Of a stretch of 50,545 nucleotides of DNA, positions 1-50,545 are shown piece after piece (the stretch's first letter is position 1; each line of letters starts with the position of its first letter). The DNA is from Myxococcota bacterium (GTDB taxonomy: Bacteria; Myxococcota_C; UBA6777). Under the pieces are notes generated by a model that saw nothing but the letters and a program-made list of their open reading frames with translations, was not told where the DNA came from and searched no databases. The position numbers and the translations under genes were made by a program. Location of the stretch: assembly GCA_023150835.1 (NCBI GenBank), contig JAKLKB010000045.1, forward strand, positions 1 to 50,545, written 5' to 3'.

Positions 1-153
1 GATACCACCCGCGACGACGCAGCAAAAACAAAAGCCTGCGAAAAGCGGACGAGCACCACATTCGACTGCAAAAAGTGCTGCGTAGAAGAACAAAAAGCAG
101 ATCTTCACACTTGGTACATCGGCAAGTGTACTTGCCAAGTCAATCATCGGTAG
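1..153 (+). CDS. C-terminal end of a Cys-rich protein (partial, cut by left edge)
   Basis: Frame 1 is open from the first base to a TAG at 151-153, giving about 50 residues. The peptide is Lys-rich and has a Cys pattern of the form A-C-E-K, D-C-K-K-C-C and G-K-C-T-C near its end. Small exported proteins of Myxococcota often end in such a CxxCC...CxC tail, so this is probably the C-terminus of a secreted, disulfide-rich protein. It converges on the radical SAM gene, with only 17 bp between the two stop codons. No start, signal peptide or domain can be seen because the rest lies outside the window. The Cys pattern and the tight convergent fit support a real gene; the function is unknown. Confidence 0.5.
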   Translation, partial: DTTRDDAAKTKACEKRTSTTFDCKKCCVEEQKADLHTWYIGKCTCQVNHR

Positions 154-170
154 GATTTCGAGAAGGACCA

Positions 171-1865
171 TCAATCAGGGGTGAGCGGCGCACCGAGATG
201 TGTTTTAAAGCCTGCTCGGTGCAGGAACGGGCTTTCTGTTTCGTAGGAGTGTTCGATGGTTCCGGGTATCTGATCGAAGCGCGGGTGATTTGGAGACCAA
301 AAGTTGGTTCCCTTCAAAAGATCCCCGAAGTATCGGTACTTGTAAACGGACAGGACGCGCTGGGACAGCCACCACGTCGACGGCGTGAAGTGATAATTCC
401 AATGGATACATTGATACACGCCTAGCGCCGTCAGAAAGGCCGCTTTGTACCACTTGGGGACTTGTGAAAGAAGCTGCTCGTTGGCCATCCCTCGCCGCAC
501 ATGCCCGAGTGATCGGCGCGGTGAATAGAATCCCTTCACCACTTTGCGGATGCCTTGTTGAAGCTCTTCGACGCTCATCTGCTTGGGTTGAAAGACGACG
601 TGATCTTTGCCGAGGTAATCGTCGTAATTGTAACTGACCAAACGCCCTTCACGATGGAATTTCTTCCAACTGGCTGTCCCGGGATACGGGATCTCCGACG
701 TAAACGAAGCGTGCATCAGTTCGAGATCATCAAGTGCTTGCAAGGTTCGATCGAAGATATCTGGCGTGTCCCAATCGAAGCCAAACATCCAATTGCCCGA
801 AGAGATGATCCCTGCTTGATGGATATTTTTGGTCGCTTCTTTTTGGGTATCGAGCGTGATGCGCTTGTTGGTTCCTTTGAGGCTGTCTGGAGCGACCGAC
901 TCGTAGCCCGACGAATACAACACACATCCCGCTTCCCGCGCCCTGTGCAAAGCATCGATATCGAGCGCATACTCCAAACGCGCTTGCATCCCAAACAAGA
1001 CATTCAGCTTGCGTAGCTCGCGAAACAGCTCTCGCGCATATTCGGGATCTCCCGGCAGGTTGTCGTCCACAAAGTAGATCCCTCGGATCAACTGAGGCCG
1101 TCGCCTGATCTGCTCGATCACGTGCGATATCGGGTAAGTCCGAAAGCCCTTGGTCATCCGCTTGGCAAAGCAAAACGAACATCCCGCAGGGCATCCACGA
1201 CTCGCGATCACGGGATAAAACACGCTGCCATACCGATCGATCTTGATCAGATCCATCCGAGGCTGCGGTAGCGTCGACAGATCGGGCGGCAAGTCTCGAT
1301 AGATCCCCGACACACGGTTGGGATCGGTCAAAAACTCGTCGCAGATCCGCACCCACGAAGACTCGCCTTCACCCACCACGACAGCATCCGCGTGTTCGAG
1401 CGCTTCTTCCGGCATCACCGTCACATGATGACCGCCCAACACGACTTTCACTCCGCGAGCCCGATACATCCGCGCAAGCGCATACGCCGCATTGATCCGC
1501 GCCGTCGATGCCGTAATCCCCACCAGATCGACTTCTTCATCAAAAAACAGTTTCTCTCGCACAAGATCCACAATCGAGATATCAAAACAACTCGGTGTCA
1601 CCGCAGCCAACGCCGCCAACGACAACGCAGGATACGAAAGCTCCCACGGCAGCGTAATCAGCTTCAATCGTGGCCGACGTCCCCGAAAATGCGGCCTCGC
1701 CGACGCTTCGATCTGCTTGAGCGCGTGGGCCACATCCATCGTCATCTCCCCCCGACGACTGGCCTTGTCCTCCTCTTTGGCTTGCGCATCCTCCCGCACC
1801 ACAGGCGGTTCACAATCGCACACCACCCGACGGCCTCCCGCCGCTCCTTCTTTCTTCGATGCCAT
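171..1865 (-). CDS. B12-binding-domain radical SAM protein
   Basis: A 564-residue protein with the two-domain layout of cobalamin-binding radical SAM enzymes. An N-terminal Rossmann-like part (about 70-175) carries the VGITAST and VVLGGHHVT stretches typical of B12-binding domains. The radical SAM core has the CxxxCxxC cluster motif as SRGCPAGCSFCF (Cys225, Cys229, Cys232), which binds a 4Fe-4S cluster that cleaves S-adenosylmethionine. The C-terminal ~170 residues resemble the DUF4070-type tail of such proteins. Family members methylate or rearrange unactivated carbons, for example in lipid or natural-product modification; the substrate is not predictable here. The ATG at 1865 has an AGGG sequence about 8 bases upstream, but the first 40 residues are low-complexity, so Met41 (ATG at 1745) is a possible alternative start. 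It is monocistronic, with no obvious pathway neighbours. Confidence 0.85.
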   Translation of the reverse strand: MASKKEGAAGGRRVVCDCEPPVVREDAQAKEEDKASRRGEMTMDVAHALKQIEASARPHFRGRRPRLKLITLPWELSYPALSLAALAAVTPSCFDISIVDLVREKLFFDEEVDLVGITASTARINAAYALARMYRARGVKVVLGGHHVTVMPEEALEHADAVVVGEGESSWVRICDEFLTDPNRVSGIYRDLPPDLSTLPQPRMDLIKIDRYGSVFYPVIASRGCPAGCSFCFAKRMTKGFRTYPISHVIEQIRRRPQLIRGIYFVDDNLPGDPEYARELFRELRKLNVLFGMQARLEYALDIDALHRAREAGCVLYSSGYESVAPDSLKGTNKRITLDTQKEATKNIHQAGIISSGNWMFGFDWDTPDIFDRTLQALDDLELMHASFTSEIPYPGTASWKKFHREGRLVSYNYDDYLGKDHVVFQPKQMSVEELQQGIRKVVKGFYSPRRSLGHVRRGMANEQLLSQVPKWYKAAFLTALGVYQCIHWNYHFTPSTWWLSQRVLSVYKYRYFGDLLKGTNFWSPNHPRFDQIPGTIEHSYETESPFLHRAGFKTHLGAPLTPD

Positions 1866-2225
1866 GAATCCCTGTGCCTTTCTTTTCGCGTCGCCTCTCC
1901 AGCCCTACGCTCCGCAAAGGATCATGCGTTCCACACACTCCTCGAATCGCAGGCGACCGCTAGAATTCCAATTCGTTCTGATGGATCCTTCCGAGCCGAA
2001 ATCGGGCCTCATCATGCGCGATATCGGCCTCCATTGTCCACATCAAAAACAGCGAACTCCTAGAGAACAAGGGCTTACACAGCCTATGTATATCGTTAGA
2101 TGGGGAGGGCTTTACGTATTGGGCTGTTTTTGTGGGGTTTCACCCCACTCCCCGCCATAGAGCTTTGCCCCCTTGACCCCGTATCGGCGGGACAAACAGA
2201 CGTTTTTCAAACCAACAGATCTGCC
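1866..2225. other. Intergenic region, 3' part occupied by dispersed repeat A1
   Basis: About 260 bp after the radical SAM start contain no coding frame I can support and presumably hold its promoter. From about 2128 onward the sequence belongs to dispersed repeat family A. Confidence 0.5.
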
Positions 2226-2230
2226 GCTTG
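2128..2230 (+). repeat. Dispersed repeat family A, copy A1
   Basis: Contains the family core CCTTGACCCCGTATCGGCGG followed by GTTTTTCAAACC. Copies of this unit are also seen near 2990-3125 (inverted), 7160-7315, 31078-31225 and 47590-47730. The full unit is about 140-150 bp and includes a short GGGGC...GCCCC hairpin ahead of the core and, in most copies, a CGAACACGG segment with a T-run behind it. It encodes nothing recognisable. Confidence 0.7.
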
Positions 2231-2523
2231 AACTGGCGCTCCTCCGCTGTTTGGCGCATCCAAGGCAATATCGATTGTAAAAAGGCAGACACAGAAGGGA
2301 AGCGATCGTCGCCTTTGTGATGCAGCTGCTCGTTGATGCGGATCTCTTGGAGCATCCGTTACTGCACAGAAGCATCTTCGGCGAATACAGGTGGCAACAG
2401 TTTCAGCGCATAATAGGCTTCTTTGTGTTGATCATAGCACCGATACACCCGCCCCATTCCCCCTGCTCCTGCGAAACGCTCGACCCGAAAACGCCACGCA
2501 GTGTACCGCCACAAACAACCCAT
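2226..2523 (-). pseudogene. Ser/Thr protein kinase remnant with in-frame stop and large internal deletion
   Basis: Reading down from about 2523, the frame encodes a Hanks-kinase N-lobe: the glycine loop FAGAGGMGRVYR and the beta-3 lysine stretch YYALKLLPP. A TAA at 2361-2359 interrupts it, and the same frame resumes with LQEIRINEQLHH, typical of the alpha-C helix. It then jumps directly to KGDDRFPSVSAFLQSIL, typical of kinase subdomain XI. The catalytic loop (HRD), DFG and activation segment, about 200 codons, are missing. The downstream end runs into repeat A1. The remnant cannot encode an active kinase. Compared with the two intact kinases in this window it is a decayed third member. Confidence 0.75.
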
Positions 2524-2746
2524 GTCCACAAGACCACAGCATCGTTCCGACATCTGTATCCTTTTGCATACACGTCGCTGCATCATGGCTCGCCGCAAAG
2601 CCTTGTGCAACGTGCGGCTGTTCGCACAGCAAAAACCCCCGTGTTCGCGAACCGCCCGCGCCTGAACATCGGCCTTTTTCGTATCGGTATGACAGTTCAG
2701 TCTCTTTTCTTCACCCGATGCCCGTGGGCTGACACGACATCTGCCC

Positions 2747-2870
2747 ATGCCAGAGACCCCCGCTGGATGGGCGAGAGTCGGAGGCAGCGAGGTTTTGGTT
2801 TTCCACGCCGCAGGCTGTTTGCACGAGAGAGCGTCTTTGCCTGCTCCAACTTCCCCCCGTTGGCCGGGGG
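2747..2870 (-). repeat. Dispersed repeat family B, copy B1
   Basis: Shares with the copies near 3180-3345 and 7045-7150 the blocks AGTCGG..GC, a CATGA or CACGC block, GCACGA and a C-run/G-run pair around GTGAAC or TTGGCC. The family lies only between genes and is often next to family A. Confidence 0.5.
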
Positions 2871-2871
2871 G

Positions 2872-2936
2872 AACAACCCATCCAACAACCCATCCAACAA
2901 CCCATCCAACAACCCATCCAACAACCCATCCAACAG
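2872..2936 (+). repeat. 12-bp tandem repeat, about five copies
   Basis: Five consecutive perfect units of AACAACCCATCC with no spacers, followed by a decayed partial unit. It sits at the end of repeat B1. The uniform unit and lack of spacers mark it as a simple microsatellite-like array, not a CRISPR array. Confidence 0.9.
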
Positions 2937-2989
2937 CCGCCAGCCAGACCTATGTATGCGATTGAATACACATAACGATGCCGTTTGCG

Positions 2990-3125
2990 GGCAAAAACCC
3001 CGTGTTCGCAAGCGTCCAAGCGGCGCAGTAGTTGGTTTGAAAAACACCTGTTCACCCCGCTGATACGGGGTCAAGGGAGCCGCGCTCTGTGGCGGGGCAT
3101 GGGGCAGCGCCCCATACGCGCCTTG
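2990..3125 (-). repeat. Dispersed repeat family A, copy A2 (inverted)
   Basis: Inverted relative to A1: GGTTTGAAAAAC, then CCGCTGATACGGGGTCAAGG, then a GGGGC..GCCCC hairpin. The core differs by a few bases from the other copies. Confidence 0.7.
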
Positions 3126-3179
3126 TTAAGGTGGAAACACCGGAGGGTCGAGGATGATCGCCGTTTCTTTTTCTACCCC

Positions 3180-3345
3180 CCCCCCCTCAATCCCCCCGTG
3201 AACGGGGGGAAGTTGGAACCGGCAGCGTCTGCGTCTCGTGCAAACAGCGTGCGTCATGGAAACCCAAAACCTCGCTGCTTCCGACTTTCGCTCCCTCCCC
3301 TGTTCACGGGGGAGGGCTGGGGTGGGGGGGCCAACAAGCGCTTAA
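3180..3345 (+). repeat. Dispersed repeat family B, copy B2
   Basis: The longest copy of family B. It is bounded by GC-rich pyrimidine and purine runs around GTGAACGGGGG on one side and GTTCACGGGGG on the other, which gives it imperfect inverted ends. No coding capacity is recognised. Confidence 0.55.
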
Positions 3346-3590
3346 CCTAACGCCTATGGGGCAGCGCCCCACAAACACAAAAGCATAAGGGACACCGCTC
3401 CAGACAAGCCGCCTTTTTTATTTATGGGTAGCCACACGCACAAAGGTTTGATAGGATTGATCAAAAAGAACGCGGCATAGCCCTTGCTAAAAGATCGTTT
3501 TCTCCGTTTTTTGAAACGCCACGTCCAGATCGGCGAGGTTGACCGAGCCGAAGAAAAAACGATGGGCGTCGATCGGCAGAAAAGAGAGGC

Positions 3591-6500
3591 ATGATGAAAA
3601 ACAATCGTTGTAAGCCCCAAAGCCCTTGGATGACGCGCAGCCGTCGTTTGTGGATGGCGGTGCAATTGTCTGTGATCTCTATCTTTTTGTACCAATGTTC
3701 AGCGAGCGCCCCGACCACTTCAGGAATGTCGCCAACAGCGGCAGGAGCAGGAGGATGGAGCAATGGATCGGGAAGCAGTACACAGATGGCTCCGCCCGTG
3801 AAGTCGGACCAGATCAAGCCACCGCAAAGCGAAGGTGCTGCGGTGGTCGAAGAAGCGGACATCTACCGCATCGTTGGGGACAAGATGTTTGTGTTGCACC
3901 GACACAAGGGGCTTTTGATTCTTGACATCAAGAGCGCCGAATCACCGCACAAGATCGCCTTCTTGCCGTTGGATGGGGTTCCAGCGGAGATGTTTGTGGA
4001 CAAAGAGACGGCCTATCTCTTGATGCAGGAGACGGTGCATCGAGATGTCGCGGGGCTGGAGTTGCAGGATATCACGACGCAAAGCGCGCTGATCGCGGTG
4101 GATATCCGCGATCTGCGGAAGCCGAAGATCTTGCAACGGACGGGGCTTTCGGGTCGTGTGGTGGTGGGTTCTTCGCGTCGTTTTGGGACACGGTTGTATG
4201 TGGTGGTGCGGGATCCCAACGCGGCTCCGACTTGGCAGACCAACGCCAACGAAGGAGCCGAGGCTGGCGCAGCGGCCTTGTCGGTGACCTCGGTCGATGT
4301 AAGCGATCCGCAGCGCTTTCGTATCATGCAGCAGTTTGCGCTCAAAGGCCACAACAGCGCACCGATGTTGATTGGAAAGCACTCTGCCTTTGAGATCGCA
4401 CCGAGTACAAGCGGCACTTGGTCTGACAGCCCAGCCTTGCGATCACAGTTGGCGGCCAAGCGCTTTGCGTTGGGAGAGATGCGGCCCTTGCGCTTTTTGC
4501 AGTTTGTGGTGACGGGAACAGAAGGGCATCTGCTTGTCAGCGAGACGTGGCTGGTGGATGCGACGATGTGGACAACCGTCACAGACCGCGTGTATTCGAA
4601 CTCACGGGGGGGATGCTTTGGTGTGGGCGGAAGCCAAAGCTCGATACAAGAGATCCAGCGCGTTCAGTCCTTCAAAGTGCAGCTCAATTTTACGGTGGTG
4701 AATGTGTTGGATCTGCGCGATGCCAGCGGAGAGATCAAACTGGCGGCGCGATTCCGCCTGCACGGCCTGCTTCCCGATCAAACCAAGCAGCATGTGATCA
4801 AGACCGCAGAGGGGCGTTTTGCATACATCGGGGTGACGATGCGCAATCAGCTTGAGATCGACGGTTCCAATGTGACGAGCCGCCTTGCAAACGTCGTAGC
4901 TTCGGTGGATATCAGCGATATCGCCAAGCCCACGATGCTCGACGATATCTTCTTTGGCAAAGAGCGCGAAGCGGTGCGCGCCACATACTTTGACACCCGA
5001 CGCCAAGCCCTGTACGCGATTACCTCCACCGCCGATCCCGAAGCCCTCCAAGGCGGCCAAGTCGACTTTACGGTGCTTCGAGAGCGCCGCGAACGCTTGC
5101 GCCTGTTCGATCCGCTCTACACCATCTCGCTCGCAAAGCCTGAATCGCTGACGATCTTGGGAGATCTGGATGACCTCAACGGCGATATGAACCTGTTTCG
5201 CCCGATACAAGGGGGTGATTATTTGATCGCGGTGGGGCGTGATACCTCGGCCAACTGCACAGGCTTTGAAGCCTCAACAGGCCGCTATTCGAGGACTTCT
5301 GTCAGTCTTGTGGATGTGCGCGATCTGAAAAAGCCTCGGTTGGTGCAGCGTCGATGTATCGGTGTCCAACTGGGCGCAGCCATCGTCTCTTCCGAAGTCA
5401 ACTGGGATCTGGATCAAGCCCACAAACAGATCGGCTTGTACTCGGAGGGCGACACGCACTTGATCTCCGTGCCTGTTCAGTTCGAACGCTCCGAAAACGG
5501 CCAAAGGAAGGCATATACCGCAGTGGGCTTGATGCGTTGGGATCTGCGCCGAGACGATCCGAGCAAGGCAGCGGCGGCGCAAGATGTCCTCCAAGAGCTC
5601 GGAACCTTCTTGCATCCGCGAGGTCGTGTCGAGCGAACCTTCTTTATGATGCTCGATTATGCGCAACAACCGCGTTTGAGCCTGTTGAATCTTTCGCAAG
5701 ATATCTTGTCTGTCACCGATCTCGAAGACCTCGAAAAGCCCCGTCTCAGCGCGACCTTTGAGATGGCTCCGTTGATCACGCATGCTTTTCCCTTCAAAGA
5801 TCGCATCCTCCTGCGCAAGCAAACCCTCGAAAGCCTTGGCACCTCCAAACCAGCCTATCGTTGGGAGCATCGCAAGATCATCGCAGGTGTGCATCTCGAA
5901 GATGGCGAACTGCTCGAATCATGGGAGGCTGATGCGTACGAAAAGCCGATGGCATGGGGAGAATCCTTGTTGATTGATCGGGGGTTCGCCATCGAGATGC
6001 GCTCTTTTGAGAGCAACCGCTCGGTCTCTGTCTCGATCAAACCTCCACAAGGTTGGGCGGGACTCGATGCACAGGCCCAAAGTGCAGGCCGAAAGGACGG
6101 GCGTCTGGCTTTGCTGACAGAGCAGGGGATCTTGGCTGTCGGCCACACGGTGAGCTTGGTCGAAGGCCAACAGATCAAAAAGCACCGTGTCTTTTTCCTT
6201 TCGCTGCTTGAAAAGACCAAGGAACGGGCTTTTGTGGAACTTGCGATCGAAAGCAAGGCCAATGAAAAGCTTTCGTTGGTAGCGCTTGGGGATGGGGATA
6301 TCGCGGTGCGGTTGGAGGTCTCGGATGGGATGATGCCGCAGCACCGTGTCGGCTTTTTGCGATGGAGCGAGGGCAAGTGGTTAGTCACTGCGTTTTCAAA
6401 GGCTTCTTTGCCGGGTCCTTTGTTGCATCGTTTCGCGGAGGGTCGGGTGTTGTTGTCGATGGGCGGAGAAAAAGGATTGGGGCAAGTGTTGCTTGGGCGC

Positions 6501-6959
6501 ATCACCGAAGAAGGCGTGTTGATCGAGCAATCGCTGCATGCACCAGCGCCGTCGACTTTTACGGATATCGCGGCGCGTGGCGAAGACCTTTTGTTGGCGA
6601 CTTCGGGCGGATACGTCATGCGTTATCGGCATGATGCAGGCTTTTTGCAGTTCGTTCGACAATGGCAGATCAAGTCCCCGCACTCTTGGCGACTGCTCCG
6701 ATGGACGGGGGAATTGCTGCTGCTTTCTTCTTCGGTGCTTGACGAGATCCAGCAGCGCGTCGCTGCCCTCTCGCTCCAAGACAACGCAACCTCCGCCCAA
6801 GCGGCACATTATGCGGCGGTCCGCTGGCTCGATGCCGCAAGTCCCGATGCGCCGCGATCTTCGCATTCTCTCGCCTCGATGCGCACGCCTTGGATCGACG
6901 GAAAACACCTCTTCTTTGCTGCCGAAGAGATCGGGATCGTCGCCTTTGAACTTCCCTGA
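3591..6959 (+). CDS. Large beta-propeller-domain lipoprotein
   Basis: A 1122-residue exported protein. A basic start and hydrophobic segment end in the lipobox IFLYQC, with Cys36 as the likely lipidated residue. The first half resembles the C-terminal beta-propeller domain family (PF09826 type): an acidic EEADIYRI entry is followed by repeated blades reading like 'FVLHRHKGLLILDIK' and 'VASVDISDIAKP', in which D-I/V-x-D-L-x-K-P motifs recur (for example VDIRDLRKPK, VDVRDLKKPR, TDLEDLEKPR). The second half continues with weaker blade-like repeats. A cell-surface or periplasmic binding role is inferred; no catalytic residues are evident. ATG 3591 and ATG 3594 are adjacent; AGAGAGG lies just upstream. 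It stands alone between repeat-filled intergenic regions. Confidence 0.75.
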   Translation: MMKNNRCKPQSPWMTRSRRLWMAVQLSVISIFLYQCSASAPTTSGMSPTAAGAGGWSNGSGSSTQMAPPVKSDQIKPPQSEGAAVVEEADIYRIVGDKMFVLHRHKGLLILDIKSAESPHKIAFLPLDGVPAEMFVDKETAYLLMQETVHRDVAGLELQDITTQSALIAVDIRDLRKPKILQRTGLSGRVVVGSSRRFGTRLYVVVRDPNAAPTWQTNANEGAEAGAAALSVTSVDVSDPQRFRIMQQFALKGHNSAPMLIGKHSAFEIAPSTSGTWSDSPALRSQLAAKRFALGEMRPLRFLQFVVTGTEGHLLVSETWLVDATMWTTVTDRVYSNSRGGCFGVGGSQSSIQEIQRVQSFKVQLNFTVVNVLDLRDASGEIKLAARFRLHGLLPDQTKQHVIKTAEGRFAYIGVTMRNQLEIDGSNVTSRLANVVASVDISDIAKPTMLDDIFFGKEREAVRATYFDTRRQALYAITSTADPEALQGGQVDFTVLRERRERLRLFDPLYTISLAKPESLTILGDLDDLNGDMNLFRPIQGGDYLIAVGRDTSANCTGFEASTGRYSRTSVSLVDVRDLKKPRLVQRRCIGVQLGAAIVSSEVNWDLDQAHKQIGLYSEGDTHLISVPVQFERSENGQRKAYTAVGLMRWDLRRDDPSKAAAAQDVLQELGTFLHPRGRVERTFFMMLDYAQQPRLSLLNLSQDILSVTDLEDLEKPRLSATFEMAPLITHAFPFKDRILLRKQTLESLGTSKPAYRWEHRKIIAGVHLEDGELLESWEADAYEKPMAWGESLLIDRGFAIEMRSFESNRSVSVSIKPPQGWAGLDAQAQSAGRKDGRLALLTEQGILAVGHTVSLVEGQQIKKHRVFFLSLLEKTKERAFVELAIESKANEKLSLVALGDGDIAVRLEVSDGMMPQHRVGFLRWSEGKWLVTAFSKASLPGPLLHRFAEGRVLLSMGGEKGLGQVLLGRITEEGVLIEQSLHAPAPSTFTDIAARGEDLLLATSGGYVMRYRHDAGFLQFVRQWQIKSPHSWRLLRWTGELLLLSSSVLDEIQQRVAALSLQDNATSAQAAHYAAVRWLDAASPDAPRSSHSLASMRTPWIDGKHLFFAAEEIGIVAFELP

Positions 6960-7044
6960 TCAACGCCTTGAGTTTTTTCGATAGGACTCGCTTTTTCGAT
7001 AGTTTTTGTGGGGCATTGCCCCATAGGCGTTAGGTGAAGCGGAG

Positions 7045-7150
7045 GAAAGCCCCCCACCCCGCCCTCCCCCGTGAACAGGGGAGGGAGCGAAAGTCGGAAG
7101 CCTCGGGGATTTTGTTTTTTCATGACGCACGCTGTATGCACGAAATGCAG
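7045..7150 (-). repeat. Dispersed repeat family B, copy B3
   Basis: Contains the GTGAACAGGGGAGGGAGCGA block and the AAGTCGGAAGC block of family B, then a CATGACGCACGCTGTATGCA segment matching copy B2. Confidence 0.55.
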
Positions 7151-7159
7151 ACGCTGCCA

Positions 7160-7315
7160 ACAAGGCGCGTATGGGGCATTGCCCCACGCCCCACTTCCTT
7201 AGCGCGGCTCCCTTGACCCCGTATCGGCGGGGTGAACAGGCGTTTTTCAAACGAACGACGGTCTCGCTTGGATGTCCACGAACACGGCTTTTTTGTCTGC
7301 GGGACGCTCCGATAC
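7160..7315 (+). repeat. Dispersed repeat family A, copy A3
   Basis: Contains GGGGCATTGCCCC, the core CCTTGACCCCGTATCGGCGG, GTTTTTCAAAC and the trailing CGAACACGGCTTTTTTG block. One of the most complete copies. Confidence 0.7.
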
Positions 7316-7529
7316 AGACTTGCGGCCTACCGACCCAGCCTTTGCTCCATGCCTTGATCGGCTACCTTCTCCCGCTTTCTGCGCTAGATTGTTGTTTTGT
7401 CAAGGGCTCTACTTTTTCCGTTTGACCTCGCGGTGTTTCGTTCGTATACAAAGGGGTTTCCAGCGAAGCATGGAAAGAGTGTGTCGAGGACTCCCGTTCT
7501 CCCCAAAGACAGGAAGGAAGGTGTAAGCG

Positions 7530-8276
7530 ATGTCTGGACATAGTAAGTGGGCGAATATCAAGCGCCGCAAAGGCGCACAAGATGCAAAACGCGGTCAAGT
7601 GTTCACAAAGATGATCAAAGAGATCACGGTCTCGGCGCGGATGGGTGGGGGCGACCCCGAAGCCAATCCCCGCCTGCGCGCTGCGGTCCAAGCCGCACGA
7701 GCGGAAAATATGCCCAAAGACAACATCGAACGCGCCATCAAAAAAGCGACAGGTGCAGATGCTGCGGATTATATCGAGCAAACCTTTGAAGGTTACGGAC
7801 CGGGCGGAGTGGCCGTATTTGTCGAGATCGCCACAGACAACAACAACCGCACCGTGAGCAACATCCGCTCCTACTTTACTCGCAGCGGTGGATCGTTGGG
7901 CAAAGATGGATGCTTGCAATTCATCTTTGAGCGCAAAGGCGTGTTCAGCTTTCCCAAAGGCAAGTTCGACGAAGAAGAGCTGATGCTGGAGTTGATCGAC
8001 GCAGGAGCCGAAGATATCGAGACCGAAGAAGGGATGTTCAACGTCACCTGTGAAGTGGAGAACTTTGGCCGCCTTCAAAAGAAGCTGTACGGGATGGGGA
8101 TCGAACCCGAAAGCTCGGGGCTTGAGCGCCTCCCTTTGAACACACAAAAGGTCACGGATCTGGGAATCCTCAAATCCTTGATGAAGCTTGTGGACAACCT
8201 CGAAGAAGACGAGGATGTGCAAAAGGTCTATCACAACCTCGAAGCAGACGAAGCCTTGATCGCCCAACTCGGCTAA
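7530..8276 (+). CDS. yebC: YebC/PmpR-family DNA-binding protein (TACO1 family)
   Basis: A 248-residue protein of the family's standard length, beginning with the diagnostic MSGHSKWANIKRRKGAQDA. It continues through FTKMIKEITVSARMGGGDPE and NMPKDNIERAIKKATG, and ends in the conserved acidic C-terminal region. Bacterial YebC proteins bind nucleic acid; members act as transcription regulators, and recent work also ties the family to translation of difficult (for example proline-rich) sequences. The ATG at 7530 follows GGAAGGAAGGTG with good spacing, so the start is secure. In many bacteria yebC neighbours ruvC/ruvA, but here neither is next to it. No truncation is seen. Confidence 0.97.
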   Translation: MSGHSKWANIKRRKGAQDAKRGQVFTKMIKEITVSARMGGGDPEANPRLRAAVQAARAENMPKDNIERAIKKATGADAADYIEQTFEGYGPGGVAVFVEIATDNNNRTVSNIRSYFTRSGGSLGKDGCLQFIFERKGVFSFPKGKFDEEELMLELIDAGAEDIETEEGMFNVTCEVENFGRLQKKLYGMGIEPESSGLERLPLNTQKVTDLGILKSLMKLVDNLEEDEDVQKVYHNLEADEALIAQLG

Positions 8277-8719
8277 GACGAGAGCCGCCAAGTCGGGGCA
8301 GTCCCCGTCGCAGCCCAAGAACAGGGCGTCTGCGGGGCAGCCCCCATCACCACACCTTGTTTCCGCCAACGTCGAGGCTGACGCGATGCCTGCCCACCCC
8401 GATTCCTTGGGCTTTTTCTTCCCCCCTCGCCTCCGCAGCACAGCAAGCGGGGAGAGGGGGCAGGGGGGTGAGGGGTCATACGATATCCGTGTGAAGTGTT
8501 CCCGTAGGATAGTGCGTAGATACCCGATTGTTGGGCAGCCACACCTGTCTGCCCCTACGTTTTGCGATCACACAATGAGCGGATTTCGTATCAGAACATC
8601 GCGAATCTTCTGCCTATTTCGCGTTTTGTTTCCCTGTGAGGGGGGGCCAACCGTGGCTTCACCTAACGCCTATGGGGCAAAGCCCCACAAACCCTCCCCC
8701 CAAAAAACTCCCTACAGTA
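8277..8719. other. Intergenic region with repeat C1
   Basis: Between convergent yebC and the phosphoesterase gene. The first 120 bp are rich in GGGGCAG..CCCC segments; a copy of repeat C fills about 8477-8608; the rest carries a short GTGGGGC-type segment also seen at the edge of family A copies. No gene is supported. Confidence 0.5.
8477..8608 (-). repeat. Dispersed repeat family C, copy C1
   Basis: Contains, in inverted orientation relative to the 15.6 and 31.3 kb copies, CATACGATATCCG, GTAGATACCCGATTGTTGGG, a GCCCCTAC block and GATCACACAATGAGCGGAT. The outer ends ATACGATATC and GGATTTCGTAT give the unit imperfect inverted termini. Confidence 0.6.
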
Positions 8720-9427
8720 TCAGAAAAAAGAGCGTGTCACATTGGAAAGACCGGGGACGCGGACGAATTCATCACGCGGGAACCACCAACCGATCAGTTC
8801 TTTTCCATAGACACAGCCGCCATCCAAGCACAGGGTGTTGTGCGTGCGAAGAAATCCTTGGCGCGCCCAATGTCCATAGATCACGCAGCGCTCGCCTTGA
8901 TAAAGCTGATGCCACGGGACAAAATCAAGCGGAGCGTGCGCGAGGTGTCCATCCCATCCGATCGGCATCTGACCTGTTGCGTCACAGATCCGCACTCGCG
9001 TTAGAAAAGAAGCGGGTGTCTCTTCGGGCGGCAACAGCGGATGCAAGCCTGCATGAACAGCGATCCAGTCGGTAGATGCGATGAAAAGTGGCCATTGCTC
9101 GATCCATTCGAGCCATTGGTCGAGATCAGGGGCTTGGGCAAGGTCAAGGCAGTCACGAGAGGGATCAAGCCATGTAGGCGGCGTCGCGGTGCGAAACGCA
9201 CGCAAGAGACCCTCTTCGTGGTTTCCGCGCACGGCTTCGGCTCCGAGGCGATGCAATAGCTGCAACACCGCATAGCTTTGGGGGCCTCGGTTGAGGGTAT
9301 CGCCCACGCAGATCAGGCGGTGGCGATCAGGGCGATACGCGGCTTTGCGCAAGAGCGCTTCGAGAGGTTCGAGGCATCCGTGGATATCGCCCACAAAAAG
9401 GATATCAGAGGTTTCTTTTGTAGACAT
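8720..9427 (-). CDS. PPP-family metallophosphoesterase (ApaH/PrpA-like)
   Basis: About 236 residues with the three metal-binding signatures of the PPP phosphoesterases in order: GDIHGC, GDTLNRGP and GNHEEG, then a late VHAGLHP and YGHWARQG with metal-binding histidines. The spacing resembles bacterial symmetrical Ap4A hydrolases and PrpA-type Ser/Thr phosphatases; sequence alone does not decide between nucleotide and phosphoprotein substrates. The gene follows the Ser/Thr kinase gene directly. A GTG start at 9445 would overlap the kinase TGA as GTGA, while the ATG at 9427, giving MSTKETSDILFVGDIHGC, is equally natural; I list the ATG. Either way the two genes are probably cotranscribed, which favours a phosphatase that opposes or resets the kinase. 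Confidence 0.8.
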   Translation of the reverse strand: MSTKETSDILFVGDIHGCLEPLEALLRKAAYRPDRHRLICVGDTLNRGPQSYAVLQLLHRLGAEAVRGNHEEGLLRAFRTATPPTWLDPSRDCLDLAQAPDLDQWLEWIEQWPLFIASTDWIAVHAGLHPLLPPEETPASFLTRVRICDATGQMPIGWDGHLAHAPLDFVPWHQLYQGERCVIYGHWARQGFLRTHNTLCLDGGCVYGKELIGWWFPRDEFVRVPGLSNVTRSFF

Positions 9428-9441
9428 ACGCGGATCGATGC

Positions 9442-11304
9442 TCACCAAGAGGCGGGTTCATGGGGAAGATCAAGCGAAGTTTGGGCAGAAGCTGCCGAAG
9501 CAGGCTCAGAAGGAAGGTCGCGATACCATCCTTCGGCATCGACGGGCGGTTTGGAGCGTGCGGGGGGCAAGTCTTCCGCAGGAAGCGAGGGCTGCTCTGT
9601 TTTGGAGGTGGTGGACTTTGCGAACAAGGAGGCAGTGCGTTCGCTTAATGCGATGTAGGCGGTGGTCAGGGTTCCTTGGGGATCGTGCCACAGCTTTTCG
9701 CGGTAGTTGTACCAAAGACCAGCGGTGATCGTGACGAGGAGAAGCAAGAACGCCCCCAAAGCGCGAAGAGCGCGGCGTGGTTTGCGAGGGAGTTGCTGTT
9801 GAAGGCGCTCGCGATCGTCGGCAAAAGGAACAGCGAAAATGGAGGTTTTTCGAGATCCGGGAGGGAGGGGCTGGATCGTTCCAGACAACGCAGAAGACTG
9901 GACTCTTGCAGATTCAGAGCGGCGAGGCGAGACAGGCCGCAGCGCTCCAGACGATGAGGAAGACGGGTGGAGCGAGTCTGAGATCGCGGAAGGAGTAAGA
10001 GAGGGGGGTGCAAGCAGCGCGTCGCCTGAAGGAGAAGTTGGTAGGGAAAGGCGATTTGAGGCGGATGGATCGGAAGAATCGAGCGAAGGCGAGGGCGTGC
10101 ATGGTGAAGACTGGGGTGGGGCGGAGCGATGCGAAGAAGAAAGATAAGCCGCCAAAGGATGCGGAGAAGAGGGAGGCGAAAAGGATGGCGTTGAAAGTGG
10201 CGAAAGGGATGGCGTTGAAAGTGGCGAAAGGGATGGCGTTGAAAGCGGCGAAGGGATGGGCATATCCAAGGTCATCGCGTGAGATATCTTTTCTTTTTCA
10301 GCCCGCGAAGGAGCTACAGCAGTCGGAGGAGTCGTCGGAGTGGGCAAGGGATCAAGGCCTGCATAAGGCGAAGAGACGGGGGGTTCGAGCGAAGGCTCGC
10401 CGAGTGCTGTCCTGTTGGCATTGGCGAACAGATCGGTGGTATCGAGATCGTTGTAGAGGGGGGCTTTGGCGAGGGCATCTTCAAATGCGTCGAGTAGCGC
10501 TTGGCAATTTGGCCAACGAAGATCGGGATTTTTTTCGAGACAACGCATCAAGACGGCATGGATCGGGGGCGAAAGATGCGGAAGTGGCGGTGGGGGTTCG
10601 TGCATGAGTTTGAACAGCAGAGAAGCGACATCAGAAAAAGGCAGTTGCCCCGAAGACATACGATAGAGCAGCACGCCGAGGCTATAGATATCTGCCCGTT
10701 GATCGGCGGTTTTGCTATCCAGCATCTGTTCAGGGGCGATATACAAAGGGGTCCCCATCGTGCTGCCTGTGTGGGTCATGCTGGAGGCTTCAAGCACTTT
10801 GGCGATCCCAAAGTCGGTCACGCGGGCTTTACAAGGCCACACGGGCCGATCGAGCAAGATATTGGGTGGTTTGAGGTCGCGATGGACGATATCGTATCGG
10901 TGGGCGGCTTGGACACCAAGCAGGATCTCTCGGAATATCGTGTGGATCTGCTCGGCAGGTAGAGGGCCGGGGCGTTTTTCCAGATAGGCTTGCAGATCCC
11001 CGCCGGCCATCCACTCCATCACAAGGCCGATCAAACAATCTTCTTCGAGCATCCGAAGCACGCGCACAACATACGGATGATCGATCTTGGACTGGATCTC
11101 GGCTTCGCGCTCAAAACGCTGCCGTACTTTTTCTTGATTGGCCATGTGTTCGTAGAGGATCTTGACGGCGACAAGCTGGCCGCTTTCCAGATCACGCGCA
11201 CGATAAAGCCACGCCATCCCACCACTGCCGATACGTGCTTCGACTTCGTAACGACCCGCCAGTTTTTTTCCTTCGAGCTGAGACACCAAGAGTTTTTCGC
11301 TCAT
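9442..11304 (-). CDS. Transmembrane Hanks-type Ser/Thr protein kinase
   Basis: A 620-residue kinase starting at the ATG at 11304, preceded by GAGGTGTTGG; an upstream TTG is less likely. The catalytic domain (about 17-285) has the Gly loop IGSGGMAWLY, Lys48 in VAVKIL, HRDLKPPNILL (Asp143), DFG (164-166), the GTPLYIAPEQ substrate loop and IYSLGVLLY. All catalytic residues are intact. A 200-residue Pro/Ser-rich linker follows, partly built from 8-residue in-frame repeats (LSTPSLSP), then one transmembrane helix (ALGAFLLLLVTITAGLWY) and a short C-terminal tail outside. This is the usual architecture of bacterial PASTA-less receptor-like kinases. The downstream phosphoesterase gene is overlapping or nearly so, suggesting a kinase/phosphatase pair. 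Confidence 0.93.
   Translation of the reverse strand: MSEKLLVSQLEGKKLAGRYEVEARIGSGGMAWLYRARDLESGQLVAVKILYEHMANQEKVRQRFEREAEIQSKIDHPYVVRVLRMLEEDCLIGLVMEWMAGGDLQAYLEKRPGPLPAEQIHTIFREILLGVQAAHRYDIVHRDLKPPNILLDRPVWPCKARVTDFGIAKVLEASSMTHTGSTMGTPLYIAPEQMLDSKTADQRADIYSLGVLLYRMSSGQLPFSDVASLLFKLMHEPPPPLPHLSPPIHAVLMRCLEKNPDLRWPNCQALLDAFEDALAKAPLYNDLDTTDLFANANRTALGEPSLEPPVSSPYAGLDPLPTPTTPPTAVAPSRAEKEKISHAMTLDMPIPSPLSTPSLSPLSTPSLSPLSTPSFSPPSSPHPLAAYLSSSHRSAPPQSSPCTPSPSLDSSDPSASNRLSLPTSPSGDALLAPPSLTPSAISDSLHPSSSSSGALRPVSPRRSESARVQSSALSGTIQPLPPGSRKTSIFAVPFADDRERLQQQLPRKPRRALRALGAFLLLLVTITAGLWYNYREKLWHDPQGTLTTAYIALSERTASLFAKSTTSKTEQPSLPAEDLPPARSKPPVDAEGWYRDLPSEPASAASAQTSLDLPHEPASW
10177..10262 (-). repeat. 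24-bp in-frame tandem repeat inside kinase linker
   Basis: About three and a half units of a 24-bp sequence containing GGATGGCGTTGAAAG on the plus strand. On the coding strand they encode the LSTPSLSP-type octapeptides of the Pro/Ser-rich linker. Length change here would keep the reading frame. Confidence 0.8.
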
Positions 11305-11324
11305 CCAACACCTCAAAACCAACC

Positions 11325-11481
11325 CAACGAACCCACCACAGGTTTCTTTTGTGACTCGGTAGCACCGAAAGGATCGGCGCAGGGGCGATCGGCACCAAGA
11401 GCCTGTTTCTTCCGAGACCCGATAGCACCGATCCCAAGGCCCTTTTGCGAACCCACCACGATGCGTTTATTCTGTGACCCG
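11325..11481 (-). repeat. Degenerate 60-63-bp tandem repeat copying the 3' end of the hydrolase gene
   Basis: Read on the minus strand, the last codons of the hydrolase gene begin a unit with CGGGTCACAGAATAAACG. Related units start about 60 and 123 bp downstream, as CGGGTCTCGGAAGAAACAGG and CGAGTCACAAAAGAAACCTG. Shared blocks GGTGGGTTCG and GATCGGTGCTA or TTTCGGTGCTAC support common origin. The repeats lie in the gap between the hydrolase stop and the kinase start. Confidence 0.6.
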
Positions 11482-12402
11482 AAGCAGCCAATGTACAAGA
11501 TCGTCCGTGACGTGTTTGCGGTTGATCTCATTGAAGATCTCGTGGCGCCCATCGGGATACAAGTGCAAAGAGATATCGCTCAATCCGGCTTGGGCGTAGG
11601 CTTGCGCAAGACCCTTCATGCCTTCACCCATCCGTGTGACGGGATCTTTTTCACCACCGACCAGATAGACGGGAAGATCCTTGCGGATGCGCGCTCGCAG
11701 ATCGGCTCGTGCGATCTCGCCGAAACCTTCGAGGCAATCCAGCCACATCTGCGTGGTGATGATAAAGCCGCACTTGTCGTCGGCAACATAAGCATCGACT
11801 TCGGCTTCGTCACGAGACAACCAATCAAAATCTGTGCGGTTGGGTCGAAAAGGTTTGTTAAAGTCCCCAAAACTCATGGCATTCAACACCTTGCTGCGCC
11901 CACGACGACCAAGGCGATAACGTTCGACCCGTGTGGCGACCATCCCGATCAACCGCAACGGGCCAACGCTGTCCACAGCCGCCGAAAGCACCGCACCTGC
12001 AAAGCGATGGCTGTGTTCAAACAGCACAAACTGCACAAGAAAAGAACCCATACTGTGGCCGAAAAGGATCACGGGCAGCTTGGGATGTTCTTTTTGGGCG
12101 ATCTCCGTCAGGGTGGTGATATCTTGCACCACACGCAACCACCCGTTGTCATCGGCAAAATAACCGATATCTTCGGATTGTCGGGCCGTTTTGCCATGAC
12201 CGCGCTGGTCGTGTGCGTACACCACAAAGCCTTGCTCGGTCAGGCGTTCAGCCAGCCGCGCATAACGCGCCGCGTGTTCGGCCATCCCATGCACGATCAA
12301 AAAAACAGAACGGATCGGTCTATCCGCCTCAGGTGACCATTTGTGGCAGAAGATCTCGGCTTGTTTGTCGTGGCTTTGAAAAGTGAACGTGGTGGCTTGC
12401 AT
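11467..12402 (-). CDS. Alpha/beta hydrolase, monoacylglycerol-lipase-like
   Basis: A 311-residue single-domain serine hydrolase of the lysophospholipase/monoacylglycerol lipase group. The oxyanion-region motif is LIVHGMAEHAARY, followed by VYAHDQRGHGKT and the nucleophile elbow LFGHSMGS with Ser as nucleophile. The late GGEKDPVTRMG supplies the catalytic Asp and LYPDGRHEIFNE the His, so the triad is complete. No signal peptide is visible, so a cytoplasmic enzyme cleaving acyl glycerols or related esters is likely. The start ATG at 12402 is unambiguous. The gene could be transcribed with the following kinase and phosphoesterase genes (about 160 bp gap) but the repeat-filled gap argues for separate expression. 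Confidence 0.88.
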   Translation of the reverse strand: MQATTFTFQSHDKQAEIFCHKWSPEADRPIRSVFLIVHGMAEHAARYARLAERLTEQGFVVYAHDQRGHGKTARQSEDIGYFADDNGWLRVVQDITTLTEIAQKEHPKLPVILFGHSMGSFLVQFVLFEHSHRFAGAVLSAAVDSVGPLRLIGMVATRVERYRLGRRGRSKVLNAMSFGDFNKPFRPNRTDFDWLSRDEAEVDAYVADDKCGFIITTQMWLDCLEGFGEIARADLRARIRKDLPVYLVGGEKDPVTRMGEGMKGLAQAYAQAGLSDISLHLYPDGRHEIFNEINRKHVTDDLVHWLLRVTE

Positions 12403-12477
12403 CGTGCGCGTCTCCTGTGTGCAGGGTGAACAAAGGAGGCCAGTCTAGCGCAAGCAACAACAAGATGCGAGAGCCAT

Positions 12478-13896
12478 CTACACCTTTTCACCGAGCAAGC
12501 TCTCACGCAACGCATCAGCTCGCGCCATCACGTCCTCAAAGCGCGGAGGATGCGGCTCGATCTCTTTGAGAGCATTGGCGCACTCTTCCTCGGTGAATCC
12601 TTCGAGAGAACCGCCGAGACGAGTGATCAGCTTGGCGCGGATCTTTGTGGCGTATCGGGGACTATAGAAGTGTTCGAGCAGATGGCTCATCGATTGGGCA
12701 CTACGCGCTGCGTTCCACGCCGATTGAAGGGGGTCGCCATGTTCTCCCCAAGTATCGGACCACGCAGCGATCGCGTCTGGTCGAAACTGCAAGGCCGCAA
12801 GAAACTCTGCAATCGGACAACGCGGTGGAGGGGTGCGGAAAGCGCGGATGGTTTCTTCAAGAGACGGTGGTTCGGGGACGATCTCGCGGATCAGCGGTGC
12901 GACATTGTCTCCCCCCGGCAACATCTGCCCGCGTTGGCCGACTTCGTACTCCCGAAAAAACCACCAAAACTTTCGCTGCAACAGGCTCTTTTGGGGGTGT
13001 TCGGTACGCGACAACAGCATCAACATATGTTCGCCATAAAGGGCATGTTCCCACGCAAAGCGCATCGGATCGACCTCTGGCCTCGGTTGGCAGCGCGTGA
13101 GCCAGAGTTCCGACGGGGCGCCGTGACTGATGATATCGCGCCAAAGATGAATCAACGGGCAGTTGGGGACGTGCGCCCGAAAACGTGGCAGTGCAGGCTT
13201 GGCAGAAGAAGGCGCGGTAGGTGTCGATGGAACCCTCGGTGAAGCGCTCGTGGATACTGTCGATGGGGATTCGGATACAGCCAGCTTGGGTTGCGAGATC
13301 GTCGGCGCAAGACTCCGCAATGGCGAAGGCGAAAGCATCTCTTGAAACAAAGGCAAGGCAGGAAGATCGAGGGTTGCGGTGTGAGATTGGGCGCTTGAGG
13401 TAGGACTCCACGGACGCAGGCGCGGAAAAAAGCGCGGAACATGGGCTTTGTAACGCAGATAAGGCTCGCCAAACTGCGCATACAACGCAGGTTCTTCGAG
13501 CAAAAAGATCACAGACAGGTGAAAGAATGTGTTTGCAGACGCCCAGATCGCCAACGGGATCGATTGAAAAAACAGGCTTTCTGCAAACAATATCAACAAC
13601 AAGCCCACCACCATCGGATTGCGCAGATATTGATAAGGCCCCAGAACGAGCAGCTTTTGTGGAGGACTCCAAAAAGAAGGTGTCCCTCGGCCCACTTGGG
13701 CAAACAGCGCGACAGACCAAAAGGAAAGAAAAATCCCGACCGCGCTCGATACAAGAGACGCCCATAGATACGGCGATTGAAACGGGGCCGGTTGCCCCGC
13801 GTAAGGCGTGTGGCGAAAGAACATCAAGAGAAGTGTCGGGATCACAAGCACCACGCCGCCTATGATCATGGCACCGATTAACCAGTTCCGCCGCAT
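12478..13896 (-). CDS. Isoprenylcysteine carboxyl methyltransferase-like membrane protein with unknown C-terminal domain
   Basis: 472 residues from the ATG at 13896, which has GAAGGAG seven bases upstream; an upstream TTG and an out-of-frame ATG at 13900 are less suitable. The N-terminal ~170 residues hold about four hydrophobic segments and the PEMT/ICMT family signatures LGPYQYLRNPMVVG and EEPALYAQFGEPYLRYKAHV ending in PRFFPR. These proteins methylate small lipophilic or prenylated substrates using S-adenosylmethionine at the membrane. A Ser/Pro/Thr-rich linker (about 175-245) leads to a soluble domain of about 220 residues, with Trp-rich stretches such as LLQRKFWWFFREYEVG, that I do not recognise. 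The fusion of a membrane methyltransferase to this domain is unusual. Confidence 0.7.
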   Translation of the reverse strand: MRRNWLIGAMIIGGVVLVIPTLLLMFFRHTPYAGQPAPFQSPYLWASLVSSAVGIFLSFWSVALFAQVGRGTPSFWSPPQKLLVLGPYQYLRNPMVVGLLLILFAESLFFQSIPLAIWASANTFFHLSVIFLLEEPALYAQFGEPYLRYKAHVPRFFPRLRPWSPTSSAQSHTATLDLPALPLFQEMLSPSPLRSLAPTISQPKLAVSESPSTVSTSASPRVPSTPTAPSSAKPALPRFRAHVPNCPLIHLWRDIISHGAPSELWLTRCQPRPEVDPMRFAWEHALYGEHMLMLLSRTEHPQKSLLQRKFWWFFREYEVGQRGQMLPGGDNVAPLIREIVPEPPSLEETIRAFRTPPPRCPIAEFLAALQFRPDAIAAWSDTWGEHGDPLQSAWNAARSAQSMSHLLEHFYSPRYATKIRAKLITRLGGSLEGFTEEECANALKEIEPHPPRFEDVMARADALRESLLGEKV

Positions 13897-14119
13897 CCAT
13901 GAACTCCTTCTGCTAATGTGCCATACCAAACAAATCCGCGTTCGCGCACGCTATCTTTGCTTCATTCGTCCAACCTGTCAATCTTTTGGGTCGTTGCACG
14001 ATGCGCTCTTGTGCTGTTTTTGCACAAGTCTGTGCTACAGTGGCCAACACAAGCTCTCGTGGCCCCAAAACAAGCCGCAACGCCAGCCCCCCCAACAACC
14101 CCCAAACACGAGGTGTCGG

Positions 14120-15625
14120 ATGTCCAAGACAAAAGACAAAACACAAGCGAACGCAACCCGTTTTCCGATCGCGATCATCGGCGCTGGATTCGCAGGGATG
14201 GGGATGGGCATCCGCCTAAAACAAGCAGGAATCGAGGATTTCACGATCTTTGAAGCCGCCGAAGAAGTCGGTGGCACATGGAGAGAAAACACCTATCCCG
14301 GTTGCGCTTGTGATGTGCCTTCTTTTCTCTATTCGTACTCCTTCGAACAAAGCCCGCGATGGTCTCGGATGTTTGGAGAGCAACACGAGATCTGGTCTTA
14401 CATGAAGGACTGCGCACAAAAATACCACCTCCGCCCACACATCCGCTTCCGCTCTCGGGTCGCAAGCCTTGTCTTTGACGAGGCCTGTGGCGCGTGGCGA
14501 TTGACGCTTGAAAGTGGCGAAACCTTCCAAGCGCGTGTCGTGATCAGCGCAACGGGCGGACTCAGCAAACCCGCCATCCCAAAGATCACAGGCGCAGATT
14601 CCTTTGTGGGACCGCGCTTTCACTCCGCCGAGTGGGATCACAGCGTCGACCTCAAAAACAAACGCGTTGCGGTCATTGGAACAGGCGCAAGTGCAATCCA
14701 AATCGTCCCTTCCATCGTCTCCGATGTTTCCGAGATGTATGTCTTTCAACGAAGCCCTGCTTGGGTGATGCCCAAGCCTGATCGCCCGATCTCTTCGCTA
14801 GAAAAACAGCTTTACCGCTGGCTCCCCCCCCTCCAACACGCCTATCGCGCCCTGCTCTACTGGTGGATGGAGTTGCGCGGACTGGCCTTTGTCAAGTACC
14901 CCAAGCTGCTCGAATACGCAGAAAAGCAAGCCCTCGCCCACCTTGCTTCTGCGATCCAAGACCCCCACCTGCGCGCCAAGCTCACCCCCGATTATCGGAT
15001 GGGTTGCAAACGCATCTTGATCTCCAACGACTACTACCCCGCACTCGCTCAACCCCACACTCACGTCATCACCAACGCCATCGACTCAATACAACCCCAC
15101 AGCATCCGTACCCAAGACGGCACCGAATACCCCGCCGACGTTATCCTCTACTGCACTGGCTTTCGCGTGATGGACTTTCTTGCACCCATGACCGTCGTCG
15201 GCCTCGAAGGGCGCGAACTCAACACTCTCTGGCTACAACAAGGCATCGAAACGCTCCACGGGATCGCCGTGTCTGGCTTTCCAAACTTTTATTTCCTTGT
15301 CGGACCCAACACCGGCCTCGGACACAACTCGATCCTCTTTATGATCGAAGCACAGATCCACTACATCTTACAGTGCATCGAGACTTTGCAAACAAAAGCC
15401 GCCCGCTATCTTGACCTCCGCGCCTCCGTACAAAAAAACTTCCAACAAGAGATCGCCCAACGCTCCGAAAAAACCATCTGGAAATCGGGTTGCCGTAGCT
15501 GGTATCTGACCGAAGACGGGAAAAATTATACCCTCTGGCCGGGCTATACCTTCGAGTACTGGTGGCGCACACGCCACTTCTCCCTCGCCGACTACGATAT
15601 CATACGAAATCCGCCCGTTGCGTGA
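14120..15625 (+). CDS. Flavin-containing monooxygenase, Baeyer-Villiger type
   Basis: 501 residues starting at the ATG at 14120 after GAGGTGTCGG; in-frame codons further upstream are not supported. The FAD-binding GAGFAG is at 21-26 and EEVGGTWRENTYPGCACD follows. The sequence F-V-G-P-R-F-H-S-A-E-W-D (about 162-173) matches the Baeyer-Villiger monooxygenase fingerprint FxGxxxHxxxW, and a second dinucleotide motif, IGTGASA, lies at about 186-192 for NADPH. Such enzymes insert oxygen next to a ketone, giving esters or lactones, or oxidise heteroatoms. Nothing nearby indicates the substrate. It is divergent from the methyltransferase-like gene (about 220 bp shared promoter region). Its last ten codons lie inside a copy of repeat C, so the native C-terminus may have been replaced. 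Confidence 0.88.
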   Translation: MSKTKDKTQANATRFPIAIIGAGFAGMGMGIRLKQAGIEDFTIFEAAEEVGGTWRENTYPGCACDVPSFLYSYSFEQSPRWSRMFGEQHEIWSYMKDCAQKYHLRPHIRFRSRVASLVFDEACGAWRLTLESGETFQARVVISATGGLSKPAIPKITGADSFVGPRFHSAEWDHSVDLKNKRVAVIGTGASAIQIVPSIVSDVSEMYVFQRSPAWVMPKPDRPISSLEKQLYRWLPPLQHAYRALLYWWMELRGLAFVKYPKLLEYAEKQALAHLASAIQDPHLRAKLTPDYRMGCKRILISNDYYPALAQPHTHVITNAIDSIQPHSIRTQDGTEYPADVILYCTGFRVMDFLAPMTVVGLEGRELNTLWLQQGIETLHGIAVSGFPNFYFLVGPNTGLGHNSILFMIEAQIHYILQCIETLQTKAARYLDLRASVQKNFQQEIAQRSEKTIWKSGCRSWYLTEDGKNYTLWPGYTFEYWWRTRHFSLADYDIIRNPPVA

Positions 15626-15722
15626 TCGTAAAAATGTAGGGGCAGCCCCCTGTGCATGCCCAACAATCGGGCGTCTACGCGCTCTCCTTCGATCACAGAT
15701 CACTCGGATATCGTATCATCCG
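15597..15722 (+). repeat. Dispersed repeat family C, copy C2, overlapping a gene end
   Basis: Starts about ATATCATACGAAATCCGCCC and ends about GGATATCGTATCATCC. It includes GTAGGGGCAGCCCCCTGTG, CCCAACAATCGGGCGTCTACG and GATCACAGATCACTCGG. The stop codon of the monooxygenase gene lies inside it. Confidence 0.7.
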
Positions 15723-15750
15723 TTAACTCTGCCTTAAACGAAGCGGGTGG

Positions 15751-17031
15751 TCATCCCGCCCAGATGCAATTGATGTGGCGGATCAATAAGATCTGCTGGA
15801 TGATTAAGAAAACAGCCAACACCCACCAACGTCCAACGCGCCGATGCTGCGGCGCAAAAAATACTCCGCACGCAATAAACACAGGAAAAACCGTCGAAAG
15901 ATAACGTGTATACGACATATAAGACGTTAAAATCGCGGGCAAAAACCCCATCGGAAATGCGAAACTTGCGTATAACCACATCTTCTTTCGCAGCATCCAC
16001 ACAAACACGATCAAGAAAAACAAAAACCACAACCGATCCAACAACGAACCCAGAAAATGATGGACGTGATCGACGCGAAACGTCGTTTGTAAAAACCCCC
16101 AGATATCCAATAGCTTTGCCACCGAAGGCTGCGCAATAAACCGTTGTTGCGCGGCTGCCGCCTCAAAAAAGCTTCCCGTCGCCCACCGCATAAACAAAAG
16201 ATACACAGCATACCCAAGAAAAGGCCCACACAGAGCCAGCCAAGCCCCCCGCTTTTCCGAGGCTTTTTCTCGATACAGCACAAACAGATGATACAGCAAC
16301 GGAAAGATCAGAAATACACCCACCACCCGCGTCAACACGATCAACGTCACCAACAACACGACCCACACATAGCGCCGCGCACGCAAAGCCGAAAAAAACA
16401 GCATCACCAAACACAAAAACAACGACTCTGTGTAGGGAAATTGGAAAAACAACGCGCCGGGATAAGCCAGCAAAAAAAGCGTCGAAAGCTCCGCAACCTC
16501 TTTTCCAAACTCTGCGTAGACCATCCGAAAAAACAAAAAAAAGCCCAAGATCGAAAAGAAAAAAGAAGCCAGCATCGCTGCGTAAAGATGCGGAAGAAAC
16601 GTCACCTGATGCACCGCTCGGATACTCATCGGCCAAAGCGGCGGAAAAGCCGTAGACATCGTCCCGACTTTGTACCCTTCGTCACTCAAGCGCAGATAGT
16701 GGGAAGCGTCCCACGTCTTGAACAGAGAAGAGAGGTTCGGAGACTCCGTCAGAGGATAATGATAATTACCCAAATACTGGTGCATATCAAAGAGCGGCGG
16801 CATCATATAAAAAGAAAAAAAGATCAGACAAAGGTAAAAAACTTTGTGTAAACCAAACAAACCAAGCAGCATAAGTGCCGAAGGTGACGGTGAATCATGC
16901 TTTGATTCAGTTGGGAAGGATGCGCTTTGGTTTGGATCAGCAGAGACTTGCAGAGTGGTTTCGAGAGGGGATGGAGAGGCAGACGGAGCCTCGACATCGG
17001 ACGGCAACGATACAGCATCTTTATTAGACAT
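15751..17031 (-). CDS. PIG-V-like multi-pass membrane mannosyltransferase
   Basis: 426 residues. A Ser/Pro-rich cytoplasmic N-terminus (1-50) precedes about nine hydrophobic helices. The loop after the first helix contains FKTWDASHYLRLSDEGY, which matches the W-D-x-x-H-Y-L/I...GY signature of the PIG-V/bacterial GT-C mannosyltransferases, with the acidic residue needed to activate a lipid-phosphate sugar donor. Also conserved are FFRMVYAEFGKEVAELS and LAYPGALFFQFPYTESLFL. Such enzymes transfer a sugar from a polyprenyl-phosphate donor on the outer face of the cytoplasmic membrane, to glycolipids or proteins. The target is unknown. The start ATG at 17031 is preceded by AGGATGTGATGA. It converges on the monooxygenase gene. 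Confidence 0.8.
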   Translation of the reverse strand: MSNKDAVSLPSDVEAPSASPSPLETTLQVSADPNQSASFPTESKHDSPSPSALMLLGLFGLHKVFYLCLIFFSFYMMPPLFDMHQYLGNYHYPLTESPNLSSLFKTWDASHYLRLSDEGYKVGTMSTAFPPLWPMSIRAVHQVTFLPHLYAAMLASFFFSILGFFLFFRMVYAEFGKEVAELSTLFLLAYPGALFFQFPYTESLFLCLVMLFFSALRARRYVWVVLLVTLIVLTRVVGVFLIFPLLYHLFVLYREKASEKRGAWLALCGPFLGYAVYLLFMRWATGSFFEAAAAQQRFIAQPSVAKLLDIWGFLQTTFRVDHVHHFLGSLLDRLWFLFFLIVFVWMLRKKMWLYASFAFPMGFLPAILTSYMSYTRYLSTVFPVFIACGVFFAPQHRRVGRWWVLAVFLIIQQILLIRHINCIWAG

Positions 17032-17091
17032 TCATCACATCCTGCACAAGAATTTATCGCGAATCCAAACAAACCCATTCTAACCGAGATC

Positions 17092-17165
17092 TACGAAATC
17101 GGCCAATCGCGTACGAAAAACGTAGGAACTGCCCCCTGTGGCTGCCCAAGAACAGGACAATTATA
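17092..17165 (+). repeat. Dispersed repeat family C, copy C3 (short)
   Basis: A shortened copy: CGAAATCGGCCAATCGCGTA, AACGTAGGAACTGCCCCCTG and TGCCCAAGAACAGGAC. It lies between the mannosyltransferase and Sel1 genes. Confidence 0.5.
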
Positions 17166-17211
17166 GCGGATTGCATCGAACATCGCGATCACATATCCCT
17201 CGGGCATCGCG

Positions 17212-18414
17212 TCAATCGCAAGTGAAGAGGCAAGCCAAGCGAAGACCAAATCGGCAAGCGCGTTTTTTGAGCCGACGAGCTTGGACGCAGTCTTGTTTGA
17301 GACCGCGCCCTTGTTCGTAGAGGTCGCCAAGCACAGAACAAGCGACAGCATGTTGCAGGGAACACGCACGCAAAAGCGCGGTGTGCCGCTGTTCTTTCTC
17401 GGAAGAAGTGATGATGGGCGTGTCAAGTTGTTGGGCCAAAGTAAAGCAGCCCTCGGCAGAACCAAGACGACAAGCACGCGCCCAAAGCTCTCGTTGCGCG
17501 GCTTTTTGTTTCGGTGTGGGACGGGGCGCGGTCGTCAGACGCGCAAGCACAGCACAGGCTTGTCCGTGATAATGGTGGCAAGCATACTGAAGCAGCGGCA
17601 GATGCTGCTCTTTTTTGCGCAGTTCAGGGACACGCAGCATGATCTCGGCTTGCGCAAAACACCCCGAAGCATCGTGCTGCTGACAAGCATGGCGGAACAA
17701 CTCAAAAGCGCGATCCAGATCGGCAACCACACTCCAATCTCCTAGGATCATCCGACCATGACGATAACAAGCTGCCGTAAGACCCATGCCACACGAAAGC
17801 TTGTAATATGCCATCGCTGCGCGCTCTTGGCGTTTTTTGACGATGCCTTTTTCGTACAACCACGCCAGCGCATAACAACCATGCCGATCGCGTTGTTGGC
17901 AAGACGCCTGCGCAAACTCTGCCGCCTTTCGATAAAAGGCCGAGGCGTGTTGTCGGTTTCCTTCATAAAACATCGAAGCTTCGATGTATCGGGCATGACG
18001 GATACAAGCCCGCGCAAAACCATCCTCGCAAGACTGCACAAAAAACCGTTGCGCAAGTTGTATCTCGTCGACTGTAAACAACGGCGTGTGGTGAAGGTTG
18101 TGAAGCAAGAAACGACCGAGTGAATAACACCCAAGCGGATCTTTGAGGTTGCAAGCAAGGCGGTAATGCCCGAGCGCATCATCGAGATCCCGTGTCACTT
18201 CGAGACCACGCTCGTACTTTTCGCCAAGCTGCTGACAGAGTTTGGCCACACCTTTGCGGCATTGGCGCTTACTCACCTCCAGCGCACTCAAGCCGCTCAG
18301 ATCTTCTTCGGGCGGAGTCGGTTTCTTGGTTTGTTGGGTGGTTGTGCAGGCGGGTTGAACCATCATCCCACAAAACAACACAAGCCAGAGGATGTTCGCG
18401 CAACGCATGATCAT
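17212..18414 (-). CDS. Sel1-repeat lipoprotein
   Basis: 400 residues from the ATG at 18414. The N-terminus ends in MMVQPAC, with Cys23 as probable lipidated residue. The mature part is a string of about eight Sel1-like helical repeats of roughly 36 residues, each carrying a paired cysteine (for example LACNLKDPLGCYSLGRFL, QSCEDGFARACIRHARY, ACSLQHAVACSVLGDLYEQG). This Cys pairing resembles HcpA-type Sel1 proteins, in which each repeat is clamped by a disulfide, consistent with a periplasmic location. Such proteins act as protein-protein interaction scaffolds. The start ATG overlaps the stop of an upstream frame as ATGA, indicating former translational coupling with a gene now broken (next entry). 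Confidence 0.88.
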   Translation of the reverse strand: MIMRCANILWLVLFCGMMVQPACTTTQQTKKPTPPEEDLSGLSALEVSKRQCRKGVAKLCQQLGEKYERGLEVTRDLDDALGHYRLACNLKDPLGCYSLGRFLLHNLHHTPLFTVDEIQLAQRFFVQSCEDGFARACIRHARYIEASMFYEGNRQHASAFYRKAAEFAQASCQQRDRHGCYALAWLYEKGIVKKRQERAAMAYYKLSCGMGLTAACYRHGRMILGDWSVVADLDRAFELFRHACQQHDASGCFAQAEIMLRVPELRKKEQHLPLLQYACHHYHGQACAVLARLTTAPRPTPKQKAAQRELWARACRLGSAEGCFTLAQQLDTPIITSSEKEQRHTALLRACSLQHAVACSVLGDLYEQGRGLKQDCVQARRLKKRACRFGLRLACLFTCD

Positions 18415-18560
18415 GGTGCTTCGAGCCTTTTGATGGACACAAGCCAACGCAACCAAGGGCCATCGAACGCACGCTGCTTGTGTCGAAAAGATGGATCTTT
18501 GTAGCGGATCTCGACACCACAGGCAAGGGCGAACACCTTCTCGTATGAGTTCCAAGAGAC
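18411..18560 (-). pseudogene. 3' remnant of a gene formerly coupled to the Sel1 gene
   Basis: About 50 codons of open frame end at TGA 18413-18411, overlapping the Sel1 ATG as ATGA. The peptide (for example VHVSWNSYEKVFALACGV and AFDGPWLRWLVSIKRLEAP) looks like real protein rather than a shadow frame. Upstream of about 18560 the frame runs into a 37-bp direct repeat and then repeat C4, whose translation is unrelated. I infer that the 5' part of the gene was lost by repeat insertion or deletion. No family is recognised. Confidence 0.45.
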
Positions 18561-18670
18561 GTGTACACGAAAGGTAGGAGCGATCTGCTGTAGACGCTTG
18601 AAGAAGTTCTCTCCCAAGGAGCTAGAGCAATCGGTGTACACGAAAGGTAGGAGCGATCTGCTGTAGACGC
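18561..18670 (-). repeat. Two direct copies of a 37-bp unit, 73 bp apart
   Basis: Identical 37-bp units at 18561-18597 and 18634-18670, beginning GTGTACACGAAAGGTAGGAG and ending CTGTAGACGC, with a 36-bp spacer. The second runs directly into repeat C4, whose CTGTAGACGCCC edge it shares. Confidence 0.9.
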
Positions 18671-18748
18671 CCTGTGGTTGGGCAGCCACAGGGGGCTGCC
18701 CTTACATCTACCGCGTACGCCATGAGCGGATTTCGTATAAGTCCCCCG
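18655..18748 (-). repeat. Dispersed repeat family C, copy C4
   Basis: Inverted orientation: TAGACGCCCTGTGGTTGGGC, AGGGGGCTGCCC and ATGAGCGGATTTCGTAT. Part of a 366-bp stretch between the DUF924/FSH1/LRR gene end and the Sel1 gene that contains only repeats and the gene remnant. Confidence 0.6.
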
Positions 18749-18781
18749 TTCGATTCACCGGCCTCTCCTCGGCCTTTGGGA

Positions 18782-21700
18782 TCAAACGCGTGTGCGGTAA
18801 ACGCTGTGGATCTCTTGGAGGTGGCGGGGGAGCAAGATCGTCTCTTGCAAAGACGGCCAGTCCAAAACAGCGGCTTCGTTGCGTGCAAGCAGCGTCTTGA
18901 TCTCTTCGCGGGTGTATTCGTTGTGAGCCTTGCTGAACTGCGTGAATTGGAGGCGGATCACCTGATGGTTGTCTCGCAACGCCGCACAGATCGCAGAAAG
19001 CCCCGCCTGACCGATATCGTTGTGCAGCAAGTCCACGCTGCGCAGCACACGGTTCTGACGAAGCAGCCCCGCAAGATGCTCTGCACCTTCATCGCCAAGA
19101 AAGTTTCCAGACTCACCCAAAGCGCCCGTCCCACGCATATAACCGAGATCGAGGTGCAAGAGCGTCGGATGCGCGCACAAAGCCTCCGCCAAGATCGCTG
19201 CCGCCTGTGCGGTCAGACGGTTTGAAGCAAAACTCAAACGTTGCAAAGACGTATTGGCCGCAAGTGCCGGAGCCAACAAACGGATGCCCTCGTCACCAAG
19301 GCGATTGCAAGACAGAAACAGCGAATGAAGCGGTGGCCCCTCCGCCAAACAGCGTGCGATCACAAGAGCCGATCGGGCCGTTAATCCGTTGGCATCCAGA
19401 TACAAATGCCGCAGCGTTCGACTCGCGATCCAACCTTCTTCGAGTGCTTCGATCCCACGATCCAAAAGCCCGCAATTCAACAAGTCAAGGACTTCGAGCG
19501 CAGGGTGGGTTTTGAGCAACGCGGCGATATGCACCATCCCTTCGGCTCCAAGCGGGTTTCGCTTGAGCCAAAGATGCCGCACCTTTGGATCTTCGCCGAT
19601 CGCTTCGGTGACAGCGCGTAATCCGTCGGGCGTGATCTCGTTGCCTGCGATATACCAACCCTCCAACTTCGATCGCCCGCTGCGGATGTACGCGGCGATC
19701 TGACGTGCGCCTTCATCACCCACGATGTTGTTTCCAAGCAGCAAGCGCGTGACGTGACTGCTGTGCTGCATCGCCCCAAGCAAAGGCCCGATGCCTTCGG
19801 GTCCGACCACTTGCTTGCACAGATCCAGCCGTCCATCGGGCAACAGCGTTCCGCGTGTGAACGCAAGCACCTCACGGACAGGGCTATCTTCACGCAACCA
19901 GTCGAGCAAGGGCTCCAATTCTTCACGCGCACAAGGCAACACAGGCTCGGGCGCAGGGTGCAAGATCGGCGCAGGGATGGGATCTTGGCCCAAAAGCACG
20001 CGCTGTCGGCTTTGTTCGTAGATCTGTTGGATGCGTTGGTTGCGTTGGCGATCTGCAAAGTCCAACGACACATGATCGAGGGCCCGTCGAAGATCGCGCA
20101 GCATCCGATGATACCGAGTGTATCGGTACGCTTTGGCTTTTTGCAAACCTTCCTCGGTCCAAGGTTTCATCATCGCGCCCTGCTCAGGCAGCGGCCACAG
20201 CGCCATCGCGATATCGCACGCAAGGCGACACGACTTGTCCACAGCGTTGCGGCGTTTGGGGGCAAACCATGCACAATCACTCGGCCACGCAAGCCCTTCG
20301 AGCGTATGCGGATCGCTGCTGTCCACAGCAAGCCCCTGCTCCAATAAATCCCGATCTGCCGCAAGCTGCGTCGAAAACTGCATCACGATCCACCGATGAA
20401 GCTCTTGTAGCTGCTGATCCACCGCAGCGTTTGTCGCATCGCGATTTTGTGCGTTTTCCTCTGCAAGACGACACAGCCACGACCAACCAAGCACACGCGG
20501 GATCTGCGCAAAAGCTTCTTCGATCGCCGTCCGATGGGGCGTTTCTGTCTCTGCGTTGTACAGCCACAACGCCACCCAAAAACGCGCTGCCGACGCTGCC
20601 TTGTCCGCTTGTTGCAGTTGGCCCACCAACGACAAGATATCCTCTGACCTCAAAGCCGCCGAAGAGAGGGCAGCGAAGGCATCTGTCAACACAGGGAGCA
20701 GCGCAACAGCTTGGTTGTTTTGTGCGCTGGATGTCAGCCAAGTCCATTGTTGGAGCCGTTGTGCAGCCCGCGTGGTGGGGGTTTCCGCTTCTTCTTGGGG
20801 AGCTGTACGAAACTTCTGCACAAAAGCCCGAATCTCTTGAACAGGCCAACGATCGGGCACAAAGTGGCCGCCGCGATGTTCGATCACGACGGCATCTTGG
20901 AAACACGTTGCCAGCGCATGGGTGCGGGTGGGGTCCACCAAGATATCGTTCGCACCGACGATGTGCAACGAAGGGAGCGCGATCTTCCCGGGCTGTAGAA
21001 GCGATCGATGGGCATCCGCCCGCGATGGAAAGCCTGAGATACAGACCACAAAACGCAGCGATAGCCCGAGTTCTTCTCGCATCGCGGCAAGCAGGCCCGC
21101 CAAAGCACCCCCTTGGCTAAAGCCCACGATCCCGTCGAAGGGACCATACAGATCATCCATCTGCTTGATGTACGCAAACGAAAGCTCGATCCCTTCGTAG
21201 GTGGCGTTGCTTTCGTCTGCATTCCACCAACAGCGCTGGTGTTCTGTATCTTGTAGACGCCCAAAAGCCGCCAAGACGGCATCGCGCACTTCACCTGTTG
21301 GATCGTATGGCAGCGGTGCGTTGGCAAAGATCAACGTCGCGTCTTCTTCAAGCGCTTGACGCAACTTGCGTGTACGCGCACGCATCACCCGCGCATTTTG
21401 ACGAAAGCTATGCAAGACCAAGATATTGAGCTTCTTTGGCATGGTGGCAGGTGTCCCTGTTGCTTGGGCCTGCAAACCGATCGCTCGATTTGATCGAGCC
21501 GAAGCGATCGCGGAAAACGCAGCATCGAACGGATTGTTGGTAGATAACGCCGTAGCATCGGTCTGTGCAACGTCGGACAATGCTGTCGTATCGGCCTTCA
21601 CGGCGTCGGACAATGCTGTCGTATCGGGCTGTGAAGCATCGGATAACGCCGTATCATCGGGCTGTGCAGCGTCGGGATGGGTGGCGTCAGACAACGCCGT

Positions 21701-22471
21701 AGCATCGTTCTGCGCGGCGTCGAAATGGACGCTGACAGGCGATGTTGTGGTGTGGGGCTGAACAGAGCGCATAAATCCATACCTCTTGGTTTGGAGGAAT
21801 TCGGCCTCTTCGGGGGTGGTTTGGCGTCCCAAGAGGGCGTTGCGATGGGGATAACGGCCAAAAGTCGTAAGGATCTCCAGATGTTGCAAAGCAGATTGGT
21901 GCATCCGCTCGAATCGTTGGCGTTGTGGGAGGGGACTGTCGTCGATCAAGCGGGCCTTGAGGGCGACAGCTTGACGGACTCGTTCGATATCTTCGGCGTG
22001 TTCGAGCGCAAAGTAAAAGAACAAACGTTCTGCGGGTGCAACAGCGAGGTCGAAGCCTTGTTGGATCGCGTAGAGGGCGATCTCTTGGGCTTTTGCGTCG
22101 TATCGAAACATCGCCGCATCGCCGCGATGGATGTGGCGTGGAAACTGATCGAGCAGCAGCACCAAGGCTAGGCAACCGTGTGCTGTCGGGCGCAGAGCGT
22201 CTAACGCCCCTGTATCCGCAGCGATCACTCCCTCACCAAACCGCTCTTTGATCTCTGCATCGACCGCTGGGCCGCCACGAAACCACAATGCGCTTGGGTG
22301 CTTGTACGTTTGCTCTTTGGGATCTTGTTCTTCGCCAAACCAGTACCGTAAGACTTGGTCTGCGTACGCCCCCGCAAGATCGTCTGGCAACAAGCGACCC
22401 CATGAATGATTTTTTGTTTTTATGGTGTGTTCCTGAGAAAAATTCAAGAGATGAGACAGAAACGGCAACAC
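18782..22471 (-). CDS. DUF924 - FSH1 serine hydrolase - leucine-rich repeat fusion protein
   Basis: A 1229-residue chimera. Residues about 37-235 match DUF924: LRYWFGEEQDP, then LRPTAHGCLALVLLLDQFPR and HIHRGDAAMFRYD. A low-complexity linker (about 250-310) is made of 11-residue repeats around D-x-T-A-L-S-D. Residues about 347-552 form an FSH1-type serine hydrolase with nucleophile elbow VGFSQGGAL (Ser452), Asp in VGANDILVD and His536 in RGGHFVPD, so the triad is complete. A helical region of unknown kind (about 560-880) follows. The last 300 residues are ribonuclease-inhibitor-type leucine-rich repeats (for example LRHLYLDANGLTARSALVIA). No signal peptide is seen, so it is cytoplasmic. The start is uncertain: GTG at 22471 is listed, but no ATG precedes the first domain and a nearby TTG is possible. 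It probably acts as an esterase with LRR-guided binding. Confidence 0.85.
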   Translation of the reverse strand: MLPFLSHLLNFSQEHTIKTKNHSWGRLLPDDLAGAYADQVLRYWFGEEQDPKEQTYKHPSALWFRGGPAVDAEIKERFGEGVIAADTGALDALRPTAHGCLALVLLLDQFPRHIHRGDAAMFRYDAKAQEIALYAIQQGFDLAVAPAERLFFYFALEHAEDIERVRQAVALKARLIDDSPLPQRQRFERMHQSALQHLEILTTFGRYPHRNALLGRQTTPEEAEFLQTKRYGFMRSVQPHTTTSPVSVHFDAAQNDATALSDATHPDAAQPDDTALSDASQPDTTALSDAVKADTTALSDVAQTDATALSTNNPFDAAFSAIASARSNRAIGLQAQATGTPATMPKKLNILVLHSFRQNARVMRARTRKLRQALEEDATLIFANAPLPYDPTGEVRDAVLAAFGRLQDTEHQRCWWNADESNATYEGIELSFAYIKQMDDLYGPFDGIVGFSQGGALAGLLAAMREELGLSLRFVVCISGFPSRADAHRSLLQPGKIALPSLHIVGANDILVDPTRTHALATCFQDAVVIEHRGGHFVPDRWPVQEIRAFVQKFRTAPQEEAETPTTRAAQRLQQWTWLTSSAQNNQAVALLPVLTDAFAALSSAALRSEDILSLVGQLQQADKAASAARFWVALWLYNAETETPHRTAIEEAFAQIPRVLGWSWLCRLAEENAQNRDATNAAVDQQLQELHRWIVMQFSTQLAADRDLLEQGLAVDSSDPHTLEGLAWPSDCAWFAPKRRNAVDKSCRLACDIAMALWPLPEQGAMMKPWTEEGLQKAKAYRYTRYHRMLRDLRRALDHVSLDFADRQRNQRIQQIYEQSRQRVLLGQDPIPAPILHPAPEPVLPCAREELEPLLDWLREDSPVREVLAFTRGTLLPDGRLDLCKQVVGPEGIGPLLGAMQHSSHVTRLLLGNNIVGDEGARQIAAYIRSGRSKLEGWYIAGNEITPDGLRAVTEAIGEDPKVRHLWLKRNPLGAEGMVHIAALLKTHPALEVLDLLNCGLLDRGIEALEEGWIASRTLRHLYLDANGLTARSALVIARCLAEGPPLHSLFLSCNRLGDEGIRLLAPALAANTSLQRLSFASNRLTAQAAAILAEALCAHPTLLHLDLGYMRGTGALGESGNFLGDEGAEHLAGLLRQNRVLRSVDLLHNDIGQAGLSAICAALRDNHQVIRLQFTQFSKAHNEYTREEIKTLLARNEAAVLDWPSLQETILLPRHLQEIHSVYRTRV
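21541..21745 (-). repeat. 33-bp-type in-frame repeats encoding the DxTALSD linker
   Basis: Six imperfect units inside the fusion gene, visible on the plus strand as repeated TCGGACAATGCTGTCGTATC or GATAACGCCGTAGCATC. They encode the acidic Thr/Ser/Asp linker between the DUF924 and hydrolase domains. Confidence 0.8.
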
Positions 22472-23099
22472 GGCGACGGTCTGTTCTGCCTAATGGCCTT
22501 CTGCTGCGTGCTGTGCTTGTGTGGATTGGGCGGTGGGTGTAGGTGGATGGGGCTTGGAGTACATCGTCTTTGCTCCTTCGGGTTTTGCGCTTTGTTTCGC
22601 GACGGCCTCGCCTTCTTTGGCAAGCGGCCCGCCTGTGCAGCGGTTGGATGCCGCGAAAAAAGACATATGGCCTTCTTTGGCAAGCCACCGCCCTCCCCCT
22701 ACGCAAACCCCCAACGCAAAGTTCATCCACATCTCTGATAGCAACCCCACAAAACACCATCGGGGTAGCTCAAAAAAAACAAAGTGCCTTGTTTATAAAA
22801 TACTGAACATTAGCACATTTATTTATATGCAACAAGCTACGAGATTTTCAGAAAGTGAAAAGTCTTTTGAATTGTTTTTTGCTACCCTCTGACATGGCTT
22901 CTTTGCTCTTGAAGCCTTTGAGCAGACGCAATTAGCGGTCGATTCGGCGTTTTCATCTCGCTCTCGCATGATTTCTTCGCTATCACAGCCTTTCAACGGA
23001 GGTTCTGTGTGCAAAGAAGCGTACAATCGATTATTGTAAAAAGGCAACAAAATTAATTGCGTATCATGTTTGTGGTTTTTTGACGATGGAGAACACTCT
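22472..23099. other. Intergenic transition into the AT-rich island
   Basis: Between the fusion gene and the first caspase gene, transcribed away from each other. A weak small reading frame occupies 22490-22732 on the minus strand. Composition becomes clearly AT-rich from about 22760. TGGCCTTCTTTGGCAAGC occurs twice (about 22612 and 22670). Promoters for both flanking genes should lie here, but I cannot assign -10/-35 elements with confidence. Confidence 0.4.
22490..22732 (-). CDS. Possible small hypothetical protein upstream of the fusion gene
   Basis: An 80-residue frame with ATG at 22732 (and a second ATG at 22726), ending 18 bp before the GTG proposed for the fusion gene. It has no recognisable domain; it contains two LAKEG segments and a Pro/Thr/Gln-rich end. 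The close spacing would fit an operon leader, but low complexity makes chance equally likely. Confidence 0.22.
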   Translation of the reverse strand: MWMNFALGVCVGGGRWLAKEGHMSFFAASNRCTGGPLAKEGEAVAKQSAKPEGAKTMYSKPHPPTPTAQSTQAQHAAEGH

Positions 23100-24785
23100 G
23101 TGAGAAAGATAGTTTTGATAACGTTTATGCTGTGCTTTGTAGAGATGTGGCCTGCCTATCAGGCTCATGCAAAGCGCTACGCTTTGATCATCGGCGTGTC
23201 AACCTACCGCTACCAACCGAACAAAAACAACCTACCAAGCCCTCGTAAAGATGCGATCCGCTTCCAATCGTTGATGAACCGTTTAGGATTCAAAACAAAG
23301 ACACTCTTGGACAGCGAAGCCACGCCCGAAAACATACGTGAACACCTCAAATGGCTCCAACGAATGGGCCAAAATCCTAAACATACACTTGTTTTCTATT
23401 ATTCTGGGCACGGAGCGCAGATCCCCGACACCAACGGAGACGAACCCGACGGAAAAGATGAAACATTGTTTGCTTATGGAGCAGACCCAAAAGATCCAAA
23501 GCAGCACATCGTCGACGACGAACTTGAGGCATTCACACAAAGCGTGCGTGCAAAAATATTTTATGTGTTGGATAGCTGCCACTCTGGAACAGCCAACAAA
23601 TCCCTTCGTGGCGGAAAAAGTAAAAGACTTTACATCTCTGATCAAAACGAAAAAGAACAAGCCGTCGCGATAAAAATAATGACAGCAAAAAAAGGTAGCT
23701 TTTTTAATCGAAAAGGACGAAAGTCCATCTACGGAACAAACGAACTGCTGCTTTCTGCAGCCCGCAGCAACGAACCCGCACAAGATATGGGAAATGGTAG
23801 TTTGCTGACCAACGCGTTGCTGTACGTGCTAGAAAATCAAGGGACAAACATAACATTTCGCCAAATGTACGAGTCCATCAACAAATATGTAGCAGAAGTC
23901 TCCTTAAACATGGAAAAAAAACGATGCAAAGAAGACCATTCTTGCCGATCGCAAATCGAGCAGGTCATCGAGCAGAAAAAACGAGAGGGCTTCATGCTGC
24001 AACACCCCCAAATGCAAGGACTGCGACGATTAAAAGACTCCCCAGTGTTTTTTCAACCGACCGAATCCGCTCCCGAACACAGGACGGGGCTCAGCTCGTA
24101 TCAAAACCTCGACGTCAAAATCCGAGGATTCCGCGAACAAGCCAAAAAAGCTCTCGTGCATATATTGAAAAATTGGGGAGCCAATCCTTCCGACGAGAAA
24201 GCCGACACGCTAATCGAGCACGATGGCAAAGAACTAAGAGTCCTATTCCAAGGGCATCTTTTTGTTTCTCTGCCCGCCACCCAAAAGCATGCAGCGAAGT
24301 TAATGCCTTCTCTAAAACGTGTCATCACAACCCTTTATTGGTTGAAGAACTGGAAACAACTGGGTCCAAATAGTACAGAAATGCGCGTTGAATTGTTGGC
24401 TCGACAAACGAACGCAGGTTGGCAAAAAGCGATCGACGACACCGTTTACATCAAAACCAAAATCCGTATCCGCATCCTATTCCCAGAACACCCTTGCTTT
24501 TTTACCCTTGCTGTTTTGTCTAACCAAGGAACGATGGATATTCTTTTTCCACAAAAAAATCAATCCAATTATATGTCAGGAAAAAGAGAATTTTTATTCC
24601 CTTCCTCAGGGTACAGTCTTCGTGTTCACCCTCCCCAAGGTATGGGTATGATCATGGCTTTCTGTTCGATGAACAACGATCGCCTGATTACGATAAGAAA
24701 GCGCATCCGCAAAAAAGAACTTCTGCCACCTATACCCTTCCCCCCAGGCATCAAGCACGCCCTTTTTTCATATTTCGTAAAATAA
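23100..24785 (+). CDS. Exported caspase-family protease (C14) with DUF4384-like C-terminus
   Basis: 561 residues from the GTG at 23100, chosen because GGAG lies eight bases upstream and it starts a clear signal peptide (RKIVLITFMLCFVEMW, cleavage near QAHA). The caspase fold begins at YALIIGVSTY. The catalytic dyad is intact: His104 in YYSGHGAQ and Cys160 in VLDSCHSGTA. Between them is the acidic loop DTNGDEPDGKDETL found in bacterial orthocaspases and metacaspase-like enzymes. The C-terminal ~150 residues contain a beta-rich stretch (RIRILFPEHPCFFTLAVLSN) resembling DUF4384. It opens a five- or six-gene plus-strand cluster; the next gene starts 27 bp downstream. Export suggests action in the periplasm or outside the cell rather than in cytoplasmic programmed death. 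Confidence 0.9.
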   Translation: MRKIVLITFMLCFVEMWPAYQAHAKRYALIIGVSTYRYQPNKNNLPSPRKDAIRFQSLMNRLGFKTKTLLDSEATPENIREHLKWLQRMGQNPKHTLVFYYSGHGAQIPDTNGDEPDGKDETLFAYGADPKDPKQHIVDDELEAFTQSVRAKIFYVLDSCHSGTANKSLRGGKSKRLYISDQNEKEQAVAIKIMTAKKGSFFNRKGRKSIYGTNELLLSAARSNEPAQDMGNGSLLTNALLYVLENQGTNITFRQMYESINKYVAEVSLNMEKKRCKEDHSCRSQIEQVIEQKKREGFMLQHPQMQGLRRLKDSPVFFQPTESAPEHRTGLSSYQNLDVKIRGFREQAKKALVHILKNWGANPSDEKADTLIEHDGKELRVLFQGHLFVSLPATQKHAAKLMPSLKRVITTLYWLKNWKQLGPNSTEMRVELLARQTNAGWQKAIDDTVYIKTKIRIRILFPEHPCFFTLAVLSNQGTMDILFPQKNQSNYMSGKREFLFPSSGYSLRVHPPQGMGMIMAFCSMNNDRLITIRKRIRKKELLPPIPFPPGIKHALFSYFVK

Positions 24786-24812
24786 CCCAACGTCAAAAGG
24801 AGCAGATCGATC

Positions 24813-25343
24813 ATGCATATAAAAAAACGTTTCTTGTTCTTAATCATTGGTTTCATTTTCTTTTCTCTGCCCTCCGCTGCCCAATCAAAAATCGTGATGA
24901 ATGGCTTTTTTTACTTCCTTTTGGTTGATGAGCATGGTCAGGATAAAGCTGTTCCGATGAGCTATGCTCTGAAACACGGACAACTCTACAAGATCCTCGT
25001 CAAACCTTGGCAAAAAACGTACTTTCTAGCTTACCAAATTTCACCAAAAGAGATCCAAAGAATTTCCGTATCTTATCGCAAAGACTACGGCGCATTTCAA
25101 TTTCCCGCAGGAGACGCTTACCTCCGCTATAACGCAATCCTATCCACAAACCGTATTTTGTGGATAGGATTGCCAAAAGATCCAACGAGCAGCCAAAAAA
25201 AGACCCCACCGCCGCCCCAACCTCTCAAAGAAGAGGTCACCCCAGCTCAAACGCTGGAAGCTCCAGCAGGAGCAGGAGAATTTAGACGTATGACTTGGCC
25301 TCTCTCGTGGGTGTTTGATTTCCTACAATTAACCAAAAAATGA
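24813..25343 (+). CDS. Small exported DUF4384-like protein
   Basis: 176 residues starting at the ATG at 24813 after AAAGGAG (a somewhat long spacing). The signal peptide is HIKKRFLFLIIGFIFFSLP with cleavage near SAAQ. The mature part is a single small beta-rich domain with FPAGDAYLRYNAIL, reminiscent of the 'FRPPxGxEHLSF' end of the two clear DUF4384 proteins of this island, but divergent. A Pro-rich stretch and hydrophobic tail follow. It lies between caspase 1 and the DUF4384 lipoprotein in one probable transcript. The coding sequence contains a perfect 17-bp inverted repeat (25134-25173). Function unknown; inferred accessory of the caspase system. Confidence 0.72.
   Translation: MHIKKRFLFLIIGFIFFSLPSAAQSKIVMNGFFYFLLVDEHGQDKAVPMSYALKHGQLYKILVKPWQKTYFLAYQISPKEIQRISVSYRKDYGAFQFPAGDAYLRYNAILSTNRILWIGLPKDPTSSQKKTPPPPQPLKEEVTPAQTLEAPAGAGEFRRMTWPLSWVFDFLQLTKK
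25134..25173 (+). other. Perfect 17-bp inverted repeat inside a coding sequence
   Basis: Left arm GCAATCCTATCCACAAA (25134-25150), six-base loop CCGTAT, right arm TTTGTGGATAGGATTGC (25157-25173). The arms are exactly complementary and would form a strong hairpin in DNA or mRNA. There is no T-run, so it is not a standard terminator. It encodes ordinary-looking protein, NAILSTNRILWIGLPK. Confidence 0.9.
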
Positions 25344-25414
25344 ATCGTCTGGTGAAAAGAAGCTTCATGCTTTCAGGCGAACCACCGCGCTTCTACACAA
25401 CGAAAGGAGTCTTC

Positions 25415-26158
25415 ATGAGAAAACATGATTTTTGTTTCGCAAGGTTCGTCTTCGGAATATGCTTTGCCGTCGCGCTGAGTGGCTGTTTTGTACAAGTCAA
25501 AGATTTGTTTTCTTCACAAAATAAAACAGTCCTTCGCTTAACAACGCTGCATTATCGCCATAAAAACGATCCATCCCCAAAGCGCCTCCCTTTGTCGCGT
25601 GCTGTTCAACAACGCTACCAAACAACAGAAGCATTGCGGTTTGAGTTCACCGCTAACAAGCAAGGATTCTTATACGTTCTCCATCGCGATCCAAAAGGAC
25701 AATTTCACGCCCTTTACCCGGCAACCGAAGGAAACGAAGCAGACAGCCGAATCAACGCATACGAAACGTTTCGTTTTCCCAAAAAAGCCAAATTTGTATT
25801 CCGCCCGCCAACAGGTGACGAACACCTCTCCTTTGTGTTCGCATCCTCTTCTCTTTCTTTGGAGGATGCACGTGCTTACGCAGATCGTTGGATGCCTTAT
25901 CTCCCCCGTCATACAGCTATCTTGACCGAACCAACTTCCCCACGCTGCCCTGCGGAATATATGTACTTTAGCAATTGTCAAATTTTGTTTAATAAAAAAT
26001 TAAACAAAACTTTGGTGCTTACTCCTGATCAAGAACGAGATTATCAAGTCACAAGCGAATCAGATTTTTTCTCCTTACCTCAAAATATCCCTGAAAACGA
26101 GTACTTGAGCTATACGTCTGTTTCTTTTCGTTTGTCTCACGAACCTATCCGTCAATAG
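25415..26158 (+). CDS. DUF4384 lipoprotein
   Basis: 247 residues from the ATG at 25415, preceded by GAAAGGAG; an upstream ATG at 25340 overlaps the previous stop but would bury the signal. Lipobox VALSGC gives Cys24 as lipidation site. The DUF4384 core is clear: LRFEFTANKQGFLYVLHRDP, then LYPATEGNEADSRINAYETF and FRPPTGDEHLSFVFASS. DUF4384 is a small beta domain often attached to bacterial kinases or proteases. This protein is a close paralogue in layout of the minus-strand DUF4384 protein at 31644-32405. It lies 41 bp upstream of the second caspase gene, in the same probable operon. An 11-bp perfect hairpin occurs near its 3' end. Confidence 0.85.
   Translation: MRKHDFCFARFVFGICFAVALSGCFVQVKDLFSSQNKTVLRLTTLHYRHKNDPSPKRLPLSRAVQQRYQTTEALRFEFTANKQGFLYVLHRDPKGQFHALYPATEGNEADSRINAYETFRFPKKAKFVFRPPTGDEHLSFVFASSSLSLEDARAYADRWMPYLPRHTAILTEPTSPRCPAEYMYFSNCQILFNKKLNKTLVLTPDQERDYQVTSESDFFSLPQNIPENEYLSYTSVSFRLSHEPIRQ
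25983..26009 (+). other. Perfect 11-bp inverted repeat inside the DUF4384 lipoprotein gene
   Basis: Arms TTTTGTTTAAT and ATTAAACAAAA with a five-A loop. It is AT-only apart from one G/C pair and encodes part of LFNKKLNKT. It is the second intragenic hairpin in neighbouring genes of this island. Confidence 0.85.
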
Positions 26159-26199
26159 GATTCGGTTTGTACTGATCTTCACCAAAGAGGAGTTCATCG

Positions 26200-27693
26200 A
26201 TGAATGTTCGATTTTTTCTACTTTTCAGCTTGCTTTTTTTACTCACGCATTCGCCCAATCCTGCCAAAGCCGCTGGGTATGCCGTGTTGGTCGGTGTGGG
26301 TGACTACAAAATGGAAGACATCCGAGATCTTCCAAGCCCTCCTTCTGATGTTGAAAAAATAAAGAAAATGCTAATCAATGTTTATAAATTTCCTGAAGCC
26401 AATATCCGTGCCTTGGTGGATCGAGACGCGACCAAAGCCAACATCGCACGTGCATTGAGGTGGCTCGCGCAAGCCTCAAAAGAAGGAGATTCTTCCGTTT
26501 TTTACTTTTCAGGGCATGGCTCCCGCGTCAAGGATCTCAACGGAGACGAAGAAGACGGTTTTGATGAAACCATCGTTCCTTATGATGCGACCTTCGCACC
26601 ACAATCCCATGTCATCGACGACGAAATTCAAGCATGGCTCTATACAGTTCGCTCAAAAATTACCATCATTTTCGATAGTTGTCATAGCGGAACAGCGTAT
26701 AAAAGCATGAGAAGAAAAGTCGAACGTTTCTCAGGTTTAAAAAGTGGAGAAAAGCTGTCCATCAAATACTGGGAAAACCGAGTCATCTCTTCAACCAAAC
26801 GCGTCGGTCGTTATAGCGATGGGTTTCGCGCTTTGCGTGTTCAAGCACGCCCCAAAGATATACCGCCAGATTGGAACCGATTGTGGGGCATCGACCCAAC
26901 AAAAGACAGAAAACAGATGCCAGAGATGTCTTTCCTTGCGGCCGCTCTCCCTGAACAATACGCGATCGACGCTGGAGGCTCAATCGGCAGTGTATTTACG
27001 CATTTCTTAACGCGATTCGCCGCGAAAAATCCCGCAGCAAACCCAGAGCAGCTCATCCAATCCATCAATAGCGCGATGCCAGAACGCTTCGCGAAGATGA
27101 TGAAGCCCAACACAGAAGGGCAAACCAAAGTCCCTTTTCTCTTTCAGTCTTCCAACAACATCGAACAACACAACCTTTTAGCGGAGCAACGTGTTTGTGA
27201 AGGTACGTTCTGCGTTGTTGCGCAGATCCAAGACAAAAACGGACAAGTGAGAAATCATTTCGCAAAAGACTCCGAGATCCGCATCGTTTTCAAATTGAGC
27301 CAGCCCGGCTATTTGGTGGTGCTGAACCGAGATGCAAAAAAGCAAATGACTTTACTTTATCCCGACACTTACTACGATACTCTCAGCAAACAAAAACCGA
27401 ATGATGTCTATTTCTACGAAGCACAAAAAGATCACCTCTTGCCTCCTGGAGGCGATCAGTCTGACGGATTTATCAAAGTGAGCGGAGAACCCGGCGATAT
27501 CGAAACAGTAGAGATCCTTGCCGCCCCTCAACAAAAATCCCTACAAAAATTGATTCAAATGAAATCCATGAATTCAGATGGTCGCAAAAGCATAACGCAG
27601 CAGCTTGTATCTCAACACCTCCAAAAGCTAATGGTGCAAAAGCGAAACAATGGCGTCTATATCCGCCTCGCTTTTAAAACAACAGCACCTTGA
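26200..27693 (+). CDS. Exported caspase-family protease with C-terminal DUF4384 domain
   Basis: 497 residues; ATG at 26200 after AAAGAGGAG. Signal peptide RFFLLFSLLFLLTHSPNP with cleavage near AKAA. Caspase fold from YAVLVGVGDY; intact dyad His106 (FYFSGHGSRV) and Cys161 (IIFDSCHSGTA), with acidic loop DLNGDEEDGFDETIVPYD and the HVIDDEIQAW strand also present in caspase 1. After about residue 340 comes a DUF4384 domain (FKLSQPGYLVVLNRDAKKQM, LLYPDTYYD). This shows directly that the protease and the DUF4384 domain work together, since elsewhere in the cluster DUF4384 is encoded as a separate protein. Family members usually cleave after Arg or Lys; specificity is not certain here. Confidence 0.93.
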   Translation: MNVRFFLLFSLLFLLTHSPNPAKAAGYAVLVGVGDYKMEDIRDLPSPPSDVEKIKKMLINVYKFPEANIRALVDRDATKANIARALRWLAQASKEGDSSVFYFSGHGSRVKDLNGDEEDGFDETIVPYDATFAPQSHVIDDEIQAWLYTVRSKITIIFDSCHSGTAYKSMRRKVERFSGLKSGEKLSIKYWENRVISSTKRVGRYSDGFRALRVQARPKDIPPDWNRLWGIDPTKDRKQMPEMSFLAAALPEQYAIDAGGSIGSVFTHFLTRFAAKNPAANPEQLIQSINSAMPERFAKMMKPNTEGQTKVPFLFQSSNNIEQHNLLAEQRVCEGTFCVVAQIQDKNGQVRNHFAKDSEIRIVFKLSQPGYLVVLNRDAKKQMTLLYPDTYYDTLSKQKPNDVYFYEAQKDHLLPPGGDQSDGFIKVSGEPGDIETVEILAAPQQKSLQKLIQMKSMNSDGRKSITQQLVSQHLQKLMVQKRNNGVYIRLAFKTTAP

Positions 27694-27768
27694 TGTTGTA
27701 AAATTGACCGAAATACCCCTCAAGCCGCGCCGCTCAGCGCCTTTCCTCTTGATTGCTCCGATGACAGG

Positions 27769-28704
27769 ATGACCCAAATGAATCAAACTTTTTTTTATTC
27801 TGCCAAAATTTTTCTTTTTACACTCGTTTACTCATCAAATAGCTTCGCAATTGATTGTAAAAAAGAGCTTAATAAATTCAAGAAAACATCTGGGCTTTCA
27901 AAAAACCAAATCTATGCTTCCTTTTTGAAACTATCTCATTTTTTACTCAAAAACGAAGCATGCCGTGACTATCCATCCGCCATGCAAGTGGCGCACTGGG
28001 CAAAAGAATTGAACGACGTCGACACCGAATTAAATTTTTTGACCATGGCGCGTCGGTATGCCCCTTCCACCCCCACCAAGCCCCCTCCGTCCAAAAAATA
28101 CGATGGCATTCGTGGTCTAATGCCTCCCAAAAAACAAGAAAAACCCGACCCTTTTACTGAAAGCCAACAGAAAGTGCAACAAAAAATCCAGCGATGGTTA
28201 TCACAAAGGTTTCCTCCGCAGGTGGCTGCTTACCGAGAAATGAGATTGGTTGTGGTACGTCGCGTTTTAAAACAAGCCAAAACCCGCACTGTCGGTTGCT
28301 CTCCGAAAAAGAAGATGCTTCAACAGATCTTGTCGCAACAGAAAACACAACAAAACCTTCTTTTGCCCATGAAGATATTGTTTAAGCTGAACAAAGCTCA
28401 TATCGATGAAAATAGCCGCACTCTTTTGGAGATCCTAGCCAAAGAGCTTCGATCGATCCTTCCGCTCTCTGAGTGCATCCTCGTTCTTGGACATACAGAC
28501 CCTTCTGGAATACCCGCTTACAACGATTGGCTGTCAACACGACGCGCACAACGCGTTATTCAGTTTTTTCACCAACACCAACTCTCTTCGGGTTTCTTTT
28601 TGGCGCATGGAATGGGTTCTTCTATGCCAAAGAAAAGCAGCTCAAACAAAGTGGATCGATTCGCCAGTCGTCGTGTTGAATTCGCTGTCTTTCTCAAACG
28701 ATAG
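27769..28704 (+). CDS. Exported protein with OmpA-like peptidoglycan-binding domain
   Basis: 311 residues; ATG 27769 or the in-frame ATG at 27778, which has AGGATG at better spacing. The signal peptide FFYSAKIFLFTLVYSSNSF is cut near FA. The middle region (25-190) is helical and of unknown family, with Cys residues. The C-terminal ~115 residues match the OmpA C-terminal domain: LFKLNKAHIDENSRTLLEIL, VLGHTDPSG and YNDWLSTRRAQRVIQF, with the Asp and Arg that hold meso-diaminopimelate of peptidoglycan. It ties the caspase cluster to the cell wall and could anchor or localise it. It lies 75 bp after the second caspase gene and 189 bp before the pseudocaspase gene. Confidence 0.82.
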   Translation: MTQMNQTFFYSAKIFLFTLVYSSNSFAIDCKKELNKFKKTSGLSKNQIYASFLKLSHFLLKNEACRDYPSAMQVAHWAKELNDVDTELNFLTMARRYAPSTPTKPPPSKKYDGIRGLMPPKKQEKPDPFTESQQKVQQKIQRWLSQRFPPQVAAYREMRLVVVRRVLKQAKTRTVGCSPKKKMLQQILSQQKTQQNLLLPMKILFKLNKAHIDENSRTLLEILAKELRSILPLSECILVLGHTDPSGIPAYNDWLSTRRAQRVIQFFHQHQLSSGFFLAHGMGSSMPKKSSSNKVDRFASRRVEFAVFLKR

Positions 28705-28893
28705 CCTTGATAGTACGTGAGGAGATGTACAGTACATTTACACATCGATTTTGATGTACCGCAAACCGAGTCAAAAATGGATCAAATTAGACACGAAACA
28801 ACTCTCATTTTTCAAGCTTTATCAGTCCATCTATCCGAGCGGCTTTCGCGGTCGGATCTTCGTTTCGCTTTCCCCCTGTCAGGAGATTGATCG

Positions 28894-30810
28894 ATGCGAC
28901 GCTTTTATACTATGCGCTGGGCGTTTTGGTGCCTGCTTGTTGGTTGGGGAGGAATTCAAAAAAGCCATTCATCCAAAACGGTCCCCTCCAAAACGTATGC
29001 TTTTTTAGTTGGAGTGGACGTTTATAAAAACGCGTGGAAAGCGTTAGATTACGCAGTAGATGATATGGAAGAATTACGTGATTCTCTACGAAAAGATGGA
29101 CGTATCGATCAAGATAATATCGTTTTTCTAATGAATCATTCTGCGACCCGAGAAAATGTTCTACAATCATTTGACACGCTATGCCGTCGATTGCAGCCTA
29201 CAGATCTGTTGTTGTTTGCCTTCGCAGGTCACGCTTTGATGGATGAGCACGCAGGGTATCTCGTCTTACACGACACGGCACTACAAAACTTGCGCGCTTC
29301 TAGCTTGCGAAAAAGTGATCTTGTTTGCTCTCGTGTCAAAAAACGAGTCCTGTTTTTAGACACGTTTCGCTCGAAAAAAAAGAGAAGAGTACCTCTTTGG
29401 CGCGATGGCGTCCATGCTTCGCTCTTCGCAGAGACCAACCAAGTGGTCCTAGCACCCAGCCTATCCGAGCAAGAGCGGGGAAAACCTATCGGGGCGAGTT
29501 TTCGGCCCTTTATCTTCCATATCACCAAAGGGTTACGTGGAGAGGCCGATATGAACCGCGACGGCGTAGTCAGCTTGCTTGAGCTATGGGGACACATCAC
29601 CGCGCAGATCAAAGAAGCCACAGGATTGTCGGCAGAAGAGCAACGTCTTGCCACGTTGGCGGGTGAGTGGTCCGAATGGTTTCCACTAACTTACCCGAAA
29701 ACGTTGTTGCTTTTGGGGCGTATTCCTTCTCATCCACAAAGATCAAAAACAAATTGGTTGGCCGTCAAAAGCATCCCATCCGGAGCAAGTGTTTACGTAA
29801 ACGATAAGTTTTTTGGAAAAACTCCTTTTTTTCAAAAGATTTCACACGGAAAACAAAATATTATACTTCAAAAAGAAGGTTTTCACGCGTGGAAGAAAAC
29901 AATTTTTACATCGTCGAATGTAGAAAATATTCGATTGGTTCAGTTAAAAAAAATGGGAGAACCATCCCCGCAAGAAAACCCTACCAATACCGCCGAGAAC
30001 GAAAGGCCGGAGGTTGGCCGAGGCCGCCCAGCAGGCTTCCGCAAACCCTTGAACGCTTGGCCTAGCGTTTCTATCCGATGGATTCCACCAGGCACATTCC
30101 GAATGGGTTCCCCAACCCACGAAGAAGGCCGCTATAAAAACGAAGGTCCACCCCGAGAGATCCGAATCACTCACGGTTTTTGGATGTGGGAAACAGAAGT
30201 AACGCAAAGCCAGTTCATTGCCTTGATGGGCTATAATCCCTCGTTTTTCAAGCGTTGTGGCCTAAAATGCCCTGTGGAACGAGTCACATGGCACAACGCT
30301 GCGATGTTTGCAAATCGTGTTTCTTTACTAGAAAAAAGAGAAACTTGTTTTCGATGCAAAAACAATCGTTGCCGCTTAAAATCTCCTTTTCTTGGAAGCG
30401 GCGTTTATTCTCGTTGCAAGGGGTGGCGATTGCCGACTGAATCAGAATGGGAATACGCAGCAAGAGCAGGGCAAACCACTTCACGCTACGCAGAAAACTG
30501 GAATTCTATCGCGTGGTGCAAAGAAAACAGCCAAAACAAAACCTCTCCTGTGGGGGCAAAGCGACCGAACCCTTGGGGATTACACGATATGTTGGGGAAT
30601 GTTTGGGAGTGGACATTGGACGCTTGGATACCTTATCGAGAGCGAACGCTTTCTGTTGACCCGCTGTACGTAAGCGGTAGCAAGTACGTGTCACGCGGAG
30701 GCGCATGGTCTCATTCCAAACGCGCCGCACGCTTCGCCACGCGAGCGCGTGGCAGCGGCCACGGCTACGGTTGGTTTTTAGGCTTCCGTCTCGTGCGCTC
30801 TGCTCCATAA
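28894..30810 (+). CDS. Pseudocaspase - PEGA - FGE-like (C-type-lectin fold) fusion protein
   Basis: 638 residues; ATG at 28894 after CAGGAG. A short hydrophobic N-terminus (MRWAFWCLLVGWGG) suggests export. Residues about 33-265 are a caspase fold: YAFLVGVDVYKNAWKALDYA and LLLFAFAGHAL (His113), but the cysteine segment reads FLDTFRSKK, with Phe158 where DSCHSG proteins have Cys, so it cannot be an active caspase. GEADMNRDGVVSLLELW matches the region after the core in active relatives. A PEGA-like domain (about 289-350) follows. Residues about 393-636 are an FGE/SUMF1-type domain (WIPPGTFRMGS, WRLPTESEWEYAARAG, LGNVWEWTLDAW, SRGGAWSHSKRAARFATRAR). The two catalytic cysteines of true FGE, which lie just after the RGG segment, are absent. 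I infer a binding or scaffold protein. Confidence 0.88.
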   Translation: MRRFYTMRWAFWCLLVGWGGIQKSHSSKTVPSKTYAFLVGVDVYKNAWKALDYAVDDMEELRDSLRKDGRIDQDNIVFLMNHSATRENVLQSFDTLCRRLQPTDLLLFAFAGHALMDEHAGYLVLHDTALQNLRASSLRKSDLVCSRVKKRVLFLDTFRSKKKRRVPLWRDGVHASLFAETNQVVLAPSLSEQERGKPIGASFRPFIFHITKGLRGEADMNRDGVVSLLELWGHITAQIKEATGLSAEEQRLATLAGEWSEWFPLTYPKTLLLLGRIPSHPQRSKTNWLAVKSIPSGASVYVNDKFFGKTPFFQKISHGKQNIILQKEGFHAWKKTIFTSSNVENIRLVQLKKMGEPSPQENPTNTAENERPEVGRGRPAGFRKPLNAWPSVSIRWIPPGTFRMGSPTHEEGRYKNEGPPREIRITHGFWMWETEVTQSQFIALMGYNPSFFKRCGLKCPVERVTWHNAAMFANRVSLLEKRETCFRCKNNRCRLKSPFLGSGVYSRCKGWRLPTESEWEYAARAGQTTSRYAENWNSIAWCKENSQNKTSPVGAKRPNPWGLHDMLGNVWEWTLDAWIPYRERTLSVDPLYVSGSKYVSRGGAWSHSKRAARFATRARGSGHGYGWFLGFRLVRSAP

Positions 30811-31077
30811 AACATCTAATCGATAAAAGATATAATTCGTAGTCCAATTTCTCCAAGATCCATCCCCTCCTATCCCCCCCCACAGTCTGTTCAAAAAAGA
30901 ATATTTTTGCGGATACTCTCCTCAAAGGTGTCTAGAAAAAGGTTTGTTCTTTTGATAGCAGAGGTCGATTGAAAAGGTGAGCAGTCGAAGCTTGAAGATC
31001 ACGGATGCTGCGCCTTCTTTTCATCACCAGTTCAATCGTCCCGTTCTATGAGCAGCGACCGAGTTGGGTTTTGCTGG

Positions 31078-31225
31078 ATGGGGCGCTGCCCCAAACTCCG
31101 CAAGGGAGCGCGGCTCCCTTGACCCCGTACGGATGGGACGAGCAGCGTTTTCAAAACCAACAGATCTACCGCTCGAACGCTTGCGAACACGGCTTTTTTG
31201 GGCTAGGGTTCGCTCCGATATGTGT
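31078..31225 (+). repeat. Dispersed repeat family A, copy A4
   Basis: GGGGCGCTGCCCC, AAGGGAGCGCGGCTCCC, a core with two changes (CCTTGACCCCGTACGGATGG), TTTTCAAAACC and CGAACACGGCTTTTTTG. Confidence 0.7.
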
Positions 31226-31260
31226 ACACTTCCAAAAGATATCAATGTGTTAGACACCCT

Positions 31261-31385
31261 CTTATACGAGATCCGCCCGTTGTGTGATCGTAAGGATGCA
31301 GGAGCAGACCCTGTGCCTTCCCAATAATAGGGCGTCTACGCACAATCCTTTGTGTACACATCACTCGAAGATCGTATGAAATGGT
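31261..31385 (+). repeat. Dispersed repeat family C, copy C5
   Basis: TATACGAGATCCGCCCGTTG, TGTGATCGTAAGGATGCAGG, CCAATAATAGGGCGTCTACG and CACTCGAAGATCGTATG. Same orientation and extent as C2. Confidence 0.65.
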
Positions 31386-31562
31386 GAAAAGACGAAAAAA
31401 GAAAGAAAGGTAAGAGTGATCGATAAAGAAAGAAGATGATGCGGTACGTCGATATCGGGCAAACAAAGAGTGGGGTCCCCCGCTCGTGGCAGCCCGAGAA
31501 TGGAACGGCCACAGAAGAGCCGCTGTCGGCACACTTCTCTTCAGTTTCAGATAATCGATGAA

Positions 31563-31660
31563 CGAAGATGATGATTACTGGTGAGCGAAGATGATGATTA
31601 CTGGTGAGCGAAGATGATGATTACTGGTGAGCGAAGATGATGATTACTGGTGAGCGAAGA
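31563..31660 (-). repeat. 23-bp tandem repeat, four copies, containing a gene's 3' end
   Basis: Units begin at 31563, 31586, 31609 and 31632 with a partial fifth at 31655; each reads GCGAAGATGATGATTACTGG plus TGA on the plus strand. On the minus strand every unit contains TTCGCTCACCAGTAA, the last codons and stop of the DUF4384 gene, whose real stop (31646-31644) is in the fourth unit. The array thus copies the gene end downstream three times. 23 is not a multiple of three. Confidence 0.95.
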
Positions 31661-32405
31661 AGAAACGAACAAACAAGACACTGACTTGTTGTGGCTTGAG
31701 ATTTTGCCTTGGAAGCACGATGTAGTCGGCATCTTGCGCAGGTTCGTGATCGGCTTCCATCACCAAGGTTTTCCCGTGGCCTTTTGCGTTCATGATGATC
31801 TGAACCGCCAAGTTTGTATTTTCCTTTGGGCCTTGGTTGGTTTCTACGTTTCGGATGATATCGCTTCGGCGTTGCTCGCTTACTGCAGGAAAACCATAAT
31901 CATTGGCACAGGAAAAAAGCTGTTCTTTAAATAGTTTTTTATCCGTCACAACAAAAGAAAGATGTTCAAGTCCTCGAGGAGGACGAAACGTGAATTTCGC
32001 ACCGTGAGGGAAATGGAAAGCTTTCATTGCTTTGATGCGATTTTTTTGGTTCTTTTTGTTGGGAGTGTTGGCGGCAGGATAAAGGACAGACATATCTCCC
32101 TTCGGATCCCGATGCAAAACATAGAGATACCCGCTGTGATTGCTTGTCACTTCAAAAGTCACCTGCTCTCCACTTTTGTAATAGCGCCGGGTTGCTACAG
32201 AAAGCGGCATTTTGGTCTTGGAAACTGTTCCGTCGGGATTGTTTGTGTACACCACCACTTTGATTTCCAAGCCTTTTTTTCGTTTGGTTTGATCAGGCTC
32301 CAACACCAACGTTTTGAGGGAAGGTTTGGCCAAGGCTTGTCCTGTCAGAGCGACGCAGAAAACGGTCATCCATCCGACGAACATGGAGAAAACATACTTT
32401 TTCAT
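31644..32405 (-). CDS. Exported DUF4384 protein
   Basis: 253 residues from the ATG at 32405, which follows AAAGAGGTG and starts a signal peptide (KKYVFSMFVGWMTVFCVAL, cleavage near QALA). No lipobox Cys is seen, unlike its relative at 25415. The core matches: VTFEVTSNHSGYLYVLHRDP, then VLYPAANTPNKK and FRPPRGLEHLSFVVTDK. It and the plus-strand lipoprotein share the same motif order and a similar VLxxDxExxxDY segment, so they are paralogues. It directly follows the minus-strand caspase gene (125-bp gap), repeating the caspase-then-DUF4384 order of the plus-strand arm. Its 3' end is part of the 23-bp tandem array. Confidence 0.85.
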   Translation of the reverse strand: MKKYVFSMFVGWMTVFCVALTGQALAKPSLKTLVLEPDQTKRKKGLEIKVVVYTNNPDGTVSKTKMPLSVATRRYYKSGEQVTFEVTSNHSGYLYVLHRDPKGDMSVLYPAANTPNKKNQKNRIKAMKAFHFPHGAKFTFRPPRGLEHLSFVVTDKKLFKEQLFSCANDYGFPAVSEQRRSDIIRNVETNQGPKENTNLAVQIIMNAKGHGKTLVMEADHEPAQDADYIVLPRQNLKPQQVSVLFVRFFFAHQ

Positions 32406-32530
32406 GAGATCACCTCTTTGCTGAGTAAAGGATGTCCTTTTCGAACATCCGACATTGCGATGAAAACACCGATCGTTGAAGCCGTTGGTTCCGTTTTGAG
32501 TTGTTTTTTTCATGGTCGTATAATTTTCTT

Positions 32531-34045
32531 CTACATTCCTCCCTCAAAAAGCAATGATGATTTCTCTTTTTGATGGACGCCTTGCGCCATGCTTGGCCGC
32601 TCCAAAAAAGATCGAGACGCGCTGCCTTGTGCACGACTTCGTGCTGGATTCGTAAAGTACAAGATCAAGCCTGTGACAACCAACACGCCCCCCACCGCAT
32701 ACAGAGCGTAAGCCGCGTTGCTCGCTGTATTGATTGTGCTAAATTGGTTTCCAAAAACCCCTGTAGCTGCCATGATATGAACTGTTGCTCCAACCACAAC
32801 GATCCCCCCCCCCAAGCCCATCGCTGCGTGAGGCCATTTCCCAAAATCAACCGAACCCTCAAAATCAAAATCGATCCCTTGGGAGTCGTCTTCCGAGAGC
32901 GCAACGTATTTTTCTTTTTTAACATTACCACCAATTCCTACGATACGATACCGTCCCGCAGGAAGACGCACTTCTTGCCGCCGAACTCCCTTGTAGCTTG
33001 CAAAGCTTTCGTATCGACCATTCTTTTTTTCGCGGTACACCTCGATCATCGCATCGTCTTTGTTTGAGGTCAGATTGATCGACGCCTGCCGAAGTGCCGC
33101 ACCTCCGGGAAAAGAAAGCGGGACGTTTCCAACAATCGTCCCGTGAGTCACCACAGTTTGCTCATGCCCTTTGTGACGCCGAGCAAGCTCCGAAACACGC
33201 GTGCCGAGATAAGCTTGTAACTCTTGCACCGTCACAACACCGTCTTTCGGCATTTTATCCGCTTTTCCTTTCAATGCTTCGATCAGTGCGTACGTAAACG
33301 CGCCATGCCCCAGCTTGGGTATCTCTACGCTGTACTGCTCTTGTGTCGAAGAAGCGATGGTCACGCGTCCTCTTCCCGTCAAATTCAGGCTTTTTAGGTC
33401 AATGCCTTTGCTTCCCCCTCGATATCCGTCTCTATTTTTTTCTTCTTTTTCATCTCTCATTTTTTTCAATATTTTATCATTCAAAGTATTTCTAAAATCT
33501 TTTTTTTCTGTAAATTTTGCAGAGTCCGCCCCGCTGTTGCAAGCGTCGATCAACAAAGTCACCGTGATCGAAGAGTCTATTCTCGGAGGGCTAACCCAAA
33601 GCCGAAGTTCTTCAAGATCGATCCCCTGCTCTAATTTTAGCTCTCCATCGTTTCGACCGAACGTTGACTCGTACGTCACCCAATAAGAGACGCGCTTTGC
33701 CGCCCAGCCATGCCCAGAAAAGTAGATCACCACGCTATCACCAGCTTTTGCAACAGAAGGCAGCCATGTAAATACCGCCGCTTTGATTTTGGCTTCTGTA
33801 GCCTCGCTGTTGATTAACATCCTGATGTTTTCTTTTTTGACTTTGCCTTCGTTTGTGAGAGCAGAGTGCAACGCTTTGGTATCCGCTACTGCGTAGCGCA
33901 GATCAGGGATATACTCGTTGTTTTTGTAATCATCGATCCCGATCAATACAGCGTACACGCTGGCTGTTGTTTGAGCATACGCAGCAGTTGCTTGAGAAAA
34001 CAAGCAAAGCATCAGAAAGCACAATGTATGGCAGATCTTATTCAT
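32531..34045 (-). CDS. Exported caspase-family protease with two C-terminal membrane helices
   Basis: 504 residues; ATG at 34045 with GAAAGG upstream. Signal peptide KICHTLCFLMLCLFSQ with cleavage near AYAQ. Caspase fold from YAVLIGIDDY; dyad His112 (IYFSGHGWAA) and Cys169 (LLIDACNSGAD). It lacks the NGDEPDG loop of caspases 1 and 2 and has a charged insertion after the Cys (about 178-215), so it belongs to another subtype, with the KDGVVTVQELQAYL segment common after caspase cores. A small beta domain with LPAGRYRIVGIGG (about 320-400) leads to two hydrophobic helices (MGLGGGIVVVGATVHIMAA and AYALYAVGGVLVVTGLILY), so the protease is held at the membrane. First gene of the minus-strand arm. 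Confidence 0.92.
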   Translation of the reverse strand: MNKICHTLCFLMLCLFSQATAAYAQTTASVYAVLIGIDDYKNNEYIPDLRYAVADTKALHSALTNEGKVKKENIRMLINSEATEAKIKAAVFTWLPSVAKAGDSVVIYFSGHGWAAKRVSYWVTYESTFGRNDGELKLEQGIDLEELRLWVSPPRIDSSITVTLLIDACNSGADSAKFTEKKDFRNTLNDKILKKMRDEKEEKNRDGYRGGSKGIDLKSLNLTGRGRVTIASSTQEQYSVEIPKLGHGAFTYALIEALKGKADKMPKDGVVTVQELQAYLGTRVSELARRHKGHEQTVVTHGTIVGNVPLSFPGGAALRQASINLTSNKDDAMIEVYREKKNGRYESFASYKGVRRQEVRLPAGRYRIVGIGGNVKKEKYVALSEDDSQGIDFDFEGSVDFGKWPHAAMGLGGGIVVVGATVHIMAATGVFGNQFSTINTASNAAYALYAVGGVLVVTGLILYFTNPARSRAQGSASRSFLERPSMAQGVHQKEKSSLLFEGGM

Positions 34046-34193
34046 TTTTTTACCTTTCCAAGAAGCTTATTTGTTGTGTATCTACGCATCAGTCTTTGTC
34101 GGCACAGGCCGATCAAAGCAGTGAAGCACAAGACATCGAAACATCCGAGCGATTCGAGGCTGGATTCGCCGCCTTTTCAATCGACCTCCACCG

Positions 34194-37100
34194 TTATTGG
34201 CAAATTCCGTTGACACAGCTTTGTCCGCTACCGCAAGAACGCCCACAAGATCCGCAATTCAGGTTGTTGGTTTGGATATCGACACAGGTTGCCAGTCCGG
34301 GGCAAGGCGTCGAATTTGTCGTCGAACACGGGTTGGGCAAGAACCACAAAAAAGTAGCGCCTCGTTGTCCGCCTGTTTCGTAAATTCGCCCGGGAATATT
34401 TGAAAACACACCATTCGCATAAAAGCTGCCTAGCGCGTACATATTGCCTTGGCTGTCACTATCCACTCTGTAAATCTCGTCGCGCACTCCTTGGGCGTTG
34501 AGAGTCAAAGCGCCACCTCGAACTGTTTCTGCTCGCACAATTTTTCCAGCAGGATCAAGTTGAAGGAAGAAAGGATCTGCACCGTTGGCGTCAGGAACAG
34601 ATACCCCCAGATTGATTTTTCCGACATAGGCTCCCCCAGCATAAAGGCCATTTTGAGGAGCAGGAAAAAGAGAGTACGCGATCTCATCGCCTTCTTGGGC
34701 TGGAGGGGTATAACACCACTGACGAGTGAGGTTCGATAGCGAAAATTGACACACAAACAAGTCCGTTTGGGCCGTATGAGAAGGAAGGCTCGTTAGCTGA
34801 CCCGTAAAATTTCCACTCACAAATAGAGCAGCTCCCTGCAAAAGAGTTCCGTAGGTGTTAATGACCGTGCTCGCATTCGTACTGAACTGTGGAGAGATAT
34901 CATGAAGCGATTGCATCACAAGATTCTTGTCAAATTTAGCGACAAACACACCACGCTGAAGGGAAGACGTGATTTTTTTACTTCCATCAGAATCAGACAT
35001 ACTGTCTCCTTGATGGAACAGACCGATAGCAAATAAATTATCGCTTTGATCGATCTTGAGATGCTGGATGCCGCCCCCTGTTTCTTTGGGCTGCCATACC
35101 TTCACGACACTTCCTTGGTTGTTGATCTTCGCAAGATACGTTCTTCCCCCCAGGGCCAAGAGCGAAGAACCTGTTGCCCCTGTAAACGTGGCGTCGCCAT
35201 TCGATCGCGCCCCCCAAACGAAGATCTCGTGCTGGCTATTTACGACAAATCCTCTGGCATATATCGCTTCGGCAGCATCGGGATTTTTTGCATGAAGCCA
35301 AACGTTGGTGGTGTTGCCTGTTGCCATATCGAGGGACGCGATAACGAGACCACGGTTGCCAGCGGAGTAGGTCTTGCTCTGGAGCACAAAGTCGCCACGG
35401 TATAAGAAAAAAATGTAGAGTGACTGTTTATTGGGACCCCATCCAAGCGTACACTCAAAGAGAGAGGTCGTCGCAGCCCATTGTTTTACCCACAGCATCT
35501 TTCTATTTTTGTCTAATTTCACGACAAGACAAGCTGTACCGGTTGGATCGTTTGCGTTTCCAAATGAGAAGGTCTGATTTTCGACTTGAACAGAGCCATG
35601 AAAGCGCGTGGATATATAGAAGTGATCGGATGAATCGATGAGCATGGTGGGAACGATGGCGCTACCCGCTTGGGTGGGTGGTTCTTTGATGGTGTACACC
35701 CACGGACATCCTTCATCGATTTGTCCGTTGCAATTGTTATCCAGATTGTCCTGACAGATTTCTTTTGTTTCTTTGCATTTGCAAGATCCGTTATCGCATT
35801 TTTCGAGCGTCAAATCGCATTTGTTGCCGCAAGCTCCGCAATGTTGGATATCCGTCTGAATTTCTTTGCAACTGCTTCCACAAGCGAGCTGCGTGCTTGG
35901 GCAGCTTATTTTGCAGACACCCTCGCTGCACAGGGGTTGTCCCGCTGGGCAAACATTCCCACAGCTACCGCAATGTTTGTCGTTGGATCGAGTGTCCACG
36001 CAACTTCCCGAACATTCAGTTTGCCCTGCGAGCGGGCATTGACAAAGCCCCCCGCGACAAGTCTGATCTTGGCGGCAAGAAACACCGCAGCCACCACAAT
36101 GAGTTAGGCTTTCTTGAGCATTGACACAAGTCCCGCTACAGGCCAGATAACCCGACGGACACAAACAGACGCCTTCTTGGCATTTGCTCCCGAACGGGCA
36201 TTTTTGACTGCATTGACCGCAATGATCGGGATCTTTGCTTACATTTTTGCACGAGCCACCACACTCGACCTCCCCCAAACCACATTGACAAAGCCCCGCA
36301 CGACAGACCTGTTCTTGGCGACAAGCAACACCACACGCTCCGCAATTGGTGACGCTGTCCTGGATGCTTGCACAAACACCACTACAGGAAAGAAACCCAT
36401 TGTCGCACTGACATTCACTGTTTTTGCAATTGCTATTTGCTCCGCATTGCTTACCACATTGGCCGCAGTTGGCTGGGTCGGCTACCGTATTTTTACAAGA
36501 TCCATCGCAATCTTTTTGTCCGGGAGGGCATTGACATTCACCGTTGTTGCAGCTTTGGTCGGAGCGGCAAACCTTACCGCAAGCTCCGCAGTGTTCACGT
36601 CTGTTTTGTGTGTCGACGCACGAACCACCACAATTTTCTTCGCCCACTTTACAAGCACATTGGCCCTCCAAGCATTGGAGTCCTTTTGTTTGGTCGCAGG
36701 CGTTGTTGCAATCTCCGCAGTGCTGGGGATTGTCTCGGATATTGACGCAAGTGTCGCCGCAGTACTTTTGTCCCGGATCGCAACTGCAAGCTCCTTCGAT
36801 GCACTTTTGCCCTGTAAGGCAGACTTTGCCACATTCACCGCAGTGGTTTGCATCTTTTCGCAAGTTTGTACACGAACTGCCGCATTGGGTGGGAGTCTCT
36901 GGCTTTTTGTCGCACTCAAGGTTCGGGAGCCAGTTGCCGCCCGTACAAACCTCACCCCCCCGCGCCAAGGGGCGATCACCGCCCTGTTCGTTGTCGATCA
37001 GACCATCGCAGTCGTCATCTTGCCCGTTGCAAACCTCGGCTTTTCCATTTTCGCAGGGATAACAAACAAGAGCGGAACCCGTCGAGACGTTGACGCAGAA

Positions 37101-37394
37101 GCCGTTTTTTACGTTTTGAATGAAGCAGTTCGCGTTTTTCTCATCGCAGGTCGGCAGGCAGGCTTTTTTTGAACCTTCATCCGAAACCCCAAAGAGGCGG
37201 CGATCCGTACGAGGGATCGTAATACACGATTGATTGTCGCCACACTTTCCGTCTGTGTCGCACAACACAGGCTTCCATTCGGGTTGCGTGCAACCTTGCT
37301 GCAAGCCGAGAAAGAGCAGCGATAGCAACAAAAACGCATCTTGAAGTCGCGACGAGCGCTTGGGGGGGGATATCTGTTTGAAACGTTGAAGCAT
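34194..37394 (-). CDS. Large Cys-rich lipoprotein: MopE motifs, nine CGxCGxxC repeats, beta-propeller-like C-terminus
   Basis: 1066 residues; ATG at 37394. Lipobox FLGLQQGC (Cys35). A MopE-type metal-binding motif, VCNGQDDDCDGLIDNE, is near 125-140, followed by nine repeats of about 42 residues with the pattern HCGxCGxxC...C..G.C.C (for example QHCGDCNNACDQTKGLQC). A second MopE motif (DNLDNNCNGQIDEGC) closes this half. The C-terminal ~480 residues lack Cys and resemble SBBP-type beta-propellers (AWLYVVKLDKN-like blades such as LVVKLDKNRKMLWVKQW and VFVAKFDKNLVMQSLHDI). A tenth Cys repeat ends the protein. Such repeats are frequent in Myxococcota surface proteins. The many cysteines require oxidative folding, consistent with the nearby DsbD gene. 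Role unknown; calcium or copper binding and adhesion are plausible. Confidence 0.85.
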   Translation of the reverse strand: MLQRFKQISPPKRSSRLQDAFLLLSLLFLGLQQGCTQPEWKPVLCDTDGKCGDNQSCITIPRTDRRLFGVSDEGSKKACLPTCDEKNANCFIQNVKNGFCVNVSTGSALVCYPCENGKAEVCNGQDDDCDGLIDNEQGGDRPLARGGEVCTGGNWLPNLECDKKPETPTQCGSSCTNLRKDANHCGECGKVCLTGQKCIEGACSCDPGQKYCGDTCVNIRDNPQHCGDCNNACDQTKGLQCLEGQCACKVGEENCGGSCVDTQNRREHCGACGKVCRSDQSCNNGECQCPPGQKDCDGSCKNTVADPANCGQCGKQCGANSNCKNSECQCDNGFLSCSGVCASIQDSVTNCGACGVACRQEQVCRAGLCQCGLGEVECGGSCKNVSKDPDHCGQCSQKCPFGSKCQEGVCLCPSGYLACSGTCVNAQESLTHCGGCGVSCRQDQTCRGGLCQCPLAGQTECSGSCVDTRSNDKHCGSCGNVCPAGQPLCSEGVCKISCPSTQLACGSSCKEIQTDIQHCGACGNKCDLTLEKCDNGSCKCKETKEICQDNLDNNCNGQIDEGCPWVYTIKEPPTQAGSAIVPTMLIDSSDHFYISTRFHGSVQVENQTFSFGNANDPTGTACLVVKLDKNRKMLWVKQWAATTSLFECTLGWGPNKQSLYIFFLYRGDFVLQSKTYSAGNRGLVIASLDMATGNTTNVWLHAKNPDAAEAIYARGFVVNSQHEIFVWGARSNGDATFTGATGSSLLALGGRTYLAKINNQGSVVKVWQPKETGGGIQHLKIDQSDNLFAIGLFHQGDSMSDSDGSKKITSSLQRGVFVAKFDKNLVMQSLHDISPQFSTNASTVINTYGTLLQGAALFVSGNFTGQLTSLPSHTAQTDLFVCQFSLSNLTRQWCYTPPAQEGDEIAYSLFPAPQNGLYAGGAYVGKINLGVSVPDANGADPFFLQLDPAGKIVRAETVRGGALTLNAQGVRDEIYRVDSDSQGNMYALGSFYANGVFSNIPGRIYETGGQRGATFLWFLPNPCSTTNSTPCPGLATCVDIQTNNLNCGSCGRSCGSGQSCVNGICQ

Positions 37395-37527
37395 TTGAAA
37401 CCTCGGCCTATTTGGGGGGGTTACGTTTCCGTAGCAACGAAGAAACGCACCCTCCTTAATACCTTAGCGGCTTCTTGTTGAAGGCGTTTTTCAGAAAGTG
37501 AAAAACTGAGAGAGAACGTCGGCATCG

Positions 37528-39333
37528 TCATCGACAAGTCAGGCGATAGTCGCTTTTGCGAAATTTTTTCAAGAAACCGTCCTCTTCGTAAGACGGTAGC
37601 AGTTCTGCGATCTGGGCAGGGGCCATACCTCGATTGAGGTTATAGCAAATCAAGTGAACGAGAGCACGCGGATAAAGCGTTTGTTGAACACTTGGTGCTG
37701 GAGACTTTTGCGCAGAAGATACAATGTACTTTTTCCACAAAGTAAAAGATATTTTTTTACGATTTTGATGAGATGAAACCTTGTGTAAAGTGTGTTGAAT
37801 CAAAGAGATGAAATGCTGAAGATCCCGCGTAGGTCGCCAAGCACCATTTGCGAGGCGGGTGAGGACGCTTAGGGAGACGATCTCGGGCAAGAGTTCGGGT
37901 TCGAGCAGAGAAGGAACGAGGTGGTGCGTGGGAGGGAGTTGCGTCGTAGGAGAGTGGGAGCGAGGCTGGGCAAGAGGAAGGCGCGCATCGCTCGCAACAG
38001 TGGACGGCCCCGCCCCAGCGCGAGCGGTGGGTTGTGCTGGCGGGTACTTGTCTGGATCGGCAGTACGTTGAAGGGTGGGTTGTTTGGTTGCGTGTGGAGA
38101 AAAATGCGTTGGGCTGTGCTGAGGATCGGGCTGCAAGAAAAAAAAGCCCGCAGAGAGTCCAACAAGAGCAAACAAAAATCCGACAAAAAGAAAAGGCGGT
38201 CGTTTCTTTTGATCGAGAGCAGGCGATGAAAGCGCCTGAGGATAAGGTTCGGTGGTTCGATGCGCGATACTCTCTGAATTGTTTGAGCGGTTTTCCTGTG
38301 GTGTGCGGATTTGGGGTGCGATCGATTGCGTTACAGAAAAAGCAGAGACGGGTGCTTCGACTTCCGCAGAAGGCCGAAGAGAAGCAGGCGGCGGTTCGGA
38401 TTCTTTTGGGGTATACTCTGAAGTTTTGAGGAAAGAAGCAGCAGAGTCTTGCGGTCGTTGTTTACCTGAATGGCTCTTGTTTTTTTCGCGATAATGTTGA
38501 AAAGCTTGTTCGAGAGAAGACAGCAATTCTTGGCAAGAAGAATAGCGATTTTCTGGACTTTTGCTTAGGCATTTCTTGAAGACAGATTGAAATTCAGGCA
38601 ATACCTCACGAGAAATAGGTGGATCTTCATAAAGAACTTTCACAATAATCTGATGAGGCTCATCGCCCGGGAAAGGCAGTTTGCCCGTGTGAAGAAAATA
38701 AAGCACAACACCGATGCTGTAGATATCGGAACGATGATCGACACTTTTGGTTTGTCTACATTGCTCGGGAGACATGTACTGTGGCGTTCCCATAATGGAA
38801 TTCGTTTTGGTAAGCCCGGCAGTGTCCGCGAGTTTGGCGATTCCAAAATCTGTCAATTTGGGACACAGCGTACCGTCCGTTTGATCTAGCAAAATATTTT
38901 GCGGTTTGATATCGCGGTGAATCACACCTTGTTTGTGAGCATAATCCAAGGCTTGAAGCAAAGGAGGCACAAAGGGAAACCACTCGTCGGGGGTTAGAAC
39001 CCTGTTTTGCTTTTCCAGCCACTCTTTCAGATCCCCACCGTTGCACCATTCGAGCGTAAACCCAAGGATATCCCGCTCATCAACGAGATCATAAACACGA
39101 ACAATATTCGGGTGTTGAAGTTTTGACTGGATGGTCGCTTCACGAGCAAATCGTTCACGAAAAGAAGAGGAATCCGACATGGAACTAAAGAGGACCTTGA
39201 GAGCTACCTCGCGCTGTTCTTGAAGATCGTAGGCTTTGTAGATCCAAGCCATCCCGCCTTTTGCGATGCGTTGGTCAACGCGATATTTTTCTTTCAGGGT
39301 CACCCCCTCAAGGGCTGATTCTTTTAACAGCAT
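37528..39333 (-). CDS. Transmembrane Hanks-type Ser/Thr protein kinase
   Basis: 601 residues from the ATG at 39333, preceded by GAGGAAAG; upstream in-frame codons add a tail without support. Kinase domain about 16-275: Gly loop IAKGGMAWIYKA, Lys46 in VALKVL, HRDIKPQNILL (Asp141), DFG (162-164), GTPQYMSPEQ and IYSIGVVLYFL; all key residues are present. A Ser/Pro-rich linker leads to one membrane helix (PPFLFVGFLFALVGLSAGFF, about 395-415). The ~180-residue exterior part is Pro/Thr-rich and then helical. It resembles the kinase at 9.4 kb (both have GGMAW instead of the usual GGMG in the loop) and they are probably paralogues. It lies between two Cys-rich lipoprotein genes. Confidence 0.93.
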   Translation of the reverse strand: MLLKESALEGVTLKEKYRVDQRIAKGGMAWIYKAYDLQEQREVALKVLFSSMSDSSSFRERFAREATIQSKLQHPNIVRVYDLVDERDILGFTLEWCNGGDLKEWLEKQNRVLTPDEWFPFVPPLLQALDYAHKQGVIHRDIKPQNILLDQTDGTLCPKLTDFGIAKLADTAGLTKTNSIMGTPQYMSPEQCRQTKSVDHRSDIYSIGVVLYFLHTGKLPFPGDEPHQIIVKVLYEDPPISREVLPEFQSVFKKCLSKSPENRYSSCQELLSSLEQAFQHYREKNKSHSGKQRPQDSAASFLKTSEYTPKESEPPPASLRPSAEVEAPVSAFSVTQSIAPQIRTPQENRSNNSESIAHRTTEPYPQALSSPALDQKKRPPFLFVGFLFALVGLSAGFFFLQPDPQHSPTHFSPHATKQPTLQRTADPDKYPPAQPTARAGAGPSTVASDARLPLAQPRSHSPTTQLPPTHHLVPSLLEPELLPEIVSLSVLTRLANGAWRPTRDLQHFISLIQHTLHKVSSHQNRKKISFTLWKKYIVSSAQKSPAPSVQQTLYPRALVHLICYNLNRGMAPAQIAELLPSYEEDGFLKKFRKSDYRLTCR

Positions 39334-39412
39334 ACTGCTTTCCTCGATTGATGGACGCGTGACGATGCGAGCGATGAACCAACGCAAAACTGTTAGGGTC
39401 CGAGGCATGGGT

Positions 39413-39601
39413 AAAGTTGTTTGAAATAATAATCGCTCACTTCTTGCTTTCTAGCCTAAATCAGCAGGTTCGAGTCCCGCACTGACAAAGTTGTTTGAAA
39501 TAATAATCGCTTACTTCTTGCTCTCTAGCCCAAATCAGCATCCTCGAGGTGAACATTGACAAAGTTGTTTGAAAAAATAATCGCTTACTTCTTGCTTTCT
39601 C
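39413..39601 (-). repeat. 74-bp tandem repeat, 2.5 copies, copying the 3' end of a Cys-rich gene
   Basis: Units begin AAAGTTGTTTGAAA at 39413, 39487 and 39561 (exact 74-bp period); the last is partial (about 41 bp). The third overlaps the end of the gene at 39535-41004, and the stop lies in the second. On the minus strand each copy still encodes KQEVSDYxFKQL followed by a different tail: CQCSPRGC in the gene, CQCGTRTC and YPCLG in the copies. 74 is not a multiple of three and the copies lie behind stops. Confidence 0.92.
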
Positions 39602-41004
39602 GGGCCACAATTATTATGGGAATAAAGCTTACAAAATCCATCAAGAGCTTGAAATGCGTTTTCAATCCAACCTCTTGCTTTTTCAAAATTCTTTTGAGCG
39701 TCGGCTCCTCCACAATTGCCTTTGATTTTTCCTTGTGTGCCCTCTTCGCATCCCAACTCGGTGCAGACCGCCTTAATCGCAGGTAAACCGACGATCGGAT
39801 CGGAACATTTATAAAATTGCGGTTGGGCAACACAGACTTCGGACCAAAACTGATACCCGTTTTGAAGTGCGTTGATCGCGTAAGTACAACAACCTTCCAA
39901 CGTGCCGCAGTTGACGAGGCCGTTTTTGCACCAAGGTTCGGTGCATTTGTTTGCTAAGCACACTTGGAAGTTGAGACATTCGCTATCTTTTGAGCAGCTA
40001 GGGTTCGCTGTGCATTGGCCGCCTTCGCATTTGTTCGTGGTTGGACAAGCGTTGTTGCATTTGCCGCAATGATTGGCGTCGGTGTTGGTATTGACACAAT
40101 TTCCTCCGCACAACAGGATTCCCGGGTCAGAGGAGCATTTGGACTTACAAGTGTTTACATCGCAGATGTCGCCGTTTTGACAAGCACCACAAGAACCACC
40201 ACACCCGTCATCCCCACAAGATTTTCCCGCACAATTGCGAATACAAACACATTTCCCATTTTGGCACGCATTATTGGTGGGGCAGCGATTTGAACAACTT
40301 CCGCAATGTTCGGTGTTGGTGCTTGTATTGACACAAGCCCCACTACAGATCTTCTGTTCTGCTGAGCATTGCGATTTGCAAGAACCGCTGTCGCAAACTT
40401 GTCCTTCTGAACACGCACCACAAGAGCCACCACAGCCATCGCTTCCACAGGATTTGCCTTGACAATAGGGCTTACAAACACACCGAGCGCTCTCGCAAAG
40501 GTGGTTCGTTGGGCAGAGGTTGCCGCATTGGCCACAGTGATTGGCGTTTGTGTTCAAGTCGACACAACCTCCCGAACATGCGGACGTTCCGGCATCGCAG
40601 TTGTCCACACAAACACCGCTCTTGCACACTTTTCCTCCCGGGCAAAGAGGCGTTGAAGACCTCGCATTATCGATGTCTCCATCGCAATCATCATCTTTGC
40701 CATTGCATTCTTCTACTTTGTAATCCGGGCATGAGACACAGATAGGATTCAGGGTGTTTTTGCGATTGATGCAACGTTCGGTACCATAACAATCGGAGTC
40801 TCCGTTTGAGCAAATTTTTCTGCAATATTTATATTTATCGGCTCCATCACACGCCTGACCGGGTGGGCAAAGCGGTGATTCTGCGTCGCAACGGACCTCC
40901 TGAATACAAGAGATATGAGAAAAGGAAAAAGGCAAACAGAGAAGAAGAAAGTACCGAAGCATGTGGTGGATTGTTTTTTTTCTCAGAGACACGGTAGAAA
41001 GCAT
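39535..41004 (-). CDS. Cys-rich lipoprotein with MopE motif and CG-repeat domains
   Basis: 489 residues; ATG at 41004 after GAGGAG. Signal with lipobox SHISC (Cys33); Met15 is an alternative start. Order: a Cys-rich head (CPPGQACDG), MopE motif ECNGKDDDCDGDIDN near 100, then alternating HCGxCxNxCPTN repeats (three) and two GKSCGxDGCGGSCGAC segments. The last ~150 residues are a different domain with fewer Cys (for example NALQNGYQFWSEVCVAQPQF) that I do not recognise. It belongs to the same extended family as the gene at 34.2 kb. Its C-terminal codons are part of the 74-bp tandem repeat. Confidence 0.85.
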   Translation of the reverse strand: MLSTVSLRKKTIHHMLRYFLLLCLPFSFSHISCIQEVRCDAESPLCPPGQACDGADKYKYCRKICSNGDSDCYGTERCINRKNTLNPICVSCPDYKVEECNGKDDDCDGDIDNARSSTPLCPGGKVCKSGVCVDNCDAGTSACSGGCVDLNTNANHCGQCGNLCPTNHLCESARCVCKPYCQGKSCGSDGCGGSCGACSEGQVCDSGSCKSQCSAEQKICSGACVNTSTNTEHCGSCSNRCPTNNACQNGKCVCIRNCAGKSCGDDGCGGSCGACQNGDICDVNTCKSKCSSDPGILLCGGNCVNTNTDANHCGKCNNACPTTNKCEGGQCTANPSCSKDSECLNFQVCLANKCTEPWCKNGLVNCGTLEGCCTYAINALQNGYQFWSEVCVAQPQFYKCSDPIVGLPAIKAVCTELGCEEGTQGKIKGNCGGADAQKNFEKARGWIENAFQALDGFCKLYSHNNCGPRKQEVSDYFFKQLCQCSPRGC

Positions 41005-41099
41005 AGGATACTCCTCGTTCGTGGTTCAATCGTCTTCATCGATATTTTCTTATGAAAAGAGGCATCGGATGATTTTTATTTTTCGACAAAGCAGCGTGG

Positions 41100-41813
41100 T
41101 TATTTGACACAGGCTCCGTCTTTCAAGACGCATGCGCCTGTGGCTTTGCATAACGTGCTGTTTTTGCAGTGAGTGCTGGTCTCGGCAAGGCATTGATGAT
41201 TGATGAGGCCACATCGTCCGTTGGTTGCGCAGTTTGTGCTGCTTGAACATTCTACGCACTGGCCATTTTTTTCTGCACAAAAGCCTTTGTCTTTGCAGAG
41301 GTCACTCAGGAGGCAGTCCGCATCGCTTGTGACGGCGCAAGCAGATTCTTTTGGGGTGCATTTTCCAAGCGTTTTGCAATCGCTGCTTCTCTCACAAACT
41401 TGTTTTGTAAGCGAGCATGTTTTATCGCAATTTTTTCGGCAAAACATTTGATTTTTTCCTGAGACAAGAGGCCAAGTGTCGTTGTAGCCTGTTTTCCATC
41501 GAAACAAGTCAAAGTGGGATTTATCATAGAGCAGACAACGCTTTCCTCGGCTTGTGATGGCGCAAACTTCGCCAAGAGGGCATTGCCCGTCATCGCAAGC
41601 AAGGAGGGTTTCTTTGTAAGGGGTCGTCATCAAGACAGGCAAGCATTGCTCGTCAGCCGAGCAAGAATCGGAGGCTTGGCAAGGTTTTACGCAACGATCA
41701 CGATCACAAACTTGCTCTTTTGGACACAAGCCTTCTGGACATTCCGCTTTATTGGAAGGCACAGAACAATGGAACAGACCAAAAACAAAAAAGCCAAAGA
41801 AAAGACGTTGCAT
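41100..41813 (-). CDS. Small Cys-rich lipoprotein
   Basis: 237 residues from the ATG at 41813, with CGGAG upstream; the frame continues 88 codons further but only through repeat-like DNA. Lipobox FGLFHC (Cys16). The rest has many Cys in a looser pattern (CPEGLCPKEQVCDRDRC, CSLTKQVCERSSDCKTLG, CSSSTNCATNGRC), resembling Dickkopf-like or 'C..D..C' short repeats of Myxococcota lipoproteins. No MopE motif. It is the middle gene of a series of minus-strand Cys-rich protein genes and ends 95 bp before the next one. Function unknown; probably a surface-attached binding protein. Confidence 0.75.
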   Translation of the reverse strand: MQRLFFGFFVFGLFHCSVPSNKAECPEGLCPKEQVCDRDRCVKPCQASDSCSADEQCLPVLMTTPYKETLLACDDGQCPLGEVCAITSRGKRCLLYDKSHFDLFRWKTGYNDTWPLVSGKNQMFCRKNCDKTCSLTKQVCERSSDCKTLGKCTPKESACAVTSDADCLLSDLCKDKGFCAEKNGQCVECSSSTNCATNGRCGLINHQCLAETSTHCKNSTLCKATGACVLKDGACVK

Positions 41814-42124
41814 TTTTTTCTCCGAACCTCGCACAGACAAACACCTCCTTGCATTGAGTACCCATTTGTTCCAAGGAGATGTTTGCAGAAAGTGAAAAAA
41901 GTTCGGAAGACGGACACTGTAAAACGATCCGCCAAATGCCCCGATGTTGGGGAGAGAGGAGACCACGAGACAAAGAGGTGGGTATCCGTAGGGAATGAGA
42001 AGCCTGCGCGCCGTCTTCGGTGTGTGCGTTGAAAGAGGGGAGTATCCGCAGGGCATGAGAAGCCCGATGTTGGGCACAGAGAAGATCGAAAGAGGAAGGG
42101 AAAACGAGGAAGAGTCGGCGAAGG
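41814..42124. other. Intergenic region with a 60-bp-period direct repeat
   Basis: Holds two copies of a 30-bp block, GAGGTGGGTATCCGTAGGGA at 41975 and GAGGGGAGTATCCGCAGGGC at 42035, each followed by ATGAGAAGCC. A second element, CCGATGTTGGG, occurs at 41941 and 42064. No gene is supported. Confidence 0.6.
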
Positions 42125-44866
42125 CTAGAGCTTACGGGTTCTTCTACGCCACACCAACATCACCCAAAACAAGACCAGCCATCCGCCCCACAAAGGCGGG
42201 TTGTTGGATTGACAGCTACATCCCGGGGTTTGGCCTCCGTTGTATCGTTCTGTGGTGGTGTTTGATTCGCCGATCTCCTTTTCCACAGCGGGATCATCGA
42301 CTTGATCGGCGTCACTAGGGGGAGGTTCGGTGGCTTCAGAGACCGATTCATCGGAGGATTCGGTGGTGGGTTCCGTGATCGGCTCAGGAAGAGGCGGACG
42401 CGAGGGTTGTTTGCACTGCCCGTCTTGACAGGTCGAGCCGCTTGGGCATTGGACACCAAGGCAGGGGTCTTCTTTGCATTGCCCGTCTTGGCAGACACGA
42501 CCGTTGGGACAGGGCAGATCAAAGCAAGGATCGGCTTGGCATTGGCCGTTGGTGCAGCGTTGGAAGTTGGCGCACTTGACGCCTGCGCAAGGGTCTGGGA
42601 CGCACTTGTTGTCTTTGCACCCTTCACCCGGGGCGCATGCATCGGTCTTGCACACGGGGATACACGTCCCTGCTTGACAATACTGATCCGCGCCACACGT
42701 CACGCTTGCGCAAGGATCGGCGGCACAGGTTCCGCCTTTGCAGATCTGCCCGTTGGGACAGCCCAAGCCAAAGCAGTTGTTTTCTACGCATTTTCCGGCT
42801 TTACAGACCTCTTGAGCGGGGCAAGTGACACCGACGCACGCATCGATGCACTGGCCACTTTTGCACACCAGATCGCGTGGACAGGTGATGTTGTCGCAGG
42901 TCGTGGAAAAGCAGACGCCTTGTCGACATTGAAAGCCAGCGGCGCACTCTCCGTTGCGACAGAAGCGGCGACACAACCCTTCGACACAGCTTTCGCCTGC
43001 TGGACAAGTCGTGTTGTCGTCGATCTTTCCGTTGCAATCGTTGTCTGCACCGTCGCAGATCTCGGGGGTCGGTTTGGGCGCGTTGCAAGTCTGCCACGCA
43101 CCGTTGACGCAAAGCTCTTTGCCGTCGCCACAAATGCTCGAACAGTCGCGTGATAGGCCATCGTCGATCATCCCGTTGCAATCGTTGTCTTTGCCGTCGC
43201 AGATCTCAGGTTCGGGCTTGGGGCCTGCGCAGCCTGTATAAGAACCGTTAACGCACTGCGCCGTCCCGCTCCCACAAGCCCCTTGGCATGGGCGAGGTTG
43301 AATCCCTTCGTCGATCTTGCCGTTGCAGTTGTTGTCTTTGCCGTCGCAGATCTCGGGTTCAGGCTTGGGAGCATCACAAAAGACCCATTTTCCGTTGACA
43401 CAGGTTTCTTTTCCGTTGCCGCAGGCGGTCGTGCAAGGGCGCTGCAATCCATCGTCCACCGTCCCGTTGCAATCGTTGTCTTTGGCGTCGCAGACCTCGG
43501 CTTCGGGGGCTGGAGCCGTACAACCCACCCATTTTCCGCCCTGACAGAACTCGACGCCTGAACCACACGCGTTGGCGCAGGCTTGGATGAGGTTGTCGTC
43601 GATCTGCCCGTTGCAATCGTTGTCTTTGTTGTCGCATATCTCGGGCTGAGGCTGAAGAGGAACTGCGCCGCAGGTCGTGGAGAGACCGTCAGGTCGGCAC
43701 ACCAGCACGCCCTCCTTGCGGCATCCTCCGATCCCCGCTTGGCATTTTGTGCCGAGAGTTGGGAAGTCTTCGTCGATCTGGCCGTCGCAATCGTTGTCCT
43801 TGCCGTCGCAGATCTCAGGAGCGGGAGCGCCTGCTGTCGCGTTACAGCGCAGCCCTTTTCCGTCAGATCGACAAGCTTGTGTTCCTTGGCGCGCACATTC
43901 GCCGACTCCGACGCTGCAAGGTTTTCCCAGATTCGGAAACGTCTCGTCGATCTGCCCGTTGCAATCGTTGTCGAGTCCATCGCAGATCTCTTGGGTGGCG
44001 TTGTTAATGATCGCATCCATCGCGCTTTTGAGCTGGGTCGCGTTATCCGAAAAATAGTAGGCTACGCAGCCCGCGATATTTGGGTCACAACGCTGTGTCC
44101 CCCCAAGGCCCGCCATCTTGGTCAGGCAGTTTTGGGCGGTTGCGTTGATCCCCGAGCCAAAACCGATCACATAAGTCTTGACCTGATAGACGTTTCCTTT
44201 GGTGTCTTTGAGTGCATAAGTCCCCGTCCCTTGGTACATATCGTTGACCATATTGGGCGCGTTGACGCATCCGTCGGTGGGTGCGCCATCCGTCAAAAAC
44301 AAGAGGTGTGTGGGGCGGCGTTCTACGCTGTCTTGGTTGATCACGGTCTGGAGGTGATTGCGGGCGGCGGTGAACGCACGTTGGTAGTGGGTGCCGTTAG
44401 AAAGAACGCGAGCCGCCAACTTGGCCGCCATTTGGGGAGGATTGGAGACGATCGTGGCCTCAAGGGTTGCGTTTTCGCTGAAGGCCACCAACCCAAAACG
44501 CGCCTTTCGATCGTTGTATTGCGGCGCAGTTCCGCCGTATTGATACGCCACTTCTTTGAGGGCGTTTTGCGCGATATCCCAACGTGTATAAAGACACTTG
44601 CTACTGGTATCGCAAGAATAATCGTAGCGCGGTGTCGTCCCGGGTGCGGCTTGGTGTGTGTAGGGCATGGGGGCGCACGAGGCTTTGTTGGTACAGGCTT
44701 GGCTTGAGATCTTGTTGTTGTTGCCCATGCTGTTGGAGGCATCGACGATGATCATCAGGTTGGGAGGTTGGCAGTTGGACGCTTGTTGCGCCCACGCTTG
44801 TGATCCCGTCCAACACATCCACACGCATAACACCTCAAAGCGGATCCACCACAGACGACCGAGCAT
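42125..44866 (-). CDS. VWA-domain, MopE-repeat surface protein with MYXO-CTERM-like sorting signal
   Basis: 913 residues; ATG at 44866 after GAAGGAGG. Signal peptide EVLCVWMCWTGSQAWA. A von Willebrand A domain (about 33-290) starts LMIIVDASNSMG, with the DxSxS metal-site motif, and includes LLFLTDGAPTDG. Seven MopE-type repeats follow (about 290-650), each of the form EICDGKDNDCNGxIDD. Then come eight short Cys repeats (CxGVxCPxGxxCxxGxC), an acidic Pro/Glu/Ser/Thr linker and, at the end, PGCSCQSNNPP, a hydrophobic helix and RRRTRKL. This tail matches the MYXO-CTERM pattern, which is recognised by a dedicated processing enzyme and leads to surface anchoring through the Cys. It suggests a calcium-dependent adhesin or surface sensor. 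Confidence 0.92.
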   Translation of the reverse strand: MLGRLWWIRFEVLCVWMCWTGSQAWAQQASNCQPPNLMIIVDASNSMGNNNKISSQACTNKASCAPMPYTHQAAPGTTPRYDYSCDTSSKCLYTRWDIAQNALKEVAYQYGGTAPQYNDRKARFGLVAFSENATLEATIVSNPPQMAAKLAARVLSNGTHYQRAFTAARNHLQTVINQDSVERRPTHLLFLTDGAPTDGCVNAPNMVNDMYQGTGTYALKDTKGNVYQVKTYVIGFGSGINATAQNCLTKMAGLGGTQRCDPNIAGCVAYYFSDNATQLKSAMDAIINNATQEICDGLDNDCNGQIDETFPNLGKPCSVGVGECARQGTQACRSDGKGLRCNATAGAPAPEICDGKDNDCDGQIDEDFPTLGTKCQAGIGGCRKEGVLVCRPDGLSTTCGAVPLQPQPEICDNKDNDCNGQIDDNLIQACANACGSGVEFCQGGKWVGCTAPAPEAEVCDAKDNDCNGTVDDGLQRPCTTACGNGKETCVNGKWVFCDAPKPEPEICDGKDNNCNGKIDEGIQPRPCQGACGSGTAQCVNGSYTGCAGPKPEPEICDGKDNDCNGMIDDGLSRDCSSICGDGKELCVNGAWQTCNAPKPTPEICDGADNDCNGKIDDNTTCPAGESCVEGLCRRFCRNGECAAGFQCRQGVCFSTTCDNITCPRDLVCKSGQCIDACVGVTCPAQEVCKAGKCVENNCFGLGCPNGQICKGGTCAADPCASVTCGADQYCQAGTCIPVCKTDACAPGEGCKDNKCVPDPCAGVKCANFQRCTNGQCQADPCFDLPCPNGRVCQDGQCKEDPCLGVQCPSGSTCQDGQCKQPSRPPLPEPITEPTTESSDESVSEATEPPPSDADQVDDPAVEKEIGESNTTTERYNGGQTPGCSCQSNNPPLWGGWLVLFWVMLVWRRRTRKL

Positions 44867-45032
44867 TGCGGCCTCCTTCGATCAAAATACTTTTCGCTGA
44901 CGCATTGCCAAAACTGCAGGTGCGTCTTCAATCTACCATCTTCGGCGCATATCGGCACGAGTTGCCAAAGGCATCGCCGCTCAGCGCTGGCGGTTCTACA
45001 GTGGAGAAATGTTCTTTTTGGGAGGTTTTTGG

Positions 45033-47552
45033 ATGGTACAGCGTGTTTCTTTAGAGCGAAAGCAAGGTGTTTTCGTTCGCATTATTCGATCGTTGGGCTT
45101 TTTCGGGCGGTCTCGGCGGGACGGGAGCCTGTGTTTGTTTTGCCTGTTTTGCCTGTTGGGTTGGAGAGGGACGCAAGCCGAAGCCTCGCCGCTTCAAGCG
45201 CCCCATATCGAGCTTTCTTTACAAAGCGAACTACCCTCGATCCGTTTAGGCGTTCCTTTTTGGATTGGCATCCATCAGAAGATCGAGAAAGATTGGCACA
45301 CCTACTGGCAAAATCCGGGAGACTCCGGGATTGCCCCCAAGATCCGTTGGACCGTCCCTGCGGGCTTTCAGGTCGGAGCGATTCAATGGCCCACGCCCAA
45401 ACGTATCCGCGTCAGGGTGCTGGCAAACTTTGGTTACGAGCAGGAGATCTTGCTGCCGCTCCAGATCACGCCGCCAAAGCAATTTTCTGGATCGAGTGTA
45501 CGGATATCGGCGGAACTCGAATGGTTGGTTTGTAAAGAAGAGTGCATCCCGGGCCGAGGAACGATCCATCTCACGCTACCCATCCGATCCGCATCGGCTC
45601 CGTCTTCGCTTCCAACTTCGCAACCCATCGCCCATCCCCAACGCTTCGCGGCGATCCGTCCGAACCTTCCGCTGCCTTGGCCCCAAACCCAAGGTCGGCT
45701 GTTGCTCCGCGAGGAAGACGTGCAGATCGATCTGCCCGATCTTCCGTCTGCATTGTTGCAGCGAAGATCTCTGACCTTCTATCCCATCGATCATTCGGTG
45801 ATATCCAACGCTGCACCGTTAAAGTTCTCGCGTCCACAGGGCATCTTGCGGATCGTCGTCGAGAAAAATGAATACCATACCCCCGAGCGCACGACGCTTC
45901 GCGGCCTGATCGTTTCGCGTGAGCGGGGCCTTCCGATGTTGAGTTATGCGGTCGTCGCCAAAGCGTCCTCGGATGTAGCCTCCGTTCCTGTTGCTTCTGC
46001 CGCAAAGATCGCAAAGAAACCGACGGGGGTTTCTACGCATCCTCCGGTCTCAAAGCGGCAGCCCGCGACTCGGCCTGTGGGTTCGTCGTTGGAGCGGATG
46101 CTTGCAAGGGGAGGGGAGGATCAAGAGTCATTGCGCTCGGTGTGGTGGGCGTTGTTGTTTGCGTTTTTTGGGGGGCTTTTGCTCAACCTGATGCCGTGTG
46201 TTTTTCCTGTGCTTTCGTTGAAACTGCTGCATTTTGTTGAGCAGGCCAAAGAGCAACCCGCACAGGTCAAGCGTCATGGGTGGGCGTTTACGGCGGGGGT
46301 CTTGTTGTGTTTTCTTGCCTTGTCGGGCTTTTTGTTTCTGTTGCGGATTCCTGCGCTACAACGTCTGCTTGGCTTGCAGGATGCGCTTGGATGGGGGTAT
46401 CAGCTTCAATCGGCAGCGGTGTTGTTGCCGTTGATCTTGTTGTTCTTTGCGATGGGACTGATCCTTTCGGGGCTTTTTGAGGTGGGTTCTTCTTTGATGG
46501 GAGTGGGGAGTCGCCTTGCGGATCAAGGCGGATACTCGGGTTCGTTCTTTTCGGGCTTCCTTGCCACCATCGTTGCAACGCCCTGTACTGCCCCGTTTAT
46601 GGGAGGGGCGATCGCCTTTGCTTTGCTTCAACCTCCGTGGGTTGGGCTGTTGATCTTTGCGATGCTTGGGCTTGGGATGGCGTCGCCGTATCTGTTGTTG
46701 TCGCTTAATCCTTCGGCGCTGCGGGTGCTTCCGCGCCCGGGGGCGTGGATGGAGACTTTCAAGCAGGTGATGGCGTTCCCCTTGTATGGGGCGGCGATCT
46801 GGCTGGCGTGGGTGCTGACTTCGCTTGCGGGGCCGCGAGGCATCTTGCTAACGATGATCTGTGCGCTGCTTGTGGCTTTTGCGGGGTGGTTGTTGCATAT
46901 CGTTCCGTTTGGCAGCGAAAAGCGCCGTTGGACGGGACGAATCGCTTTACTGCTTACGATCTCGACCTTGGTATGGGGCATCTCCAACGTCCATCAAGCC
47001 CAAAAAGATCACCGAGACGCCCATCGCACCGCTCTCCAAGAAGCCTTTCAAGAAGGCCGCGCATCGGTCACATCGGTCACATCGACAACATCGACCACAT
47101 CTGCCACATCTGCCACACCTGCCACATCTGCCACATCTGCTGCTTCCCCCACGACCTCTTCCAAGCAGAGCGTGATGTCCTCTCCTCGGGCGGCCTCTGC
47201 TGCGCTGTTGCGAAAAATTCCTTTTTCTCGCAAAAGATTAGAGCAACTTCTTCAGCAAAAACAGCACGTCTTTCTAAACTTCACTGCCGACTGGTGTATC
47301 ACCTGCAAAGCCAACGAGCGCATCGCTTTGCGCAGCAGCGAAGTTCATGCAGCTTTGTCCACACGCAAGGTTCATTACCTCGTCGGCGATTGGACCGATG
47401 GCAACAAGGAGATCACCGCTACCCTTGCTCAGTTCAAACGCAGCGGTGTGCCGCTGTATGTCCTCTTCAACGGAAAAGACGGCTCCTATCGCATACTTCC
47501 CCAGATCCTCACCCCAAGTCTCGTCACACAGCCTGTCTTGCAACTCCCTTGA
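45033..47552 (+). CDS. dsbD: DsbD-type thiol:disulfide interchange protein
   Basis: 839 residues from the ATG at 45033, preceded by GGGAGG; an upstream ATG at 45009 lacks a good site. A signal peptide (SLCLFCLFCLLGW) precedes an exported N-terminal domain (about 55-185) with DWHTYWQNPGDSG and the Cys pair in WLVCKEECIPG (Cys167, Cys171). The membrane domain has its two conserved cysteines in LMPCVFPVLSLK and VATPCTAPFMGG. A Thr/Ser-rich linker made of short repeats is followed by a C-terminal thioredoxin domain with active site NFTADWCITCKANE. The protein carries electrons from cytoplasmic thioredoxin across the membrane to periplasmic partners and keeps disulfide isomerases reduced. The neighbouring disulfide-rich proteins are its likely beneficiaries. 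It is divergent from the VWA protein gene. Confidence 0.92.
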   Translation: MVQRVSLERKQGVFVRIIRSLGFFGRSRRDGSLCLFCLFCLLGWRGTQAEASPLQAPHIELSLQSELPSIRLGVPFWIGIHQKIEKDWHTYWQNPGDSGIAPKIRWTVPAGFQVGAIQWPTPKRIRVRVLANFGYEQEILLPLQITPPKQFSGSSVRISAELEWLVCKEECIPGRGTIHLTLPIRSASAPSSLPTSQPIAHPQRFAAIRPNLPLPWPQTQGRLLLREEDVQIDLPDLPSALLQRRSLTFYPIDHSVISNAAPLKFSRPQGILRIVVEKNEYHTPERTTLRGLIVSRERGLPMLSYAVVAKASSDVASVPVASAAKIAKKPTGVSTHPPVSKRQPATRPVGSSLERMLARGGEDQESLRSVWWALLFAFFGGLLLNLMPCVFPVLSLKLLHFVEQAKEQPAQVKRHGWAFTAGVLLCFLALSGFLFLLRIPALQRLLGLQDALGWGYQLQSAAVLLPLILLFFAMGLILSGLFEVGSSLMGVGSRLADQGGYSGSFFSGFLATIVATPCTAPFMGGAIAFALLQPPWVGLLIFAMLGLGMASPYLLLSLNPSALRVLPRPGAWMETFKQVMAFPLYGAAIWLAWVLTSLAGPRGILLTMICALLVAFAGWLLHIVPFGSEKRRWTGRIALLLTISTLVWGISNVHQAQKDHRDAHRTALQEAFQEGRASVTSVTSTTSTTSATSATPATSATSAASPTTSSKQSVMSSPRAASAALLRKIPFSRKRLEQLLQQKQHVFLNFTADWCITCKANERIALRSSEVHAALSTRKVHYLVGDWTDGNKEITATLAQFKRSGVPLYVLFNGKDGSYRILPQILTPSLVTQPVLQLP

Positions 47553-48046
47553 TATAGAAATGTTCTGACAAGAGTTGCGCCCCTGTATGGGTTTTTGTGG
47601 GGCGCGGCCCCATGCCCCGCAAGGGAGCGCGGCTCCCTTGACCCCGTATCGGCGGGAAGATCACAGGTTTTTCAAACAAGCAGCACAGCCGCGTAGAGAG
47701 GCACGAACACGGGGTTTTTTGGCTACAAATCAATCCGAAGCAATTCGATTGCGGCTTACGCACGGCGAGAAGCCACGGAGTATTCTTCCACACCCAGCCA
47801 AAGCGAAACAATACACACTTTTTCACTTTCTGAAAAGCGCAAGCTTCAATGATGGGTATGAAAGAAAATACGGTCTTTGCCTCCGCGCAAAGATTCTGTT
47901 CGTAAATTTAAGACTTTTTCTAGTATTTTTCGAATCTGAATGAAATATTCAGCAGAGAAAATTAGATCCCTACCACGTCACGATTCAGGAGGTTTTTATC
48001 ATCAAAGAAATGAACCCAAACAACAAGTTTCGTTTTTTTTCTTACA
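47553..48046. other. Intergenic region with repeat A5
   Basis: From the dsbD stop to the MITE. Repeat A5 covers about 47590-47730; the remaining 300 bp are AT-rich and unique, and I see no gene in them. Confidence 0.5.
47590..47730 (+). repeat. Dispersed repeat family A, copy A5
   Basis: GGGGCGCGGCCCC, AAGGGAGCGCGGCTCCC, the core CCTTGACCCCGTATCGGCGG, GTTTTTCAAAC and CGAACACGGGGTTTTTTGG. Confidence 0.7.
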
Positions 48047-48162
48047 TAGGACTTACGCAGTTCGATACGAAAAAGGCCCACGTTCTGGCGTGGGCGGTTC
48101 GCGAACCGCCCCTACAACGTTCTGATATCTCAGGGTTTCCCTTTTCAATTGCGTAAGTCCTA
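48047..48162 (+). mobile_element. 116-bp MITE, copy 1, with 13-bp terminal inverted repeats and 5-bp target duplication
   Basis: Ends TAGGACTTACGCA and TGCGTAAGTCCTA are perfect inverted repeats. The element is flanked on both sides by TTACA (48042-48046 and 48163-48167), a target-site duplication. Inside are a GCCCACGTTC..GCGTGGGC hairpin and the 18-bp palindrome GGCGGTTCGCGAACCGCC. It has no coding capacity, so a transposase elsewhere must have moved it. Confidence 0.9.
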
Positions 48163-48191
48163 TTACACCCAAACACAAAGGAATACTCACC

Positions 48192-49139
48192 ATGCTGATG
48201 CGCTTCTTTCGATATGCTCAACGCCGATCAACGGTTCTTTTTGTGGCGTTGCTCGCCGCAAGTTTTTCTTTTGGTGCGAATTGCACACCCGGAACAACAG
48301 TCTGCGCTGAAAATTGCCCAAAGGGCGACAAGGGCGACAAGGGCGACCAAGGATCGGCTGGAAAAGATGGCCGTGACGGATTGCAAGGCCCCGCAGGAGC
48401 TACAGGCCCGCAAGGCCCCGCAGGAGCGGCAGGCCCAAAGGGCGATAAGGGCGACAAAGGCGAAGCCGGTACTTGCAACGCAACCAACTGTCAACAAGGC
48501 CCTGCGGGTCCTGCGGGGCCCGTTGGTCCCCAAGGGATTGCCGGCCCTGCTTGCACGATTGGGCAAACCAGCACGGACAACAACGGCAACACGGTGATCA
48601 CCTTCAACTGCGGCACAACAAACACAAATGCTGTGTTTCGTACAACTCCCGCAGGAACAATCATCGCTTTTGCAGGGGAAAAATCGAAAATCCCTGCGGG
48701 GTGGTTTTTGTGTGATGGCCGCGAGATCTCTCGCACACAATACCAAGACCTCTTTTTGGCGATCGGTGTGGCGAACGGTGCAGGGGACACGGTGACGACC
48801 TTCAACATCCCCGATCTTCGCGGTCGTTTCTTGCGTGGAGTGGATGATGCACAAGGTCGTGATCCCGACGCCTCGAAACGCACCGCTCCTGCTAATTTTA
48901 GCGGCACGCCTACCGGAAACGCAGGCGATAAAGTCGGATCTGTCCAAAGTGACGCACTGAAAATCCACAGCCACAAGGCCAATACTGGGGATGGGTTACT
49001 TGTTTACACCATCGGAGGTTCTGGAGATCGTTATGGAGGAGGAAACGAAAAAATGGTTAGAGTTCCACTTACATCCGAAGGAGACAGTACAGAATCTCGC
49101 CCCAAAAACGTGGGTGTGAATTGGCTGATTAAGTACTAG
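48192..49139 (+). CDS. Exported collagen-like protein with phage tail-collar domain
   Basis: 315 residues; ATG at 48192 after AAAGGA. The N-terminus is a signal (RRSTVLFVALLAASFSF) ending near GANC; Cys31 could be lipidated, although the -1 residue is Asn. Residues about 44-93 and 103-118 have Gly at every third position (GDKGDKGDQGSAGKDG, GPAGPAGPVGPQG), forming a collagen-type triple helix. Residues about 152-220 are a phage tail-collar domain (IPAGWFLCDGREISRTQY, FNIPDLRGRFLRGVDD), followed by a His/Gly-rich end. Collagen plus collar is the layout of trimeric tail-fibre-like surface proteins. The gene is framed by two inverted MITE copies: its start is 30 bp from the first, and the second starts at the base after its stop codon. 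Confidence 0.9.
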   Translation: MLMRFFRYAQRRSTVLFVALLAASFSFGANCTPGTTVCAENCPKGDKGDKGDQGSAGKDGRDGLQGPAGATGPQGPAGAAGPKGDKGDKGEAGTCNATNCQQGPAGPAGPVGPQGIAGPACTIGQTSTDNNGNTVITFNCGTTNTNAVFRTTPAGTIIAFAGEKSKIPAGWFLCDGREISRTQYQDLFLAIGVANGAGDTVTTFNIPDLRGRFLRGVDDAQGRDPDASKRTAPANFSGTPTGNAGDKVGSVQSDALKIHSHKANTGDGLLVYTIGGSGDRYGGGNEKMVRVPLTSEGDSTESRPKNVGVNWLIKY

Positions 49140-49255
49140 TAGGACCCACGCAGTTGAAAAGGGAAACCCTGAGATATCAGAACGTTGTAGGAGCGGTTCG
49201 CGAACCGCCCACGCCCGAACGTGGGCCTTTTTCGTATCGAACTGAGTAAGTCCTA
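49140..49255 (-). mobile_element. 116-bp MITE, copy 2, inverted relative to copy 1
   Basis: Same length and about 95 percent identical to copy 1 by eye when reversed, with the same internal palindrome GGTTCGCGAACC. Its terminal repeats are decayed (TAGGACCCACGCA against TGAGTAAGTCCTA) and no clear target duplication is seen. It begins immediately after the TAG of the collagen-like gene. Confidence 0.9.
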
Positions 49256-49575
49256 AGTAAGTATCACTAAGTTTCTTCAACTTTCGCGCCCGAAGAACGG
49301 GTTTGTTCAAAAAAGATGGCGATGAAGAGGTCACCGACGCAACAGATCGAGGGCAGGCACGGGGGCCTGCCCCTACGAAACACCGTGTGATTTCCAACAC
49401 GTAGGGGCAACCAGGTGTGGTTGCCCTGGCTGAAATGTGTTGCATCTTGATACCTCTACTCATGGCGTTGGTTTGAACGGACCCCGAAGAACCTTGCTGC
49501 TCAAGCACCAAAGTTACAAAAATCAAGCGATACTGACTTATACTAGGAACAGATTTTGTTGAAGGAAATAAAAAC
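49256..49575. other. Intergenic region, partly repeat-like
   Basis: Contains two GTAGGGGCA or CCCCTAC blocks (about 49360-49430) that resemble the inner part of repeat family C but lack its ends. The rest is unique. The AAGGAAATAAAAAC just before 49576 is the ribosome-binding region of the next gene. Confidence 0.45.
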
Positions 49576-50442
49576 ATGGCGAAGGTGTGGTGGCTTTTTG
49601 GGATTGGGTGGTTGGCTGCGTTTTCGATGTCTTGTAGTGCGACCCCTGAGTGCATCAATGGGATTCAAATTAGCGAGAAAAATACACATGGGATCGATTG
49701 TACGAAAGATTGCGATTGCAGTACCCTAAGATACGAGGGTTATTGCGTGAATAATCGATGTACCTCGACTGCACGCACAGTCGCCGAGCGCAAAGGAGCA
49801 ACCCGCGTATGCAAGTTGTTGCGACCGGTGGATTATTGCGATCTGGGTGAGCAGACGGCTCAACCCGAGCCGCTTACGGGCCTATGGTGGGGAGACTGTA
49901 TCGCGCCGAAGATCACGCCAGAAAATACAGAAGCGGCCTGTTCGGACGGTAAAGACAACGATTGCGACGGCTTGATCGACGGTAAGGATCCGAATTGCAA
50001 CATTTGCGCGAACGGCCAAATCTCTTGCGCGGGTGGCTGTGTGAACCCCAAAGAGAGCAACCTGCATTGCGGCTCTTGCGGTAACACCTGTGGGAACGGA
50101 AAAGTTTGCAAAGAGGGAAATTGTCAATGCCCGATCGGACAAGCGGATTGCGGCGGTGGTTGTGTGGACACCAAAACAAGCAGCCAACACTGCGGAAGTT
50201 GTGGGAATTCCTGCGCAGCCCCGAAAAGCTGTGTTGGAGGGCAGTGCGCGTGCCCGAGCAGCCAAACGCTTTGCGGTGGCAGTTGTGTGGATCTTGCATC
50301 GGATGGGCAGAATTGCGGGGGTTGTGGCAAGGCGTGCGCAACACAACAAGTCTGCTCTAAAGGCTTGTGCGCTGCTGATTGCCCGAGCGGGCAAACGATC
50401 TGCGGGGGCTTTCTCTTGGACACTTTATGTGTAAGTGGTTAG
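49576..50442 (+). CDS. Cys-rich lipoprotein with MopE motif and CG repeats, apparently truncated
   Basis: 288 residues; ATG at 49576. Lipobox AAFSMSC (Cys20). A head with CTKDCDCSTLRYEGYCVNNRC is followed by a MopE-type motif, CSDGKDNDCDGLIDGKD, and three full repeats of the form HCGSCGNxCxxxKxCxxGxCxC (the third NCGGCGKAC). It then breaks off inside a fourth: SGQTICGG is followed by FLLDTLCVSG and a stop where the family pattern expects S/G-C-V-D-T. Neither other frame continues the repeat. Relative to the 1066-residue cousin at 34.2 kb it lacks the whole C-terminal half, so a frameshift or deletion seems likely. It may still yield a short lipoprotein. Confidence 0.8.
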   Translation: MAKVWWLFGIGWLAAFSMSCSATPECINGIQISEKNTHGIDCTKDCDCSTLRYEGYCVNNRCTSTARTVAERKGATRVCKLLRPVDYCDLGEQTAQPEPLTGLWWGDCIAPKITPENTEAACSDGKDNDCDGLIDGKDPNCNICANGQISCAGGCVNPKESNLHCGSCGNTCGNGKVCKEGNCQCPIGQADCGGGCVDTKTSSQHCGSCGNSCAAPKSCVGGQCACPSSQTLCGGSCVDLASDGQNCGGCGKACATQQVCSKGLCAADCPSGQTICGGFLLDTLCVSG

Positions 50443-50481
50443 AATGACAAGCAGCGCTTTTTAAGGTACAAGAAGGAGACG

Positions 50482-50545
50482 ATGATGTACTACATAAAGT
50501 CTGAAAGAGAATGGGCAAAAAAAACTTTAAACACAGCCAAGTCCA
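50482..50545 (+). CDS. Start of a gene cut by the right edge
   Basis: ATG ATG at 50482 follows AGAAGGAGACG, an excellent ribosome-binding site, and the frame stays open to the end of the window: MMYYIKSEREWAKKTLNTAK and one more residue. It lies 39 bp after the previous stop and could be in the same transcript. No signal peptide or family is recognisable from 21 residues. Confidence 0.5.
   Translation, partial: MMYYIKSEREWAKKTLNTAKS

Follow-up and report, generated by a model that had tools for sequence, protein, structure and literature searches.

An AT-rich accessory segment with caspase and DUF4384 genes

The window analysed here, a stretch of 50,545 nucleotides from a Myxococcota bacterium, holds an island of caspase and DUF4384 genes within an AT-rich segment that, based on GC content and flank matches to the congeneric genome G001, runs from 22712 to 42131 (no strand assigned). 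The GC content of the island genes is 43-48%, compared to 54-57% for most genes of the left flank, and their GC3 is 0.41-0.49 compared to about 0.53-0.65. The first-pass annotation had placed an AT-rich island at 23100-34045 and suggested a check of GC and codon use. This check bore out the low GC and GC3, but not the end at 34045, as the segment extends from about 22.7 to 42.1 kb. Flank matches to G001 stop at 22711 and resume at 42132, and no counterpart of the segment was found beside either flank in this genome. Since G001 lacks the segment next to both of these flanks, the sequence comparison indicates that it is accessory. A simple insertion between both flanks is unproven because the G001 flanks are located on separate contigs with rearrangements. 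A genome of another genus contains a diverged relative of the island. STIG1-repeat surface genes are found beside the island; with 224 matches genome-wide, their presence there says little, and they were dropped as specific neighbours.

The forward-strand part of the island begins with caspase 1 (c1, 23070-24785), which has a hydrophobic N-terminus as export signal, a Peptidase_C14 domain (Pfam, 2.5e-24) with a His-Cys dyad (SGH/DSC) and DUF4384 at its C-terminus (4.9e-7). The next gene (24813-25343) encodes a 176-aa exported protein of no known family with a signal-like N-terminal sequence, for which no homologue was found in the phylum searched. It had been counted as the third DUF4384 or DUF4384-like protein, an assignment rejected at 0.9 bits in maximum-sensitivity mode, so that two stand-alone DUF4384 proteins are left. 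One of them, g3 (25340-26158; Pfam, 2.7e-10), is lipoprotein-like, with an LSG-C lipobox and no further membrane helix according to hydropathy, and is encoded upstream of caspase 2 (c2, 26200-27693). In c2, an export signal is again followed by a C14 domain with the dyad (Pfam, 1.1e-24) and a C-terminal DUF4384 (2.9e-7). The fusion initially ascribed to c2 alone is therefore shared by c1. A protein of G002:C97 is 39% identical to c2 over residues 25-482.

Further along the same strand lies a gene for an exported protein with an OmpA-type domain at its C-terminus (27769-28704; Pfam, 1.4e-11), as first annotated, which has a relative in G002:C97. The PF00691 match of 45 bits (cut-off 27.2) and the intact GHTD...LSTRRAQ motif, which fits TD...N..LS..RA (read from the sequence as GHTDPSGIPAYNDWLSTRRAQ), make this protein a candidate peptidoglycan binder. 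The last forward-strand gene encodes caspase 3 (c3, 28894-30810), an exported pseudo-caspase (Cys to Phe) with C14 (Pfam, 7.2e-6), PEGA (2e-10) and FGE-sulfatase (1.7e-41) domains. On the reverse strand, the second stand-alone DUF4384 protein, g7 (31644-32513; Pfam, 2.4e-14), is exported, soluble and 37% identical to g3. It is encoded downstream of caspase 4 (c4, 32531-34045), which combines an export signal, a C14 domain with the dyad (Pfam, 7.6e-15) and two predicted C-terminal membrane helices, with hydropathy peaks near residues 407-432 and 443-465.

Catalytic residues and export of the island proteins

All four caspase-fold proteins that had been proposed score above the curated cut-off of 21.4 bits for Peptidase_C14 (PF00656; 86.7, 87.8, 26.3 and 55.7 bits). 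The subfamily score of 140 bits for the EACC1-associated caspase NF047832 was not reached, with only 47-74 bits. In the alignment, the SGH and D[SA]C motifs of c1, c2 and c4 line up with the reference His-Cys dyad. In c3, DTF is found where D-x-C is expected, and the loss of the catalytic Cys marks this protein, judged by its alignment, as a pseudo-caspase. The dyad is kept in 152 of the 153 aligned caspases, c3 being the sole exception, which indicates that proteolysis is under selection. A supposed loss of catalytic residues in a sigma-linked clade was dropped, as His and Cys proved intact in every aligned caspase other than c3. An Asp two residues before the Cys fits a basic P1 residue in metacaspases. 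This Asp is present in c1, c2 and c4, and its position is consistent with cleavage after Arg or Lys.

A hydrophobic export-type segment is found at the N-terminus of all eight island proteins, in agreement with the export signals noted in the first-pass annotation. These signals on all components bear on the possibility of an anti-phage or abortive-infection defence island with the caspases as executioners. This would suit an AT-rich, accessory segment and the weak matches to PADLOC caspase profiles. It is at odds with the export signals, and no nuclease, gasdermin, CRISPR, CHAT, NACHT or EACC partner was found in the scanned ORFs. The absence of a gasdermin, CRISPR or CHAT partner had already been noted, and a Pfam scan of the main window ORFs and a PADLOC scan of the island proteins detected no gasdermin, Cas7-11 or TPR-CHAT partner. 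The defence reading is very improbable and was dropped for lack of a supporting partner in the scanned ORFs.

DUF4384 and caspases in other genomes

In five genomes of this GTDB phylum, 32/34 DUF4384 matches adjoin a caspase gene. Based on the caspase density (62 C14 matches in 42.6 Mb, 5 kb either side), about 0.5 such adjacencies would be expected by chance; therefore, the pairing is not due to chance. The tie takes three forms, namely fusion (c1, c2 and the G002 relative), adjacency without a sigma factor (g3, g7) and a sigma operon. The latter is the most common setting in the phylum and consists of three genes encoding an ECF sigma factor, a transmembrane anti-sigma factor ending in DUF4384 and an exported caspase, with the DUF4384 gene directly upstream of the caspase gene. 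Some of these anti-sigma factors contain zf-HC2 or match an anti-sigma model below its cut-off. In a sample of named genomes retrieved by caspase similarity alone, the full trio was present in 46 of the 52 loci that lie outside the family and have at least 2 kb upstream, and the operon occurs in Myxococcota, Spirochaetota, Fibrobacterota and Acidobacteriota. The co-occurrence of both families in other genomes, on which the first-pass annotation had staked its proposal, was thereby confirmed. Its view of DUF4384 as a dedicated adaptor found no support in this form, since DUF4384 is also found in genomes without any C14 match (G013, G016, G023, G029 and G031).

In these genomes, DUF4384 usually makes up the C-terminal portion of an ECF anti-sigma factor, on the extracytoplasmic side. 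Its primary context is therefore sigma-factor signalling and not an isolated prey-killing or wall-lysis system. No match to a sigma HMM was found in the whole window. For this reason, the island, in which a DUF4384 gene likewise lies beside an exported caspase gene, is classed as a sigma-less relative of the module and not as a member. In two sets, a hydrophobic segment with a mean 12-residue hydropathy of at least 1.9 lies before the domain in 59/72 and 75/82 of the caspases and 56/57 and 71/71 of the DUF4384 proteins, compared to 7/52 and 4/74 of the sigma factors. This distribution places the caspase and its DUF4384 partner in one compartment.

Of the caspases in these sets, 50/72 and 71/82 contain an EF-hand-type loop, compared to about 1% of other ORFs; the loop is missing from c1 and c2. 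One sigma-linked caspase was modelled with a pLDDT of 84, and its model contains a caspase core (Z 21.9 to caspase-7/-8) followed by eight long C-terminal strands, and a C-terminal Phe is found in 23/72 and 26/82 caspases versus 3.6% of other ORFs. A putative outer-membrane barrel at the caspase C-terminus is supported by the eight predicted strands and the Phe excess; fold searches with this model reported the caspase core alone and left the barrel unmatched. The AlphaFold model of g7 is a beta-sandwich. The DUF4384 model is weak (pLDDT 62), and neither sequence nor fold searches for structural relatives of DUF4384 returned a specific match.

This lack of an inhibitor-like match is weak evidence against another explanation, in which DUF4384 is a dedicated antitoxin-like inhibitor that silences the exported caspase until a signal removes it, with no part for cleavage. 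Stand-alone exported DUF4384 genes adjoining the window caspases, C-terminal fusions that could be autoinhibitory and the gene order of the trio would all fit such an inhibitor. The joining of DUF4384 to an anti-sigma module in the trio, which implies information flow to the cytoplasm, does not, and this explanation is considered quite unlikely.

Proposed function and comparison with known systems

We propose that the island encodes an envelope caspase system built on the recurring partnership of exported caspases and DUF4384 proteins, with DUF4384 as its docking and control unit, and assign a probability of roughly 45% to this reading. A contact between caspase and DUF4384 is part of what we infer. 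In the trio, DUF4384 would form the extracytoplasmic end of the membrane anti-sigma factor and serve as the docking site of the exported caspase, which is probably specific for Arg/Lys and possibly depends on calcium. On a trigger, the caspase would cut DUF4384 or the juxtamembrane segment, and the sigma factor would be freed by regulated proteolysis. The DUF4384 proteins of the window lack an anti-sigma part, whether cytoplasmic or in the membrane, and its caspases are either secreted, joined to DUF4384 or anchored in the membrane. DUF4384 therefore most likely acts here as a docking and control unit, be it substrate, inhibitor or scaffold, of envelope proteolysis. The OmpA-domain protein may hold the system at the wall, and the FGE-sulfatase pseudo-caspase c3 could be a non-catalytic ligand-binding or regulatory member. 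As the window has no sigma gene and c1, c2 and c4 fall outside the main sigma-linked caspase clade, the mechanism can be carried over to the island only indirectly. The missing EF-type loop of c1 and c2, DUF4384 in genomes without C14 matches and the weak DUF4384 model also count against the proposal.

The sigma operon could equally well fit the caspase as output as the caspase as trigger. ECF operons often contain target genes, and the sigma factor and its DUF4384 anti-sigma factor might simply turn on the caspase gene. The exported caspase would then be an effector that remodels the envelope, lyses the cell itself or its neighbours, or digests prey, and the window DUF4384 proteins would protect the producer. 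Export, the conserved dyad, the many caspase paralogues per genome and the extracellular or fratricidal roles put forward for prokaryotic metacaspases (PMC3501461) agree with this. However, it accounts neither for the fusion of DUF4384 in particular to caspases nor for the near-invariant pairing of these caspases with DUF4384-type and not other anti-sigma factors, and an output role seems rather unlikely. Returning to docking and control by DUF4384, a broader version can be advanced tentatively. In a widespread pathway from the envelope to transcription, the exported caspases, possibly calcium-dependent and partly anchored by an outer-membrane barrel, would act as site-1 proteases, with DUF4384 as the cleaved anti-sigma sensor. 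The island would be an accessory, sigma-less offshoot that uses the same recognition for envelope proteolysis.

Discussion of bacterial caspases has mostly centred on cytoplasmic proteases of cell death or defence. A large exported family with a nearly invariant dyad, in an operon with a membrane anti-sigma factor, points to envelope signalling and not only to cell death, and the operon context gives DUF4384 a testable function. As this genome has 11 caspases and two relatives have around 20, a single confirmed pair would account for many unannotated genes of Myxococcota, Spirochaetota and Fibrobacterota, and perhaps also for the metacaspases of M. xanthus whose link to sigma factors was noted in 2012.

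Sigma-70-linked metacaspase operons were described in Myxococcus xanthus, Anaeromyxobacter, Haliangium, Sorangium, Ralstonia and Fibrobacter in a study that also recorded fusions to FGE-sulfatase, OmpA in 14 operons and possible signal peptides (Asplund-Samuelsson et al. 2012, PMC3501461). Both sets of operons combine metacaspase genes with sigma-70 factors in deltaproteobacteria and Fibrobacter. The main text of that study mentions no anti-sigma factor and no DUF; the present analysis adds DUF4384 in the middle gene, the topology in the membrane, a C-terminus resembling a barrel and an island without a sigma gene. No DUF4384 anti-sigma partner for such operons was found in the literature examined. 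Cyanobacterial and alphaproteobacterial orthocaspases (PMC8283722, PMC7475262, PMC6426788) share the C14-DUF4384 fusion of c1 and c2; in the excerpts of these papers, DUF4384 is an accessory domain, and no stand-alone partner or anti-sigma context is described. EACC2/caspase systems with ECF sigma factors and DUF1822 TPR proteins (PMC8195603) also place caspase genes beside ECF sigma genes, but their defining components are EACC/TRADD-N and TPR, and the excerpted account describes neither DUF4384 nor export.

In type III-E CRISPR, the caspase-like protease Csx29 cuts Csx30, an inhibitor of the ECF-type sigma factor CASP-sigma (PMC10028731). This system is cytoplasmic, RNA-guided and of the TPR-CHAT type, whereas the trio would use an exported caspase and a membrane DUF4384 anti-sigma factor as the inhibitor. 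It provides a precedent for caspase-like cleavage of a sigma inhibitor. In the DegS-RseA-RpoE pathway of E. coli, a membrane anti-sigma factor is cleaved in its extracytoplasmic part by DegS, a periplasmic PDZ serine protease. The likeness lies in the proposed mechanism, in which the protease would be a caspase and not a PDZ serine protease.

Gene content and extent of the AT-rich segment

The window is one entire 50.5-kb contig of a 7.56-Mb genome, and the feature is a run of eight adjacent genes spanning 23070-34045. The forward strand encodes a first caspase with Peptidase_C14 (C14) and DUF4384 domains (c1, 23070-24785), a 176-aa exported protein of no family, a DUF4384 lipoprotein-like protein (25340-26158), a second C14 and DUF4384 caspase (c2, 26200-27693), an OmpA-domain protein, and a third caspase combining C14, PEGA and FGE-sulfatase domains (c3, 28894-30810). 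On the reverse strand, the gene for a C14 caspase with two membrane helices at its C-terminal end (c4, 32531-34045) precedes that for the other stand-alone DUF4384 protein (31644-32513). The gaps of 27, -4, 41, 75 and 189 bases on the forward strand and of 17 bases between c4 and its neighbour are short, as in operons. All eight proteins carry export-type hydrophobic N-terminal segments, as read from hydropathy and not from a trained signal-peptide predictor. The first-pass annotation described a caspase followed by a DUF4384 gene on both arms, which holds for c4, and for c1 only with the 176-aa gene in between. The DUF4384 fusion noted for c2 is also present in c1.

GC content is 55-58% before about 22.7 kb, drops to 42-50% from there to about 42.1 kb, and is 56-60% beyond. 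A congeneric genome matches the left flank (80-94% identity) as far as window base 22711 and the right flank (91-94%) from base 42132 onward, with no syntenic matches to the interior found beside either flank. These limits define an accessory AT-rich unit of about 19.4 kb, although no clean empty site is demonstrated, since this genome is 86% complete and its two flanks lie on separate contigs. The AT-rich character reported earlier is thus borne out by GC content, while the true segment is larger than initially proposed. No tRNA genes were found in the window.

A 7.8-kb contig from a different genus encodes caspases resembling c3 (30% identity) and c2 (36-39% identity across more than 450 residues), the second of them likewise fused to DUF4384. 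It also carries genes for an FGE-sulfatase-type protein and an OmpA-domain protein (36% identity across 123 residues), and the beginning of one more caspase gene. By this gene content, the island's combination is conserved outside a single genome, in a diverged and rearranged form.

Several other features were observed in the window. Intergenic dispersed repeats of about 100-300 bases belong to several families whose related copies number in the dozens in the congeneric genome (2992-3378, 7002-7295, 8476-8595, 15602-15716, 18561-18741, 31078-31379, 47588-47726, 48041-48165 and 49137-49261). The last two form an inverted pair, 94% identical, flanking a gene (48192-49139) that is reversed in the congeneric genome and there adjoins the left flank. 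Large Cys-rich proteins with STIG1-type repeats are encoded at 34194-37394 and 39535-41004; the source genome has 224 STIG1 matches versus none in 14 control genomes. Directly at the right border of the segment (42125-44866), the encoded protein combines a VWA domain with seven MopE-type metal-binding repeats. A 1229-aa protein combining DUF924, an FSH1-type serine hydrolase and leucine-rich repeats (18782-22471) is mostly absent from the corresponding congeneric position.

The sigma factor, DUF4384 anti-sigma and caspase order

The remaining DUF4384 domains of the source genome form the C-terminal half of membrane proteins and not soluble exported proteins. Their N-terminal part is anti-sigma-like, with zf-HC2 in one and an NCBIfam anti-sigma match, below cut-off, in another. 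An ECF sigma factor gene lies upstream, and an exported caspase gene downstream or divergent. Some modules have the divergent arrangement (L025, 7649-11395; L081, 5479-8893).

Across five genomes of the phylum, a caspase gene adjoins 32 of the 34 DUF4384 matches, with about 0.5 expected by chance. The suggested search for a conserved neighbourhood therefore recovered the co-occurrence, and the island observation is real and not due to chance. Scanning named genomes with caspase motifs alone yielded 80 loci. Among caspases outside the family that have 2 kb or more of upstream sequence, 46 of 52 show the complete order sigma factor, DUF4384 and caspase; sources include Treponema ruminis and other Spirochaetota, Fibrobacterota, Myxococcota such as Nannocystis, and an acidobacterial MAG. 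The labels of two more loci, Gammaproteobacteria and Klebsiella pneumoniae, belong to MAG records and are possibly wrong. The Pfam DUF4384 signal is weak in several distant anti-sigmas (e.g. E = 0.001 in Treponema ruminis) and was undetected in two of those tested, so that the assignment there depends on a local profile.

Exported caspases and DUF4384 form a widespread partnership, of which the island in the window is a relative lacking the sigma factor. The proposal of an exported caspase system stands, whereas its isolation does not.

Caspase sequences and models

In a quick tree, a single supported clade holds most of the sigma-linked caspases and a smaller group of them lies elsewhere; c1/c2 and c4 cluster with their own, mostly not sigma-linked relatives, and the placement of c3 is unsure. 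The catalytic His-Cys dyad is present in c1, c2 and c4 and retained in 152 of 153 aligned caspases, which argues that protease activity is under selection. The sole exception is c3, in which Phe replaces the catalytic Cys. A mostly sigma-linked subclade (L103, L116, L126, L127, L128 and relatives) has ATC-type residues replacing D-x-C at this Cys, which suggests altered P1 specificity.

A loop with the pattern D-x-[DNS]-x-[DNS]-x-x-[ILVF]-x-x-x-E, typical of EF-hand calcium sites, occurs in 50/72 and 71/82 caspases versus about 1% of other ORFs; it is present in c3 and absent from c1 and c2. For a sigma-linked caspase, AlphaFold (pLDDT 84) predicts a signal helix, a caspase core (Z 21.9 to caspase-7 and -8) and a small beta domain, with eight long strands at the C-terminal end. 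C-terminal Phe is enriched in the caspases (23/72 and 26/82 versus 3.6%). Together, the strands and the terminal Phe can be read as a putative outer-membrane barrel; the fold searches matched only the caspase core.

Proposed mechanism and relation to known systems

DUF4384 and the caspase share an extracytoplasmic compartment, are encoded side by side in varied arrangements and are sometimes fused. For these reasons, the simplest reading is that they would be in physical contact. In the trio, the protease encoded beside the membrane anti-sigma could cut it from outside, which suggests regulated proteolysis with the caspase at site 1. The main rival reading makes the caspase an output of the sigma circuit and not its trigger. 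For the site-1 reading, Csx29/Csx30 provides a cytoplasmic precedent, in which a caspase-like protease frees a sigma factor (PMC10028731). Since the sigma factor and membrane parts are absent from the window, DUF4384 may there dock or control envelope-located caspases, and the OmpA-domain protein may act as wall anchor. The pairing opens the role of these caspases to direct testing.

A 2012 survey reported sigma-70 genes in metacaspase operons of M. xanthus and other bacteria, among them Fibrobacter, and also noted OmpA neighbours, fusions to FGE-sulfatase and possible signal peptides; its main text mentions neither an anti-sigma factor nor any DUF (PMC3501461). DUF4384-orthocaspase fusions are recorded in cyanobacteria and alphaproteobacteria (PMC8283722, PMC7475262, PMC6426788). 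ECF sigma genes have been described near EACC2/caspase systems (PMC8195603) and likewise near CHAT proteins. The passages on DUF4384 in the caspase papers covered give it no anti-sigma role; the published ECF classification may hold an earlier annotation of this anti-sigma type. Compared to the 2012 operons, the sigma link is common to both, while the DUF4384 anti-sigma gene comes from the present analysis. The theme of a caspase-like protease and a sigma factor is likewise shared with Csx29/Csx30, which are cytoplasmic, whereas the caspases described here are exported.

Follow-up and report, generated by a model that had tools for sequence, protein, structure and literature searches.

We analysed a window of 50,545 nucleotides from a Myxococcota bacterium, in which one gene encodes a 638-aa protein that joins a caspase-fold domain with phenylalanine in place of the catalytic cysteine to a PEGA domain and a domain resembling formylglycine-generating enzyme (FGE). 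Our preferred reading, to which we give a probability of roughly one half, is that this protein is a ligand-binding sensor or regulator whose dead caspase domain binds without cutting, and we regard this as somewhat likelier than the domain being a folded relic.

Table 1. The pseudo-orthocaspase gene, its parts and the surrounding cluster, with positions in the window.
Feature	Position	Strand	Basis
Target gene, 638-aa pseudo-orthocaspase/PEGA/FGE-like protein	28894..30810	+	ORF and domain matches
AGGAG, likely ribosome-binding site (Shine-Dalgarno-like)	28881..28885	+	Read directly; 8 nt 5' of ATG
N-terminal signal-like segment, residues 1-28, RR...WAFWCLLVGW	28894..28977	+	Sequence inference
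Caspase-fold domain, residues 30-270, catalytically substituted	28981..29703	+	Pfam, AlphaFold2 model, VIA-align
His113, retained dyad residue, context FAGHAL	29230..29232	+	Sequence
Phe158 (TTT) at catalytic Cys position, context FLDTFRSKK	29365..29367	+	Sequence
EF-hand-like loop DMNRDGVVSLLE, retained	29548..29583	+	Pattern comparison with phylum relatives
PEGA domain, residues 289-339	29758..29910	+	Pfam, 40.9 bits
FGE-sulfatase/FGE-subtype C-type-lectin-fold domain, residues 396-635	30079..30798	+	Pfam, 143 bits; TvpA structural match
C-terminal segment RGGAWSHSKRAARFATRARGSGHGYGWFLGFR, without FGE Cys pair; aligns with variable region of retroelement-diversified paralogues	30694..30789	+	
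Intact orthocaspase with DUF4384, YYSGHG/LDSCHSG	23070..24785	+	
Small protein, signal-like N-terminus, no Pfam match	24813..25343	+	
DUF4384 protein	25340..26158	+	Pfam
Intact orthocaspase with DUF4384, YFSGHG/IFDSCHSG; 37-39% identical homologue in G002 cluster	26200..27693	+	
OmpA-family protein; G002 cluster homologue, 36% over 123 aa	27769..28704	+	
DUF4384 protein	31644..32513	-	Pfam
Intact orthocaspase, YFSGHG/LIDACNSG	32531..34045	-	

The open reading frame starts with ATG and runs for 638 codons without an internal stop (Table 1). Judged by its signal-like N-terminus the protein is probably exported, and the signal-like N-termini of neighbouring products suggest the same for them. The match to Peptidase_C14 (PF00656) scores 26.3 bits, barely above the Pfam cut-off of 21.4, and the FGE (SUMF1) fold is recognised by PF03781 at 143 bits; the pattern of the EF-hand-like loop is also found in 29/56 relatives within the phylum. 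An earlier note on this DNA had described a dead caspase with the motifs AGHAL and DTFRSKK, and both are present, within FAGHAL and FLDTFRSKK: the dyad histidine (H113) is kept, the cysteine (C158) is replaced by phenylalanine, GHG has become GHA, and the DxCxSG motif surrounding the catalytic cysteine of active orthocaspases (Peptidase C14) reads DTFRSK. The note had also credited the neighbouring active caspases with DSCHSG; all three do have an intact dyad, but only two carry this motif, the third having DACNSG.

A single T-to-G base would turn F158 into cysteine, but an isolated sequencing error does not suffice as an explanation: eight further conserved positions around the site, at which the two closest intact relatives agree, are altered too (G114A, A157T, G161K, S188P, R190L, Q191S, E197K and G204R), so that loss of the cysteine does not hang on one base. 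Of 43 columns invariant across five intact relatives, 26 are retained. We infer from these residues that the domain has lost proteolysis. That it is still an enzyme, using another nucleophile (Thr157 or Ser160) or having some other activity, is extremely improbable: His113 and Asp156 are retained, but GHG is altered, the S188, Q191, E197 and G204 seen in the intact relatives have given way to other residues, and we know of no caspase-fold protease which uses this set of residues.

The predicted structure supports both folds that the earlier note had proposed to check in this way. AlphaFold2 was run with a 36-row alignment which included intact relatives, on which the model leans, and gave a mean pLDDT of 76.9 with residues 30-160 mostly at about 90 or above; a single-sequence prediction of the caspase domain reached a pLDDT of 37, too low to inform on the fold. 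When compared with VIA-align, residues 30-270 of the alignment-guided model matched MALT1 (Z 20.6), procaspase-6 (Z 19.9) and metacaspase 4 (Z 19.7), consistent with a caspase fold at Z of about 20, while the best match of residues 388-637 was TvpA of Treponema denticola (2y3c; Z 27.9, rmsd 2.4 Å over 234 residues), with human FGE weaker at Z 22.7.

Homologues with an intact dyad and all three domains were found in two places. The first, in another genus (G002:C97), is a caspase-PEGA-FGE protein with FFSGHG and FADACQSG, cut off by the contig end, in a cluster which also contains an OmpA gene and a caspase-DUF4384 gene at 37-39% identity to ours. The second is a full-length three-domain homologue with MFAGHG and MLDACHSG in a Lysobacterales MAG (L103). 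Both keep His-Cys; the caspase half of our protein did lose its dyad cysteine and, with it, probably its activity. The L103 gene (1-2043) lies at the very end of its contig, and the other genes on that contig look unrelated to the caspase cluster; its placement points either to horizontal transfer or to a mistake in joining or binning. No close homologue was found in the MAG of the sister species (86% complete), and no second genome contained an exact copy of the pseudo form.

Relative rates of the caspase domain point to acceleration in our protein, with 42 unique changes versus 13 in L103 (outgroup W33) and 45 versus 14 (outgroup G004:C23), and with 42 versus 17 and 41 versus 20, respectively, when compared with G002. 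The outgroup G003:C17 also gave significant numbers, but it may be a sister of G002, and the figures quoted therefore come from W33 and G004:C23; with L033 the excess was weak (34 versus 18) or not significant (35 versus 25). Fast evolution is limited to the caspase domain, as the FGE domain is not faster (30 versus 33 unique changes in L103, outgroup L033), and the excess changes have no clear concentration at the active site.

These data bear directly on the main rival to the sensor or regulator, namely that only the FGE-like binding domain and PEGA work, and that the caspase domain drifts as a folded relic, held in frame for the domain downstream. This has a lesser but appreciable chance: intact homologues exist in another genus and in L103, the fast evolution is confined to the caspase domain, pocket residues have gone along with the cysteine, the branch on the caspase tree is very long (2.47 changes per site), and the need to preserve the FGE-like domain downstream could by itself explain the open frame. 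The earlier note had itself named an orthologue with intact cysteine as a sign of mere decay, and such a homologue does exist, in the corresponding cluster of a different genus, but the frame and the predicted folds are intact. Also speaking against a relic are the EF-hand-like loop, which has been kept, and the 42/46 positions retained in the hydrophobic core, although the core count and the 12/21 conserved polar positions kept both fall inside the range spanned by intact relatives and therefore do not part a working pseudoenzyme from a relic. There is no stop or frameshift, and the codon preference of the caspase part equals that of the FGE part, an agreement which does not discriminate between pseudoenzyme and decay; synonymous sites are presumed to be saturated at this divergence.

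Simple decay is further opposed by a second caspase-PEGA-FGE protein from another genus (G004:C24 959-3193, equivalent to L213 460-2694 on the plus strand), which has lost both dyad residues (WFAGQAL and FLDIRGRGS, H to Q and C to R) and also retains its full frame; its caspase part is too degenerate for Pfam and was found only by a home-made profile. Among the 60 caspase domains with both dyad columns in five genomes of the phylum, 57 have His-Cys and three lack a dyad residue: our protein (His-Phe), G004:C24 (Gln-Arg) and a caspase on contig C63 of our genome (Gln-Cys). Dyad loss is thus over-represented among the FGE-fused caspases of these genomes (2/5 versus 1/55 of the others, p 0.016), in a post hoc comparison of very few genes. 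The caspase tree pairs our protein with L103 (71/94) and the concatenated tree pairs it with G004:C24 (65/77), a clade that the AU test does not reject; the trees are thus compatible with either one or two origins of dyad loss in these two proteins.

The FGE-like half leads to a different conclusion. In the RGG segment, RGGAWSHSKRAAR, the positions of C336 and C341 of human FGE are occupied by H and A, in agreement with the earlier note, which had both cysteines missing. It had concluded that one protein had suffered both losses, making it a double pseudoenzyme, and this does not hold: the cysteine pair is present in 0/35 distinct FGE-like C-termini of this genome and its relatives (either cysteine in 1/35), and since the pair is absent from all of them, the domain probably did not lose its cysteines. 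With no cysteine pair, TvpA as the closest solved structure and paralogues that are targets of a diversity-generating retroelement (DGR), this half is better read as a C-type-lectin binding module than as a dead enzyme, with ligand binding as its likely role, which bears out the suggestion of a binding module made earlier.

The DGR of the same genome is located on contig C63 (L175/L039, G000:C63), and comprises Avd (86.9 bits versus a curated cut-off of 80), a template-like sequence RGGSWNNNARNVRSANRNNNAPTNRNNNLGFR, which is a repeat rich in AAC codons, and a reverse transcriptase whose reading frame this assembly shows as broken. When the caspase-FGE paralogue on contig C182 (L033, G000:C182) was compared with this template, 21/29 A positions differed versus 3/67 non-A positions (p 8e-12), and the corresponding differences were 15 A and two non-A positions for L034 (G001:C12), and 15 A and four non-A positions for L187 (G000:C204). 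L033 and L034 represent one caspase-FGE gene in two species, strikingly divergent across the variable region. This pattern indicates that the DGR diversifies dispersed FGE-like genes of the genome, including the C182 caspase-FGE paralogue. A scan for A-specific repeats inside single loci gave no template/variable pair, and the pairs emerged when C-termini were compared across contigs. Next to the DGR there is also a caspase-like ORF (L039 5052-6230, minus strand, G000:C63) with Q instead of the dyad His and LATCFSR around the Cys, which resembles the C182 caspase; the FGE part is absent from the same frame.

Our protein was rejected as a current variable protein of this DGR, since it has 37/67 non-A mismatches to the template. 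Its C-terminus is the farthest from the template among the aligned C-termini, tied with one other on non-A mismatches, and blastn with its last 147 bases found nothing similar in the rest of the genome. TvpA and TaqVP are DGR variable proteins with the FGE subtype of the C-type-lectin fold, and TaqVP lacks the FGE catalytic residues (PMC6328139). Our protein shares with them the fold and the missing cysteine pair and is homologous to DGR targets of its own genome, but its C-terminus, unlike theirs, does not currently copy the template repeat. Such FGE-subtype domains have been proposed as antigen sensors (PMC10907252), and the pairing of FGE-type sensor and caspase-type peptidase that the C182 paralogue shows is also found in DGR-diversified antigen sensors coupled to peptidases (PMC10907252, PMC7517822); those sensors work together with kinases or with NTPases of the STAND or MoxR type, whereas none is adjacent in our cluster, which looks exported.

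A scan with defence models pointed to no named defence system; the only hits were to a generic caspase model and, weakly, to MotB-type OmpA. At the 3' end of the minus-strand DUF4384 gene there are tandem repeats of about 23 bases (gatgatgattactggtgagcgaa, window 31560-31660). Elsewhere in the window, the regions 34194-37394, 39535-41004 and 49576-50442 encode proteins with STIG1-like cysteine-rich stretches, with eight in a 1066-aa protein, and two of these proteins also carry MopE-type metal-binding motifs; a 1229-aa ORF (18785-22471, minus strand) joins leucine-rich repeats to DUF924 and an FSH1 serine hydrolase within a single frame.

An inhibitory pseudocaspase has its precedent in animal c-FLIP, and our gene adjoins three dyad-intact caspase genes, in a cluster that has a homologous counterpart in another genus, and its product retains the predicted fold. 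The dead caspase domain could accordingly pair with a neighbouring caspase and hold it inactive until the FGE-like domain binds ligand. We consider this quite improbable, as the homologous G002 cluster does its job with an intact copy, and as inhibition through dimers is not expected if metacaspases and orthocaspases act as monomers, as they are mostly thought to do.

Pseudo-orthocaspases as such are already known, and make up 858 of 9,994 orthocaspases (Klemencic et al. 2019, PMC6426788). Like our protein they combine a caspase p20-type fold with substitution in the His-Cys dyad and occur in genomes that also contain true orthocaspases, but their common dyads are YS, YA, YN and FS (PMC6426788), unlike the His-Phe of our protein and the Gln-Arg of the G004 protein, and our protein is probably exported and has PEGA and FGE-like domains. 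Fusions of metacaspases or orthocaspases with FGE-sulfatase domains are known as well: 33 sequences have been listed, including a dyad-negative caspase-FGE of Trichodesmium erythraeum (PMC3501461), and among 39 FGE-orthocaspases from cyanobacteria there is one pseudo-variant (PMC8283722). The domain order in these fusions, caspase followed by FGE (PMC3501461, PMC8283722), is that of our protein, which differs in the PEGA domain in between and in its cluster with three active caspases. New here are the PEGA domain, the uncommon dyad and the setting beside active caspases.

In the sensor or regulator that we favour, the caspase domain would descend from an active orthocaspase, within a caspase-PEGA-FGE protein of an envelope caspase/DUF4384/OmpA cluster, and would in this lineage have lost its cysteine and several pocket residues while keeping the fold and the EF-hand-like loop. 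The FGE-like domain, which in this family was probably never an FGE enzyme, would bind something in the envelope, with PEGA as anchor or spacer, and the dead caspase domain would bind what caspases bind, be it substrate, activator or partner, without cutting. The three active neighbours may be damped or localised by the protein as a result.

The protein represents a rare FGE-linked pseudo-orthocaspase, and because it has active neighbours and intact homologues, the fate of a caspase after it stops cutting is testable within one gene cluster. Earlier work read formylglycine chemistry or protein modification into the FGE-sulfatase label of caspase fusions (PMC3501461, PMC8283722). Our results bear on that reading, since the C-termini examined here all lack the cysteine pair and some of them are retroelement-diversified. 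A broader scenario, which we regard as unlikely, is that some members of the exported caspase/FGE family have abandoned proteolysis time and again, turning into decoy receptors or into regulators of those caspases that still cut, while their paralogues within one genome keep their activity and are diversified by a retroelement. If true, the family would parallel, in the envelope, the division of death receptors into active and decoy forms.
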